DNA of 52,558 nt, taken from contig JAJQCJ010000096.1 of NCBI GenBank assembly GCA_021202775.1, positions 1-52,558 on the forward strand. The letters are read 5' to 3'. Position 1 is the stretch's first letter. The number at the start of each line of letters is the position of its first letter. Under the pieces are notes generated by a model, which made no database searches, was not told the DNA's origin, and worked only from the letters and a program-made list of their open reading frames with translations. The translations under genes were made by a program, and so were the position numbers. This stretch comes from Clostridiales bacterium. Lineage in GTDB: Bacteria > Bacillota > Clostridia > Oscillospirales > Oscillospiraceae. Positions 1 to 52,558 of the stretch are shown here, piece after piece.

Positions 1-949
1 CGATGGACTGCTCGCTGGCCTTCTGGGCCATGGCGTGATGGGCCTCCACGTCGAAGCTGGTGCCCTTGACGGCGTCGCAGGCGGCGCGGGTGGGGAGGAT
101 GACGTCCAGAATCTCGTCCACGCGGGTGTTCACGATGTCCTCGGAGATGCGGCCATCCTTCACGGCCTGAACCAGCTCCTCATCGGAGTCGCCGCCGGTG
201 GTGGGCATTTCCAGATGGGAACCGGCGCGGACGCCCTCCACATGGTCGTTGGAGGCGCCCCAGTCAGACACCACGAAGCCGTCAAAGCCCCACTCGTCCC
301 GGAGGATCTCCTGGAGGAGGTGATGGTTCTCGTTGGCGTAGACGCCGTTCACCATGTTGTAGGAGGACATGATGCTCCGGGCCTTGCCTTCCTTCACGGC
401 GATCTCAAAGCCGGTGAGGTAGATCTCCCGCAGGGTGCGCTCGTCCACCACGGAGTCGGAGGCCATCCGGCGCAGCTCGGTGTTGTTGGCGGCGAAGTGC
501 TTGGGGCAGGCGGAAATGCCTCTGGACTGGATGCCCCGGATGTAACCGGCGGCCATCTTGCCGGCCAGGTAGGGGTCCTCGCTGAAATACTCAAAGTTAC
601 GGCCGCACAGAGGGGAGCGCTTGATGTTCAGGCCGGGGCCAAGGAGGACGGACACGTCCTGCACGGCGGCCTCTTCGCCCAGATACTGGCCCATTTCCTC
701 GCCCAGCACCGGGTCCCAGCTGTTGGCCATGGTAGCGGCGGTGGGGAAGCAGGTGGCGGGGACGGAGCCGTTCAGGCCCAGCTGGTCGCCTGCACCCTCC
801 TGTTTCCGGATGCCGTGGGGGCCGTCGGACAGGCTGATGCTGGGGACGCCTGCGCTGTCGGCGGAGCGGGTGGCCCAGAAGTCGCGGCCGGAGAGCAGGT
901 AGCACTTCTGCTCCAGTGTCATCTTGGAGATGATGTCCTGATGTTTCAT
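1..949 (-). CDS. Glycoside hydrolase family 3 beta-glucosidase, cytosolic (3' end outside window)
   Basis: About 316 residues of a GH3 enzyme are visible; the C-terminal part lies beyond the left edge. The N-terminus (MKHQDIISKMTLEQK) has no signal peptide, so the enzyme should act in the cytosol on imported glycosides. The TIM-barrel domain comes first, the canonical GH3 order. Visible family motifs are LSDGPHGIRKQ, KRSPLCGRNFEYFSEDP, the substrate-binding CPKHFAANN and the nucleophile loop FVVSDWGAS, whose Asp is near residue 228. The start is the ATG at 947-949, preceded by an AGGAAAGG ribosome site. It lies about 190 bp downstream of a membrane-anchored GH3 on the same strand. Substrate specificity within GH3 (beta-glucoside, beta-xyloside or other) cannot be read from the sequence. 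Confidence 0.93.
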   Translation of the reverse strand, partial: MKHQDIISKMTLEQKCYLLSGRDFWATRSADSAGVPSISLSDGPHGIRKQEGAGDQLGLNGSVPATCFPTAATMANSWDPVLGEEMGQYLGEEAAVQDVSVLLGPGLNIKRSPLCGRNFEYFSEDPYLAGKMAAGYIRGIQSRGISACPKHFAANNTELRRMASDSVVDERTLREIYLTGFEIAVKEGKARSIMSSYNMVNGVYANENHHLLQEILRDEWGFDGFVVSDWGASNDHVEGVRAGSHLEMPTTGGDSDEELVQAVKDGRISEDIVNTRVDEILDVILPTRAACDAVKGTSFDVEAHHAMAQKASEQSI

Positions 950-1074
950 AATATCTTTCCTTTCCTCTAAAAAATGCTGTAAATCAGTCGTCCGTTGCAG
1001 CTAAGACAACACCGCACAGCTCAGCGCCGCTGAACTGCCGGGTCTTGCCTCACCTGAGGGCAAGGTGGGGGTAT

Positions 1075-1104
1075 ACCGGCCTCCCCACAAAGGGGGAGGC
1101 CGGT
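1075..1104. terminator. Hairpin between the two GH3 genes
   Basis: A perfect 12-bp inverted repeat (ACCGGCCTCCCC / GGGGAGGCCGGT, 6-nt loop) sits about 40 bp downstream of the membrane GH3 stop codon. There is no good T-tract on the minus strand, so it may slow transcription or protect the 3' end rather than act as a classical terminator. A second small hairpin (CTTGCC...GGCAAG) lies just beside it. Confidence 0.4.
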
Positions 1105-1143
1105 GGGGTTGTTACTTGGGAAGCTCAGCGCAGACAGGGAAGC

Positions 1144-4098
1144 TTACTGCTGGCCAGCCTTCCGCTTCTTCATGAAGCTGTAGATCAGGAAGACTTCCCA
1201 GACCACCAGGATGACGCCCACGCCGATGTTGACGCCGAAGAGGATGTCCTCCCAGATGTTGTTCTGGGTGGCCAGCTCAATGCCCTCATCGCTGTAGGTG
1301 CGGCTGTTGACCACGACATACAGGATGTTGTGCAGGGAGGTGCGGATGGCCTGCTGGGCACCGGCGGTCTCGGTGAACTGCACCTTGCTGGTGGTGGTGG
1401 CATAGTTGACCAGCATGAAGTCAGTGCCGTTCCGGACGGCCTGGTCGGCGTTCATGTAGCCATAGACGCCGAAGTAGTCGGTCAGAACCATGCCAACGAA
1501 GCCCCATTCGTCACGGAGTACGTTCTGGAGCAGCTCGGAGCAGCCGCCAGCCCACTGGTTGCCGATGTAGTTGAAGGAGGACATGACAGCCTTGGCGCCG
1601 CCTTCCTTCACCGCGATCTCGAAGGCCCGGAGGTAGTTCTCACGGATGGCCTGCTCAGTGGCCCAGGTGCAGAGCATGGAGGTACGGTTGGACTCCTGGT
1701 CATTCAGGGCGAAGTGCTTGATGTAGGCGTAGACGCCATACTCCTCCGCGCCGATGGTGGCATTGGCCGCCATGGAGCCGGACAGGACGGCATCCTCGGA
1801 GTAGTACTCGAAGTTACGGCCTGCAAAGGCGGTGCGGTGGATGTTCATGGCGGGAGCGTACCAGCCGGAGGTATCCATCTCGTCAGCCATCTTGCCGATG
1901 CTCTCGCCGAAGGCCAGAGCCATATCGTCATTCCAGGTGGTGGCGATCATAACAGCAGCAGGGAAGCCGGGGGAGCCGGCGCCGGTGAAGTTATTGTTGA
2001 TGGAGGCGGGGCCGTCGCAGTCGTTGGTGCGGTACTTGCCGATGCTGTCCACAGCCAGGGTCTGGTAGCCGCCCAGGGAGATCAGCTCAACGGCCTCGTC
2101 CAGGGTCAGCTCGTCCAGCAGGTCGTCCCACAGCTCATCGTCGTAGTCCAGGCCGCGGAGGTCCACCAGCTCCACGCCGTTGTCGGCGCCCCAGGTGGGA
2201 TACTCAGCGTCCGCGTCCTCGTCGGCGGCGGTGGTTTCAGCGGTCAGGTAGTTGGTCAAGTTGTAGAAGCCTTCCTTGGCCTCGTCGCTCATGCTGTAGC
2301 TGGTGGGGGCGGCGGTAGCTTCCTCGTAGTTTGCGAAGCCGTCGGCGCGGGACAGATAGGTCACATCGCCCTCGGCAAACTCAAACTGGTTGGTGGCGGC
2401 GACTTCGTCGCTGTCACGGGGGTTGTCCTCATCATAGACCACGGTCTCATCCACAGTGTAGGTGACGGAGTCGATGATGGTGTTGGCGTCGGAGTTGATG
2501 GAGATGATGTAGTCGCCCTGCTCCAGCACATAGCAGCCGTAGCCGTAGGTGTCATAGGAGGCCATCTGCTCGATGGGGATGGTGAAGCTGATGGTCTGGG
2601 ACTCGCCAGCGCCCAGAGTGTCGGTCTTCTCGAAGTCCAGCAGGTTGGCGGTGGCCTTCTCAATGCCGCCGTTGGTGTAAGGCGGGTTGAAGTAAATCTC
2701 CACCACGTCCTTGCCGGCCACGGTGCCGGTGTTGGTGACGGTGACGTCGAAGGTGATGTTGGTGCCGTCGCTGGAGAAGTTGCTGATCTCCTGGGTGAAC
2801 TCAGTATAGCTCAGGCCATAGCCGAAGGAATACTGAACCGTCTCATCGTAGTCGATCAGCCCCTCCGCTGCGGCTGTGGTGTAGAACTTATAGCCCACAT
2901 AAATGCTCTCCACGTAGTTCACGAAGGTGACGTTGGGGCTGTAGCTGTTGTCGGTGTAGGTGAAGTAGTCGTTGTCCACCAGGTACTCGTCCATGTTGTC
3001 ATAGACGAAGCTGCCCGCGTTGTTCCAGGTGGGGGTGGCGGTCAGGTCATACACATAGGTGTCAGCCAGACGACCGGAGGGGTTCACGGTGCCGACCAGA
3101 ATCTCGCCCAGAGCGTCGAAGCCGCTCTGACCGGTGCCGGCGCACCAGATGACGCCCTTGATGGAGTCATAGTCGTCCACGAAGCCCAGCTCGAAGGCGT
3201 TGGCGCCGTTGTAGATGACGATGACGTTGTCGAAGTTGGAGCAGACCAGCTCCACCATTTCCTCCTCAGGGTTGCTGAGCTGGAGATAGTGGTCACCCTC
3301 GTCCCAGTCGGTGCCGTCGTTGACGGTGTCGTCATAGCTGCCGCCATAGTAGGTGGAGCCGCCGTTCTGCTCGGCCCAGGTGCCGTCCACAACTGCGGTC
3401 ATGTCGGTGGGCAGGTCAGCACCCTCACCGCCGACGCGGGAGATGAAGATGATGGCGGTGTCGGAATACTCCTTGGCGTTCTCGATCAGCTCATCAGAGT
3501 AATCATCAGCATAGGGCTGGGGAAGCGTCCAGTCCTGCACCCACATACCAACGTTGGGCAGGCTGGCGTCATGATACTCGGTGTAGAAGTCGATCAGGTC
3601 GGTGTTGTACTCAATACCGGCGTTGGTCAGACCGTCCAAGAAGGTGGTGGTCTCGTAGTCGTCATTCAGTGCGCCGGAACCGGTGCCGCCGTAGCAGGGG
3701 TTGGTGGCGGACCAGCCGAACACGTTGACGGTGGTGTTGGACAGGGGTAGGATGTCATCATCATCTTCCAGGAGGACGATGCCCTCCTCGCAGATTTCGG
3801 TGATGAGGTCCACGGCCTCGTCGGCGGTCTCATCGCTGACATAGCTGACGGGGGTGCCCGCCACCTGGGTCAGCAGGGTGGACAGGGGGCCGGTGCACAT
3901 CGTGTTCACGGCGATCAGGATCACCAGAATCATGGCGATGCAGGCCTCTGCCCGGATCAGCCGCTTGAGGGGCTTGGCCAGCTTCTTGACGAGGACAATG
4001 ACAACGATTGCCACGACGATTGCAATGACAATGGCAGCCAGCTGTCCGGTAACCAGACTCACTACGCTCCAAACGTCATCCCAGTTGATAGCTAACAT
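1144..4098 (-). CDS. Membrane-anchored GH3 glycosidase with permuted domain order
   Basis: A 984-aa GH3 protein. Two N-terminal membrane segments (about residues 20-37 and 51-68) are separated by a basic loop (KKLAKPLKRLIR). A C-terminal segment (about 955-975) ends in KKRKAGQQ. This topology puts the catalytic part outside the cell. The usual GH3 order is reversed: the alpha/beta sandwich domain comes first (EEGIVLLEDDDD, about residues 95-350), then a fibronectin-III-like domain (VTVTNTGTVAGKDVV), then the TIM-barrel domain (about 660-930) with NIHRTAFAGRNFEYYSED, IKHFALNDQE and the nucleophile loop MVLTDYFG (Asp near 873). Reversed GH3 architectures are known, for example in rumen Firmicutes; the three-segment anchor is less usual. 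Start: ATG after AAGGAGGAAACGTAA. A long leader and a possible LytTR-responsive promoter lie upstream, next to a LytTR two-component operon. Confidence 0.92.
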   Translation of the reverse strand: MLAINWDDVWSVVSLVTGQLAAIVIAIVVAIVVIVLVKKLAKPLKRLIRAEACIAMILVILIAVNTMCTGPLSTLLTQVAGTPVSYVSDETADEAVDLITEICEEGIVLLEDDDDILPLSNTTVNVFGWSATNPCYGGTGSGALNDDYETTTFLDGLTNAGIEYNTDLIDFYTEYHDASLPNVGMWVQDWTLPQPYADDYSDELIENAKEYSDTAIIFISRVGGEGADLPTDMTAVVDGTWAEQNGGSTYYGGSYDDTVNDGTDWDEGDHYLQLSNPEEEMVELVCSNFDNVIVIYNGANAFELGFVDDYDSIKGVIWCAGTGQSGFDALGEILVGTVNPSGRLADTYVYDLTATPTWNNAGSFVYDNMDEYLVDNDYFTYTDNSYSPNVTFVNYVESIYVGYKFYTTAAAEGLIDYDETVQYSFGYGLSYTEFTQEISNFSSDGTNITFDVTVTNTGTVAGKDVVEIYFNPPYTNGGIEKATANLLDFEKTDTLGAGESQTISFTIPIEQMASYDTYGYGCYVLEQGDYIISINSDANTIIDSVTYTVDETVVYDEDNPRDSDEVAATNQFEFAEGDVTYLSRADGFANYEEATAAPTSYSMSDEAKEGFYNLTNYLTAETTAADEDADAEYPTWGADNGVELVDLRGLDYDDELWDDLLDELTLDEAVELISLGGYQTLAVDSIGKYRTNDCDGPASINNNFTGAGSPGFPAAVMIATTWNDDMALAFGESIGKMADEMDTSGWYAPAMNIHRTAFAGRNFEYYSEDAVLSGSMAANATIGAEEYGVYAYIKHFALNDQESNRTSMLCTWATEQAIRENYLRAFEIAVKEGGAKAVMSSFNYIGNQWAGGCSELLQNVLRDEWGFVGMVLTDYFGVYGYMNADQAVRNGTDFMLVNYATTTSKVQFTETAGAQQAIRTSLHNILYVVVNSRTYSDEGIELATQNNIWEDILFGVNIGVGVILVVWEVFLIYSFMKKRKAGQQ

Positions 4099-4259
4099 TT
4101 ACGTTTCCTCCTTAATAACATTCTGCTGCCGGGTCTTCAAAGGTCGGCAGGCCCTGCGGCAGCGGGGCAGGACCTGCCGCGGAGGCCGCAGGGGCTTCCC
4201 TTCCCTGCGGCCCGTAACTCACCGCGGAGTGCTTCCCTTCCCCCGCAGCTAGTGCTTCT
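4099..4259 (-). other. Structured 5' leader of the membrane GH3 gene
   Basis: About 155 nt separate the inferred transcription start from the ATG. The stretch holds self-complementary segments (GCCGCAGG with CCTGCGGC; GGCAGG with CCTGCC). No known riboswitch was recognised. The strong AAGGAGG ribosome site lies at its 3' end. Confidence 0.35.
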
Positions 4260-4332
4260 ATTATAGCAGGTTGTTTTTCGAAAATGGGCGAAGCGGCACA
4301 ACTTGCAAATATTTGGCACAAACTGCAAATAT
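4260..4332 (-). promoter_or_regulatory. Promoter with tandem 18-bp repeats, possible LytTR operator
   Basis: On the minus strand there is a perfect -10 TATAAT (4265-4260) but no recognisable -35, the usual picture of an activator-dependent promoter. Upstream, two near-identical 18-bp direct repeats (4295-4312 and 4315-4332, both built on GGCACAA...TGCAAATAT) start 20 bp apart. Read on the minus strand, one contains GCAGTTTGT, which fits 8 of 9 positions of the LytTR half-site consensus. The adjacent LytTR regulator is the natural candidate ligand; this is inference. Confidence 0.5.
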
Positions 4333-4347
4333 ATTGTGCATAATGTG

Positions 4348-4399
4348 AAAAAAGAGCGCCCGCTTTTTGTGGAAATCGTCAAAAGCAGGCGCTCAAAAA
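4348..4399 (-). terminator. Rho-independent terminator of the sensor kinase operon
   Basis: A 14-bp stem with one mismatch (GAGCGCCTGCTTTT...AAAAGCGGGCGCTC on the minus strand) is followed directly by TTTTTT. It begins 9 bp past the kinase stop codon. Confidence 0.85.
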
Positions 4400-4407
4400 T
4401 GAACAGT

Positions 4408-5739
4408 TTATGAATTGGCCCCCTGGGGCAGGGGAATCAGCAGCTTCAGGCAGAAGCTGTTTTGCTCCACTTCCACAGAGCAGGAGCCGCGGTACTTCTC
4501 GGCGGCGGCCCGGATGCTCTTCACCCCGTAGCCGTGGAAGGCCCGGTCCCCCTTGGTGGTCTGGGGGATGCCGTCCTCAAAGTCCAGCGTCCCCTCGAAG
4601 AAGTTGGCGATGTGAATCAGCACGAACTGCTTCTGTTGGGACACGGAGAGGCGGATGGCCCGCCGCTCGTAGTCCGGCAGGGTCTGCTCGTACTGGATGG
4701 CGTTGTCCAAGGCGTTGCCGAAGATGGAGCAGATGTCCATGGTGTCCATAAAGTCCAGCAGGTGGCCGTCGGCCACGCAGGTGATGGCGATATGGTTCTC
4801 CTGGCACTGGAGGGTCTTGCCGGTGAGGATGATGTCCAGCGCCTCGTTGCCCGTCTTGTTCTGGGCCTCGTAGCTGCGGACGTCCTCCTCCATCTGGTCC
4901 AGGTAGGCGCTGCGGGCGTCCGCGTCCGGCTCCTGCCGGAGGACAGTGATCTGATGCTTCAGGTCGTGGTACTTCCGGTTCACCAGCTCAATGCTCTCCC
5001 TGGACTGGCAGTACTGGGCGTACTGGCTTTTCAGGAGGGTGTTCAGCGTCTCCACCTCGTACCTGGTCCGGAGGCTGGCCCGCTGGATGTGGAAGGCGTA
5101 GAGCAGCGACACCCCGCTGAGGTCCACCAGGGTGCGGATGCTGTGAATGTCCGTCACCACGGTGCTGCTGAAGGGGGTGTTGCTGTAGAAAAAGCTCAGG
5201 TTGCTGACGGCGAACACCGCCACGCCGATGATGACGGCGGGGAACAGCTCACGCCAGGTGATCTGGTCGTCATGGCTGTCGGTGAGCCAGTACTTCTCCA
5301 GATACCAGACCAGGCCGAACACCGCGCTGTAGACCACGGCTGTGTACAAAATCTCCAGCGACAGCACCTCTTCCTGGCTGCCCACGTTGTAGCAGTACAG
5401 CTGCCACGCCAGGGAGGCGGCCAGCTCCGCCAGCAGGAAGGCCCGGACGCAGTAATACCCCGCCGTAATGGGGCGGATGTCGCAGCTCAGGTAGATGAAC
5501 AGCAGCATCAGCCCGATGGCCACCAGCATACAGGGCACCCACAGCCACAGGAGCACGGCCTCCGTCAGCTCCATAAACAAAACCTGGAGGCAGAGCATCC
5601 CCCCTGCCAGCAGCCAGCGCCTGCCCCTTGTCAGGCTCGTCCTGCACTGGCTGAGATAGACCACGCAGGCCAGCCACTCCGCCAGGGCGGTACACCACCG
5701 GGGGATGTCGGTTATGGTCGTCACCGCTTCCACATCCAT
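4408..5739 (-). CDS. AgrC/GHKL-type sensor histidine kinase
   Basis: 443 aa. The N-terminal half (about residues 10-215) holds around six hydrophobic membrane segments and no extended extracytoplasmic domain, typical of peptide- or small-molecule-sensing AgrC/ComD-like kinases. A dimerisation helix follows with the phospho-acceptor motif KYHDLKHQ (near residue 257), then a GHKL ATPase domain with the N-box FGNALDNAI and a late glycine box (GYGVKSIRAAAEK). The ATG at 5737-5739 is chosen because the regulator stop codon lies 2 bp upstream, so translation is coupled; longer readings would overlap the regulator. No AgrB/AgrD-like genes were seen nearby, so the signal is unknown. It pairs with the LytTR regulator directly upstream. 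Confidence 0.9.
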   Translation of the reverse strand: MDVEAVTTITDIPRWCTALAEWLACVVYLSQCRTSLTRGRRWLLAGGMLCLQVLFMELTEAVLLWLWVPCMLVAIGLMLLFIYLSCDIRPITAGYYCVRAFLLAELAASLAWQLYCYNVGSQEEVLSLEILYTAVVYSAVFGLVWYLEKYWLTDSHDDQITWRELFPAVIIGVAVFAVSNLSFFYSNTPFSSTVVTDIHSIRTLVDLSGVSLLYAFHIQRASLRTRYEVETLNTLLKSQYAQYCQSRESIELVNRKYHDLKHQITVLRQEPDADARSAYLDQMEEDVRSYEAQNKTGNEALDIILTGKTLQCQENHIAITCVADGHLLDFMDTMDICSIFGNALDNAIQYEQTLPDYERRAIRLSVSQQKQFVLIHIANFFEGTLDFEDGIPQTTKGDRAFHGYGVKSIRAAAEKYRGSCSVEVEQNSFCLKLLIPLPQGANS

Positions 5740-5741
5740 GG

Positions 5742-6449
5742 TCACATCGCGCTCCCTACGTAAGCGGCCAGGGCCGTCATAAAGTCGCTCCGGCGGCCGC
5801 GGCTGACCACCAGGGGCGTGTCGCCTACCATGGCCTCGTTCTCGCGGATGCTGTCCACATGCTCCAGATTCACCAGGTAGCACTTGTTGCAGCGGTAGAA
5901 GGGGTAGTCCGCCAGCAGCGTCTCCGCCGACTTCATGGTGCCCCGGGTGGTATAGACCCCGCCGGAGGTGTGGAACAGCAGGTCGTGCTTCTGGCTCTCC
6001 ACATAATAGATCTGCATCACGTCCACCTTCTGCGCGCCGCCCCGGACCTGGAGGGTGATATAGTGCCGCTCCCGCTTGTTCAGCCGCTGCCGGGCGCGGT
6101 CCAGCCGCTGGGCGAAGGCGAAATAGGTCAGGGGCTTGAGGACATAGTCCAGCGCGTCCACCGCATAGCCCCGGATGGCGTACTGGGGCATGTTGGTGAT
6201 GAAGATGATGATCACCGCAGGGTCCATCTCCCGCAGCCGCTCCGCCGTGGTCATGCCGTCCAGAAAGCGCATCTGTACGTCCATCAGCACGATGTCATAA
6301 GGGGTTTGATAGCGCTCCAGAAATTCGTCCCCGTCGGGGAAGTCCACCGCCTCTATCTCCACATGACGTTCCTCCTGATACTGCGTGAGGTACTGATGGA
6401 ACTGCTCCAGCTGCTCCACCTCGTCATCCACCAATGCAATACGAATCAA
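5742..6449 (-). CDS. LytTR-family response regulator
   Basis: 235 aa, AgrA/VirR type. The receiver domain (residues 1-120) has the acidic pair VDDE at 8-10, the phospho-acceptor Asp57 in VLMDVQM and a conserved Lys in YVLKPL. The C-terminal LytTR DNA-binding domain (about 130-235) reads MQIYYVESQKHDLLFHTSGG ... FYRCNKCYLVNLEHVDSI, a textbook LytTR pattern. The start is TTG at 6447-6449, 8 nt after AAGGAAGG; no better upstream ATG exists in frame. It is first in a two-gene operon with the kinase. A likely target is the adjacent membrane GH3 promoter, which carries tandem repeats. Confidence 0.93.
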   Translation of the reverse strand: MIRIALVDDEVEQLEQFHQYLTQYQEERHVEIEAVDFPDGDEFLERYQTPYDIVLMDVQMRFLDGMTTAERLREMDPAVIIIFITNMPQYAIRGYAVDALDYVLKPLTYFAFAQRLDRARQRLNKRERHYITLQVRGGAQKVDVMQIYYVESQKHDLLFHTSGGVYTTRGTMKSAETLLADYPFYRCNKCYLVNLEHVDSIRENEAMVGDTPLVVSRGRRSDFMTALAAYVGSAM

Positions 6450-6490
6450 GCAATTACCTTCCTTCTGTCCAGATAATCTCCCTGTCTAAA

Positions 6491-6519
6491 ATTATAGAAA
6501 AGAATAGCCAAAATTGCAA
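6491..6519 (-). promoter_or_regulatory. Sigma-A promoter of the LytTR operon
   Basis: TTGCAA (6519-6514), a 17-bp gap and TATAAT (6496-6491) on the minus strand, about 40 bp before the regulator start codon. Confidence 0.7.
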
Positions 6520-6604
6520 GAGAAGAATGAGAAAAAGGAAAATTTTTTCCGATTTTCCGCACACTGCCCTTCTGGGGGGCCGGTTCTGCCCCGTGGAAAA
6601 GTGC

Positions 6605-6634
6605 TTGCAGGCCGGCGTCCGGTTATGGTATACT
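6605..6634 (+). promoter_or_regulatory. Promoter of the DUF362 gene
   Basis: TTGCAG, an 18-bp gap and TATACT, ending 52 bp before the DUF362 start codon. Confidence 0.6.
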
Positions 6635-6685
6635 GTAGGCAGAAAATCAGCGGCGCTGCCGCCGCAGGAAGCCGGAGGTAACCAC

Positions 6686-7549
6686 ATGCAGTCAACTGTT
6701 TATTTCACAAAAGAGATCTCACCCCAGCGCACCATCGACCTGTACAGGGCTCTGGGCCATCCCTTGCCGGGGAACATCGCCGTCAAGCTCCACTCCGGAG
6801 AGGTGGGGAACCAGAACTTTATCCGCCCCGCCTTCTACAAGCCCATCATCGACCTTGTGGGGGGCACCATTGTAGAGTGCAACACCGCCTATGAGGGCAA
6901 ACGCAACACCACCCGGGCCCACTGGGAGACCATGAAGCTCCATGGCTGGACGGACATCGCCCCGGTGGACATCATGGACGAGGACGGCGAGATCGTCCTG
7001 GACATCCCCGACGGCAGACGCATCCAAAAGAACTTTGTGGGGAAAAATCTTGCGAAGTATGACTCCATGCTGGTGCTGTCCCACTTCAAGGGGCACCCCA
7101 TGGGCGGCTTCGGCGGGGCGCTGAAGAACATCTCCATCGGCATCGCCTCCTCCCACGGCAAGGCCTATATCCACGGGGCCGGCGTGGAGGAGGAGATCTG
7201 GACCGCCGACCACGACTCCTTCCTGGAGTCCATGGCGGACGCCGCCTGCTCCATCGTGCGGCACTTTGACGGCAACATCCTGTTCATCAACACCATGTGC
7301 AATATGTCGGTGGACTGCGACTGCTGCGCCGTGGCGGAGGACCCCGCCATGGCGGATATCGGCGCCCTGGCCTCCACCGACCCCATCGCTCTGGACCAGG
7401 CCTGCCTGGACCTGGTGTACGCCTCCAGCGACCCCGGCCGGGATCGCCTGCTGGAGCGCATCGAGAGCCGCAACGGCGTCCACACCGTAGAGGCTGCGGC
7501 GGCTCTGGGCTTCGGCAGCCGGGAGTACAAACTGGTCAGTATTGATTGA
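6686..7549 (+). CDS. DUF362 domain-containing protein
   Basis: 287 aa. It matches the DUF362 family (an uncharacterised domain, sometimes fused to 4Fe-4S ferredoxin modules): AVKLHSGEVGNQNFIRPAF near the N-terminus, the central LSHFKGHPMGGFGGALKNIS and the Cys-rich CNMSVDCDCCAVAEDP (about residues 208-223). Unlike many relatives it has no C-terminal ferredoxin CxxCxxC pair, but the CDCC segment could bind a metal or cluster. No signal peptide or membrane segment is present. Start: ATG at 6686 with a GGAGGT ribosome site; it is a single-gene unit with its own promoter and terminator. Reaction unknown. Confidence 0.85.
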   Translation: MQSTVYFTKEISPQRTIDLYRALGHPLPGNIAVKLHSGEVGNQNFIRPAFYKPIIDLVGGTIVECNTAYEGKRNTTRAHWETMKLHGWTDIAPVDIMDEDGEIVLDIPDGRRIQKNFVGKNLAKYDSMLVLSHFKGHPMGGFGGALKNISIGIASSHGKAYIHGAGVEEEIWTADHDSFLESMADAACSIVRHFDGNILFINTMCNMSVDCDCCAVAEDPAMADIGALASTDPIALDQACLDLVYASSDPGRDRLLERIESRNGVHTVEAAAALGFGSREYKLVSID

Positions 7550-7556
7550 ACCGCCG

Positions 7557-7594
7557 GTTCAGCCGGCCGCCTGTGGCGGCTGGCTGAACTTTTT
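7557..7594 (+). terminator. Terminator after the DUF362 gene
   Basis: A 15-bp stem with one G-T pair (GTTCAGCCGGCCGCC / GGCGGCTGGCTGAAC, 3-nt loop) is followed by TTTTT, 8 bp after the stop codon. Confidence 0.9.
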
Positions 7595-7654
7595 GTATAC
7601 ATATCAGTTTATATTACGTTTTGTAATGCTTTAGTTCTGAATGTCCGGCGTTCT

Positions 7655-7873
7655 CACCTCTCAGTCAGCTTCGCTGACAGCTCCGCCGTCAAGCGGCATT
7701 TCCGCTGCGCTCCTTACCCTTTCAGGGCAATGTCATCAACGTAAGGAACCACACCCCTCCACCGGCTAACGCCGGTCCCCCTCCCCTTTCAGGGGAGGCA
7801 AGAGAGTTGTGGGAATCACCACGTCTTTGGCTCCCCTGAAAGGGGAGCTGTCAGCGAAGCTGACTGAGGGGTG
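7655..7873. repeat. Modular CACCCCTC/GAGGGGTG repeat, two modules
   Basis: One complete module runs from ACCCCTCCACCGGC (7752) to CTGACTGAGGGGTGG (7873). It contains the inverted pair CTCCCCTTTCAGGGGAG and GCTCCCCTGAAAGGGGAGC. A truncated module (7655-7740) carries the GCCGTCAAGCGGCATTTCCGC segment that also occurs in other copies. Related copies lie near 15.6, 25.2, 30.9 and 42.1 kb. A degenerate GCGCACATTGTGC palindrome follows at about 7896. No coding sequence was seen in 7600-7980. Confidence 0.75.
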
Positions 7874-7981
7874 GAAAGCCGTGAGGCCGCCCAGGCGCAC
7901 ATTGTGCCCCCTCCGTCCCCTCTTTCGGGCAAACCACCAGTATCCACCCCAAACTTCCGCCGTTTTTTGCCGATTTGTTTC

Positions 7982-8010
7982 TTGACGGAAAGGGCAGCGG
8001 CGGCTATAAT
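7982..8010 (+). promoter_or_regulatory. Promoter of the EIIC-like permease
   Basis: TTGACG, a 17-bp gap and a perfect TATAAT. The inferred start of transcription lies about 60 bp before the ATG. Confidence 0.8.
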
Positions 8011-8078
8011 TGACACAACATCTGTCAAGACAGGTGAATACCACTCTTCGCCGCCGGGGAAGGGAAGGAAGTAGGAGC

Positions 8079-9155
8079 ATGAAAGAATTTTTAAAACGGA
8101 AAAACATCGTCATTTCCCTGAAACGCTACGGCATTGACGCCATGGGCTCCATGGCCCAGGGGCTGTTCTGCACCCTGCTGATCGGCACCATTCTGAACAC
8201 GCTGGGCACCCAGTTTAACATCGGTTTCCTGACCGCCGACATCGGCGGCACCGGCTACACCATCGGCGGCTTCGCCACCGCCATGTCCGGCCCGGCCATG
8301 GCCGCCGCCATTGGGTACTCCCTGGGGGCGCCGGGGCTGGTGCTGTTCTCCCTGATTCCGGTGGGCTTCGCCACCAACGCCCTGGGCGGGGCCGGGGGGC
8401 CGCTGGCCGTGCTGATCGTTGCCGTCGTGGCGACGGAGTTCGGCAAGGCCGTGTCCAAGGAGACAAAAATTGACATCCTGGTGACCCCCTGCGTCACCAT
8501 CCTGGTAGGGGTAGGGCTGGCCGCCCTCATCGCCGCCCCCATTGGCAGGGCCGCCAGCGCCCTGGGCCAGGTCATCATGTGGGCCACCGATTTGCAGCCC
8601 TTCCTGATGGGCATCGTGGTGTCCGTGCTGGTGGGCATGGCCCTGACCCTGCCCATCTCCTCCGCCGCCATCTGCTCTGTGCTGGGCCTGACCGGTCTGG
8701 CGGGGGGCGCGGCGGTGGCCGGCTGCTGCGCCCAAATGGTGGGCTTCGCCGTCATGAGCTTTAAAGAGAACCGCTGGGGCGGCCTGGTCAGCCAGGGCAT
8801 CGGCACCTCCATGCTGCAAATGCCCAACATTATAAAGAATCCCCGCATCTGGATTCCCCCCACCCTGGCCTCCGCCATCACCGGCCCCATCGCCACCTGC
8901 GTGTTCAAGCTGACCATGGACGGCGCGCCGGTGTCCTCCGGCATGGGCACCTGCGGCTTTGTGGGGCAGATCGGCGTCTACACCGGCTGGCTGGCGGACA
9001 TCGAGGCGGGGACGAAGGCCGCCATCACCGCCTTTGACTGGGTGGGGCTGATTCTGATCTGCTTCGTGCTGCCCGCTGTGCTGTCCGTCCTCTTCTGCGA
9101 AGTGGAGCGGAAGATGGGATGGATTGGGGAGAACGACCTGAAGCTGGAAGGGTAA
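8079..9155 (+). CDS. PTS EIIC-like membrane permease, orphan
   Basis: 358 aa and almost entirely hydrophobic, with about nine or ten membrane segments rich in Gly/Ala. The pattern (GIDAMGSMAQGLFCTLLIG near residue 20; GFATNALGGAGGP; a central FLMGIVVSVLVGMALTLPISSAAI; PPTLASAITGPIATCVFKL near the end) matches the PTS EIIC-type family often annotated as PTS sugar transporter subunit IIC (the PTS_EIIC_2 group). No EIIA, EIIB, HPr or sugar kinase gene is nearby, so phosphotransferase function is unproven and the protein may work alone. Start: ATG at 8079 after a GGAAGTAGGAGC site; upstream GTG/ATG codons would read through the -10 region. It is a single-gene unit. Confidence 0.82.
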   Translation: MKEFLKRKNIVISLKRYGIDAMGSMAQGLFCTLLIGTILNTLGTQFNIGFLTADIGGTGYTIGGFATAMSGPAMAAAIGYSLGAPGLVLFSLIPVGFATNALGGAGGPLAVLIVAVVATEFGKAVSKETKIDILVTPCVTILVGVGLAALIAAPIGRAASALGQVIMWATDLQPFLMGIVVSVLVGMALTLPISSAAICSVLGLTGLAGGAAVAGCCAQMVGFAVMSFKENRWGGLVSQGIGTSMLQMPNIIKNPRIWIPPTLASAITGPIATCVFKLTMDGAPVSSGMGTCGFVGQIGVYTGWLADIEAGTKAAITAFDWVGLILICFVLPAVLSVLFCEVERKMGWIGENDLKLEG

Positions 9156-9204
9156 TGGGATAGCTGTTATTAATAGAACGTGAAGCCTAATTCTCCGCTT
9201 TTTT

Positions 9205-9272
9205 GTAGGGGCGGCCCTTGGCCGCCCGGGGCAAGCTGGCGGTTTCTGAGGGCGGCCAAGGGCCGCCCCTAC
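9205..9272. repeat. Perfect 22-bp inverted repeat
   Basis: Two 22-bp arms (9205-9226 and 9251-9272), each a GTAGGGGCGGCCC...GGCCGCC sequence, are exact reverse complements around a 24-nt loop. The flank (CGTGAAGCCTAAT...TTTTTTG) resembles that of a shorter palindrome at 25425-25451, so both belong to one repeat family. It may also end permease transcription. The rest of 9156-9428 holds nothing recognisable. Confidence 0.7.
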
Positions 9273-9429
9273 ACGCACGGATGCGAAAATCGGAACTTTT
9301 TGCCCGGCTGAATCGCATTACAGGCAGTTCGTTGGCGCTTTGCGATAGTTGGATAACGTGAAGTTTTCGTTTTCACATTCCACTATGGGCGGTTGCCCCC
9401 TTAAATGAAATGGATAACGTTGCAAACAG

Positions 9430-9457
9430 GGAGGCCCCGCCGTCTGGCGGGGCCTCC
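9430..9457. terminator. 12-bp hairpin, terminator of the esterase operon
   Basis: GGAGGCCCCGCC / GGCGGGGCCTCC with a GTCT loop, 13 bp past the esterase stop. The T-run is weak on either strand (CTGTTTGC on minus, TTATTTG on plus), and it may serve both directions. Confidence 0.65.
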
Positions 9458-9470
9458 TTATTTGCGGTTG

Positions 9471-10844
9471 TCACTCCCCCACGGAGGGCTTGGTCATCAT
9501 GGTATGGGTCAGCTTGGCCATGTTGACCCCTCCCATGTGGGTAGCCTGCTGGCCCAGGCGGAGGACCTTGCTCTGCCCCTTTTGGACGGGTAGCCACTCC
9601 GCCAGCCCCTCCCCGTTGGGGTTGCCGGATTTGGCGAAATTGGTCAGATAGTCCGCCATCTCGCCGGAGAGCCGCCGGTCCCGGTCGGTCATGGGCCGCC
9701 AGCAGTGGTCCAGGGTGCCGAACCAGTACCACAGGTCGCTGGAGTGCCAGGCCCCGCAGTCGTCGCCGGGGAGCTGCCGGTCAAAGAACCAGGCATAGCT
9801 GGGCTGCCGGCCCTGGTCGGCCTGGAGGCGGCACCAGCCCTTTGCCATCTGAAAGACGATGGGGGGCACAATGTCCTCGCTGTTGGAGCCCATCAGATAG
9901 GGGATGTTCAAGGCGTTGCCGGCCTTGGCCCCCTCCGCGTTGGTGCAGGGAATCAGGTTCCCGTCCACGCAGGGGGCGCAGCTCATGCCTGCGACCCTCT
10001 GTGCCTTCTGCTCCGCCTGCCAGGCGGAGAACAGCTCCCCAACCGGCAATGCCCGGAAGGCGGTCAGGTCGGCGCAGCCGGCCCGCTCCATGACGGCCTG
10101 CCAGAAGGGGTAGCTGTCAGCGGCGGGCTTCACGTCGAACATCTTGTTGACGCCGCCGGCGCTGCTCATCACCGCCTTGGCTGCCAGCCCTTTCGTCAGA
10201 GGGCTGAGCACCAGCTGCTGGACGCTCATGGCCCCGGCGCTCTGGCCCATCAGGGTGACGTTATTCGGGTCGCCGCCGAAGGCGCTGATGTTGTCGTGAA
10301 CCCATTGCAGGGCGGTGAGCTGGTCATAGATGGCATAGTTGCCGGTGTGGCCGCTCTCCTCCGCCAGCTCTGGCAGGCAGACGAAGCCCATGGGGCCGAG
10401 ACGGTAGTTGATGGTGACGGCGACGACCCCCTTCGTGGGCCAGACGGGGCCGTCGAAGTGCTTCTCATGGCCGCAGCCGCCGGTGAAGCCGCCACCGTGG
10501 ATGTAGAAAATCACAGGCAGCCTGCTGTCCGGCCCGGCGTCCTCTGGCGTCCAGATGTTCAGGAAGAGGCAGTCCTCGCTGTAGTCGTAGTGCTCCCCCT
10601 TGCGGAACTCGTTGTAGTAGAACGCCTTCTCTGGCATCTGGGCCTCGTCGTAGAAGGCCCGGGGCTGGAAGCTGCACGCGCCGTACCGGGTGGCGTCATA
10701 GGTGCCCTCCCAGTGGGTGACGGGGGTGGGGTATTCCCACCGCCCGGCGGTGGCATAGCGGATGCCCTTGTAGGCGGTGACCCCCGGCCACTGGCAGGTT
10801 GTGCCCGCCACAGGGTCGCAGGGGGTTTGGATGGTTTTGCTCAT
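9471..10844 (-). CDS. Type B carboxylesterase (alpha/beta hydrolase)
   Basis: 457 aa, para-nitrobenzyl-esterase/cholinesterase-like family. Motifs in order: YKGIRYATAGRW near the N-terminus, EDCLFLNIWTPE, the oxyanion-hole YIHGGGFTGG, GDPNNVTLMGQSAGAMSV with the nucleophile Ser near residue 202, an acidic triad residue in MGSNSED and a candidate His in GAWHSSDLWYWFG. There is no signal peptide, so hydrolysis of an ester (possibly an acylated glycoside or phenolic ester) would be cytosolic. The start MSKTIQT (ATG at 10842-10844) has a GGGAG site; an upstream in-frame ATG overlaps the amidohydrolase stop. It is last in the operon symporter-amidohydrolase-esterase, so it probably processes what the symporter brings in. 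Substrate unknown. Confidence 0.9.
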   Translation of the reverse strand: MSKTIQTPCDPVAGTTCQWPGVTAYKGIRYATAGRWEYPTPVTHWEGTYDATRYGACSFQPRAFYDEAQMPEKAFYYNEFRKGEHYDYSEDCLFLNIWTPEDAGPDSRLPVIFYIHGGGFTGGCGHEKHFDGPVWPTKGVVAVTINYRLGPMGFVCLPELAEESGHTGNYAIYDQLTALQWVHDNISAFGGDPNNVTLMGQSAGAMSVQQLVLSPLTKGLAAKAVMSSAGGVNKMFDVKPAADSYPFWQAVMERAGCADLTAFRALPVGELFSAWQAEQKAQRVAGMSCAPCVDGNLIPCTNAEGAKAGNALNIPYLMGSNSEDIVPPIVFQMAKGWCRLQADQGRQPSYAWFFDRQLPGDDCGAWHSSDLWYWFGTLDHCWRPMTDRDRRLSGEMADYLTNFAKSGNPNGEGLAEWLPVQKGQSKVLRLGQQATHMGGVNMAKLTHTMMTKPSVGE

Positions 10845-10858
10845 AAGAATCGCTCCCT

Positions 10859-11722
10859 TCACAGCTTGAACACCCGCCGGGCGTTGCCCCGGCAGATTTT
10901 TTCGTAGGCGCTTTGGCTCAGCCTCCCCGCCGCCGCCTGCTCATCCAGCCAGCCCCCCAGGGGGAAGACCATCTCGGTGTTCACCATGTCGGTGGCGAAG
11001 AACAGCCGGTCGGCGTATCGTTCCAAAAAGTCCAGGCCGAAGGCCGGGTCCCGCATGATGGCGCAGCCTGCGCTGTTGGCGGAGAGGTCGCCGCAGAGGT
11101 TGGGGTATCTGGCGAACAGCTCCGGCACCCGTCCGCCGGGGCAGACAGGGCCGCTGCCCCACTGGTTCCGCTGCTCTTTCCCGGTGGGGGCGTCGCCGCT
11201 CATCTCGATCCAGAAGGTCTGGCTGTGGCCCAGGAACAGGGTGTCCGGGAAGCGCTGGAGGCACTGCTCCAGCAGGGGCAGGCCGGGGTCATCCACCACG
11301 CCGTAGCTGTAGCCCACCTCCGGGCTCATATGGAAGGTGACGGGGAGGCCCAGCTCCCCCGCCGCCTGGAACACCGCCTGTAAAAACGGGTCGTCCAGCC
11401 GACGGTTCAGCATCAGCTCCCCGATGCCCACAGCGCCCTCCGCCTTGCACCGGGCCAGCCGGTCATAGACGGTGGCGGGGTCGCCCCCGTCCAGGTTGCA
11501 CATCCAGGCGTAGCGGTCTGGCATGGCGTCGGCAATGGCCCTGTTGTCGGCGTTGGAGCCGAAGGGCACGGGGGGATGCTCGCCGGAGGACATCAGCACG
11601 CCCTTGCCGATGCCCAGCGCGTCCAGGTGGGGCAGCATCTCCTCATAGGAGGAGATGAAGCCTGCGCTGGTGCGGGGCTGGGGGGTGCGGCTCAGGTGGA
11701 GATGCAGGTCAATTTTTTCCAT
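10859..11722 (-). CDS. Amidohydrolase-family metal-dependent hydrolase (amidohydro_2-like)
   Basis: 287 aa, a small TIM-barrel metal-dependent hydrolase. It opens with MEKIDLHLHLS, the HxH metal-binding motif of strand 1. Further candidate ligands are His in VTFHMSPEV and FLGHSQTFW, and Asp in LFFATDM near the C-terminus. The size and pattern fit the aminocarboxymuconate decarboxylase/2-pyrone dicarboxylate hydrolase-like branch, so both hydrolysis and decarboxylation of a carboxylic acid are possible. It is the middle gene of a three-gene operon: 25 bp after the GPH symporter and 14 bp before the esterase. The ATG has a GGAGGAACTGTC ribosome site. Confidence 0.85.
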   Translation of the reverse strand: MEKIDLHLHLSRTPQPRTSAGFISSYEEMLPHLDALGIGKGVLMSSGEHPPVPFGSNADNRAIADAMPDRYAWMCNLDGGDPATVYDRLARCKAEGAVGIGELMLNRRLDDPFLQAVFQAAGELGLPVTFHMSPEVGYSYGVVDDPGLPLLEQCLQRFPDTLFLGHSQTFWIEMSGDAPTGKEQRNQWGSGPVCPGGRVPELFARYPNLCGDLSANSAGCAIMRDPAFGLDFLERYADRLFFATDMVNTEMVFPLGGWLDEQAAAGRLSQSAYEKICRGNARRVFKL

Positions 11723-11747
11723 GACAGTTCCTCCTTCTGCGGGGCGC

Positions 11748-13142
11748 TTACTCCGCGCTCCTGGCGGCGTCGCGGCGCTCCTTCAGCTCGGCATACATGG
11801 TGTTGGTAGTCTTGTTGTCCAGGTTGAAGATCAGGCCGACGCCCACCAGCTCCAGAATGCAGGTCAGCACAGGGATGATGTTGACCAGATAGTAAATGCT
11901 GTTGACGGTGGCGGCGGACTGCACCACGTTGGTGCCGGAGACGTAGCCGATGGCGGTCAGGGCGGTGGCAGCGCCGGTGGAAGCGATGGTGGAGCCGATC
12001 TTCCGGCTGAAGGTGTACAGGCTGTACATACTGCCGTCACTGCGGAAGTTGAACTTCCACTCGCTGTAATCCAGACAGTCGGCAACCAGCGCCCAGATCA
12101 GCATGACGAAGGCGTTCTGACCGGTGGTGGCCAGCAGGTTCAGGACGGTGTAAAGCAGGGCGCTCTGGATGGGGAAGAGCAGGATAAGGAGGGAGAACAC
12201 AAGATTGTAGGCGCTGGCGGCCAGAATGACGTTGCGCTTGCCGAAGCGGTTGACGATTTTGGGCACCAGGATGAAGCACAGCAGCAGGATGGGCAGGGTC
12301 AGGATGCTGTACACCGTCATCATGCCGGTATCCTGATAGTACTCCTTATAGATGTAGCTGCGGACCTGGGCCGCGCCGGTGATGAAGAGCATGGAGCCGA
12401 TGGTGCCCACCATAACGCCGATCAGGGGGCGGTTCTTGAAGGCGGCCTTCAGCACCTTGCCGTAGTTGAACTTCTCGCCCTGGCCCTGTTCAACGTGGAC
12501 GCGCTCCGGGGTCAGATGGCACAGCAGGCAGTAGCAGATGATGCAGAGGACGCCGAAGATGACGGCCAGCAGGGTGAAACGGCCGGGGAGGATGTTGGAG
12601 TCGGAGTCGAAGCAGAAGATGGGGACCATGGACAATGCGGCGATGCCCACCACGGTGCCGCCGATGCTGCGGGCACGGGACAGCTTGGCCCGATCCATGG
12701 GGTCCTGAGAGACCACGTTGGCCATGGCGCCGAAGGGCATGGAGGCGCCGGTGTACATCATGCCGTAGAAGATGTAGACAAAGGCGACCCAGGCATGGAG
12801 GGCGATGCCGGTGAAGGGCACGTTGCTGAAGCACAGCACGCCGGACAGGGCCAGGGGGATCATGAACAGCTTCACCCAGGGCTTGAACTTATCCGCCGTC
12901 TTACCCAGGTGCCAGCGGTCGGGGAAGGAGCCCATCAGGGGGTCGTTGATGGCGTCCCACAGACGGGCCACCAGGAAGAGGGTCGCCATCCACGCCGCGC
13001 TGATGCCCAGGACGTAGGTGCAGAAGGTCAGGAAGTAGGAGTCGACGAACAGGTTGACGAAGCTGCCGGCCATATCGCCGCAGACGTAACCAACCTGGTC
13101 ACGGACGCCAAAGGGGCGGACTTTTTTGGTTTCTTTTTCCAT
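11748..13142 (-). CDS. GPH-family (MelB-type) sugar/glycoside:cation symporter
   Basis: 464 aa with about 12 membrane segments. The family signature lies in the N-terminal half: GYVCGDMAGSFVNLFVDSYFLTF, LFLVARLWDAINDPLMGSFPDR and a following charged loop (HLGKTADKFKPW), as in glycoside-pentoside-hexuronide symporters. It should import a glycoside or related compound with H+ or Na+. It is first in an operon with amidohydrolase and esterase, and divergent from an AraC-type regulator with shared operator-like repeats between them, so that regulator probably controls it. Start: ATG after AAAGGAGAATTATC. A second GPH symporter lies at 29.4 kb. Confidence 0.92.
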   Translation of the reverse strand: MEKETKKVRPFGVRDQVGYVCGDMAGSFVNLFVDSYFLTFCTYVLGISAAWMATLFLVARLWDAINDPLMGSFPDRWHLGKTADKFKPWVKLFMIPLALSGVLCFSNVPFTGIALHAWVAFVYIFYGMMYTGASMPFGAMANVVSQDPMDRAKLSRARSIGGTVVGIAALSMVPIFCFDSDSNILPGRFTLLAVIFGVLCIICYCLLCHLTPERVHVEQGQGEKFNYGKVLKAAFKNRPLIGVMVGTIGSMLFITGAAQVRSYIYKEYYQDTGMMTVYSILTLPILLLCFILVPKIVNRFGKRNVILAASAYNLVFSLLILLFPIQSALLYTVLNLLATTGQNAFVMLIWALVADCLDYSEWKFNFRSDGSMYSLYTFSRKIGSTIASTGAATALTAIGYVSGTNVVQSAATVNSIYYLVNIIPVLTCILELVGVGLIFNLDNKTTNTMYAELKERRDAARSAE

Positions 13143-13221
13143 GATAATTCTCCTTTATGCAGTTGTCAAGAAAGTTTCGCTCCGGGATGCCAGCGCTGGT
13201 ACCGTCCCGGCTTCTGCTTTT

Positions 13222-13300
13222 ATCATACGCCAAAACTTGAAACAATCAAATTGCAATAACTCATGAAAAGATTGCAAATCCGGCAAACCTGTGGTATAAT
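13222..13300. promoter_or_regulatory. Divergent promoters with 21-bp-spaced operator repeats
   Basis: Minus strand (symporter operon): TTTGAT (13250-13245), 17 bp, TATGAT (13227-13222). Plus strand (AraC gene): TTGCAA (13272-13277), 17 bp, TATAAT (13295-13300). Between them ATTGCAA occurs twice, at 13250-13256 and 13271-13277, exactly 21 bp apart. That is two helical turns, the spacing of AraC-type half-sites. One repeat overlaps the regulator's own -35, which suggests autoregulation. Confidence 0.65.
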
Positions 13301-13334
13301 CGAACAAAATACAAGGGCAGGGAGGCGCAGATTT

Positions 13335-14299
13335 GTGAAATTATCCGAAATGCAGCGAATGACCGATTTCAACAGCCGTCAGTGGAACGCCATGTCCCCC
13401 CAGCAAAAACGCCAGGCGAAACAGGACTTTACCGATGCAATCGGGACGGAGAATCTCTATCAGGAGATGGAGATGAACTCCCCCTTTGTGGACGCCCATG
13501 AGGACGTCAGCTACTCCCCGGACGCTGACGACGTCCAGCTCCACAGCCACACCTTTTACGAGGTGCTCTGCTGCCGCTCGGGGAACATCGAGTACCTCAT
13601 CGGCGCCGACCGCTACCGGGTCGCTGCCGGGGACATTATCTATATTCCCCCCGGCGTCAGCCACCGACCCATCCTCCCCGAAGCCATGCCCATCCCCTAC
13701 CGCCGCTATGTGCTGTGGATCAGTCCGGCGTTCCAGGAGCAGCTGGCCGCCAACTGGCCGGAGATGAAGGAAAAAACGGCCGCTCCGGCGTGCTGCGCAC
13801 CGCCGGGACGGAGTGGGCCTTTTTGCAGGACGCCTTCCGCCGTGGCTGCGAGAAGGTAGAGCGGGAAGAACTTGGGTGGCAGATGTGGCTCTACGGCAAT
13901 ACCATGCAGATGACGGCTGACATGATGCGGGCCCTCTCCCCCAATGGGCCGGAGCCTGCCCTGCCGGAGCAGCGGGAGCTGGTAGACCATGCCACCCTCT
14001 ATGTGGAGACCCATTTTGCGGAAAAAATCACCCTGGAGGGGGCGGCCCAGGCCCTGCTGGTCAGCCAGAGCACTCTCCAGCAGACTTTTCATAATAAGCT
14101 GGGGGTCAGCTTTTACCGCTTCGTCACCCAGCGGCGGCTGATCGCGGCGAAGAACCTGATTCTTGAGGGCCGGCCCCTGACCTCCGTGGGGGAGCAGGTG
14201 GGCTTTTCCGACCACTCCACCTTCTACCGGGCCTTCCAGAAGGAGTACGGCATTTCCCCCTCCCAGTACCGCAAATTGCAGGTCGGGGCCTGCGGGTGA
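13335..14299 (+). pseudogene. AraC-family transcriptional regulator, frameshifted
   Basis: The coding information for a roughly 320-aa AraC regulator is split across two frames. The first part (GTG at 13335, GGAGG site 9 nt upstream) has an N-terminal cupin sensor: LHSHTFYEVLCCRSGNIEYLIG and GDIIYIPPGVSH. After WPEMKEK the frame is lost. The neighbouring frame continues as GRSGVLRTAGTEWAFLQ and ends in two helix-turn-helix motifs (ITLEGAAQALLVSQSTLQQTF; SVGEQVGFSDHSTFYRAFQKEYGISPSQYRK). One extra A in the A6 run at 13771-13776 would restore one frame. It may be a real mutation, a homopolymer sequencing error or slippage. It is divergent from the symporter operon it probably regulates. Confidence 0.85.
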
Positions 14300-14359
14300 A
14301 CCCGTCGGCTTTCCGTTCAGCTTTCCGCAGGAAATTTGGCTGAAAAACAACAAGCGGCA

Positions 14360-14388
14360 TTGCCTTTACAGGATGAATCTGCTATAAT
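14360..14388 (+). promoter_or_regulatory. Promoter of the C39-like peptidase gene
   Basis: TTGCCT, a 17-bp gap and TATAAT, about 130 bp before the ATG. Confidence 0.7.
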
Positions 14389-14519
14389 GTCGGCATATCC
14401 CGCATTTTTACGGCTCCGCCGGGGAAAACCGGCGGAGGATTTTGTTACAGCACAGACGGCTGCGCCGCGCTTCATCGAAGCGCGGCCCGCCCGTTTGGAT
14501 CGTCACAAAGGAGTGCAGC

Positions 14520-15545
14520 ATGGCAGGCAAAACAAAACGCAAGCACGCACGCTACCCCAAGGTCAGAAAGGAACCTTGGCGTCCGCTGGAGGCGGCCGTC
14601 TTTGTCCTGGCGGTGGTGTTCGCGCTGATGCTCACCTGGAACGGCGTCGCCGCCGTGGTGCGCTCCATCCGGGCGGACATGCTCGCCCAGCAGGCCGCCG
14701 ACGCCGAGTCGGGGCCGTACTATATGACCTTCATCCGGGGCGTGTGGAATGCCGCCGTGGGAACCGACGACGAGGAGGACGCAGAGGAGGGCGAGAACGA
14801 GGACGATGACGAGTTCACATACGACACCACGGTGGACATTTCCGCCTACGCCGACGACACCGGCTATGCCGGACGGCTCTACCAGCTGAAGGACGAATAC
14901 GACCAGGTCTACGCCATCCTGGCCCATTATGACGAGATTCCGGAGCGGCTGATCCGCATGGCCCTGAACAACTACGAGACCATGGACTATGTGGCCCAGT
15001 ACGTCACCCTGAAGGACGCGGCCCAGACCATCGACCTGTCGGAGGAGGCGGAGAGCGAGACGGTGCCCCTGCTGCTGCAATGGGACACCCGCTGGGGCTA
15101 TGAGACCTACGGCAGCGGCCTGGTGGGGTACACCGGCTGCGGCCCAACCTGCATTGCCATGGTGGCCTTGTACCTGACAGGGGACACCGACTGGGACCCC
15201 GGTTCCGTGGCCGTCTGGGCGGACAGCGCCGGTTACTATGTGTCGGGCAGCGGCACCGCCTGGACGCTGATGAGCGTGGGCTGTGAGCATTTCGGCATCG
15301 TGGCCACCGAGCTGACCCTCAGCGAGAGCATCGTGGCGGAGCATATCGCTGCGGGGGAGCCCATCATCTGTTCCGTTGGCCCGGGGGACTTCACCTCGGA
15401 CGGACACTATATCGTGCTGACTGGCTATGAGGACGGGGTCTTTACCCTGAACGACCCCAACAGTCTGGACCGGAGCAGCCAGACCTGGACCTGGGAGCAG
15501 TTGTCCGGGCAAATCAAAAATCTGTGGGCCTACACCGTTCAGTGA
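14520..15545 (+). CDS. Membrane-anchored C39-like cysteine peptidase
   Basis: 341 aa. A basic N-terminus (MAGKTKRKHARYPKVRKEPW) precedes one membrane segment (about residues 24-46), so the rest should be outside the cell. A very acidic linker follows (DDEEDAEEGENEDDDEF, about 80-97), then a C-terminal peptidase_C39_2-like domain: LLQWDTRWGYETYGS, the nucleophile Cys near residue 206 in GYTGCGPTCIAMVALYLTG, and the His near 295 in SDGHYIVLTGYEDG followed by LNDPNS. It is shaped like extracellular C39-like peptidases of clostridia that cleave wall or surface proteins; the substrate is unknown. Start: ATG at 14520 with an AAAGGAG site; own promoter. No ABC exporter is fused or adjacent, which argues against a bacteriocin-leader peptidase. 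Confidence 0.87.
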   Translation: MAGKTKRKHARYPKVRKEPWRPLEAAVFVLAVVFALMLTWNGVAAVVRSIRADMLAQQAADAESGPYYMTFIRGVWNAAVGTDDEEDAEEGENEDDDEFTYDTTVDISAYADDTGYAGRLYQLKDEYDQVYAILAHYDEIPERLIRMALNNYETMDYVAQYVTLKDAAQTIDLSEEAESETVPLLLQWDTRWGYETYGSGLVGYTGCGPTCIAMVALYLTGDTDWDPGSVAVWADSAGYYVSGSGTAWTLMSVGCEHFGIVATELTLSESIVAEHIAAGEPIICSVGPGDFTSDGHYIVLTGYEDGVFTLNDPNSLDRSSQTWTWEQLSGQIKNLWAYTVQ

Positions 15546-15594
15546 CGGGCGGCGGGGACGCCGGTGGGGACAAGGGCATCTCTTTAAGGAGACG

Positions 15595-15700
15595 CACCCC
15601 TCCACTGGCTGCCGCCGGTCCCCCTCCCCTTTCAGGGGAGGAAAAAGGTTGTTGTAACCGCCGCATCATTGGCTCCCCTGAAAGGCAATGTTATCAACTT
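15595..15700. repeat. Truncated modular CACCCCTC repeat
   Basis: A partial copy of the family at 7752-7873: CACCCCTCCACTGGCTGCCGCCGG, then CTCCCCTTTCAGGGGAGG and GGCTCCCCTGAAAGG. The GAGGGGTG end is missing; the copy runs into AATGTTATCAACTTAAAGACGC, a junction also seen near 7730. Confidence 0.65.
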
Positions 15701-15734
15701 AAAGACGCAATCTATCTCAGGTTGAGGGGAATAA

Positions 15735-16278
15735 CATAGTTGTACTGTCAGATGTCCACGACCAAAGGACGACAAAATTGACGCCACGTTCCGCCCGCCT
15801 CCGGCATAGGGAGCGCAGCGGAAATGCCGCTTGACGGCGGGGCGGAACGGGCGGCAATCCCTGCCAGCCGCCATCGGCGGCAGTCTCACCACCTGAAAGT
15901 TACTTCGTCTGTTGCCTGACAGACCACTTGCAGGCTGGACAGCGCGAAGCCCCAGCGGGATAGGAGAGGGGTCCTTAGGGGGGAGCGAGGCCCCGAGCTC
16001 CCCCCTGAGCCGCCCTCTTTTGCTGCTTTTCTCGGCGGAGCGAGTTTGCGGCGTTAAGAAAATATGCCAGTGGCATATTTTTAGCCGAAAACCGCAGCCA
16101 GCTATGCTGGCAAGGCTCATTGACCGAGGAGGAGATGCTAAAAGTGATAACGCGGCTGTCAGGCCATGCCCTGGCAAGGGCAAGCGCTCTATTTCCTTCC
16201 GGTATCCTTGTCTAAGGAACGGACGCCCCCGGAAAGGGCAAGGACCTGTTTCCTTTATCAATCCTTGCCTAAGGAACG
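15735..16278. repeat. Half-copy of the long inverted-repeat element
   Basis: The stretch 15760-16010 is highly similar to the right arm of the 824-bp element near 37 kb. Shared segments include GACAAAATTG, a GGCGGCAATCCCTGCCAGCC segment, GACAGCGCGAAGCCCCAGCG and GAGCTCCCCCCTGAGCCGCC. The end again carries CCTTGTCTAAGGAACG and CCTTGCCTAAGGAACG boxes. The middle (16020-16200) differs. A GAGCGCAGCGGAAATGCCGC module is inserted near 15815. No gene was recognised in 15546-16352. Confidence 0.65.
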
Positions 16279-16352
16279 TAATTTCATTAAATTGCAATCA
16301 AACCAACGCATCAGCGTACCAACCAGAAAGAGAGAGAAGGGAGGGCAGTACG

Positions 16353-17504
16353 ATGAGGCGCAGTGTTCAACGATTGCTGCTGGGTCTGGCTGCCGTGGTC
16401 CTGCTGGCGGCGGTGTGCTTTTGCGCCTGGGGCTGGTATCAGGATTCCCAGCCTCCGGTGCTGGAGTGCGTCACCGACGCGGAGGTGGAGTGCGGGGAGA
16501 CCCTGACGGTCTACTCCCTGGTGCGCTCCGTCACCGGCAACGGCGCCGTCACCCTGACCCTGTCCGGCGGGGAGGCAGCCGAGGACGGGAAAAGCACCGT
16601 CTTTACCGCGGCGGACACCTACACCGTCACCGTCACCGCCACCGATGAGGACGGCCATCAGACGGAGTGCCAGGTGTCCGTCCTGGCCCGGGACACCATC
16701 GCCCCGGTGCTGAAGGCCACCGCCTTTTCCGTCTGTCTGGGGGAGGACATCGACTACCTTTCCACCGTGACGGCGGTGGACGCAGTGGAGGGCGACCTGC
16801 TGTCTCAGGTTCAGGTGAACGCCAGCCAGGTGGACACGGAGAATACCGGCACCTATCTGGTGCAGTACTCCGTGTCGGACAGCGCAGGAAACACCGCCCA
16901 GACCACCGCCTATCTGACGATTCTGGCTCCCTCGGCCTCCGCCGTCACCCTCAGTGAGACGGAGTACACCCTGCCGGGCAACGGCTCCGTACAGCTCACC
17001 GTCACAGTGGAGCCGGAAAACTGGCAGGGCACTGTGACCTGGAGCAGCAGCGATGAGACCATCGCCATTGTGTACGGCGGGCTGGTTTCCTGGGTCGGAG
17101 AGGGGGAGGCGGTCATCACCGCCGCCGCAGGGGACGTGACCGCTCAGTGCGCCATCCGGTGCACCGAGGTGGCGGCCACCTCCGTCGCCCTGAACTACCA
17201 TAAGGCCATCCTGGCGGCCAACACCTCCGTCACCCTGACGGCCCAGACCCTGCCCTCCAATTACAGCGGCGGCGTGGTCTGGCGCAGCAGCGACGAGACG
17301 GTGGCCACCGTGAAAAACGGCGTCCTCACCTGGGTGGGAGAGGGCACCTGCACCGTCACCGCCACGGCGGGGGACGCCGTGGACAGCTGCGCCGTCACCT
17401 GTCAGGCGGTGCCGGTGGTGGTGCAGCCGGAGGAGACGGAGAAAACGCCCTCCCTGGTGGATACCATTAAGGAGGCCATCCAGTCCCTGTTTGGCGGCAC
17501 CTAA
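16353..17504 (+). CDS. Secreted Ig-like (Big_2/DUF5011-type) surface protein
   Basis: 383 aa. The N-terminus (RRSVQRLLLGLAAVVLLAAVCFCAWGWYQ) is a signal peptide or uncleaved anchor. The rest is beta-sandwich repeats: two HYR/DUF5011-like units (about residues 35-195; note DTIAPVLKATAFSVCLGEDIDY and YLVQYSVSDSAGNTAQT) and two bacterial Ig-like group 2 units (about 200-285 and 285-365; WSSSDETIAIV and WRSSDETVATV, each followed by WVGEGE/WVGEGT and a VTA stretch). No sortase motif or catalytic domain was seen. It is probably an adhesive or structural stalk held by its N-terminal anchor. Start: ATG at 16353 with a GGGAGGGCAG site. Expression control is unclear because repeats fill the upstream region. 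Confidence 0.83.
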   Translation: MRRSVQRLLLGLAAVVLLAAVCFCAWGWYQDSQPPVLECVTDAEVECGETLTVYSLVRSVTGNGAVTLTLSGGEAAEDGKSTVFTAADTYTVTVTATDEDGHQTECQVSVLARDTIAPVLKATAFSVCLGEDIDYLSTVTAVDAVEGDLLSQVQVNASQVDTENTGTYLVQYSVSDSAGNTAQTTAYLTILAPSASAVTLSETEYTLPGNGSVQLTVTVEPENWQGTVTWSSSDETIAIVYGGLVSWVGEGEAVITAAAGDVTAQCAIRCTEVAATSVALNYHKAILAANTSVTLTAQTLPSNYSGGVVWRSSDETVATVKNGVLTWVGEGTCTVTATAGDAVDSCAVTCQAVPVVVQPEETEKTPSLVDTIKEAIQSLFGGT

Positions 17505-17564
17505 CGCGCCTGTAAACAAGAAAGTATTGCGCCTGTCCAAGCAGGCTGCCCCACGGAGAAAGAG

Positions 17565-18908
17565 GTGAACGAGTTGGAAATCAGGCTGCCCCCGGAGGTT
17601 GCCGCTCTGCTGGAACGGCTCCAGGCCCGGGGCCACGAGGCCTTCGTGGTGGGCGGCTGCGTGCGGGACGCCCTGCGGGGCGAGACCCCCGGCGACTGGG
17701 ACATCTGCACCTCCGCCCTGCCGGAGGAGACCATCGCCTGCTTTTCCGACTGCACGGTCCATCGGACGGGCATCCGCCACGGCACGGTGCTGGTGCTGTT
17801 CCGGGGCGCGGGGTACGAAATCACCACCTACCGCACCGAGGGGGGCTACGCCGACCACCGGCACCCGGACCAGGTGCGCTTTGTCCCCACCCTGGAGGAG
17901 GATCTCTCCCGCCGGGATTTCACGGTAAACGCCATGGCCTACAACCCACAGGCCGGGCTGGTGGACCCCTTCGGCGGACAGGAGGATTTGCGCAGGGGCA
18001 TCCTCCGCTGCGTCGGCGCACCGGAGGAGCGCTTCCGGGAGGACGCCCTCCGCATCCTCCGGGGGCTGCGGTTCGCCTCCAGGCTGGGCTTTGCCATTGA
18101 ACCGGAGACCGGGGCGGCCATGCTCCGGCAGCGGGCGGGGCTGGACTGCATCGCCCGGGAACGGATTTTCGCGGAGCTGAAAGGCTTCCTGTGCGGCAGC
18201 CGGGTGCTGCCCCTGCTGCTGGACTACCGGGAGCTGCTGGCCCAGTTCCTGCCGGAGCTGCGGCCCATGTTTGACCATCCCCAGAATAACCCCCACCACT
18301 GCTACGACGTGTGGGCGCACACCGCCCACGCCGTGGCCGCCGTCCGGCCGGAGCCGGTGCTGCGGCTGACCATGCTGTTTCACGACTGCGGCAAGCCGGA
18401 CTGCTACACGGTGGACGAGGCCGGGGTGGGTCACTTCCACAAGCACCCCCAGCGGAGCGCCCAACTGGCGGAGGAGGCCCTGACCCGGCTGCGCTGCGAC
18501 AACCGGACGAAGGAGGATGTGCTGCTACTGATCACCTGGCACGACCGGCTCCACCATGTCAGCCGCGCCTCGGTGGGCACCATGCTGGCGGCCCTGGGCC
18601 CCCGGCGGGCGGCGCTGCTGATGGAGGTCATCCAGGCGGACGACCGGGCCAAGGCCCCGGCCTATGCCCAGGCAGACGCCAGAGATCTGGCGGAGGCCAG
18701 GGCCCTGCTGGGGCAGCTGCTGGCGGAGGGCTACTGCCTTTCCCGGCAGGATTTGAAGATTTCCGGCAGGGAAGTGATGGATTTGGGGGCCTCCGGGCCG
18801 GAAATTGGACGGATACTGGAGGAACTCCTCCGGGAGGTGCAGGCGGAGCAGCTGGAGAACCGGCCTGCGGCGCTGTGCAATCGCGCGAAGGCGCTGCTGG
18901 AACGATGA
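17565..18908 (+). CDS. cca: CCA tRNA nucleotidyltransferase with HD domain
   Basis: 447 aa, class II poly(A) polymerase/CCA-adding family. It adds or repairs the 3'-CCA end of tRNAs. The nucleotidyltransferase head shows FVVGGCVRDALRG and the metal-binding DWDICTSA, then RRDFTVNAMAYN and REDALRILRGLRFASRLGF for RNA and nucleotide binding. A C-terminal HD domain (about residues 240-350) has LFHDCGKPDCYTVD and FHKHPQRSA, often phosphatase-like in such enzymes. Two starts compete: GTG at 17565 with GGAGAAAGAG upstream, or TTG at 17574 with AGAGGTG; the first is used here. It lies 60 bp after the Ig-like protein. Confidence 0.93.
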   Translation: MNELEIRLPPEVAALLERLQARGHEAFVVGGCVRDALRGETPGDWDICTSALPEETIACFSDCTVHRTGIRHGTVLVLFRGAGYEITTYRTEGGYADHRHPDQVRFVPTLEEDLSRRDFTVNAMAYNPQAGLVDPFGGQEDLRRGILRCVGAPEERFREDALRILRGLRFASRLGFAIEPETGAAMLRQRAGLDCIARERIFAELKGFLCGSRVLPLLLDYRELLAQFLPELRPMFDHPQNNPHHCYDVWAHTAHAVAAVRPEPVLRLTMLFHDCGKPDCYTVDEAGVGHFHKHPQRSAQLAEEALTRLRCDNRTKEDVLLLITWHDRLHHVSRASVGTMLAALGPRRAALLMEVIQADDRAKAPAYAQADARDLAEARALLGQLLAEGYCLSRQDLKISGREVMDLGASGPEIGRILEELLREVQAEQLENRPAALCNRAKALLER

Positions 18909-18929
18909 GGAATCTGTGCAATTCCACAG

Positions 18930-18958
18930 TTGCGGAATGAAAAAATATTCGGTATAAT
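18930..18958 (+). promoter_or_regulatory. Promoter of pfkA
   Basis: TTGCGG, a 17-bp gap and TATAAT, about 75 bp before the pfkA start codon. Confidence 0.75.
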
Positions 18959-19036
18959 AAGGTCAGGTAACCATTATCAGAACCGCCCCGGCACTGCCAC
19001 ACGCCGGGGCCAGTCAACAGAAATGAGGGATCTGAC

Positions 19037-20074
19037 ATGAAACCGCAATTTGAAAACAAAGTGAAACGCATCGGCGTGCTGACCTCCGGCGGCGACGCCC
19101 CCGGCATGAACGCCGCCGTCCGGGCCGTGGTGCGCACCGCCATGTACCGGGGCATCGAGTGCGTCGGCATCCGCCGGGGCTACAGCGGCCTCATCAGCGG
19201 CGACGTGAAGCGGATGGACGCCTCCAGCGTGGCCCACATCATCAACCGGGGCGGCACCATCCTCTACACCGCCCGCAGCGAGGAGTTCCGCACCAAGGAG
19301 GGCCGGGCCATGGCCTACCGCACCTGCAAGCTGCTGGGGCTGGACGCCCTGGTCTGCATCGGCGGCGACGGCACCTTCAGCGGCGCCCTGGCCCTGAGCC
19401 GGGAGTATCCCATCGCCGTGGTGGGCATCCCCGCCACCATTGACAACGACATCGGCTGCTCCCACTACTCCATCGGCTACGACACCGCCGCCAACACCGC
19501 CATTGAGGCCATCGACAAGCTGCGGGACACCATGCAGTCCCACGAGCGCTGCTCCGTCATCGAGGTGATGGGCCACCACGCGGGCAACCTGGCCCTGTAT
19601 GTGGGCATCGCCACCGGCGCCACCGCCGTGCTGGTGCCGGAGGAGCCCTGGGACTTTGAGGAGCATGTGGCCGAGAAGATCCGCAACGCCCGCCTGGCCG
19701 GACGCACCCACTTTATGGTGGTGGTGGCCGAAGGGGCCACGCAGAAGGTGAGCAGCGACTGTGGCGGTGAGAATGTGGGCGGCGCAGGCGACCAGGTGGC
19801 CAAGCTGATCCGCAGCGAGCTGGGCCTGGACCCCCGTGTCACCGTACTGGGCCACGTCCAGCGGGGCGGCAGCCCCACGGCCCGGGACCGGGTCACCGCC
19901 ACCCGGATGGGCTATCGGGCGGTGAACGTGCTGGCCGAAGGGGGCACAAACCGCATCGTCGTCCACGAGGGCGGCAAGGTCTACGACGTGGACATGGAGG
20001 AAGGGCTGAAAAAGCAGAACAGCCTGAACCCGGATGAGCAGGCCGTGCTCACCGCCATGACGCAATCTTACTAA
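19037..20074 (+). CDS. pfkA: 6-phosphofructokinase
   Basis: 345 aa, phosphofructokinase family; it phosphorylates fructose-6-phosphate in glycolysis. Clear motifs: GVLTSGGDAPGMNAAVRAVVR for nucleotide binding, IGGDGTFSGAL, the catalytic loop IPATIDNDI (Asp base), MGHHAGNLAL, and GHVQRGGSPTARDR near the C-terminus. In the PATIDND loop the position that is usually Lys in pyrophosphate-dependent enzymes is Ala, and GGDG keeps its second Gly, so ATP is the likelier donor; this is inference from motif only. Start: ATG at 19037. It is single-gene, with its own promoter and a strong terminator. Confidence 0.95.
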   Translation: MKPQFENKVKRIGVLTSGGDAPGMNAAVRAVVRTAMYRGIECVGIRRGYSGLISGDVKRMDASSVAHIINRGGTILYTARSEEFRTKEGRAMAYRTCKLLGLDALVCIGGDGTFSGALALSREYPIAVVGIPATIDNDIGCSHYSIGYDTAANTAIEAIDKLRDTMQSHERCSVIEVMGHHAGNLALYVGIATGATAVLVPEEPWDFEEHVAEKIRNARLAGRTHFMVVVAEGATQKVSSDCGGENVGGAGDQVAKLIRSELGLDPRVTVLGHVQRGGSPTARDRVTATRMGYRAVNVLAEGGTNRIVVHEGGKVYDVDMEEGLKKQNSLNPDEQAVLTAMTQSY

Positions 20075-20089
20075 AATAAAACACGCTCT

Positions 20090-20120
20090 AAGGCCCTCCG
20101 GCACTGCCGGAGGGCCTTTT
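20090..20120. terminator. Terminator between pfkA and the convergent acylation operon
   Basis: A stem of 12 bp (AGGCCCTCCGGC / GCCGGAGGGCCT) is followed by TTTTGCGG on the plus strand, 16 bp after the pfkA stop. With its A-run on the 5' side it could also work on the minus strand. Confidence 0.85.
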
Positions 20121-20212
20121 GCGGCACTGTCATCCATTTGGGCCCGGTCTCCTGAGACAGGGCATGCGCAAAGGAACCGCTTTTTGACTTTGCCGGGGCA
20201 GGGAACCGGCGG

Positions 20213-21631
20213 TCATCCTCGCGCCGCAATCCGCCCCGCGTACTGGGACCAGGTGTAGTCCAGCCGGAAGGCGGTGAGCTGCGCCTCCTCCACATAGATG
20301 GTGGCCTCCGTCCCCTCCAGAAGCCCCTGACCCACCAGACAGTCCGAGGGGGTCATGCCCGCCAGAACGATTTCCTCCAGGGCGGTGCAGCCCCGGAAGG
20401 CCCCGTCCGCAATGGCGGACAGCCCCGGCTGGAGGGTGACGCTGCGGAGGGCGGTGTCCCCCGCCAGCACGTCGGCCCCTAGGGCCGTCACCGGGCAGCC
20501 CTCCAGCTCGGTGGGCACGGTCAGGGCGGTGCGGGCCTGCCCCTCCTCCGTCAGGCCGGTGAGGACCGCCTCCCCGTCCTGAATCTCATAGGAGAAGCAG
20601 TCTGCGTCGCTGCTATCCCCCTGGGCGGCTGCGGCCTCCGCCAGGGCGGGTTGGTCGGGCAGGGCGATGTCGGTGGGGGAGGTGTCCCCCAGCATGGCCT
20701 TGATGTCCCGGATGAGCTGGCGGGTGTACACCGTCTTGCCGCTGGCGTTCAGGTGGAAGTTGGTGTCGTAGAACCATTCGGCCTCCAGCACGCTGTTGGA
20801 CGGATCCCCCAGCACATAGCAGTGGAGTTTGGCCTGCAGGCTTTCATAGTAGCCGTCCAGGTCGGCCCCCTCCTCCACCGCCAGGGCGTTCATAGGGCAG
20901 AAGTAGTACCAGACGGTGGCCCCCCGGGCGGTGAGGGTGTCGATGTACTCGTTCAGCACCTCCACAAAGTCCTCCTCCGGCAAATCCTCCCGGAAGAGGA
21001 TGGAGGTGGTGCTGTCGTAGCCGCCGGACATAATGTTATTCGTGCAGTCCTCCGCCACAATGTCCCCGTACTCGTTGAAGGAGGCCCGGCTGTACACCCC
21101 GGTGAGGGCCGGGGTGGTGCCGCTGAGGACATAGCCCAGCTTCCGGGCGGCAAAGGTGGGGAACTGGCCCGCCAAACTGTCCCAGTCCTCCCGCTCCAGC
21201 CGTCCCAGCAGAGAGAAGGCCCCGTCCAGCCCCTGCCACAGGGCCTCGCCGTTCACATAGCAGCTCAGGGTCTGCGCCTGCTGCTCCGGGATGAGGATGA
21301 CAATATCCCCCTCCCGGATGCTGTCCTCAGACAGCTCCAGCATTACCTTCGTCCCCAGGGCGGCGTAGAGGCCGAAGTTCACCGCCGTATAATCGGGCAG
21401 CTCCTCCTCCACCAGGGCGCTGTCCACCCCGAAGGCCACGGCGCTGCCTCCCACAAAGACAATGCGCTGCCCCTCCGTCTCGTCCAGCCGCTGGCATTTG
21501 TATTTCAGTTCCCCCAGAAAGGCGCTGTCGTACTGGGCGGGGAGGAGGAATCCCCCGGCCAGCAGGGTCAGCGGCACCGCCAGCAGCAGGGCGCAGGCGG
21601 CCAGGGCCAAAAACAGTCGTTTCCTTTTCAT
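20213..21631 (-). CDS. Exported SGNH-like protein with leucine-rich (BspA-type) tail
   Basis: 472 aa. MKRKRLFLALAACALLLAVPLTLL is a signal peptide or anchor. The main domain (about residues 45-310) looks like an SGNH/DltD-type hydrolase or acyltransferase: IVFVGGSAVAFGVDS would hold the nucleophile Ser, NFGLYAALG a second block, and DTNFHLNASGK the Asp-x-x-His pair. A C-terminal BspA-like leucine-rich unit follows (about 370-470: ALTVPTELEGCPVTALGADVLAG, LRSVTLQPGLSAIADGAFRG). Its ATG begins 2 bp after the MBOAT stop codon, so the genes are coupled. It is probably the final O-acyl transfer enzyme outside the membrane, partnered with the MBOAT. The catalytic role is inferred from motifs and context. 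Confidence 0.8.
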   Translation of the reverse strand: MKRKRLFLALAACALLLAVPLTLLAGGFLLPAQYDSAFLGELKYKCQRLDETEGQRIVFVGGSAVAFGVDSALVEEELPDYTAVNFGLYAALGTKVMLELSEDSIREGDIVILIPEQQAQTLSCYVNGEALWQGLDGAFSLLGRLEREDWDSLAGQFPTFAARKLGYVLSGTTPALTGVYSRASFNEYGDIVAEDCTNNIMSGGYDSTTSILFREDLPEEDFVEVLNEYIDTLTARGATVWYYFCPMNALAVEEGADLDGYYESLQAKLHCYVLGDPSNSVLEAEWFYDTNFHLNASGKTVYTRQLIRDIKAMLGDTSPTDIALPDQPALAEAAAAQGDSSDADCFSYEIQDGEAVLTGLTEEGQARTALTVPTELEGCPVTALGADVLAGDTALRSVTLQPGLSAIADGAFRGCTALEEIVLAGMTPSDCLVGQGLLEGTEATIYVEEAQLTAFRLDYTWSQYAGRIAARG

Positions 21632-21633
21632 GG

Positions 21634-23046
21634 TCAAAATTGAAAATAGAGGAAGGCGGTCTCCCCGTCCCCGGCCAGCAGCATCAGCCAGCCCAGGAGA
21701 ATCGCCGTCAGCAGGTAGTACAGTGTCAGCGCCCACCGGGTCTCTCCCCGGAGGCTGCCCCTGCCGGTGGGGAGGGGCGTCCCCTCCAGCAGCGTCAGGC
21801 AGCACAGCAGGAGCGGTATCGCCAGAAGGTCCAGCCGCCCCGCCCCCATCAGGGTCTGGGCGGCGGCGAGGCCCTGGAGATTCCAGCCGGTGGGGAGAGC
21901 CAGAAGCAGGGTCAGGGCGTCCCCCACCGTCTCCGCCCGGAAGAAAATCCAGGCCAGACAGACCAGCAGAAAGACCCACAGCCGCCGGACCCAGACGGTC
22001 AGCCGCCCCGGCAGGGGGAACCGGGACAGCCTGCCCCCCAGCAGGAGGCCCGCCGCCAGATAACAGCCGTGGATGCCGCCCCAGACCACATAGTGCCACG
22101 CCGCCCCGTGCCACAGGCCGCTGACCAAGAACACGATCAGCACGTTGCAGATCTGTCGGGCCTTCCCCCTGCGGCTGCCCCCCAGGGGCTTATAGAGGTA
22201 GTCGGTGAACCACTGGGTCAGGCTGATGTGCCACTTCCGCCAGAAGTCCCGGACAGTTTGGGCCAGGTAGGGCCGACGGAAGTTTTCCATCAGCTCAATC
22301 CCCAGCAGCCGGGCTGCGCCGGAGGCGATGTCAGAGTAGCCGGAGAAGTCGCAGTAAATTTGTACGGCGAAGAGGGCCGCAGCCGCCGCCGTCCCCGGCC
22401 CGTTGGCCTCCTCCACGGCGGCGAACACCGGGTCGGCCAGCAGGGCGAAATAGTCCGCAATCACCAACTTCTTGAAATACCCTCTGGCCAGCAGCACCAG
22501 CCCCTGACAAAAATCCGCCCACCGGGGCCGGTGGTCCGCCCGGAGCTGGGGCAGCAGGTGGCCCGGCCGCTCGATGGGCCCCGCCACCAGCTGTGGGAAA
22601 AAGGAGACGAACAGGGCGTAATACCCCAGATGCCCCTCCGGGGCCAGGTCGCCCCGGTACACGTCCACCACATAGGACAGGGTCTGGAAGGTGTAAAAGG
22701 AGATGCCGATGGGCAGCACCAGCCCCAGGACAAGGTCCGACCCCACTGTCTCCAGGGCAAAGTCGGCGTACTTGAACAGGGCCAGGCAGGCCAGGGGCCC
22801 GCCGCAGCCCAGGGCCAGCCAGAGCCGCCGCAGGCCCAGGGAGGTGGCAGCGGCGATGCGCCGCCCCGCCAGCCAGGACAGAAGGGTAGCCCCCGCCAGC
22901 AGCAGGCCCGTCCACGGCGCCCAGCTCATATAAAAGCCGTAGCTGGCCGCCAGCAGCACCGCCCACCGCTGCCGCTGGGGACAGAGCCAGTACAGCGCCG
23001 TCACCACCGGCAGGAAACAGAGGAATTCCAGAGAGGTAAAGCTCAC
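21634..23046 (-). CDS. MBOAT-family membrane O-acyltransferase (AlgI/DltB-like)
   Basis: 470 aa with about 10-11 membrane segments. The signature is clear: LPIGISFYTFQTLSYVVDVYRG, FFPQLVAGPIERPGHLLPQL, IYCDFSGYSDIASGAARLLGI, FWRKWHISLTQWFTDYLYKPLGGSR and the catalytic His in LIVFLVSGLWHGAAWHYVVWG. Such proteins move an acyl group, usually acetate, across the membrane for transfer onto alginate, teichoic acids or other surface polymers. The start is GTG at 23044-23046 after GGAGGAGGGG; its GTGA overlaps the stop of the small gene before it. SGNH-like partners flank it, as in algIJFX or dlt systems, but no Dcp/DltA-type genes are present, so the polymer is unknown. Confidence 0.92.
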   Translation of the reverse strand: MSFTSLEFLCFLPVVTALYWLCPQRQRWAVLLAASYGFYMSWAPWTGLLLAGATLLSWLAGRRIAAATSLGLRRLWLALGCGGPLACLALFKYADFALETVGSDLVLGLVLPIGISFYTFQTLSYVVDVYRGDLAPEGHLGYYALFVSFFPQLVAGPIERPGHLLPQLRADHRPRWADFCQGLVLLARGYFKKLVIADYFALLADPVFAAVEEANGPGTAAAAALFAVQIYCDFSGYSDIASGAARLLGIELMENFRRPYLAQTVRDFWRKWHISLTQWFTDYLYKPLGGSRRGKARQICNVLIVFLVSGLWHGAAWHYVVWGGIHGCYLAAGLLLGGRLSRFPLPGRLTVWVRRLWVFLLVCLAWIFFRAETVGDALTLLLALPTGWNLQGLAAAQTLMGAGRLDLLAIPLLLCCLTLLEGTPLPTGRGSLRGETRWALTLYYLLTAILLGWLMLLAGDGETAFLYFQF

Positions 23047-23282
23047 GGCCCGTCCCCTCCTCCCCCGCGGTGGGGCAGCAGGCTCAGCCCCGCCAGCGCC
23101 GCCGCCGGCAGCAGCACCTGCTGGAGGGTGCCCCCCAGAATCAGGCCGGACAGGACGCCCAGGGCGGTACACAAGGCGGCCAGGGCACACCACGCCGCCG
23201 TCCCCCGCCGGAGGAAGCCCCCCGCCAGGGTCAGGAGGGCCGCGGCCAGAAAGCAGGCCGCCGGAATCCATACGCTATTCAT
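23043..23282 (-). CDS. Small membrane protein in the MBOAT operon
   Basis: 79 aa starting MNSVWIPAACFLAAALLTL, with two or three hydrophobic helices and a Gly-rich C-terminus (LLPHRGGGGDGP). The ATG overlaps the upstream SGNH gene (GATGAATAG) and the stop overlaps the MBOAT GTG, so it is translationally locked into the operon. No family recognised; perhaps an accessory subunit of the acylation complex. Confidence 0.7.
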   Translation of the reverse strand: MNSVWIPAACFLAAALLTLAGGFLRRGTAAWCALAALCTALGVLSGLILGGTLQQVLLPAAALAGLSLLPHRGGGGDGP

Positions 23283-25077
23283 CGGCTGCCTCCTTCTCCA
23301 GCTGGGCCTGCAGGTCCGCAATGATACGGGCGGTGCGGATCTGCACCCCCTCGGTGGACAGGTGATTGTCTGTGCCGTACAGGTACCGCCCCGGATACAG
23401 CGACTCCTCCAAATCGGAGATCACCGGCACGCACAGCCCTTCCCGCAGGTACTCGTCCAGGGCGGCCCGGGCCTCCGGGGTGCTGTCCTGGGAGATGGCA
23501 TAGCAGTTCCGGGGGGCGTAGGTGAAGTAGACGGAGATGCCCCGGTTCAGGAAACGCTGGTACACGCTGTTCAGGCTGTCCAGAAAGCTCTGGGGGAAGT
23601 CCGCCACGGTGTACCCCACCTCCAGGCCGTACACCGGCTCATCGCTGTCGGCGTTGGGGCGGTAGAGGATGTAGTCCCCATATTCGTTATAGCTGGGGGT
23701 GTCGGTGGGGCTGCCGTCCTCGTCGAAGTCCCACGGGGACAGGGCATAGCTTTTCGCCTCCATCCCCTCTTTGGCGGTGAGGTAGGAGGTCAGGGCGGTG
23801 AACACCTGCCCCACCTCCCGGAGGTCCAGCCGGGCCACCGTGTCATAATTGGCCTCCATCATGCAGAAGAAGGCGGCGTCCAGGCTGGCGGAGGTGCAGA
23901 ACTGCCGCTTCACCGTGTCGAACTCCGGGGCGTGGAGGAGGATGTCCCCCTCCTCCATGCAGTCCAGAATCAGCAGCAGCTGGGGCAGGGCGTTGGTGTA
24001 GGCGAAGACCCCCATGTTCACCACCTGATAGTCCGGAAAGGCCGCCTCCAGCGCGGCGCTGTCGTAGCCGAACCGGGTGGAGGAGCCGGAGAACAGCACC
24101 AGCTTGGCCTCCCCCTCCAGGCTCAGCAGCCGGTCAAACTTGTCCTGGAAGGTGGCGTAGTAGCTGACGCTGTACACCGGGGCCTCCACGGCGTTGATGT
24201 GGAGGGTGGTCAGGCTGGGGCAGGACTGAAAGGCGTAGTCGCTGACGCTGACGATGTCGTCAGAGAGATAGACCGTCTCCACGCTGCTGCCCGCAAAGGC
24301 CTCGGCCTCCACCCGCTGGAGGCCCTGGGGCAGGACAACGGTGGTGCAGGAGGCCCCGGCGCAGGCGTCCTCCCCCACGGCGTAGACGGTGTAGCCGTCC
24401 AGCTCCGCCGGGATGGTCAGCACGTCCTCCGTTCCCCGGTAGCCGGTGATGACCACCCCCTCCCCGGAGCGGGCATAGGTGAAGCAGTCCGCCGCCGTCC
24501 ATTGGCTCCACTGGGCGTAGAGGGTCAGCCCCTCCGTCCAGACCACCCGGCTGCCCAGCCCCACGGCGATGCCGGAGCCGTCCGGCTGGGTGTTCCAGCC
24601 GGTGAGGGTATAGCCTGTCCGGCCAAAGAGGGTCACGCCGGTGCTGGTGTTCACCCGCAGGTGGGAGGGGGTGACGGCCACCGCCACCGGCTCGGCGGCG
24701 TCCTCCCCGTCCAGCCGGACGCCGCCGTTGGCGTCATAGAGAATGGTGACGCCGGTTTGCTCCGCCGTCACCGTCACCACGGTGGAGTAGCGCACGTTGT
24801 GAAGGGTCAGGGTGTAGTCTGTGCCGGTGAACGTCAGGGTATAGTCCTCATAGTCCGCACCGGTGACAGTGTAACCGTCCTGGGCGGTCAGGCAGAACAC
24901 GGCGTCCTCCCCCCGTGTCAGGGAGCAGACCCCGTCCTCCGCCTGAAAGCCCTCCCCCTCCTTCAGCACCACCTGGCAGGGGTAGGCCGTGACGGTTTCC
25001 GCCGGGGCGGCGGCGCAGCCGGTCAGGAGCAGCGCGGACAGTGCGGCGGACAGCAGGGGGCGCAGGTTGCGAGTCAT
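23275..25077 (-). CDS. Lipoprotein with InlB-type repeats, leucine-rich repeats and an SGNH-like domain
   Basis: 600 aa, first gene of the acylation operon. MTRNLRPLLSAALSALLLTGCAAAP is a lipoprotein signal with lipobox LTGC. Order: an N-terminal beta region (about 25-110), an InlB B-repeat-like unit (about 110-190; ILYDANGG ... GYTLTGWNTQPDGSG ... LTLYAQWS), BspA-like leucine-rich units (about 200-290; VLTIPAELDGYTVYAVGEDA, VVLPQGLQRVEAEAFAGS), then an SGNH-like domain (about 310-600) with LVLFSGSSTRFGYDS, VNMGVFAYT and the late DNHLSTEGVQ holding the Asp/His pair. The plan parallels the second SGNH protein of the operon, but with the leucine-rich units in front. It is probably wall-facing and binds or modifies the acylated polymer. 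ATG after AGAAAGGAG. Confidence 0.8.
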   Translation of the reverse strand: MTRNLRPLLSAALSALLLTGCAAAPAETVTAYPCQVVLKEGEGFQAEDGVCSLTRGEDAVFCLTAQDGYTVTGADYEDYTLTFTGTDYTLTLHNVRYSTVVTVTAEQTGVTILYDANGGVRLDGEDAAEPVAVAVTPSHLRVNTSTGVTLFGRTGYTLTGWNTQPDGSGIAVGLGSRVVWTEGLTLYAQWSQWTAADCFTYARSGEGVVITGYRGTEDVLTIPAELDGYTVYAVGEDACAGASCTTVVLPQGLQRVEAEAFAGSSVETVYLSDDIVSVSDYAFQSCPSLTTLHINAVEAPVYSVSYYATFQDKFDRLLSLEGEAKLVLFSGSSTRFGYDSAALEAAFPDYQVVNMGVFAYTNALPQLLLILDCMEEGDILLHAPEFDTVKRQFCTSASLDAAFFCMMEANYDTVARLDLREVGQVFTALTSYLTAKEGMEAKSYALSPWDFDEDGSPTDTPSYNEYGDYILYRPNADSDEPVYGLEVGYTVADFPQSFLDSLNSVYQRFLNRGISVYFTYAPRNCYAISQDSTPEARAALDEYLREGLCVPVISDLEESLYPGRYLYGTDNHLSTEGVQIRTARIIADLQAQLEKEAADE

Positions 25078-25103
25078 GGCGGGGCTCCTTTCTGTGGGGG
25101 ATA

Positions 25104-25508
25104 GTGGCTAGGCGCCCCTGCGGGGCGGAGCTGTTAGCTATTAGCTGTTAGTGGGGGCGGCTGTAAACCTCTCCGCCTCCTGCAGAGGCACCTCCCCTTT
25201 CAGGGGAGGCAAGGGAGCTGCGGAAATCACCACGTCTTTGGCTCCCCTGAAGGGTTAGGGAGCGAAGCGGAAATGCCGCTTGACGGCGGGGCTGTCAGCG
25301 AAGCTGACTGAGGGGTGGAAGGCTGGATAATCCTTTCCATCGGACGATGTCTAAGGCGGAAAAAGTGGCCGGGCGCACAATGTGCGCCCCTACTGGAGCG
25401 TGAAAGCTAAATCTTCATTTTTCTGTAGGGGCGGCCCCTGGCCGCCCCTACTAACAGCTAACAGCTCACGCCCCCGCAGGGGCGTCCAGCCACTAGCCAC
25501 TAACAGCG
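25104..25508. repeat. Nested repeat element bounded by inverted repeats
   Basis: The outer ends are inverted copies. The left (25104-25152) reads AGTGGCTAGGCGCCCCTGCG then AGCTGTTAGC; the right (25449-25508) reads CTAACAGCTAACAGCTCACG then CGCCCCTGCGG-like sequence and CCACTAGCCACTAACAGC. Inside lie a modular CTCCCCTTTCAGGGGAG/GAGGGGTG copy (25190-25318), a CGGGCGCACAATGTGCGCCC palindrome (25370-25393) and a GTAGGGGCGGCCCC palindrome (25425-25451). No gene was seen; it fills the gap upstream of the acylation operon. Confidence 0.65.
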
Positions 25509-25526
25509 CGTAAAACCCTCAAAGGA

Positions 25527-25550
25527 GGCAGCCCCGTTTCCGGGACTGCC
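25527..25550 (-). terminator. Terminator after the GH3/small membrane protein operon
   Basis: On the minus strand GGCAGTCCCG, a GAAA loop and CGGGGCTGCC (10 bp, one G-T), followed by TCCTTTGAGGGTTTT. It begins 18 bp after the stop of the 140-aa gene. Confidence 0.7.
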
Positions 25551-25567
25551 CCCTGCGGGAAGCCGGT

Positions 25568-25990
25568 TTACTCTTTGGTGATGTCGAAGAAGGAGGCCAC
25601 CATGCTGAACACGGTTGCCACCAGGCACAGGGCGATGCCCACGATGGCGCCGGTCATGTCCGCCTGGTTGGAGGCGTTGCTCTCAAAGGTCATGATGGAG
25701 GCGATGCCCGCCACCCGGACGCTGAGGAAGGTGATTGTGGCCACCATCATCAGGGCGGAGGAGGCCACAGGCAGGATGTCCGCCCAGACGGGCTGGCCCT
25801 TCAGCCCCGCCGCCAGGTAGACCACCTGGCACACGACGGCGGCGGCGGCGCAGCCTGCCACCACGGGGCTGACCCCCAGGCTGGCGAAGTAGGACGTGCC
25901 GGTGTTGACCATGTAGGCGATGAGGCCCGCAATGGACAGAATGGCGGAAAGGCCGGTCAGGAACAGGCCGGAAGAAACTTTTCTACTCAC
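25568..25990 (-). CDS. Four-helix small membrane protein coupled to GH3
   Basis: 140 aa with four hydrophobic helices (about residues 8-28, 40-60, 72-92 and 112-134) and short polar ends; the loop FESNASNQADMTG lies before helix 4. No family recognised. The GTG start (25988-25990) has a perfect GGAGGTATTCCT site embedded right after the GH3 stop, 12 bp away, so the two genes are one transcript. It may help anchor, assemble or serve the extracellular GH3, but that is only context. A terminator follows. Confidence 0.78.
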   Translation of the reverse strand: MSRKVSSGLFLTGLSAILSIAGLIAYMVNTGTSYFASLGVSPVVAGCAAAAVVCQVVYLAAGLKGQPVWADILPVASSALMMVATITFLSVRVAGIASIMTFESNASNQADMTGAIVGIALCLVATVFSMVASFFDITKE

Positions 25991-26002
25991 AGGAATACCT
26001 CC

Positions 26003-29000
26003 TTACGCATTCTTTTTCCGGAGGGCCAGGACGTACTTCAGGATGCACAGCGCCGTCAGCACGCCGAAGCCGATTTGCAGGCAGGTGATCAGGTTGTCAT
26101 ACCAGGTGCGGACGCTGACCACCCGGGAGGTGGAGGAGTAGCCGTCCATGGCGTTGGAGTTGGCGATGGCGTAGGCCTGCCAGGTCATGGCCTGCTTCAG
26201 GGCGGTGAGCAGGGTTTCGTCCTCGCTGACGTTCTCCACCGTCCAGTAGTCCCACATGGCGGAGACAGCGGCCATGGTGCTCTCACCGGTGTTGCAGCTC
26301 ATGGTGACACCGTTGATGACGGCCTCTTTCAGCACGGAGTAGTTGGCGGTCTGGATGAAGTCCTCACTCATCAGGCCCAGGAAGCCCCACTCCTCCCGGA
26401 GGATGCCGATCAGCAGGCCGGTGTGGGAGTTGTCAGTGTAGCAGCCGATGCGGTTGTAGGCGGTCATCATGGCCAGGCAGCCTGCGTCCTCCACAGCGGA
26501 CTGGAAGCAACGCAGCTCGTTCTCACGGGCGGCCTGCTCGGTGGCGAACACGGCCATGCCGGAGCGGTTGATCTCAGTGTCGTTATAGGCAAAGTGCTTG
26601 GGGGCGGCCAGACAGCCGTACTCCATGGCGCCGGTGACGGTGGCGGCAGCCTGGAAGGCGGTGAGGACGGAGTCCTCAGAGTAATACTCGTGGTTCCGGG
26701 CGTTGTAAGGGGAGCGGTGGATGTTGGCGCCCACGCCCCACCAGATGGTCAGGTTAGACCACAGGGAGTAGTTGCCCATGACCTCGCCGTAGGCCTGGGC
26801 CAGCTCCTTGCTGAAGGTCTGGCCGATGACGGTCTCGTTGGCCATGACACCGGCCTTATAGTTGTAGTTGGGGTCGTCCTCGGAGACGGTGTAGGGGTCG
26901 CCGGAGCCTTCCGCGGAGGCATAGCTGCCCAGGGTGTAGGAATAGATGCCGTTGGGGCCGTCGTTCTGGATGACCTCAGGGGAGGCGATGGCGTCGATGG
27001 ACTTGGTGCTGGTGCCGCCGAAGCCGGTGCGGATCATGCAGTCCTCCAGGGTGATCTGGTTCATCAGCAGGGTCCAGCTCTCGTCGGTGATGTCGGTGAC
27101 GCCCTTCAAATCCGCCAGGGTCAGGCCGTTGTCCTCCCCGAAGATGACGGAGGAGGCGTCGCCGTTGGCGGTGATCTCGTAGTTGTCATTGTCCATGACA
27201 TCCAGCATCTCGTCGGTGGCGGTCAGGTTCTCATAGGTGATGGGGAAGGTGCCCTCCCAGTCGCTGCGGCTGAGATAGGTGACGGTGCCCTCCATCCAAT
27301 AGTTCAGGTCCATGTCCTCCAGCTGGTTCTCCACGGCGGTGCCGTTCTTGGTGTAGGCGAAGGTGGTGTTGTCCAGCTCGTCCAGCTCCCAGGTGGCCAC
27401 CAGGCTGGTGTCGCCGTCCTCGGTCATGCCGTCGGCCACGGTGCAGCCCTGGGCGGCCAGGACGTTGTTGGCGGCCTCATGGGCGCCGTTGCCCAGGGTG
27501 AAGTAGTAGGTGCCCGCATCCAGGATGTAGCAGCCGGTGGTGCCTGCGGCGTTTTCAGAGGTGGAGTCCCAGGAGACCATGTCCTGCATATCGGCGGTGA
27601 TGGTCACGGTCTCGCTCTCGCCGGCACCCAGCTCGGCGGTCTTTTCATAGTCCAGCAGCTGCACGCCGGCCTTCTCCACGCCGTTTTCGATGTCGTAATC
27701 GGTGTAGGGGACGGAGACGTAGAGCTGAACCACATCCTTGCCGGCCACGTCGCCGGTGTTGGTGACGGTGACGGTGGCGGTGACGGTCTGGTTCTCCAGG
27801 TCAACCTCCAGGCTGTCCAGGGTCTGCTCGAAGGTGGTGTAGCTCAGGCCGTAGCCGAAGGAGTAGGTGACCTCGTTGTCATAGCTCCACGCCACGCCGT
27901 CGGTGCTGCCGACAGCGGCGGAGGCGTTGCCCTGACCCAGGACGGAGTCCATATAACGGGTCTCATAGTACTTGTAGCCAATGTAGATGCCCTCGGCCTC
28001 CACCTGGGCGGAGTTGATGGAGTAATCAGAGTTGGCATTGGTCCAGGTGTAGTTGCCGAAGTTCTGTGCGGAGGGGGCGTTGGCGTTCACCACCGCATAG
28101 GTGTCGGCCAGGTGGCCGGAGGGGTTGGCGTCGCCGGAGAGAATGTCCGCCACGCCGTAGAAGCCGTAGCCGCCGGGGAGGCCGATCTGCAGGATGGCGT
28201 CCACGCCGTCATTCTCGGCGATCTCCTCGATCTCCATGGCGCTGGCGTTGTTCAGCAGGACGATGACCTTGCCGCCGTTGGTCTCCTTGGCTGCCACAGC
28301 TGCGGCGATCAGGTCCCGCTCGTCATCGCTGAGGCCCAGGGGGTCGGTCTGGTTCAGATTCTGGGAGGAGTCCACGCCGTCCTCACCGGGGAGATAGGTG
28401 CCGTTCTCACTGGCGGAACGGGCGATGGTGATGATCATCACGTTATAATCGTCCATGCTGCTCTGCCAGTCGGCGTCCGCGGCGGCCATGGCCTCCTGGG
28501 ACGGCTCCTTGCTGGTGAATACGCCGCCGGTGGAGGGGGTGGTGATGTGGGTGTAGGTGATGGTGCTGCCCCAGCTCTCCACCTCGGTGACGAAGGTGGA
28601 TTCCAGAGAGGTGTACAGGGCCTGAAGGTCGCTGTTGATGGTGAAGCCCTTGGCGGCCAGGGCCTCTACGAAGTCCACGGTGTCGGCATCGGTGTCCTCA
28701 TTCTCGGTGAGGCTGGAGCCCATGTCGCCGCCCATGACGGGATAGTAGCTGGAGAAGCCCAGCAGGGAGATCTTCTGTGTCTCCTCCGCAGTGAGGGGCA
28801 GGGCGTTGTTCTCGTTTTTCAGCAGGACGGTGCCCTCCTCGCTCATCTGCTCGCCCAGGTCGGCGATGGCCTGTACCAGCTCGGTGGTGGAGGAGTAGTC
28901 GGAGACGTAGCTGTACAGTTCGGACGAATCCTCATCGTCGGAGACAACCTTGGTGCTGCTGGTGCCCAGCAGACTGTCGATGTTGGTGCGGTAGCTCTCC

Positions 29001-29103
29001 ACGATGGGGGAGGCCGCCACGGACAGGGCCAGCAGAGATGCCGTGACCGAGGTCAGGCCGCGCAGAGGCGCTGGCTGGAGCGGGATGTTTTCTCTTTTTT
29101 CAT
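26003..29103 (-). CDS. Membrane-anchored permuted GH3 glycosidase (N-terminal frameshift)
   Basis: About 1,030 aa. Like the GH3 at 1.1-4.1 kb, the sandwich domain comes first (EEGTVLLKNENNALPLT), then a fibronectin-III-like part (VTVTNTGDVAGKDVVQLYV), then the TIM barrel with NIHRSPYNARNHEYYSED, PKHFAYNDTE and the nucleophile loop LMSEDFIQ. A C-terminal membrane helix ends in ALRKKNA; an N-terminal hydrophobic stretch (LTSVTASLLALSVAASPIV) completes the anchor. The main frame has no ATG at its head, only a GTG at 29020 without a ribosome site. A strong GGAGGTAAAAC ATG at 29103 reads MKKEKTSRSSQRL and then hits a stop at 29053. One extra A in the A6 run at 29095-29100 joins it as MKKRENIPLQPAPLRGLTSV. 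Operon partner: the 140-aa membrane protein. Confidence 0.88.
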
Positions 29104-29242
29104 GTTTTACCTCCTATGTTTGTTTGATTATCCACACGCCCGGCAGATTCCGCAACCGCCTGCGGAGCCCGCCGGACAATGCTTCACAGGGTCAGGAAAC
29201 GGCGGTTCAGGTGGCGTCCGCCGTAGGAAGCGCTCACAACAT

Positions 29243-29271
29243 ATTGTATTTAATTGCAACAATTTATACAA
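29243..29271 (-). promoter_or_regulatory. Promoter of the second permuted GH3 operon
   Basis: TTGTAT (29271-29266), a 17-bp gap and TACAAT (29248-29243) on the minus strand. The two hexamers are themselves inverted (TTGTAT/ATACAA), so a dimeric regulator could sit across the promoter. The leader to the ATG is about 130 nt. A hairpin at about 29303-29337 (CCCACCG/CGGTGG core) may end the upstream symporter transcript. Confidence 0.55.
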
Positions 29272-29390
29272 AATGTATTGCCGGACTCCGAAATTTCTCC
29301 GGGAAACAGCGGCCCGCCACCGAATAGCGGTGGGCGCTGCTTTCCGGATGTCGAATGGAACGAACGGTTTTCCCGCCGTTGGTGCAGCGT

Positions 29391-30836
29391 TTACTCCTGC
29401 TTCTTCCGCTCCGCGATGGCGGCCTGCTCAGCGGGCAGGTTCTTCTCCACGGTGAAGAAGAGGACCAGGAGTGCGTCCAGCGCAAAGGCGATGGTTTCCA
29501 CCCAGATATAGCTGATGCCGATGGTGACCTGAACGGCGGTGGTCTGCGCCGTGGCGGCGGCGTCATAGCCGGAGCCCAGCATGGCCATGAACACGGCGTT
29601 CATGATGGGGGTGGAGGCCACCATCAGGGAGCTGTAAATGCTCATGGTCAGGCCGTCGGTGCGGATGCCGTTCTTGAACTCGATATGGTCGATGACGTCG
29701 GCCAGCATGGCCAAAATCAGGTAGCAGGCGGGGGAGGAGCCCAGGCACTTCAGCGCCACGCCGATGGCCACCGGCACGATGTTGCCGCCGCCCATGCCGG
29801 CGATGACGCCGCCTACAACGCCCAGCACCATGCCGGCGAAGCAGAGGTTCCGCTTGCCAAACTTGTTGGCCAGGGGCACCACAAACAGGGCGGCCACCGC
29901 CATGGGAATGGCGCCCATGACGCTGAGCAGGGTCTGGGCTACGCCCCAGTCGCCGCCCAGGGGGGTGGCGTCGATGACCCACTGGCAGAAGTAGCTCATG
30001 GAGCCGTTCTTCATGGCGCCGGCCCACTGGAACACCATGTAGAACAGGATGGTGACCCACCACCACTTCTCGCTGGTGACGGCCTTCAACTGCTGGCCCA
30101 GAGGGGGCGCGGCGTTTTCCTGGGTGTTCCCGGAGGTCATGTTCTCCTCGGTGACACGCTCACGGGTGAACTTGTACTGGAGGAAGATGGTCAGGGCGGA
30201 GAAGATGGCGATAGCCAGCATCACCAGGAACCACATGGGCTGGCTGTTGCCCATGACGTTGGACACCAGGATGGGGAAGATCATGGAGCCAACGCCCATG
30301 ACGCCCAGACCGGCGATGTTGGTGAAGGAGGCCAGAGAACCGCGCTGCTGGCTGTTCCGGGTGGAGACAGGCACCAGGGTGGAATTGGCGGTGTTGTAGA
30401 TGGGATAGGCTACCGCGTAATAGAGGTTGTAGGCGATGGCGATCCACACCATCTTCGCCGTCTCATTCTGGAAGGGGACGACGAACATCAGCAGGCTGGC
30501 CACCGACAGGGTCAGGGCGGACAGCAGCACCCAGGGACGGGCCTTGCCGGCCAGGCAGCGGGTGCGCTCGATGAGCTGGCCCACGATCAGGTTGGCCGCC
30601 ACGATGAGGATGGTGGATACCAGCTGCAGGGCGGACAGGAAGCTGGTGTCCAGCAGCAGCACGTCGGTGAAGTACTTGTTCAGGAAGCTGGTGAAGATAC
30701 CGGAGGACAGCAGTGCGCCGAAGGGGCCGATCAGATAGCCCATCAGCATTTCCGGCATTTTTACGTCATCGGTCTTGATGGCAGAGGCGGCCAGAGGGGT
30801 GCTCCAGAAACCGCCTTTTTCGGTTTGTTTGCTCAT
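29391..30836 (-). CDS. GPH-family (MelB-type) symporter, second copy
   Basis: 481 aa with about 12 membrane segments. Family features: MPEMLMGYLIGPFGALLSSGIFTSFLNKYFTDVL, IVGQLIERTRCLAGKARPW (charged first loop) and LVPVSTRNSQQRGSLASFTN near the middle. It is distant from the GPH symporter at 11.7 kb. It is expected to import a glycoside or released sugar with a cation. It lies between the GH78 rhamnosidase upstream and the membrane GH3 downstream, all on the minus strand, a typical plant-glycoside use locus. Start MSKQTEK: ATG at 30834-30836 after GAAAGGAAC. A repeat separates it from the rhamnosidase, so transcription may or may not be continuous. Confidence 0.9.
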   Translation of the reverse strand: MSKQTEKGGFWSTPLAASAIKTDDVKMPEMLMGYLIGPFGALLSSGIFTSFLNKYFTDVLLLDTSFLSALQLVSTILIVAANLIVGQLIERTRCLAGKARPWVLLSALTLSVASLLMFVVPFQNETAKMVWIAIAYNLYYAVAYPIYNTANSTLVPVSTRNSQQRGSLASFTNIAGLGVMGVGSMIFPILVSNVMGNSQPMWFLVMLAIAIFSALTIFLQYKFTRERVTEENMTSGNTQENAAPPLGQQLKAVTSEKWWWVTILFYMVFQWAGAMKNGSMSYFCQWVIDATPLGGDWGVAQTLLSVMGAIPMAVAALFVVPLANKFGKRNLCFAGMVLGVVGGVIAGMGGGNIVPVAIGVALKCLGSSPACYLILAMLADVIDHIEFKNGIRTDGLTMSIYSSLMVASTPIMNAVFMAMLGSGYDAAATAQTTAVQVTIGISYIWVETIAFALDALLVLFFTVEKNLPAEQAAIAERKKQE

Positions 30837-30910
30837 GTGACACGTTCCTTTCTTTTCTGCGTGGGGTAGGTGAGACAGCCTTCGGAGAGGATGGAGGCAC
30901 CTGACGCTCC

Positions 30911-31075
30911 CACCCCTCAGTCTGGCCCTGCGGCCAGCCAGCTCCCCTTTCAGGGGCGCCATTAACGTGGTGTTTCCCACAGTTTTCTTACCTCTCCTGA
31001 AAGGGGAGGGGGACCGGCGTTAGCCGGTGGAGGGGTGGACAGTGGTAGCGCTGTCAGCGCAGCTGACTGAGGGGT
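30911..31075. repeat. Modular CACCCCTC/GAGGGGTG repeat
   Basis: Runs from CACCCCTCAGTCTGGCC through CTCCCCTTTCAGGGG and CTCCTGAAAGGGGAGG to ACCGGCGTTAGCCGGTGGAG and GGGGTG, then a second end CAGCTGACTGAGGGG. It lies between the rhamnosidase stop and the symporter start and could form a long hairpin in the transcript. Confidence 0.7.
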
Positions 31076-31085
31076 TGCCTCCCCC

Positions 31086-33638
31086 TCACATGGCGCAGGA
31101 CCGGGTATACGCCCCGCTGCCCAGGGTGCAGCTGGTGCCGTCGGGGAGGGTCAGCTGGCAGCTGGTCCCCACCGGCACCTGGACGGTGACAGTGAAGGTG
31201 CCGTCCTTCACCTCCCAGTGGGAGACGATCTCGCCATAGGGGGTGTTCACGCGGCCCTCTGCCCAGGTCAGGCCGCCGCCCACCAGGGGCTTCACCCGGA
31301 AGGACTTGTAACCGGCCTTGATGGGCTCGATGCCGGCCACCCGCTGGTACAGGAAGGCGCCCACCGCGCCGCTGGCGTAGTGGTTGTAGGAGATCATGGA
31401 GTCGGTGCCGTCGTCCCCGATGGGGCACTCGCCGTTCTCGTCCAGACCGTCCCACCGTTCCCAGATGGTGGTGGCCCCCATCTTGACCTCGTACAGCCAG
31501 GAGGGGCACTTGGTGTTCATCAGCATCTTGAAGGCGACGTCCTCCTGGCCGTTGTCCGCCAGGGCGAACAGGATGTAGGGGGTGCCGGGGAAACCGGTGC
31601 CGATGCAGTAATCGTTCTTCTCCACCAGGGCGGCCAGATTCTCGGCAGCCTTCTGCCTGGTGGCCTCATCGGGGAACATATCCAGGTAGATGGGCAGGAC
31701 GTAAGCGGTCTGGAACTCCTCCAGCAGCTTGCCGTTGCCGTCGGTGAGGATGGAGCAGTAGGCGTCCGCCGTCTTTTCGCTGAGGTCGCGGTAGTAGGCG
31801 GCGTCCTCCTTCTCGCCCAGGATCTCCGCCACCTGGGCCACAATGGCGCTGGTGTTCCGGAGGGAGGCGGTGCCAGTCCACTTGACGCGGCCCTGCCACT
31901 GGCTCATCTGGGGCACGTCCGGGGCGATCCAGTCGCCAAAGGCCAGTACGCCGGGCACATTCCAGATGTAGCGGTTCTTGCCGAAGCCGAAGCTGCACCA
32001 GAACTTGCTGGCCTTCACATACTTCTTCATGGAGGGGTACATGGTCCGCAGCAGCTCCACATCGCCCCGGGCCTGATACTCCGCCCAGGGCACCAGGACG
32101 CAGGCGTCATCCCACCAGGCCACCGCCATGTTGGGCATGGTGGCCGGGAAGCCGTAGCCCTGGGAAGGCACCGTGTTGGGGATGCCGCCGGAGGGCAGCT
32201 GCTCCGTCTTGACGTCCAGCAGCCACTTCTCCAGGAAACGGCTCATGTCGAAGTTGTAGCAGGCGGCGGGGGCGAACACGGCGATGTCGCCCGTCCAGCC
32301 CATCCGCTCGTCCCGCTGGGGGCAGTCGGTGGGGATGTCCATCAGGTTGGACTTGCTGCCCCACTCGATGTTAAGCTGGAGCCGGTTCAGCATCTCGTTG
32401 GAGCAGGAGAAGCTGCCGTTGGGGGTCAGGTCGGAATACAGGGCCAGGGCGGAGACCTCCACATCGTCCTTGCCGATGCCCTCCACGCTGACATAGCGGA
32501 AGCCCATATAGGTCATCCGGGGGCTGTAGGTCTGCTGGCCGTCCTTACAGGTATAGGTGGCGGTGGCCTTGGCGGTGCGGAGGAAGGCCACGTTCAGGGT
32601 GCCGTCAGCGTTCAAAATCTCGGCGTGCTTCACCGTCACCACCTGGCCCGCCTTGCCGTTGAGCTTCAGCTTCACCACACCGGCGAAGTTCTGGCCGAAG
32701 TCGTAGATCCGCAGGCCGCCGGGCAGCTCGTTGCAGGAGATGGGGTGGAGCTCCTCATGGGCCTTCACCGGTGCGCCGTAGTCCGCCAGCAGCTTGGGGG
32801 AGATTTTCAGGGTCTCCTTGGCGGCCTTGTTCCAAGAGATGGCGTTCACGTCCACCGTGGCGTCATAGGTCTCGCCGTCATAGATGTCCGCCATGCGGAC
32901 GGGGCCGGACTCGGTGACGTCCCAGCTGTTGTCGGTGCCGATGATGTCCTGGCTGCCGTCGGTGTAGGTGATGCGCAGTTCGCACAGCAGGGCCTGACGG
33001 TCGGCGGTGATCCGGTTCTTCCGGGTAAAGACGAAGGAGCCCACGGCCCAGCCGCCGGCCACCGTGGTCAGCAGGGTGGAGTCAGCCGCCAGCAGGTCGG
33101 TGACGTCATAGGTCTGATACTGGAGCTGGGCCTTGTAGGAGGTGAAGCCGGGGGCAAGGTACCGGTCTCCCACCTTCTGTCCGTTCAGGGTCATCTCGTA
33201 AACGCCCATGGCCGTGGCGTACAGCCGGGCAGAGGCCACCGGCTTGGACACGGAGAACTGCTTCCGGAACAGCATGGGGATGGGGGATACTTTTTTCTCG
33301 GTGAACTGATAGGTGAGGTCGCTGATCCACTGGGCCTGCCATGGCTGGCCCATCCGGCCGGTCTCAAAGGTCAGGGTGGCGGTAGCCTTCTCCCCGGCGT
33401 TGTCGGTGGCGGTGATGGTGGCGTCGTACCGGGTGAAGGGCTTCAGGGGGGCGCCCCCATAGGCCACGCCGGTCTGGGTGTCCACATTAGTCTGCCAGCC
33501 GTTCACGTCCAGTTTGGCGCTGCCCAGGGTGACCCCTGTGCGGTCGCTGTCCAGGGTGAAGGTAAAGCGGGGCTGGGCCACGTCGGTGACGCAGCCTTCG
33601 GTCAGGTTTTCTACTGCAAAGCGGGTGATTTTCAGCAT
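31086..33638 (-). CDS. Alpha-L-rhamnosidase, GH78
   Basis: 850 aa. It releases terminal alpha-L-rhamnose, for example from rutinosides, naringin-type flavonoid glycosides or pectin side chains. Order: N-terminal beta domains (residues 1-100 and 100-330, with WISDL and LYATAMGVYEMTLNGQKVGDRYLAPGFTSY), then an (alpha/alpha)6 barrel (about 350-760). Key segments are MDIPTDCPQRDERMGWTGD near residue 440, with the acidic residues used in GH78 catalysis, and WERWDG and MISYNHYASGAVGAFLYQRVAGI further on. A C-terminal beta domain closes it. No signal peptide, so it should be cytosolic. Start: ATG at 33636-33638 with GAAAGAGAGGTACG upstream. The strong promoter and 21-bp-spaced repeats point to AraC-type activation. 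Confidence 0.94.
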   Translation of the reverse strand: MLKITRFAVENLTEGCVTDVAQPRFTFTLDSDRTGVTLGSAKLDVNGWQTNVDTQTGVAYGGAPLKPFTRYDATITATDNAGEKATATLTFETGRMGQPWQAQWISDLTYQFTEKKVSPIPMLFRKQFSVSKPVASARLYATAMGVYEMTLNGQKVGDRYLAPGFTSYKAQLQYQTYDVTDLLAADSTLLTTVAGGWAVGSFVFTRKNRITADRQALLCELRITYTDGSQDIIGTDNSWDVTESGPVRMADIYDGETYDATVDVNAISWNKAAKETLKISPKLLADYGAPVKAHEELHPISCNELPGGLRIYDFGQNFAGVVKLKLNGKAGQVVTVKHAEILNADGTLNVAFLRTAKATATYTCKDGQQTYSPRMTYMGFRYVSVEGIGKDDVEVSALALYSDLTPNGSFSCSNEMLNRLQLNIEWGSKSNLMDIPTDCPQRDERMGWTGDIAVFAPAACYNFDMSRFLEKWLLDVKTEQLPSGGIPNTVPSQGYGFPATMPNMAVAWWDDACVLVPWAEYQARGDVELLRTMYPSMKKYVKASKFWCSFGFGKNRYIWNVPGVLAFGDWIAPDVPQMSQWQGRVKWTGTASLRNTSAIVAQVAEILGEKEDAAYYRDLSEKTADAYCSILTDGNGKLLEEFQTAYVLPIYLDMFPDEATRQKAAENLAALVEKNDYCIGTGFPGTPYILFALADNGQEDVAFKMLMNTKCPSWLYEVKMGATTIWERWDGLDENGECPIGDDGTDSMISYNHYASGAVGAFLYQRVAGIEPIKAGYKSFRVKPLVGGGLTWAEGRVNTPYGEIVSHWEVKDGTFTVTVQVPVGTSCQLTLPDGTSCTLGSGAYTRSCAM

Positions 33639-33752
33639 AAACGTACCTCTCTTTCCTGATTTTGATTTGGTGTGGCGGCGGCCTGCCGTCCCGGTTCCCC
33701 ACCGGGGCCGCCTGGTGCCGCCTGCAAAGCGCACTGCCGCTATCGTGCTTCC

Positions 33753-33818
33753 ATTATAACAATAGCAAAAAAGATTTTCAATCCCTTTTGCGCAAACTGT
33801 CGGTTTCTCTGCGCAAAC
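33753..33818 (-). promoter_or_regulatory. Promoter and operator-like repeats of the rhamnosidase gene
   Basis: Minus strand: TTGAAA (33781-33776), 17 bp, TATAAT (33758-33753). Directly upstream GTTTGCGCA occurs twice, at 33789-33797 and 33810-33818, exactly 21 bp apart in the same orientation. This is the geometry of AraC/RhaS-type activator sites next to the -35. No regulator gene is adjacent. The rest of the gap to 34131 shows only a small GCTGGAA/TTCCAGC hairpin at 34003-34021. Confidence 0.65.
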
Positions 33819-34131
33819 CGTTTTTCTTCCGGGCGGAAGAAAAACGCCGCCGCATCGGTCTGGGCCGGGCGGCGGGGCCGGGTGTTCCCGTGGGCAATGT
33901 CATCAGCCGAAGGGCGCTTCTTTTCTCAGGCAGGGAATGACAGGGGAAAGAAGGCGGCTCAGAAGAGGCCGCGGGCCTGGCAAAACGTTCCCAACTTTTC
34001 AGCGCTGGAAAACAGTTCCAGCATAAAAGAGCCTCCACAGGCAGACCATAACGCTGCAACCAGTTCACAGCGGCCCGAACCGGGACGGCTGTGACAACAT
34101 CGAGCGTCTCTGACGTGTGGAGGTTTGTACC

Positions 34132-34803
34132 ATGAAGAAGCTCAGCGGGCGGTTTGTGCGCACCGCCGTTTTTGTGTTGGCAGTCAGCCTGCTCCTGACC
34201 TGCTCTGCCGTCAGCGCCAGCGCGGCAGGCTACCGGCAGGGGGACTCCGGCGACATCGTCGTCACCATCCAGACCAAGCTGAAGCGCTGGGGCTACTATA
34301 CCGGCGCGGTGGACGGCATCTATGGCTCCGCCACGGTGTCGGCGGTGAAGTATTTCCAGCGTTCCAACGGCCTGACGGCGGACGGCGTGGTGGGGGCGGC
34401 CACCCTGAAAGCCCTGGGGATGGAGGGCGGCGGGGCCACCAACAGCTCCGCCACCGCTGACGTGGCCCTGCTGGCCAAAGTGATCTCCGCCGAGGCCCGG
34501 GGAGAGCCCTACTCCGGCCAGGTGGCGGTGGGGGCGGTGATTTTGAACCGGGTGAACAACCCCTCCTTCCCCAACACCATCGCGGGGGTGGTCTATGAAC
34601 CGGGGGCCTTCACCTGCATGGTGGACGGGCAGATCGACCAGCCCGTGGCGGACTCCGCCTATCAGGCGGCCCGGGACGCCCTGAACGGGGCCGACCCCTC
34701 CGGCGGGGCGCTGTACTATTTCAACCCGGATACGGCCACCAGCGCCTGGATCTGGTCCCGTCCGCTGATCACCGTCATCGGAAAGCATCGGTTCTGCGCG
34801 TGA
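34132..34803 (+). CDS. sleB: SleB-type spore cortex-lytic enzyme
   Basis: 223 aa. A signal peptide (MKKLSGRFVRTAVFVLAVSLLLTCSAVSASA) is followed by a peptidoglycan-binding domain (about residues 36-95; GDSGDIVVTIQTKLKRWGYYTGAVDGIYG) and a SleB/CwlJ hydrolase_2 domain (about 110-223). The latter has the catalytic Glu in VISAEARGEPYSGQVAVGAVILNRV (near residue 119) and the conserved YFNPDTATSAWIWSRP. It degrades muramic-delta-lactam-containing cortex during germination, evidence that the host forms spores. The ATG has GGAGG 8 nt upstream. It is monocistronic; no ypeB partner follows. It could be another wall hydrolase of the same fold, but the architecture is classic SleB. Confidence 0.9.
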   Translation: MKKLSGRFVRTAVFVLAVSLLLTCSAVSASAAGYRQGDSGDIVVTIQTKLKRWGYYTGAVDGIYGSATVSAVKYFQRSNGLTADGVVGAATLKALGMEGGGATNSSATADVALLAKVISAEARGEPYSGQVAVGAVILNRVNNPSFPNTIAGVVYEPGAFTCMVDGQIDQPVADSAYQAARDALNGADPSGGALYYFNPDTATSAWIWSRPLITVIGKHRFCA

Positions 34804-34998
34804 TGGGGGCCGCCCTGGCGGGGGAAGGGCAGGAACGCAGGGGGATTGCCGCCACGTCCCCGCCGTCAGGCGGCATTTCCGCTGCGCTCCCTATGCCTGA
34901 CGGCGGGACGGGCGGCAATTTGATTGTACTTTGGCCGCGGAACGCTGACTGTCCCGCCACACTTTCTCCTCAGAGGAACGCCGCGTTTCCCTTACCCA

Positions 34999-35184
34999 GT
35001 AGGGGCGCACATTGTGCGCCCGGACGTTTGCGTCCTGGAAACGGTTTTCAAGCGGGAAATCGGCTGTGACTGACAATACGTTTTGTATAGATTCAAATGG
35101 TTATCGCTTTTTGTATTTCTATGTCTCCCGTTCAAACGCAGACGCAGAGCCGGAGGTGGACGGGCGCACACTGTGCGCCCCTAC
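34999..35184. repeat. 186-bp element bounded by 24-bp palindromic inverted repeats
   Basis: Left end 34999-35022 (GTAGGGGCGCACATTGTGCG then CCCG) and right end 35161-35184 (CGGGCGCACACTGTGCGCCC then CTAC) are inverted copies with one difference, and each is nearly palindromic itself. The interior has no gene. The same ends flank an element at 52128-52326, and one end occurs at 25370-25393. To the left (34857-34920) lies the GCCGTCAGGCGGCATTTCCG module; to the right (35215-35290) a fragment of the CACCCCTC family. Confidence 0.7.
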
Positions 35185-35311
35185 GGAAAGACGGGTAACA
35201 AAGCGCAAGGCCCTTACGTTGATGACATTGCCTTTCAGGGGCGCCTTTGAGGTGACAGCTCCATTAGCCCTATGCCGCCCAGGTCGGGGAGAGGGTCGAA
35301 CGAACCGTTCC

Positions 35312-36553
35312 TCACTGCTTCCCCAGCACCTGCTCCAATGTGGCCTCCTCCCCCGCCTCCAGCAGCAGGCCGATGAGCTGGTTGGACAGGAGGAAGCCCT
35401 CCGGGGTGAAGTGCCACCGGCCCCCTTCCTCCACCGCCCAGCCACGGGCGGCGAAGGCGCGGAGCCGCTCCTCCACCGGGGCGAAGTGCATCCGGTAGGT
35501 GTTGCGGTACTCCTGACCGGAGATGCCGCGGACGGTGCGCATCCCCAGCATCAGGTACTCCGCGCTCCGCTCCCTGGGCGGAATCTGGTCGTCCTGATCC
35601 AGCAGTTGGCCGCCCTGGAGGACGCCTTCGATATAGGCGTTCACGTCCCGGAGGAAGCTGTACCGCCGCCCGCCGAAGTCGGAGTGGGCGCCGGGGCCGA
35701 AGCCCACATATTCCTGCATCGTCCAGTATTTCAGGTTGTGGCGGGATTCCCGCCCCGGCCTTGCGAAGTTGGAAATTTCATATTGGTCATACCCTGCCTG
35801 GGCCAGCCGGTTCACCGCCCAGAGGTACCGGTCGGCCTGGGCGTCGTCGTCCGCCAGGTCCAGGCTGTCCCGGCACCGGTACAGGGGGGTTCCCTTCTCC
35901 ACCTGGAGGCCGTAGAGGGACAGATGCTCCGGCTTCAGGGCCAGCACCGCCTCCACGCTCTCCTGCCAGGATTCCATGGTCTGCCCCGGCAGGCCGTAGA
36001 TCAGGTCGAGGTTCAGATTGTCCACCTTCGCCCTGCGGATCAGGGCCACCGCCTCCCTGGCTTGGGCGAAGGTGTGAGGCCGGCCCACCGTTTGCAGCTC
36101 CCCGTCCCGGGCGGACTGCACCCCCAGGGAGATGCGGTTCACCCCCAGGGCGCGCACCGTTTTCAGCAGCTTCAGGGACACGGAGTCCGGGTTACATTCT
36201 AAGGTATATTCGCAGTCTTTGGCGGGGGACAGCTCCTTATTGACTGTCTTGAGCAGCTTTTTCAGCCGCTTCTCCCCCCAGAAGGAGGGGGTGCCGCCGC
36301 CGATATATACGCTGTCGATGGTGAAGCCCCGGAGGTAGGGTGCGGATTCGGTGATGTGGGCGCAGAGGGCCTCCAGGTAGGCGTCCATCCGCTGGTCGCT
36401 GGCGGGGAGGGAATAAAAGTCGCAGTAGGCGCACTTGCTCCTGCAAAAGGGGATGTGGAGGTAGACGCCGAGGCTGCGGCTTTTCAGCGCCTTCTCCGCC
36501 TGGCGGATGCGCTTTTCCTCCCGCTTCTGCTGTTGACGGACGTTGTGCAGCAT
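35312..36553 (-). CDS. hemW: HemW-like radical SAM protein (coproporphyrinogen-oxidase family)
   Basis: 413 aa. The radical SAM cluster motif is HIPFCRSKCAYCDFYS (about residues 33-48; CxxxCxYC). Further motifs: YIGGGTPSFWGEKRLKKLL, ECNPDSVSLKLLKTVRALGVNRISLGVQSA, DLIYGLPGQTMESWQESV and a C-terminal HemW domain with GFGPGAHSDFGGRRY. HemW relatives bind heme and are often labelled oxygen-independent coproporphyrinogen III oxidase; HemN-specific features are not evident. The start MLHNVRQQQ (ATG at 36551-36553) has an AAAGGAG site; an N-terminal extension in the same frame would cross the promoter. In clostridia this gene often lies near lepA/hrcA, but not here. Confidence 0.88.
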   Translation of the reverse strand: MLHNVRQQQKREEKRIRQAEKALKSRSLGVYLHIPFCRSKCAYCDFYSLPASDQRMDAYLEALCAHITESAPYLRGFTIDSVYIGGGTPSFWGEKRLKKLLKTVNKELSPAKDCEYTLECNPDSVSLKLLKTVRALGVNRISLGVQSARDGELQTVGRPHTFAQAREAVALIRRAKVDNLNLDLIYGLPGQTMESWQESVEAVLALKPEHLSLYGLQVEKGTPLYRCRDSLDLADDDAQADRYLWAVNRLAQAGYDQYEISNFARPGRESRHNLKYWTMQEYVGFGPGAHSDFGGRRYSFLRDVNAYIEGVLQGGQLLDQDDQIPPRERSAEYLMLGMRTVRGISGQEYRNTYRMHFAPVEERLRAFAARGWAVEEGGRWHFTPEGFLLSNQLIGLLLEAGEEATLEQVLGKQ

Positions 36554-36590
36554 AAGAACGCTCCTTTGTGGGAAAGGTTTCTGTGCCCTT

Positions 36591-36619
36591 ATTATAGGCG
36601 GTTTTTGCGGGTTTGACAA
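36591..36619 (-). promoter_or_regulatory. Promoter of hemW
   Basis: TTGTCA (36619-36614), a 17-bp gap and TATAAT (36596-36591) on the minus strand, about 30 bp before the start codon. Confidence 0.75.
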
Positions 36620-36667
36620 CAGGGAAACGGCGGGGAGGTGCCCCCGCAGGGGGCGGATGGGTGGGGT

Positions 36668-37491
36668 TCCTTAGGCAAGGAAGGATGGAGGAAATCAGTG
36701 CTTACGTTCCCGGCGGGGTGGTTCTCCTTAGACAAGGAAGGATAAAGGAACAACGTTTTGCCCTCCGGGCGGGCCCCATTTCTCGCTCCGCCGAGAAATG
36801 GGGGAAAGAGGGCGGCTTAAGAGTGGGGCCTGTGGCCCCCTCTTAAGAATCTCCCCGTATCAGGCAACCGGCTTACGCCTTGTCTCTCAATCAAGTGGTC
36901 TGTCAGGCAACAGACGATGTAATTTCATATGCACCAAAGCTGCCGCCGATGGCGGCTGGCAGGGATTGCCGTTCCGCCCTGCCGGAGGCGGGCGGAACGT
37001 GCAATTTTATTATCCTTTGGTTATGGAAATCTGACTGTAAGGGCAGGTTCTTACTCCTATTGCAAAAAATTGGATTATTGCACTTTTTCATCAGAGGTTG
37101 TGACCTTGCGGTTCAGGTAGATGTTATCTACCGTTGGACAACAAAATTGCCGCCACGTTACGCCCGCCTCCGGCAGGGCGGAACGGGCGGCAATCCCTGC
37201 CAGCCGCCATCGGCGGCAGCTTTGGTGCGTGACAAGCCCCATCGTCTCTGGCGGGATAGACCACTTGATGGTTGGACAGCGCGAAGCCCCAGCGGGATAG
37301 GAGAGGGGTTCTTAGGGGGGAGCGAGGCCCCGAAGCTCCCCCCTGAGCCGCCCTCTTTCCCCCATTTCTCGGCGGAACGAGAAATGGGGCCCGCCCGGAG
37401 GGCAAAACGTAGTTCCTTTATCCTTCCTTGCCTAAGGAGAACCGCCGGGAGGATAAACACTGATTTCCTCCATCCTTCCTTGCCTAAGGAA
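36668..37491. repeat. 824-bp long inverted-repeat element
   Basis: Two arms of about 350 bp (36668-37020 and 37135-37491) are imperfect reverse complements around a loop of about 110 bp. Both ends start TCCTTAGGCAAGGAAGGATG. Moving inwards both hold a second CCTTAG.CAAGG box, a TTTTGCCCTCCGGGCGGGCC segment, GAGAAATGGGGGAAAGAGGG, AAGTGGTCT and a GCCGCCGATGGCGGCTGGC hairpin. The arms differ in one block (36820-36895 versus 37260-37345). No coding sequence was seen; it fills the gap between hemW and apbE. Half of the element recurs at 15.7-16.3 kb. Confidence 0.8.
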
Positions 37492-37541
37492 ACACCCCCT
37501 GGGGCTCCGCCGGGCCTGCATTTCCCAGGCAATAGGGTGGC

Positions 37542-38597
37542 TTACTCCGCCGTCAGTACGGTGAACCCCGCGTCCGCCGTCACCGCATCGGCGATGCCCT
37601 CGGTGACGTAGATGGCCCCGTCGTCGTCGATGAGGATGGCCTGGAACAGGGTGCTGTGGGCCCGCCAGTAGGCGGTGGCCTCCTCCAGCCCCATGATGTA
37701 CAGGGCGGTGGAAAGCCCGTCCCCCAGTGTCCCGTCCCCGGTGACGATGGAGACGGAGGACAGGCCGCTTTTGGCGGGGTAGCCGGTGGCGGGGTCGATG
37801 ATATGGTGATAGGTCTCGCCGGTGTCCTCGTCCTCAAAGTAGCGCTGATAGCCGCCGGAGGTGATCACCGCCTGGTCGGTCACGCTGACGATGGCCGCGA
37901 TCTCCCCCTCCGCCCCTGCCGGGTCCTGGATGCCGATGCGCCACAGGGAGCCGTCGGGCTTGGTGCCCAGGCAGTGGATGTTTCCCCCCAGGGAGACCAT
38001 GGCGGAGGTGACCCCTGCCTCCAGGAACAGCTCCATGACCTGCTGGGAGGTGTAGCCCTTGGCGATGCCACCGAAGTCGATGGCCTGCCCCTCCCCCAGG
38101 GTCAGGGTTTGGGTGTCGCTGTCATAGGTCAGCCGGTCTGCACCCACCAGGGCCAGGGTAGACTGCAGCGCGTCGGCGGCTGGCACCTGATAGTCCTGGG
38201 TGGTGAACCCCCACAGCTCCATCAGGGGGTAAACGGTGATGTCGAAGGCCCCGCCGGTGCTGTCGTACAGGTCCAGGGCGTATTCCAGCAGGGCCGCCGT
38301 GTCGTCGGAGAGGACGCCGGAGCCGGACTGATTCAGGGCGTAGACCTCGCTGCTGTCGCTGCCGGTGCTGAGCAGGGCCTCCAGCCGCCGAATCTCCGCG
38401 CAGGCGGCCTCCAGCGCCTCCTCCCGGTGGCTGCCGTAGGCGGTCAGGGTCATATAGGTGTCCATGGCCTCCAGGTACTCCGTGCTGGAGGTGCCCGCCT
38501 CCGGGTCGGCCTCGGAGGCGTCGGTCCCCCCGCCGACGGAATAGGCGCAGCCCGTCAGCAGGCACAAGGACAAAAGGGCGCATAAAATTCGCTTCAT
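37542..38597 (-). CDS. apbE: FAD:protein FMN transferase (ApbE family)
   Basis: 351 aa. It covalently attaches FMN, taken from FAD, to Ser/Thr of target flavoproteins. MKRILCALLSLCLLTGCAYS is a lipoprotein signal with lipobox LTGC, placing it outside the cytoplasmic membrane. Family motifs: MDTYMTLTAYG, GGAFDITVYPLMELWGF, AIDFGGIAKGYTSQ, SLGGNIHCLG and the catalytic/metal-binding HHIIDPATGYPAKSG. The ATG at 38595-38597 is preferred over one two codons upstream because of its spacing from GGGAGG. It is last in an operon with the Gx-type membrane protein and NusG-II protein. Likely targets in this window are RnfD-G and the FMN-binding domains of the two Tat-exported reductases. Confidence 0.94.
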   Translation of the reverse strand: MKRILCALLSLCLLTGCAYSVGGGTDASEADPEAGTSSTEYLEAMDTYMTLTAYGSHREEALEAACAEIRRLEALLSTGSDSSEVYALNQSGSGVLSDDTAALLEYALDLYDSTGGAFDITVYPLMELWGFTTQDYQVPAADALQSTLALVGADRLTYDSDTQTLTLGEGQAIDFGGIAKGYTSQQVMELFLEAGVTSAMVSLGGNIHCLGTKPDGSLWRIGIQDPAGAEGEIAAIVSVTDQAVITSGGYQRYFEDEDTGETYHHIIDPATGYPAKSGLSSVSIVTGDGTLGDGLSTALYIMGLEEATAYWRAHSTLFQAILIDDDGAIYVTEGIADAVTADAGFTVLTAE

Positions 38598-38611
38598 CTG
38601 CATATCCTCCC

Positions 38612-39148
38612 CTACCGAAACAGGGATTCCGGCAGTCGTTTCGTAATCTCATAGCTGACCAGGCCGATGACCAGCCCGGCGGCCAGCCCGCTCCACCACA
38701 GCACCAGCAGGTAATAGCCCACCTGCCTCGTCTCCAGCAGCACCATGGCCATCAAAATCTGCCCCACGTTGTGGGCGATGCCACCGGCCACGCTGACGGC
38801 CATCATGCCGAAGCGGCCCGTCCGTTTCAGCAGGAGCATCACCGCCCCGGACAGCAGCCCTCCCGCCAGGGAGTACAGCAGGCTGAAGGCATTGCCGAAG
38901 GTCATGGACACCAGCACAATGCGCAGCAGGTTCAGGATGATGGCGTCCCTGCTGCCCATGCGGTACAGGGCGATCATCACCACCAGGTTGGTCAGCCCCA
39001 GCTTCATGCCGGGGACGGCGAAAAAGGCGGGGATCAGCGTCTCCACATAACTCAGCACCATGGCCAGGGCGACGAGCAGGCCGTACCGGGCCACCCGCCT
39101 GGCCCCCATGGTCCCCCTGTTTTCCTTTTTTTCTCTTTTTTGGTTCAT
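38612..39148 (-). CDS. Gx transporter family membrane protein (Hpre_diP_synt_I type)
   Basis: 178 aa with about five membrane segments: ARYGLLVALAMVLSYVETLIP, MKLGLTNLVVMIALYRMG, LNLLRIVLVSMTFGNAFSLLYSLAGG, and AHNVGQILMAMVLLE in the second half. This matches the family named heptaprenyl diphosphate synthase component I or Gx transporter, whose fold resembles ECF S-components. Genes of this type commonly sit with ApbE and NusG-II proteins beside Rnf-like systems, so a role in supplying flavin or isoprenoid for extracellular flavoproteins is possible. Its ATG overlaps the NusG-II stop (ATGA) and apbE follows 14 bp later. Confidence 0.85.
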   Translation of the reverse strand: MNQKREKKENRGTMGARRVARYGLLVALAMVLSYVETLIPAFFAVPGMKLGLTNLVVMIALYRMGSRDAIILNLLRIVLVSMTFGNAFSLLYSLAGGLLSGAVMLLLKRTGRFGMMAVSVAGGIAHNVGQILMAMVLLETRQVGYYLLVLWWSGLAAGLVIGLVSYEITKRLPESLFR

Positions 39149-39546
39149 TTCGTCACCCCGTCCAGGGCCAATTCGTCGCTGCCGGTGATCTCCACCACCA
39201 GGCTGTGGGGCAGGCAGATCAGGCTGTCCCCGGCGTAGCGGATTTTGCCCTGCTTCACGCAGAGCCGGTCAGGGCAGTCCGCATCCTCGATGCAGGCGGC
39301 ACCGTCCTCAATCACCAGCCGGTTTGTGCCCTCCTCCGACTCGATGAGGTAACTGCCGTCCTGGCTCAGGGGATAGGCGGCGGTGACCTCCCCGTCCTGC
39401 CGCACCACCACGGTCAGCGCCGCCGGGTCCGCCGCCTCCGTCCGGGAGGCGAAGTAGACCGCCGTCAGCGCCAGCCCCGCCAGCACCACCGCAGCCAGCA
39501 GAATAAGGTCGTTTTTCCTGTTTCTGTTTCCCTGTCCTTCGCCCAT
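39145..39546 (-). CDS. Membrane-anchored NusG domain II protein
   Basis: 133 aa. One N-terminal membrane helix (about residues 13-34; DLILLAAVVLAGLALTAVYFA) leads to an outside NusG_II-type beta domain. The family's Cys-containing segment is GAACIEDADCPDRLCVKQGKI followed by YAGDSLICLPHSLVVEI. Such proteins accompany ApbE and Rnf-like or flavin-export loci, but their biochemical job is not established. First gene of the three-gene operon NusG-II, Gx, apbE; its stop overlaps the next start. No strong promoter was picked out; an AT-rich stretch (39600-39670, TTATAATAG) separates it from merR. Confidence 0.85.
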   Translation of the reverse strand: MGEGQGNRNRKNDLILLAAVVLAGLALTAVYFASRTEAADPAALTVVVRQDGEVTAAYPLSQDGSYLIESEEGTNRLVIEDGAACIEDADCPDRLCVKQGKIRYAGDSLICLPHSLVVEITGSDELALDGVTK

Positions 39547-39696
39547 ATGCCCCTCGCTTCAACGGTTTTCCGCATTTCCCAAAGCAGCGGGAAATGGATT
39601 TGATTTCTAAAATTGTTAAAAAAATGTACTGACCTGTATTGACCTGAGGGTTACACTCAACTTTATAATAGATGGGAGAAACCTGCGTTCGGTCCG

Positions 39697-40527
39697 TCAG
39701 CCCCGCAGGGGGATGCTGACCTGCTGAAAATAGCAGAATTTCCCCTCCGCGTGGCTCTCAAACAGGTTGTAAATGCAGATCGGCTCCTCCCCCTCCAGCC
39801 CCAGCCGGGCCAGCATGGACAGGGCGGGGGCGGTTTGCAGGTCGATCTCCTCCCCCTGGGTACCCACCTCGTGGTCCAGCGGGCGGCGGGGGGACTGCAT
39901 GGCGTACCAGAACGACTGACAGGGGGGCAGGGTGACAAGCCCGCTGCCCGTCAGCCCCAGAGCCTGGGCCTGCTCCTGAGGGATGGCGAAGCCGTAGGTC
40001 AGCGTTCCCTCCCGCACCAGGCCGCAGTAATCCGCGGCGGGGGTGGCGTTCACCCAGTCGCCCAGGGCGGCCAGGTCGTCGCCCTCCAGCTCCAGAAGCC
40101 GGTCATAGGCGGAGAAGGGGAAGAAGGTCAGGGCAGGCCGCGGGCCCGTGGTCCAGCTGCCGTCAAAGGTGCCCGCCGCCGCCTGCTGCTGAAGGGGGTA
40201 GAGCCGCTTCAGCTTCTCTAAAAACAGAGTTTTCAGCTGAAGCTCCCGCTCCAGCTGATGCATCTGCCGGTCGGTTTCCGCCGCCGTCTCCGTGGGGGCG
40301 GCTTCGCAGAGCAGGCGCTGAATCTCCCGCAGAGAGCAGCCGGTGTTTTGCAGCTTCCTGCTGATGAGGATGGCCGGATACTGGTCGTGATAATAGTACC
40401 GGTACTGATTCCCCTCCTCCCGCTGAGGGGTGAGAATCTGGTGCTTTTCATAGTATTTGATGAGATCCCGGCTGACGCCCAGCCGTTGGGCGAATTCGCC
40501 CATGCGGTAGATTTTCTGCTTTGCCAA
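39697..40527 (-). CDS. MerR-family transcriptional regulator
   Basis: 276 aa. The N-terminal winged helix-turn-helix is clear: IYRMGEFAQRLGVSRDLIKYYEKHQILTP, then YYYHDQYPAILISRKLQNTGCSLREIQRLL, and a coiled-coil segment (QMHQLERELQLKTLFLEKLKRLYPLQQ, about 90-120). The C-terminal 150 residues resemble no domain I can name and should bind the effector; they lack the Cys pair of metal-sensing MerR proteins. The start is TTG at 40525-40527, 7 nt after GAGGTG. It is divergent from tatB and next to the apbE operon, so it is the natural candidate regulator of the respiration island. Confidence 0.87.
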   Translation of the reverse strand: MAKQKIYRMGEFAQRLGVSRDLIKYYEKHQILTPQREEGNQYRYYYHDQYPAILISRKLQNTGCSLREIQRLLCEAAPTETAAETDRQMHQLERELQLKTLFLEKLKRLYPLQQQAAAGTFDGSWTTGPRPALTFFPFSAYDRLLELEGDDLAALGDWVNATPAADYCGLVREGTLTYGFAIPQEQAQALGLTGSGLVTLPPCQSFWYAMQSPRRPLDHEVGTQGEEIDLQTAPALSMLARLGLEGEEPICIYNLFESHAEGKFCYFQQVSIPLRG

Positions 40528-40558
40528 GGGTGACACCTCTTTTTCTGGTTCACGTCCT

Positions 40559-40587
40559 AGTATAGTGGAATCGGCCCGGACTTTCAA
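40559..40587 (-). promoter_or_regulatory. Promoter of the merR gene
   Basis: TTGAAA (40587-40582), a 17-bp gap and TATACT (40564-40559) on the minus strand. A standard 17-bp spacer, unlike the 19-20 bp of promoters that MerR proteins untwist. Confidence 0.7.
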
Positions 40588-40648
40588 TCATTTTTTTGCA
40601 TTTTATCCTGCGGGAGACATTTTACACCGTGGAAGGACTGTCATTACC

Positions 40649-41059
40649 ATGAAAATCGGCGTAATGGAGCTGATTGTCATTTTCATCGTGGCGCTGCTGG
40701 TCATTGGGCCGGACAAGCTGCCGGAATACGCGAAGAAGCTGGGGGTGGCCCTGGGGGAGTTCCGCAAGGCCACCGGCGATTTGACCGCCGACATCAAGGA
40801 GGGGGTCATCGAGCCGCTGGAGCAGGCCCAGGAGCCCCTCCGGCAGGCCGTTGAGCCGCTGGACGATTTGCGAAGCGAGGTCGAAGGCGAGCTGAAAGAG
40901 GTGGAGACCTCTTTCAACAACCTGGGCAAGCCCGCCCGGAAGTCGGCCAAGGCCGCCCCGGCGGCGAAACCGGCGGCCACCCCGTCAGAATCGCCCGCCC
41001 CGGCCCAGCCGGAGCCGTCCGCCGAACCGGCGGCGGAGGAACCCACACAGAACCTGTAA
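40649..41059 (+). CDS. tatB: TatA/TatB-family twin-arginine translocase subunit, TatB-like
   Basis: 136 aa. A short N-terminal membrane helix (KIGVMELIVIFIVALLVIGPDKLPEYAKKLG) has the conserved Glu and the GP hinge, followed by an amphipathic helix and a long charged, then Ala/Pro/Glu-rich tail (about 95-136). The KLPEYAKKLG hinge and the length favour a TatB role; many Firmicutes use only TatA-type subunits, so the label is tentative. Start: ATG at 40649 with GGAAGGAC. It is first of tatB-tatA-tatC, divergent from merR. Confidence 0.82.
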   Translation: MKIGVMELIVIFIVALLVIGPDKLPEYAKKLGVALGEFRKATGDLTADIKEGVIEPLEQAQEPLRQAVEPLDDLRSEVEGELKEVETSFNNLGKPARKSAKAAPAAKPAATPSESPAPAQPEPSAEPAAEEPTQNL

Positions 41060-41090
41060 CAGAACCTGTAAGAGAAGGAGAACGCATACC

Positions 41091-41285
41091 ATGAAAATCG
41101 GAGTTACCGAGCTAATTGTCATTCTGCTGATCGTCGTCGTCATCTTCGGCCCCACCCAGATTCCCAAGCTGACCAAAATGCTGGGCAGCAGCATCAAGAA
41201 CCTGCGGGAGGGCCTGAACGGCAGCGAGGAAAAGGCGGCGGAAAAGACGGCGGAGGAGAACCAGTCCAAGGATGAGCAGGCATAA
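41091..41285 (+). CDS. tatA: Twin-arginine translocase subunit TatA
   Basis: 64 aa. It opens like its neighbour (MKIGVTELIVILLIVVVIFGP), then an amphipathic helix IPKLTKMLGSSIKNLREGL and a short charged tail, the compact form of a pore-forming TatA. The ATG has AGAGAAGGAG upstream. It overlaps the tatC start by 14 bp. Confidence 0.9.
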   Translation: MKIGVTELIVILLIVVVIFGPTQIPKLTKMLGSSIKNLREGLNGSEEKAAEKTAEENQSKDEQA

Positions 41286-42039
41286 AACAGCCCGGGAGCC
41301 CCAGGGCGGCGAAATGAGCCTCAGCGGGCACCTGAAGGAGCTGCGCAACCGCATCCTGGTCTGTATCGTCTGCCTGGTTGTGGGGGTGCTGGTCTGTCTG
41401 GCCTTCGCCCCGGAAATTGTGGAGCAGCTCACCAACCTGGGCAAGGGGTACGGGTACCAATATGTGTACATCGCCCCGCAGGAGCTGCTGATGGTGCAGC
41501 TCTCTGTGGCCGCCATCGGCGGGCTGGTGATCTGCTCCCCTGTGCTGCTGTACGAGATTTACGCCTTCTGTGCCCCCGGCCTGAAAAAGTCGGAGCGGCT
41601 GACCTTCGCCCTGGCGGTGGGCTTCGGCGTGGTGTGCTTTTGTGTGGGGGTGCTGTTCGCCTACAAGGTGACCGTCCCCTTTATGCTGTACTTCCTCATC
41701 AACCTCAGCGTGGGAACGGACGTGGCCTCTGCCATCAGCATCGAGAGCTACGTCAATTTCCTGCTGACGGTGTTTGTGATTTTTGGTGCGGTGTTTGAAA
41801 TGCCCGTCCTCTCGGTGCTGCTGACCCGGATGGGGGTGCTGAAACCGGTGTGGCTGGCGAAATCCCGGAAGGTGCTGATCGTGGTGATCTTCCTGGTGGC
41901 CGCCCTGATCACCCCGCCGGATATTCTGTCTCAGATCATGGTGGCCCTGCCCATGCTGGCCCTGTTTGAGCTGAGCGTTTTCCTGTGCAGGCTGGCCGCC
42001 AAAGGCCAAAAAGAACAGACCGCCGACCCGGCCAAATAA
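41272..42039 (+). CDS. tatC: Twin-arginine translocase subunit TatC
   Basis: 255 aa with six membrane segments. The signal-binding N-terminal motif is MSLSGHLKELRNRILVCIVC, with the conserved Glu that reads the twin-arginine signal. Further family blocks: PQELLMVQLSVAAIGGLVICSPVLLYEIYAFCAPGLKKSER, FYKVTVPFMLYF-like, FGAVFEMPVLSVLLTRMG and AALITPPDILSQIMVALPMLALFELSVFL. It inserts folded, cofactor-loaded proteins across the membrane. Tat is far from universal in Clostridia, and here it stands directly before two substrates with SRRDFIKG signals, so it is probably dedicated to them. Confidence 0.95.
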   Translation: MSRHKTAREPQGGEMSLSGHLKELRNRILVCIVCLVVGVLVCLAFAPEIVEQLTNLGKGYGYQYVYIAPQELLMVQLSVAAIGGLVICSPVLLYEIYAFCAPGLKKSERLTFALAVGFGVVCFCVGVLFAYKVTVPFMLYFLINLSVGTDVASAISIESYVNFLLTVFVIFGAVFEMPVLSVLLTRMGVLKPVWLAKSRKVLIVVIFLVAALITPPDILSQIMVALPMLALFELSVFLCRLAAKGQKEQTADPAK

Positions 42040-42064
42040 GGCAATATGATTCATTTGAGGGGGG

Positions 42065-42180
42065 CACCCCTCCACCGGCTGTCGCCGGTCCCCCTCCGCC
42101 GTCAAGCGGCATTTCCGGCGCTTTGCGCCTCCCTACCCTGAAAGGGGAGCTGGCTGGCCGCAAGGCCAGACTGAGGGGTG
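42065..42180. repeat. Modular CACCCCTC/GAGGGGTG repeat
   Basis: A full-length copy between tatC and the first reductase gene: CACCCCTCCACCGGCTGTCG, an inserted GCCGTCAAGCGGCATTTCCG module, CCCTGAAAGGGGAGCTGGC and CAGACTGAGGGGTG. Confidence 0.7.
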
Positions 42181-42276
42181 TGAACGCCGGGCATTTTCTA
42201 TAAACAACTTTTTCTAAGAAAATAATTTCTTCACGTTGATTACATTGCCCAATCAGGGCACTATCTCTGTATATCA

Positions 42277-42317
42277 GCGGCAGCCGTGGGTATCCCACGG
42301 GAGGGGTGCCGCTTTTA
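42277..42317 (+). terminator. Terminator-like hairpin before the reductase genes
   Basis: GCGGCA and CCGTGGG pair with CCCACGG and TGCCGC (two stacked stems), followed by TTTTATAAAA. It lies 52 bp before the first reductase start. It may end the tat transcript or act as an attenuator, because no clear promoter follows it. AT-rich sequence (42195-42260) could hold a promoter upstream of it. Confidence 0.55.
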
Positions 42318-42368
42318 TAAAATCCTAGCAATCCCCGTATTACATTGCTACAGGAGGAATTTTGAGAG

Positions 42369-44501
42369 ATGGCAAACAATCCTATTTCACGCAGAGACTT
42401 CATCAAGGGCATCGCGGCCGGCGCGGTCAGCGTGGCCACCGTGGGCATACTCCAGGCCTGTGAGTACTCCACTTCCGGCACCACCAACACCGCTGACAGC
42501 AGCGCGGCATCGTCCGCCGCCAGCAGCGCGGCGTCCTCCGGCGCCGCCCCGGCGGAGGGAGCGACCTATGTGCCCGGCACCTACTCCGCCACCGCCACCG
42601 GCATGGGCGAGGTCACCGTCACCATGACCTTTGACGAGACCAGCATCACCGACGTGCAGATCGACGTCTCCAATGAGACGGCGGGCTACGGCGCGGACAT
42701 CGGCGACGACATGGCCCAGGCCATCCTGAATGCCCAGTCCAGCGAGGTGGACGGCGTCTCCGGGGCCACCCTGACCAGCAACGCCATTAAGAACGCCGCC
42801 GCCGACTGCATCGCCCAGGCAAAGGGCGAGTCCACCGGCGCCGTCGCCGATGAGGTCACCGCCTCCTCCGATGACGACTGGCTGGGGGAGGAGCCCAACA
42901 TCACCGACGCCGACTGCTCCGAGACCCTGGAGTGCGAGGTGCTGGTCATCGGCTGCGGCATCGCCGGTGTGGCCGCCGTCCGGGCCGCCGCCGAGGAGGG
43001 GGCCCAGGTCATCGCCATTGAGAAGGGCTCCGGCCCTCAGTGCCGCTCCGGCGAGTACGCCGTTATCAACGGCAACGTGGAGGCCACCTGGGGCCGGAAT
43101 ACCTGGACGGAGGACCAGATCAAGGGGATGACCAACTTCCATATGCAGGAATCCTGCTACAAGGTGAAGCAGTCCATCTTCCACAAGTGGGCCACCAACA
43201 TCGGCGACGTGTTCGACTGGTGGGTGGAGCCCAACACCGACCTGTACATCGCCCCGGAGACCCGTGCCGCCATCCCCGACGAGAATGCGGACAACTTCCT
43301 GATCCCCATCTTCTACCCTCTGCCGGAGGCCTACGACTGGACGGAGGAGCAGTTCCCCTGCTATCCCACCTCGGTGGAGTTCAAGCCCGACCAGTCCGTC
43401 AACGTCAACTGCAACATGGATGCGGCGGTGGCCACCGGCAACGTGGACGCCCATTACGGCTGCTTTGCCGAGAAGCTCATCATGGAGGACGGCCGGTGCG
43501 TGGGCGCTTACGTCCGGGACGCCCTGAACGACAACGTCTATTACCGCATCAACGCCTCCAAGGGGGTCATTATGGCCACCGGCGACTACTCCCAGAATGA
43601 GGCCATGGTGCAGCACTTCTGCCCCGGCGTCATTGAGAACGGCATCACCCGGATGTTCACCAACATCGACGTGGAGGGTAACTTCACCAACATCGGCGAT
43701 GGCCTGAAGCTGGGCATCTGGGCCGGCGCGGCGGTGCAGCAGGACCACGCCCCCGTCATTCACCACATGGGCGGCGGCGCGGACCTGGAGGGCATCGGCG
43801 TCATGGGCATCGCCCCCTTCCTGAACCTGGACATGAACGGTAAGCGCTTCATGAACGAGGATATCCCCGGCCAGCAGCTGGAGAACCAGATCGAGATTTT
43901 GAAGGACCGGAAGAGCTGGCAGATCTTCGACGCCAACTGGCCGGAGCAGCTGCCCTACATGCCCGCCATCCACGGCGGCGCCTGCTACTATGAGGACTAT
44001 GCCAGCGAGGAGGAAGGCCCCGCCAACAACGCCACCTATCGGAACTACAAGAGCCCCTATCAACTCCAGGAGGCCATTGACGACGGCCGCTGCATCACCG
44101 CCGATACCCTGGAGGAGCTGGTGGCCCTGATGTACCCCGACGATGAGGACGCCCAGGCCACTGCCCTGGCCTCCATCGAGCGGTACAATCAGCTGGCGGA
44201 GGAGGGCTATGACTCCGACTTCGGCAAGACCGCCAAGCGGATGTGGGCCCTGAAGAACCCGCCTTACTATGCCGACCAGTTCGTGACCGCCCTGCTGCTG
44301 GTCATCATCGGCGGCTTTGAATCCGATGAGAACTGCCACGTCTACGACACCGACCGCAACATCATCCCCGGCCTCTACGCCTGCGGCAACGCCCAGGGCA
44401 ACCGTTGCGCCGTGGAGTATCCCATCACGTTAAAGGGTGTGTCCCACTCCATGGCCATGTACTACGGCTATGTGGCGGGGAAGAACGTGGCCGCCCTGTA
44501 A
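42369..44501 (+). CDS. Tat-exported FMN-binding/FAD reductase (fumarate/urocanate reductase family), copy 1
   Basis: 710 aa. The Tat signal is NPISRRDFIKGIAAGAVSVATVGILQAC; the Cys at residue 31 could be a lipid anchor. A small-residue linker is followed by an FMN_bind domain (about residues 60-150) whose ApbE flavinylation site is DGVSGATLTS, then a flavoprotein domain (about 190-710) with the FAD motif EVLVIGCGIAGVAA and the active-site-side block NLDMNGKRFMNEDIPG. The late segment GLYACGNAQGNR closes the FAD site. The His/Arg pattern of true fumarate reductases is not evident (LLLVIIGGFE where HTMGG is common), so the acceptor may be another enoate or related compound. It is 54 bp before its paralogue and upstream of rnf. 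ATG after AGGAGGAATTTTGAGAG. Confidence 0.9.
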   Translation: MANNPISRRDFIKGIAAGAVSVATVGILQACEYSTSGTTNTADSSAASSAASSAASSGAAPAEGATYVPGTYSATATGMGEVTVTMTFDETSITDVQIDVSNETAGYGADIGDDMAQAILNAQSSEVDGVSGATLTSNAIKNAAADCIAQAKGESTGAVADEVTASSDDDWLGEEPNITDADCSETLECEVLVIGCGIAGVAAVRAAAEEGAQVIAIEKGSGPQCRSGEYAVINGNVEATWGRNTWTEDQIKGMTNFHMQESCYKVKQSIFHKWATNIGDVFDWWVEPNTDLYIAPETRAAIPDENADNFLIPIFYPLPEAYDWTEEQFPCYPTSVEFKPDQSVNVNCNMDAAVATGNVDAHYGCFAEKLIMEDGRCVGAYVRDALNDNVYYRINASKGVIMATGDYSQNEAMVQHFCPGVIENGITRMFTNIDVEGNFTNIGDGLKLGIWAGAAVQQDHAPVIHHMGGGADLEGIGVMGIAPFLNLDMNGKRFMNEDIPGQQLENQIEILKDRKSWQIFDANWPEQLPYMPAIHGGACYYEDYASEEEGPANNATYRNYKSPYQLQEAIDDGRCITADTLEELVALMYPDDEDAQATALASIERYNQLAEEGYDSDFGKTAKRMWALKNPPYYADQFVTALLLVIIGGFESDENCHVYDTDRNIIPGLYACGNAQGNRCAVEYPITLKGVSHSMAMYYGYVAGKNVAAL

Positions 44502-44555
44502 AAAGCAGAACATATTACATTCGCCAACGGCGGAGCAGAGAGGAATTTTTGAAAG

Positions 44556-46601
44556 ATGGCAAATCCTATTTCACGCAGAGACTTTATCAAGGGCATCGCA
44601 GCAGGGGCGGTCAGCGTGGCCACCCTGGGGGTGCTGCAGGCCGTTGACAACGCAACATCCGCCGCCGGCAGCGGAGGTGGCACAGCCTCCTCCGCAGGCA
44701 GCGCTACCGCCTCCGGCGTCACCGGAGAGGCGATTTACACCCCCGGCACCTATTCCGCCACCGCCCAGGGCATCGCCAGCGAGGTCACCGTCACCATGAC
44801 CTTTGACGAGACCAGCATCACCGACGTGCAGATCGACGTCTCCGGCGAGACGGAGAACATCGGCGCCGTGGTGGGGGACGATATGGCCGCCGCCATTCTG
44901 GCGCAGCAGACCTGCAACGTGGACGGCGTCTCCGGCGCCACCGTCACCTGTGACGCGGTGAAAACCGCCGCCGCCGACTGTATGTCCCAGGCCAGCGGCA
45001 CCACCGTCACCGTGGCCGCCGCTGAGGAGGAATCCACCTCCGCCGACTGGCTGGGGGAGGCCCCGGACATCGCAGAAAGCGAAATCACCGAGACCGTGGA
45101 CACCGAGGTTCTGGTGGTGGGCTGCGGCTCCGGCGGCTGGATCGCCGCCATGACCGCCGCCGAGGAGGGCGCCAAGGTGCTGGTGGTGGAGAAGAACGAA
45201 TCCCCCACCGGCCCCAGAGAAGACATCGGCGCCATCAACTCCAGGCTCCAGCTGGCCTCCTTCGAGGAGTACCCGGAGTTTGAAATCGACAAGATGGAGG
45301 CCCTCCAGGACATCGTTCGCTACGGCGCGGGCTATGTGGACTATGACCTGATCCGCTGCTGGGCGGACAACAGCGGCGAGATGGTGGACTGGCTCACCGA
45401 CCTGCTGGAGTCCACCGGCAACTGGTACATGAGCCTGGAGGGCGGCGTTGGCGACACCAGCGACCCCGGCCGGGACAAGGCCTACGCCACCGGCCACAGC
45501 CCCCACACCACCGACTCCGCCCCGGAGGACACCACCCTGAACTCCACCTTCCAGGCCCACTGTGACGACCTGGGGGTAGACTGGAAGCTGTCCACCGCCC
45601 TGGTGAAGCTGGAGCAGGACGACAGCGGCAGGGTCACCGGCATCATCGCCCAGGACCAGACCGACCAGCACTACATCCGCATCAACGCCTCCAAGGGCGT
45701 CATTATGTGTACCGGCGGCTACGCCACCAACACCGAAATGCTCCAGGCCCTCCAGCCCCAGACCCTGGCGATGAAGATCAACTACAGCCTTGGCTCCACC
45801 TGCGACGGCTCCGGCATCAAGGCCATGCTGTGGGCCGGGGCGGCCATGGACCCCACCCACGCCTCCATGATGTTCAACCGCTGCTGCTGCCTCCCCACCG
45901 AGACGGCGGGGTACAAGACCAACGGCAAGTGGTTCTGGTTTGGCGAGCAGCCCTTCCTGAAGGTGAACCTGAACGGCCAGCGCTTCTGCAACGAATCCGG
46001 CCCCTACGAGTTTATGCTGCACTCCATGTATATGCAGCCTGACCATACCTATTGCGACATCTTTGACGCCAACAACCAGCAGTACGCCGAGCAGTTCGAC
46101 GAGGTGGGCTGCTGCCGCCTCTTCGCCTTCCCCAACGGGGCGCTGTCCAACATGACCTATGACTACGTCTGGTCCCGGAACGAGGCGCTGATTGAGGACG
46201 GCTACCTCCAGCAGGCGGACGCCCTGGAGGAGCTGGCGGAAAAGCTGAATATCCCTGCCGATACCTTCGTCGCCACTGTGGAGCGGTACAACGAGCTGTG
46301 CTACAACGGCAAAGATGAGGACTACGGCAAGGAGGCCCACCGGATGACCCCGGTGGACACCGCCCCCTACTATGGTATCCGTACGGGGGCCTGGCATCTG
46401 ACGACGCTGAACGGATGCCGTATCAACACCGATATGCAGGTGATCCGGGAGGATGGCACCGCCATCGAGGGGCTGTACGCCACAGGCGACTGCTCCGGCG
46501 GCTTCTTTGCCACCACCTACCCCAACCTGTTTACGGGCCTGGCCTGCGGCCGAACCATGACCTTCGGACGCAGGGCGGCGCAAATCGTGGCCAACCTCTG
46601 A
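44556..46601 (+). CDS. Tat-exported FMN-binding/FAD reductase, copy 2
   Basis: 681 aa, a diverged paralogue of the gene before it. The signal is again SRRDFIKGIAAGAVSVATLGVLQAV, but Val replaces the Cys, so it is probably secreted or held by its helix rather than lipidated. The FMN_bind domain is close to identical in key stretches (VTMTFDETSITDVQIDVS; flavinylation site DGVSGATVT). The FAD domain has EVLVVGCGSGGWIAAMTAAEEGAKVLVVEK, a VNLNGQRFCNESGPYE block and GAWHLTTLNGCRINTDMQV near the end, where a His is present unlike in copy 1. The two copies therefore probably use different acceptors. Start: ATG with AGAGAGGAATTTTTGAAAG. It ends 84 bp before rnfC. Confidence 0.9.
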   Translation: MANPISRRDFIKGIAAGAVSVATLGVLQAVDNATSAAGSGGGTASSAGSATASGVTGEAIYTPGTYSATAQGIASEVTVTMTFDETSITDVQIDVSGETENIGAVVGDDMAAAILAQQTCNVDGVSGATVTCDAVKTAAADCMSQASGTTVTVAAAEEESTSADWLGEAPDIAESEITETVDTEVLVVGCGSGGWIAAMTAAEEGAKVLVVEKNESPTGPREDIGAINSRLQLASFEEYPEFEIDKMEALQDIVRYGAGYVDYDLIRCWADNSGEMVDWLTDLLESTGNWYMSLEGGVGDTSDPGRDKAYATGHSPHTTDSAPEDTTLNSTFQAHCDDLGVDWKLSTALVKLEQDDSGRVTGIIAQDQTDQHYIRINASKGVIMCTGGYATNTEMLQALQPQTLAMKINYSLGSTCDGSGIKAMLWAGAAMDPTHASMMFNRCCCLPTETAGYKTNGKWFWFGEQPFLKVNLNGQRFCNESGPYEFMLHSMYMQPDHTYCDIFDANNQQYAEQFDEVGCCRLFAFPNGALSNMTYDYVWSRNEALIEDGYLQQADALEELAEKLNIPADTFVATVERYNELCYNGKDEDYGKEAHRMTPVDTAPYYGIRTGAWHLTTLNGCRINTDMQVIREDGTAIEGLYATGDCSGGFFATTYPNLFTGLACGRTMTFGRRAAQIVANL

Positions 46602-46685
46602 GGTTCTCAAAGAGACAGCCCTGACTGTGGGGATGTAGGGGGAGAAAACTGACGTTGACCCAACTGTTCGTGAAAGGAGAAGCGT

Positions 46686-48023
46686 ATGGCAAAATCAAAA
46701 ATCCGAGGTGGGGTTCATCCCAAAGGGTGCAAAGAGCTCAGCAGCGGCGCCGCCACCGTCCCCTATCAGGCAAAGGGCGAATTGGTGTTCCCGCTGAGCC
46801 AGCACATTGGGAAACCCGCCGTCCCCATCGTCAAGCGGGGAGACACCGTCCTGGCCGGCCAGACCATCGCCAGGGCAGACGGCTTTGTCTCCGCCCCTAT
46901 CATCTCCTCCGGTTCCGGCAAGGTGAAGGCTGTCGAACCCAGGCTGACCTCTGCAGGGGTGATGGCCCAGTGCATTGTCATTGACAATGACGGCCAGTAC
47001 ACCCCCGACCCCTCCGTGGGGGTGAAGAGCGACTACACAAAGCTCTCCAGCCAGGAGATCCTGGGCAAGGTACAGGCCGCCGGCATTGTGGGCCTGGGCG
47101 GCGCAGGCTTCCCCACCCATGTCAAGCTGGCCCCCAAGAATCCGGAAGAAATCGAATACGTCATCGCCAACGGCGCGGAGTGCGAACCCTACATCACCTG
47201 CGACGACCGGCTGATGCAGGAGCATCCCGACTGGGTGGTAATGGGCCTGAAGGTGGTGCTCCAGCTGTTCCCCAACGCCAAGGGCGTCATCGCCATTGAG
47301 GACAACAAGCCCGCCGCCATCGCCGCCATGCAGAAGGCCATCCAGGGGGATGACCGCCTCTCCGTGCTGGAGCTGGAGACCCGGTACCCCCAGGGCGGTG
47401 AGCGCGGCCTGGTGCACGCGGTCACCGGTCAGTGGCTGGGAGGCGGCGGCGCGCTGCCCGCCACCCTGGGCTGCATTGTGGACAACGTCACCACCCTGTC
47501 CGCCATCTATCAGGCGGTGTGCGAGGGTGTGCCGCTGATGGAGAAGGGCTTCACCGTCTCCGGCGACGCGGTGGCGAACCCCGGCAACTTCATGATCAAG
47601 CTGGGCACCTCCCTCCAGGAGGTGCTGGACGCGGCGGGCGGCCTGAAGGCCGAGGCCAAGAAGACCCTGCTGGGCGGCCCCATGATGGGCACCGCCATCA
47701 GCAGCTACGACGTGCCCATCGTCAAGGCCAACAACGCCCTGCTGTGCATGACCCGTGACGAGGTGGAGGAGGCGGACAAGCTGATGACCGCCTGCATCCG
47801 CTGCGGCCGGTGCGGCACCGCCTGCCCCATGGGGCTGATCCCCCAGATGATGGCGGTGGCGGCCAAGACCAAGGACTATGCCCGCTATGACCAGCTCCAC
47901 GGCACCGACTGTATCGGCTGCGGCAGCTGCACCTACATCTGCCCGGCCAAGCGTCCGCTGACCCAGCTGTTCAAACAAACCAAGCCTGTCGTGCTGGGTC
48001 TCAAGCGCGAAGGCAAGCTGTGA
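46686..48023 (+). CDS. rnfC: Rnf complex subunit RnfC (FMN/NADH-side, 2x[4Fe-4S])
   Basis: 445 aa, cytoplasmic membrane-associated subunit that exchanges electrons with NAD(H). It begins GGVHPKGCKELSSGAATV (typical RnfC), followed by the barrel-sandwich region, then the Rossmann-like nucleotide and FMN part with VGLGGAGFPTHVKLAPKN and IANGAECEPYITCDDRLM, and an SLBB-like segment. Two [4Fe-4S] motifs end it: CIRCGRCGTACPMGL and CIGCGSCTYICPAKRPL. First of the rnf operon (C-DG-E-A-B); ATG after GAAAGGAGAAGCGT. Confidence 0.95.
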   Translation: MAKSKIRGGVHPKGCKELSSGAATVPYQAKGELVFPLSQHIGKPAVPIVKRGDTVLAGQTIARADGFVSAPIISSGSGKVKAVEPRLTSAGVMAQCIVIDNDGQYTPDPSVGVKSDYTKLSSQEILGKVQAAGIVGLGGAGFPTHVKLAPKNPEEIEYVIANGAECEPYITCDDRLMQEHPDWVVMGLKVVLQLFPNAKGVIAIEDNKPAAIAAMQKAIQGDDRLSVLELETRYPQGGERGLVHAVTGQWLGGGGALPATLGCIVDNVTTLSAIYQAVCEGVPLMEKGFTVSGDAVANPGNFMIKLGTSLQEVLDAAGGLKAEAKKTLLGGPMMGTAISSYDVPIVKANNALLCMTRDEVEEADKLMTACIRCGRCGTACPMGLIPQMMAVAAKTKDYARYDQLHGTDCIGCGSCTYICPAKRPLTQLFKQTKPVVLGLKREGKL

Positions 48024-48036
48024 GGAGGGATTTAGA

Positions 48037-49602
48037 ATGGAAAAAATGCTGAACGTGTCCTCCTCTCCCCATCTGAGAGACAGTAAGCTGACCACCGGAC
48101 ACGTCATGTATGACGTGATCCTGGCGCTGATGCCGGTCACCATCTTTGGTATCTATCACTTTGGCTTCCACGCCTTCCTGGTGCTGGCGGTCAGCATTGT
48201 CACCGCTGTGGCGACGGAGTTCCTCTTTGACCTGGCCACCCACCATCCCAACACCGTGAAGGACGGCTCCGCGGTGCTCACCGGCCTGCTGTTGGGCCTG
48301 TGCTGCTCCCCCACCGTCCCCCTGTACATCCCCTTCCTGGGCAGCCTGTTCGCCATCGCCCTGGTAAAGTGCGCCTTCGGCGGCCTGGGTCAGAACTTCA
48401 TGAACCCGGCCCTGGCAGGCCGCTGCTTCCTGCTGCTGTCCTTCAGCTCTGCCATGACCAGCTACAGCGTGGACGGCACCTCCAGCGCCACCCCTCTGGC
48501 CATCCTGGAAGAAGGCGGCACCGTGGACGTGCTGGACATGTTCCTGGGCTTCACTGACGGCACCATCTGCATCAGCATTGCCGCCATGCTCATCGGCGGG
48601 GCCTACCTGCTGATCACCAAGGGCATCACCTGGCACATCCCCGTGGCCTATGTGGGCAGCTTCCTGATCTGCATGATCGCCTTCGGCGGTCAGGGCTTTG
48701 ACCCCATGTTCCTGCTGGCCCACCTGTGCGGCGGCGGCATCGTCTTTGGCGCCCTGTTCATGGCCACCGACCCGGTCACCAGCCCGGTCACCGGCATGGG
48801 GCAGCTGATTTACGGCGCGGTCATCGGCGTGCTGACGGCGGTGTTCCGTGTCTTCGGCAGCTCCGCCGAGAGCGTCAGCTACGCCATCATCCTGGGCAAC
48901 CTGGTGACCCCCCTCATCGACCGCTGGGTGGTACCCAAGCCCTACGGTATCGGTGACGGCACCAAGAAGGAAGTCACCACCGGCTCGAAGAAGATCCCCA
49001 AGGCCGCCATCACCCTGGCCTGCATCACCCTGATCGCCGGTCTGGCTCTGGGCCTGGTGAACTTCATGACCGCGGACATCATCGAGGAGCAGAACGCCGC
49101 CACCAAGGCCGCCTCCTATGTGGAGGTCATCCCCACGGCAGCCGAGGTCAACTATGACGACGACCTGACCGCCCTGGTAGAGGAAGCCGCTGCCGCCAGC
49201 GATTACTATGCTGACAGCGCCTTCGGCAAGGTCAAGGTCAACGAGGCCGTGGTGGGCACCGATTCTTCCGGCAACATCGTGGGCTACGCCATCAGCGTCA
49301 GCACCGCCGACGGCTATGGCGACAGCATCACCATGAGCGTGGGCATCGACACCGAAGGCACCATCCTGGGCCTCTCCTTCACCGAGCTGGAAGAGACCGC
49401 CGGTCTGGGCATGCGGGCCGATGAGGACAGCTTCAAGAGCCAGTTCGTCGGCGTCCAGGTGTCGTCCTTCACGCTGAATAAGAGCGGCGGCTCCACGGCG
49501 GATGATGAGATCGACTCCATCTCCGGCGCGTCCACCACCTCCGGCGCAGTGGTCAACGCGGTGAACGCCGCCATCGACTTCTTCGCCAACTACATCCAGT
49601 AA
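48037..49602 (+). CDS. Fused RnfD-RnfG subunit
   Basis: 521 aa in one open frame. Residues 1-307 are RnfD: about nine membrane helices, SSSPHLRDSKLTTGHVMYDVI at the start, covalent-FMN site DGTSSATPL near residue 150, and the usual RnfD ending VTPLIDRWVVPKPYG. Residues 308-521 are RnfG: a charged link, one membrane helix (ITLACITLIAGLALGLVNFM), then an FMN_bind domain with VGYAISVSTADGYGDSITMSVGID, the LEETAGLGMRAD block and flavinylation site DSISGASTTSGAVV. In most bacteria these are two genes, rnfD and rnfG. The fusion puts both covalent flavins on one chain. ATG 13 bp after rnfC, with GGAGGGATTTAGA. Confidence 0.92.
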   Translation: MEKMLNVSSSPHLRDSKLTTGHVMYDVILALMPVTIFGIYHFGFHAFLVLAVSIVTAVATEFLFDLATHHPNTVKDGSAVLTGLLLGLCCSPTVPLYIPFLGSLFAIALVKCAFGGLGQNFMNPALAGRCFLLLSFSSAMTSYSVDGTSSATPLAILEEGGTVDVLDMFLGFTDGTICISIAAMLIGGAYLLITKGITWHIPVAYVGSFLICMIAFGGQGFDPMFLLAHLCGGGIVFGALFMATDPVTSPVTGMGQLIYGAVIGVLTAVFRVFGSSAESVSYAIILGNLVTPLIDRWVVPKPYGIGDGTKKEVTTGSKKIPKAAITLACITLIAGLALGLVNFMTADIIEEQNAATKAASYVEVIPTAAEVNYDDDLTALVEEAAAASDYYADSAFGKVKVNEAVVGTDSSGNIVGYAISVSTADGYGDSITMSVGIDTEGTILGLSFTELEETAGLGMRADEDSFKSQFVGVQVSSFTLNKSGGSTADDEIDSISGASTTSGAVVNAVNAAIDFFANYIQ

Positions 49603-49620
49603 AGGAGGGGACAAAATTTT

Positions 49621-50304
49621 ATGAATCCGTATGTGGAACGAATTTACAACGGTATCGTGAAGGAAAATCCGGTATTCATCATGATGCTGGGTATGTGTCC
49701 GGCCCTGGCCGTGACCACCTCCGCTACCAACGGCTTCGGCATGGGCATGAGCACCATGGCGGTGCTGATCATGTCCAACCTGATCATCTCCCTGCTGCGG
49801 AAGATCATCCCTGACCAGGTGCGTCTGCCGGCCTACATCGTCATTGTCGCCTCCCTGGTGACGGTGGTGCAGCTGCTGATTCAGGCGTACATCCCCGTGC
49901 TGTACTCCGCCCTGGGCATTTACATCCCCCTGATCGTGGTGAACTGCATCATCCTGGGCCGGGCTGAGGCGTATGCCGCCAAGAATCCGCCCCTGCTGTC
50001 CGTCATGGACGGCGTCGGCATGGGCCTGGGCTTCACCGTGGGCCTGACCATCCTGGGCCTCCTGCGGGAGCTGTTCGGTGCCGGCACCGCCTTCGGCATC
50101 CAGATCATGCCCGACGCCTATCAGCCCATCGCCGTGCTGACCCAGGCCCCCGGTGCCTTCCTGGTGCTGGCCCTGATCATCGCCGTGATGAACGCCTTCA
50201 GCATTAAGACCGCCGCCAACGACAAGGTGGAGGGCTGCGACGGCTGCTGCGCCACCTGCCAGCAGAAGTGCGCCGACGAGAAGAAGGAGGGTGAGACCGT
50301 ATGA
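49621..50304 (+). CDS. rnfE: Rnf complex subunit RnfE with Cys-rich tail
   Basis: 227 aa with six membrane segments: MLGMCPALAVTTSATNGFGMGMSTMAVLIMSNLIISLLRKIIPDQVRLPAYIVIVASLVTVVQLLI in the first half, and ALGIYIPLIVVNCIILGRAEAYAAKN and LGLLRELFGAGTAFG later, all standard. The Cys in GMC and in VNC belong to the membrane [2Fe-2S] site shared with RnfA. An unusual cytoplasmic tail (about 200-227) carries GCDGCCATCQQKC, five Cys in the pattern C-x2-CC-x2-C-x3-C. Overlaps rnfA by ATGA. ATG after AAAGGAGGGGACAAAATTTT. Confidence 0.94.
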   Translation: MNPYVERIYNGIVKENPVFIMMLGMCPALAVTTSATNGFGMGMSTMAVLIMSNLIISLLRKIIPDQVRLPAYIVIVASLVTVVQLLIQAYIPVLYSALGIYIPLIVVNCIILGRAEAYAAKNPPLLSVMDGVGMGLGFTVGLTILGLLRELFGAGTAFGIQIMPDAYQPIAVLTQAPGAFLVLALIIAVMNAFSIKTAANDKVEGCDGCCATCQQKCADEKKEGETV

Positions 50305-50876
50305 CACTGCTTATGATCATTGTGACCTCCGCCCTGATCAACAACGTGGTGCTGAACCAGTTCCTGGGCCTCTGCTCCTTCCTGGGCGTGTCCAAGCAAA
50401 TCAAGACCTCGGCCAGCCTGGGGGCGGCAGTCATCTTCGTCATGACCATCGCCTCTGCCGTGGCCAACCTGCTGTACACCTTCGTGCTGGACCCCCTGGG
50501 TCTGAGCTACCTGCAAACCATCGTCTTTATTCTGGTCATCGCCGCCCTGGTGCAGGTGGTGGAGATGTTCCTGAAGAAGGCCATGCCGGCGCTGCACAGC
50601 GCCCTGGGCATCTACCTGCCCCTGATCACCACCAACTGCGCGGTGCTGGGCGTCGCCCTGAACAACGTCACCGACGGCTACAACTTCATCGAGAGCGTTA
50701 TCTGCGGCTTCGGCACCGCCGTGGGCTTCACCCTGGCCATCGTGCTGCTGGCGGGCATCCGTGAGCGGCTGGAGAGCAACGACAATGTCCCGAAGGCCTT
50801 CCAGGGCGCGCCTCTGGTGCTGCTGAGCGCTGCGCTGATGGCCATTGCCTTCTGCGGCTTCAGCGGCCTGGCGTGA
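50301..50876 (+). CDS. rnfA: Rnf complex subunit RnfA
   Basis: 191 aa with six membrane segments. Family blocks: IVTSALINNVVLNQFLGLCSFLGVSK, with the Cys of the membrane iron-sulfur site, and ALGIYLPLITTNCAVLGVAL with its partner Cys, then AVGFTLAIVLLAGIRERLE. RnfA and RnfE are inverted-topology homologues that pass electrons across the membrane. The start overlaps the rnfE stop and rnfB follows 18 bp later. Confidence 0.95.
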   Translation: MTLLMIIVTSALINNVVLNQFLGLCSFLGVSKQIKTSASLGAAVIFVMTIASAVANLLYTFVLDPLGLSYLQTIVFILVIAALVQVVEMFLKKAMPALHSALGIYLPLITTNCAVLGVALNNVTDGYNFIESVICGFGTAVGFTLAIVLLAGIRERLESNDNVPKAFQGAPLVLLSAALMAIAFCGFSGLA

Positions 50877-50894
50877 GAAAAGGAGGAACAGAGT

Positions 50895-51689
50895 ATGACT
50901 ATGATTTTGAGCAGCCTCCTGGTCCTCGCCATCGTCGGCCTGTTGGTGGGCCTGATGCTGGTCTTTGTGGGCAACAAGTTCAAGGTGGAGGTGGACGAGC
51001 GGGAGGCCGCCGTCCGGGACTGCCTCCCCGGCAACAACTGCGGCGGCTGCGGTTACGCCGGCTGCGACGCGGTGGCTGCCGCCATCGTGAAGGGTGAGGC
51101 CCCTGTGACGGCTTGCCCTGTGGGCGGCCAGGCCGTGGCGGATAAGATCTCCGCCATCATGGGCGTCACCGCCGGCGACGGCGCGGACAAGAAGGTGGCC
51201 TTCGTCAAGTGCGCCGGCACCTGTGACAAGGCCAAGAACAACTGCAACTATGTGGGCATCAAGACCTGCGAGGCGGCGGCCATCATCCCCGGCAAGGGGA
51301 GCAAGGCCTGCCAGCAGGGCTGCCTGGGCTTCGGCAGCTGCGTGGCCGCCTGCCAGTTTGACGCCATCCATGTGGTGAACGGCGTGGCCGTGGTGGACCG
51401 CTCCAAGTGCGTGGCCTGCGGCAGCTGCGTCAAGGCCTGCCCCCAGAAGCTGATCGAGCTGGTGCCCGACAAGAGCACCTATGCCGTCCAGTGCAGCAAC
51501 CAGGAGAAGGCCAAGATCGTCAAGGCCCAGTGCGACGTGGGCTGCCTGGGCTGCGGCCTGTGCGTCCGCCAGTGCGAGGAGGGGGCCATCGCCCTCCAGG
51601 GCAATGTGGCGAAGATCGACTACGAGAAGTGCGTGGGCTGCGGCAAGTGCGCCGCCAAGTGCCCGGCAAAGATCATCCGCATGAGATAA
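50895..51689 (+). CDS. rnfB: Rnf complex subunit RnfB (ferredoxin-accepting, poly-[4Fe-4S])
   Basis: 264 aa. One N-terminal membrane helix (ILSSLLVLAIVGLLVGLMLVFVG) anchors a cytoplasmic iron-sulfur arm. The first cluster is in PGNNCGGCGYAGCDAVAAAI with a later Cys in VTACPVGG. Further Cys groups: CAGTCDKAKNNC, CQQGCLGFGSCVAACQFDAI, CVACGSCVKACPQKLI, CLGCGLCVRQCEEGAI and CVGCGKCAAKCPAKII. It accepts electrons from reduced ferredoxin. Last gene of the operon, followed by a strong terminator. ATG after AAAGGAGGAACAGAGT. Confidence 0.95.
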   Translation: MTMILSSLLVLAIVGLLVGLMLVFVGNKFKVEVDEREAAVRDCLPGNNCGGCGYAGCDAVAAAIVKGEAPVTACPVGGQAVADKISAIMGVTAGDGADKKVAFVKCAGTCDKAKNNCNYVGIKTCEAAAIIPGKGSKACQQGCLGFGSCVAACQFDAIHVVNGVAVVDRSKCVACGSCVKACPQKLIELVPDKSTYAVQCSNQEKAKIVKAQCDVGCLGCGLCVRQCEEGAIALQGNVAKIDYEKCVGCGKCAAKCPAKIIRMR

Positions 51690-51708
51690 GCGACCTGCAA
51701 AACGCAGG

Positions 51709-51751
51709 GGGCGCTGCCGTGGGATTCCACGGCAGCGCCCTTTCCTTTTTC
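51709..51751. terminator. Terminator after rnfB
   Basis: A perfect 14-bp stem (GGGCGCTGCCGTGG / CCACGGCAGCGCCC, GATT loop) is followed by TTTCCTTTTTC on the plus strand, 20 bp after the rnfB stop. It may also serve the convergent ylmC-type gene. Confidence 0.92.
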
Positions 51752-51776
51752 TTTGATGTTCCGGCCTCCCCCGCTG

Positions 51777-52055
51777 TCACAGCCAGGGAAACCGCCCCTT
51801 CACATGGGGCCGCACCTCCGGCATCCCCTCCACCAGGATGATGTCCTCCCCGAAGCGGCGGACGTTGTCCCAGTGGATGAGCCGGTCCTCCGTCCGCCCG
51901 AACAGGCCGAAGAACCGGGCTTCTCCGGGGACGATGAGGGCGCGGACCTGCCCCGTGTCCAGATCCAGCGACAGGTCGCCCACATATCCGTAGCGGCTGC
52001 CGTCGGAGACGCTGATGACCTCCTTCTCCCGCAGATCGTTGAGGGTCAAGAACAT
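51777..52055 (-). CDS. YlmC/YmxH-family PRC-barrel sporulation protein
   Basis: 92 aa, a single PRC-barrel domain: LNDLREKEVISVSDGSRYGYVGDLSLDLDTGQVRALIVPG, then FFGLFGRTEDRLIHWDNVRRFGEDIILVE. This is the YlmC/YmxH pattern, common in spore formers and often under late sporulation control; its exact role is not known. Start: ATG at 52053-52055 after AAAGGAGGAACCCCT. Convergent with the rnf operon. Confidence 0.88.
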   Translation of the reverse strand: MFLTLNDLREKEVISVSDGSRYGYVGDLSLDLDTGQVRALIVPGEARFFGLFGRTEDRLIHWDNVRRFGEDIILVEGMPEVRPHVKGRFPWL

Positions 52056-52127
52056 AGGGGTTCCTCCTTTTTGGATAGGGGTGGAAGATTGCCGTTTCAT
52101 GTGATAACTGCGGTTTCCGTCTGTTCC

Positions 52128-52326
52128 GTAGGGGCGCACAGTGTGCGCCCGCCGCCACGGCTCCCTGAACCGCTGCCGGATGAGTAAACGCTGTGATTTA
52201 ACTTCGTTCCGCTTACCATTTCACAGTGCTGGTAAAACGTTTTGTGGTGGCGTCCGGCTGTATTCGTATGATTGTATGGATACAGCGGGACGGAACGTCA
52301 GCCGGGCGCACACTGTGCGCCCCTAC
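52128..52326. repeat. 199-bp element bounded by 24-bp palindromic inverted repeats
   Basis: The ends (52128-52151 and 52303-52326) are inverted copies of the same near-palindromic GTAGGGGCGCACANTGTGCG-type sequence found at 34999-35184. The interior has no gene and does not obviously match the interior of the other element. The rest of 52056-52386 holds nothing recognisable. Confidence 0.7.
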
Positions 52327-52386
52327 GGAATGAAAGGAAAGCCGGGGCAATTCCTCCGGAAAATCCTATGCCATCCCCGCTTTGTC

Positions 52387-52558
52387 CTATGCCAAAAACT
52401 CCAAAATCCGATAGAAATACGCCTCCACAGTAGCGTCGTCGCTGCGGTAAATCTCATGCTTCGCCTGGGGGAACAGCGCCTTCTCCCCCTGGGGGAGCCT
52501 GTCCAGCAGGGCGTCCTGGGGCCTGGACTTCACCATCGCGTCCCGCCCCGCCTGACAG
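52387..52558 (-). CDS. Alpha/beta hydrolase (lysophospholipase/monoacylglycerol lipase-like), C-terminal part
   Basis: Only the last 56 residues are in the window; the start lies past the right edge. The visible QAGRDAMVKSRPQDALLDRL then LFPQAKHEIYRSDDATVEAYFYRILEFLA fits the C-terminus of the serine aminopeptidase S33/lysophospholipase group. The Asp would be in the GRD turn and the catalytic His is in AKHEIYR. The nucleophile elbow is not visible, so substrate and family stay open. Confidence 0.75.
   Translation of the reverse strand, partial: CQAGRDAMVKSRPQDALLDRLPQGEKALFPQAKHEIYRSDDATVEAYFYRILEFLA

Follow-up and report, generated by a model that had tools for sequence, protein, structure and literature searches.

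A block of 14 genes, running from apbE to rnfB, lies at positions 37542..51689 of the window, a 52,558-nt stretch of DNA from a single contig of a Clostridiales bacterium (Table 1). Every gene that the preliminary description had named for this block was located there, with products that passed Pfam cut-offs.

Table 1. Genes of the block, with positions in the window, strand, and profile support
Gene and product	Position	Strand	Support
apbE, FAD:protein FMN transferase	37542..38603	-	PF02424 292 bits
PF07456 'Gx' protein, EetB-type FAD exporter S-subunit	38612..39148	-	133 bits
NusG_II-domain protein, membrane-anchored by eye	39145..39546	-	PF07009 99 bits
MerR-type regulator, divergent from tatB	39697..40587	-	MerR_1 50 bits
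tatB-like (long TatA/B)	40649..41059	+	PF02416 56 bits
tatA, 64 aa	41091..41285	+	PF02416 47 bits
tatC	41272..42039	+	TIGR00945 190 bits
red1, reductase with Tat signal, FMN_bind, and FAD_binding_2, 710 aa	42369..44501	+	Pfam, Tat-signal profile, motif
red2, reductase with Tat signal, FMN_bind, and FAD_binding_2, 681 aa	44556..46601	+	Pfam, Tat-signal profile, motif
rnfC	46686..48023	+	TIGR01945 496 bits
rnfD-rnfG fusion, single ORF, 521 aa	48037..49602	+	TIGR01946 262 bits; TIGR01947 101.6 bits
rnfE	49621..50304	+	PF02508 217 bits
rnfA	50301..50876	+	PF02508 200 bits
rnfB	50895..51689	+	PF04060 51 bits and three Fer4 stretches

The block encodes a full set of Rnf subunits (C, D, G, E, A, and B) and a Tat translocase set of TatC and TatA/B proteins, with cargo carrying RRxF[IL]K signals. 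Matches for rnfC, rnfD, and tatC were also above NCBIfam cut-offs, and those to the NCBIfam TatA/TatB and ApbE models were below cut-off. The RnfG half of the fusion passed the Pfam FMN_bind cut-off and fell marginally below the TIGR01947 cut-off of 102 bits. The tatB start was refined to 40649, tatA and tatC overlap by 14 bp, and the true start of the MerR-type gene is perhaps 40527. By eye, the ApbE N-terminus is of the lipoprotein type (LLTGC). PF07456 is given in the accessible part of PMC9973259 as the family of EetB, the S-subunit of the Listeria FAD exporter.

Red1 and Red2 have the makeup of flavinylated PF00890 reductases, with a DxxSGAT-bearing FMN_bind domain, FAD_binding_2, and an export signal. 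As proposed in the preliminary description, both carry Tat signals, which scored above cut-off, and flavinylation sites, which read DGVSGAT in each. The RnfG part of the fusion contains DSISGAS, which fits the ApbE motif, and the RnfD part contains DGTSSAT, which is one letter off. Among 39 aligned Red2 relatives, six deviate from [S/T]GA[S/T] and one has RK instead of RR. In fumarate and urocanate reductases, the His of HHTMGG, the Arg of NRLGGN, and a catalytic Arg are substrate residues. Red2 was rejected as a member of either group, with other letters at the first two positions when aligned to 1d4c, 1qo8, and 6t85; the catalytic Arg is replaced in the 6t85 alignment, the only one to cover it. 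The Red2 letters at these positions are constant or nearly so among the 39 relatives, and neither HHTMGG nor NRLGGN was visible by eye in Red1. A VprA-type vinyl phenol reductase was likewise rejected (NF053717, 205 bits for Red2 and 91 for Red1, against a cut-off of 600), and in a comparison with 3-ketosteroid dehydrogenase the fold was inseparable from its relatives.

The exported enzymes might instead be dehydrogenases that feed electrons into Rnf, a direction that we consider very improbable. Such oxidations would have to drive electrons energetically uphill to NAD+ or ferredoxin. Moreover, the FMN_bind enzymes characterised within this superfamily act as respiratory reductases, and 3070 PF00890 proteins with an FMN-binding domain were counted, in the portion of PMC8238504 available. 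Listeria FrdA and Shewanella UrdA resemble Red1 and Red2 in combining FMN_bind with FAD_binding_2, in being extracytosolic, and in carrying an ApbE motif. However, the genes for their donor lie in another part of the genome (same portion of PMC8238504), whereas here Rnf and Tat adjoin the reductases, and Red2 lacks the fumarate and urocanate substrate residues of that group.

The window's genome is 95% complete. Genome-wide searches returned the tatC and rnfDG of the block as the sole TatC and RnfD-G matches, all three FMN_bind domains of the genome sit in the block, and only Red1 and Red2 passed the Tat-signal cut-off. The idea of a dedicated Tat system was modified by these counts: the block's Tat, the only one found, does not supplement a general system, but the signal counts do point to near-exclusive service to the reductases. 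In two genus members, FMN_bind proteins also occur outside the block. Of 300 family genomes, 13 have TatC. The figure was 24 of 27 for genomes picked because the stretch fetched for their Red2 relative lacks tat, and 23 of 23 for genomes picked for tat beside a reductase; 14 of these 23 have exactly one Tat-signal protein. The two g95 genomes have one FMN_bind domain each, which belongs to RnfG, and in G163 the Tat reductase adjoining tat has no FMN_bind domain. The Tat-signal counts support the conclusion that Tat would serve almost only these reductases in the window's genome and in many relatives. Substrate-specific Tat pairs are known, such as Bacillus TatAdCd, encoded beside phoD. The block likewise places tat genes next to their cargo, but no second Tat turned up in the genome, and the block's Tat is linked to a donor complex that pumps ions.

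Linkage was assessed in 130 non-duplicate loci retrieved on the basis of a match to tat or a reductase (L117 was removed by hand). The strict order tat-reductase-rnf was present in 29 loci, counting the window; a further 6 had the order tat-polyFMN_bind-rnf, 4 had tat immediately next to rnf, without a recognised intervening gene, and 4 had another close arrangement. The median gap between reductase and rnfC was 39 bp on the same strand (39 pairs, including 4 duplicate loci and 6 polyFMN_bind genes). Recurrence of this order in many genomes implies that it exceeds chance. Thus, the linkage first read from the window holds among relatives, but the block is not a peculiarity of this genome, as had been supposed; it is rather a module of gut Clostridia. 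Among 80 red2-like loci, 32 lacked both tat and rnf within the stretch fetched (for 15 of these it extended about 10 kb to either side), and 12 had tat with a reductase but no rnf in reach. The TatC stretch was fetched for 22 genomes whose Red2 relative has no adjoining tat; it contained rnf in 8 and lacked it in 14. Outside the family, rnf genes were near tat in one (G567) of 15 TatC genomes examined. On a quick TatC tree, the tat-rnf linkage requires at least 10 changes.

In the six polyFMN_bind loci, a protein with several FMN_bind domains (5 to 7 by Pfam in the four proteins checked) is encoded between tatC and rnfC. The Tat-signal reductase across tatB lacks FMN_bind by profile in L209, L210, L213, and L214 (for L209, Pfam agrees), as though a separate protein had taken over the flavin relay. 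In L211 and L215, the neighbouring reductase does carry FMN_bind. Multi-flavinylated RnfG clusters have been proposed as an electron route to other extracytosolic acceptors (PMC8238504, portion available), and that proposal shares with ours the notion that electrons have a second way out of Rnf, via FMN_bind domains. Here, by contrast, the exit would be a Tat-exported enzyme or, in these relatives, the separate poly-FMN_bind protein.

In the sister genome G194, tatBAC and most of the reductase gene or genes are missing together from the same locus, which retains Rnf, ApbE, EetB, NusG_II, and MerR, and the family-genome search found no TatC. Because relatives keep the set and this sister genome lost tat and reductases jointly, the block looks like a small stand-alone respiratory chain. 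Rnf must also have a role of its own, since it is kept in G194 without the reductases and the RnfD-G query matched 262 of 300 family genomes, nearly all without Tat.

No UbiA-type quinone prenyltransferase scored above cut-off in any of 9 genomes, the window's included, with controls positive in 14 of 14. The earlier proposal of respiration without quinones agrees with this result, qualified by one match below cut-off in G174. Quinones could also be acquired from the surroundings. Of Listeria-type extracellular electron transfer, the EetB FAD exporter with ApbE is present (PF07456 and PF02424), and the demethylmenaquinone pathway was rejected by the same UbiA result. Clostridia Rnf clusters with eetB and apbE contain the same trio as the block, and eetB stands beside Rnf in 572 Clostridia genomes; however, the accessible part of PMC9973259 describes no Tat or reductase in them, and D and G are fused in the block.

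This recurrence of eetB beside Rnf, the persistence of Rnf in G194, and the 12 loci without rnf in reach are what would be seen if Rnf performed ferredoxin:NAD+ exchange, the reductases used another donor, and the genes were linked by a shared need for ApbE and exported FAD. We consider this unlikely. Tat needs no ApbE, yet four loci place it directly against rnf, and the lack of UbiA above cut-off and of any further FMN_bind domain in the window's genome leaves no other membrane donor among the families searched.

We conclude that the block is probably a co-inherited module for quinone-free, flavin-based anaerobic respiration, in which electrons pass from Rnf through covalent flavins to Tat-exported reductases. 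We infer the electron path and its direction, ion pumping during respiration, the acceptor, and the regulation. Rnf would take electrons from NADH or reduced ferredoxin and pass them to outward-facing covalent flavins of the RnfD-RnfG fusion, from which they would reach the covalent FMN of the reductase FMN_bind domain, then the reductase FAD, and finally an extracellular organic acceptor. The likeliest acceptor is an activated C=C compound other than fumarate or urocanate. The TatBAC system would export the reductases prefolded around FAD, with few other cargoes; the EetB-type protein would export FAD, which the lipoprotein ApbE would use to attach FMN. A fuller claim, for which we see even chances, is that one operon holds a respiratory chain without quinones or cytochromes, from an Rnf with fused D and G through covalent flavins to exported reductases, and that the cell's whole Tat serves just one or two such enzymes, arriving and disappearing together with them. 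The individual parts are already known; what is new is the co-inherited operon with its near single-cargo Tat. If correct, this interpretation would show a route by which fermentative gut Clostridia respire with flavins alone, make Rnf a direct respiratory donor for extracytosolic enzymes, and provide a natural minimal one-cargo Tat system for studying folded-protein export.

The MerR protein probably senses the acceptor. Homologues encoded at tat-rnf blocks or at the G194 remnant share 48-96% identity with it, compared with 27-30% for those next to six solitary red2-like genes. The divergent placement of a MerR-type gene relative to tatB, or in other loci to solitary red2-like genes, would also suit detoxification or redox balance over the same electron path, with MerR-controlled reductases clearing noxious plant enones or phenolics from the cell's surroundings. 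This purpose would fit the active-site letters of Red2 and the many relatives whose records name rumen, horse, goat, sheep, deer, or 'Lapin' (rabbit) samples, but placement in the same operon as an ion-pumping complex would point to energy conservation, and we rate detoxification as distinctly improbable. Clostridiales bacterium NK3B98 (L153) is presumably a rumen isolate, and its genome carries no metagenome-assembly label. With tatB, tatA, a reductase, and rnf standing together, it could serve as a test strain, although an imperfect one, because its tatC is on another contig and its flavin motif is TSAT.

Open reading frames and family matches bore out the gene list that the preliminary description had given for the block at 37542..51689 (table). 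PF07456 is the family of EetB, and Listeria EetB has been shown (PMC9973259) to export FAD for extracytosolic ApbE; thus, the block encodes FAD export, an FMN-attaching enzyme, and flavinylation targets. The rnfD-G fusion is odd, because RnfD and RnfG are described in portions of PMC10979944 as making no direct contact within Rnf. It is nothing particular to this block, and one open frame spans both halves in at least 15 other genomes among the matches listed from 300 searched genomes of the family (GTDB Oscillospiraceae).

Genes of the block, with position in the window and strand
Feature	Position	Strand
apbE, lipoprotein-type start		minus
PF07456 (EetB-type) protein		minus
NusG_II protein		minus
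MerR regulator		minus
tatB, tatA, tatC		plus
red1, reductase	42369..44501	plus
red2, reductase	44556..46601	plus
rnfC, fused rnfD-G, rnfE, rnfA, rnfB		plus

The window's assembly (2.52 Mb, rated 95% complete) gave single matches to TatC and to the RnfD-G query, and three FMN_bind matches, each within the block. The Tat-signal model placed red1 and red2 above the cut-off and five weaker matches below it, where all Tat-signal counts are lower bounds because this short model overlooks some signals. The block is therefore the complete set of TatC, RnfD-G, FMN_bind, and above-cut-off Tat signals of its genome. Within the genus, G134 (two matches), G194 (one), and G240 (one, with rnfDG truncated by the contig end) likewise carry FMN_bind nowhere but in the block or what remains of it, and G046 and G278 have 10 matches each, mostly outside the block.

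The linkage is conserved in related genomes. TatC scored above cut-off in 13/300 genomes of the family and 17/391 of the class (Clostridia), both random samples that include the window's genome. In all four other TatC genomes of the genus, merR, tat, the reductase(s), and rnf follow one another in this conserved order, the number of reductases ranging from one to three, and eetB and NusG_II were recognised adjoining apbE in two of them. The tat and rnf operons of genus g95 are oriented towards each other (L038, L039); a Tat reductase lies beyond tat in L038, and the L039 contig stops before that point. Overall, rnf lay within the fetched stretch around tat in 7/13 TatC genomes of the family (window included), and near tat in 1/15 TatC genomes inspected in the class outside it (G567). 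A scan with the red2 alignment, which kept 80/92 relatives, found tat (TatC or TatA) and rnf in the fetched stretch for 34/80, tat alone for 12, rnf without tat for 2 (both contigs start at or inside the reductase), and neither for 32, 15 of which had about 10 kb on either side. Among the 50/80 relatives for which TatC was searched genome-wide, it was present in 23/23 genomes with tat beside the reductase and in 24/27 without; of these matches, that in G695 is weak and contains a stop. Among 22 genomes without tat beside the reductase, rnf lay in the stretch around TatC in 8 and not in 14. Finally, 130 non-duplicate loci, a non-random set fetched through tat, rnf, or reductase matches (L117 excluded by hand; many without TatC in reach), included 29 with strict tat-reductase-rnf order (window included), 6 with tat-polyFMN-rnf, 4 with tat-rnf and no recognised gene between, and 4 with another close arrangement.

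The sister genome G194, rated 100% complete and with rnfDG 95% identical to the window's, gave no TatC match. Its contig aligns to window positions 37541-39608, 39607-40605, and 46264-52076; 40606-46263 is absent, with 77 bp in its stead. Retained are merR, NusG_II, eetB, apbE, every rnf gene, the red2 tail, and, by eye, the tatB start. Tat and its reductase cargo are thus absent together, and a single deletion is the simplest reading, where G194 is one metagenome assembly that may be misassembled. Red1 may never have been present there, because L131 and L132, both near relatives, each carry a single reductase.

We counted Tat-signal proteins (E 0.05 or better) in 45 genomes that have both TatC and a red2 relative. 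The 23 chosen for tat beside the reductase had one in 14 genomes, two in 4, three in 1, four in 3, and nine in 1. The remaining 22 had 0 to 43, and single-cargo Tat is therefore a trait of block-bearing genomes, not of all. A Tat-signal gene adjoins tat in 11/13 TatC genomes of the family, including non-reductase cargo: a ferredoxin adjoining aldehyde:ferredoxin oxidoreductase in G230 and G116 and a large SLH-domain protein in G275. The two genomes without one are G095 (short contig) and G090 (19 Tat signals). Tat of these Clostridia looks like an accessory that moves together with its cargo. Between them, PMC8238504, PMC9973259, and PMC12052999 already describe flavinylated reductases, the link of Rnf with eetB and apbE, and another exit from Rnf; a co-inherited tat-reductase-rnf operon with near single-cargo Tat was not found in the open papers searched.

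Other tat neighbourhoods were also seen. At L046 and L047 (G230, G116), the tat-linked pair is a Tat-signal 4Fe-4S protein with the oxidoreductase (Pfam for L046 alone). The tat genes of L123 (G374) adjoin a Tat-signal FeFe hydrogenase, which neighbours an FMN_bind protein; apbE and eetB lie nearby. In another family (L109, L111, L125; G524, G461, G414), a Tat-signal FAD reductase adjoins tat, and tatC is followed by a small, separate FMN_bind gene that by eye looks like a lipoprotein gene.

A UbiA-type prenyltransferase scored above cut-off in 0/9 genomes, with one weak match in G174 (positive controls, 14/14). Rnf is the sole flavin-bearing membrane donor among the searched families, so electrons would most likely leave it through RnfG/RnfD. 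Proteins with several FMN_bind domains between tatC and rnfC (L209, L210, L211, L213, L214, L215) fit this exit. They start Tat-like, with RT in place of RR; the four checked by Pfam have 5 to 7 FMN_bind domains, and an FAD domain is absent. The reductase across tatB lacks FMN_bind in 4/6 of these loci and has one in 2/6. Such a protein may be a flavin wire adjoining Rnf. Elsewhere, a three-domain FMN_bind protein precedes the reductase (L152, L164), and L197:401-3319 (minus strand; assembly titled Goat_Duodenum) encodes a 973-aa FMN_bind, FAD_binding_2, and cytochrome c552-type fusion directly 3' of rnfB.

Red1 and red2 are identical at 27/31 signal, 69/107 FMN_bind, and 169/503 catalytic positions. 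Their front ends (42369-43025, 44556-45194) are far more similar than the catalytic parts, as if a cassette had been copied between the genes. The model of red2 is about as similar to urocanate reductase as to cyclohexanone and ketosteroid dehydrogenases, and red2 scored 205 bits against the vinyl phenol reductase model (cut-off 600). The HHTMGG histidine and NRLGGN arginine are missing from red2 in comparison with 1d4c, 1qo8, and 6t85, as is the catalytic arginine in comparison with 6t85. We read red2 as a putative ene or enone reductase. RR is kept in 38/39 red2 relatives and [S/T]GA[S/T] in 33/39; 12/39, and red1 by eye, have a cysteine positioned as in a Tat lipoprotein.

An alpha-L-rhamnosidase gene lies near the block at 31086-33734, and plant flavonoid sugars are one conceivable substrate source. 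The gap between tatC and red1 contains a short repeat (42144-42167) with one further copy in the window at 30924-30947, and further dispersed repeats match between the window and its relatives.
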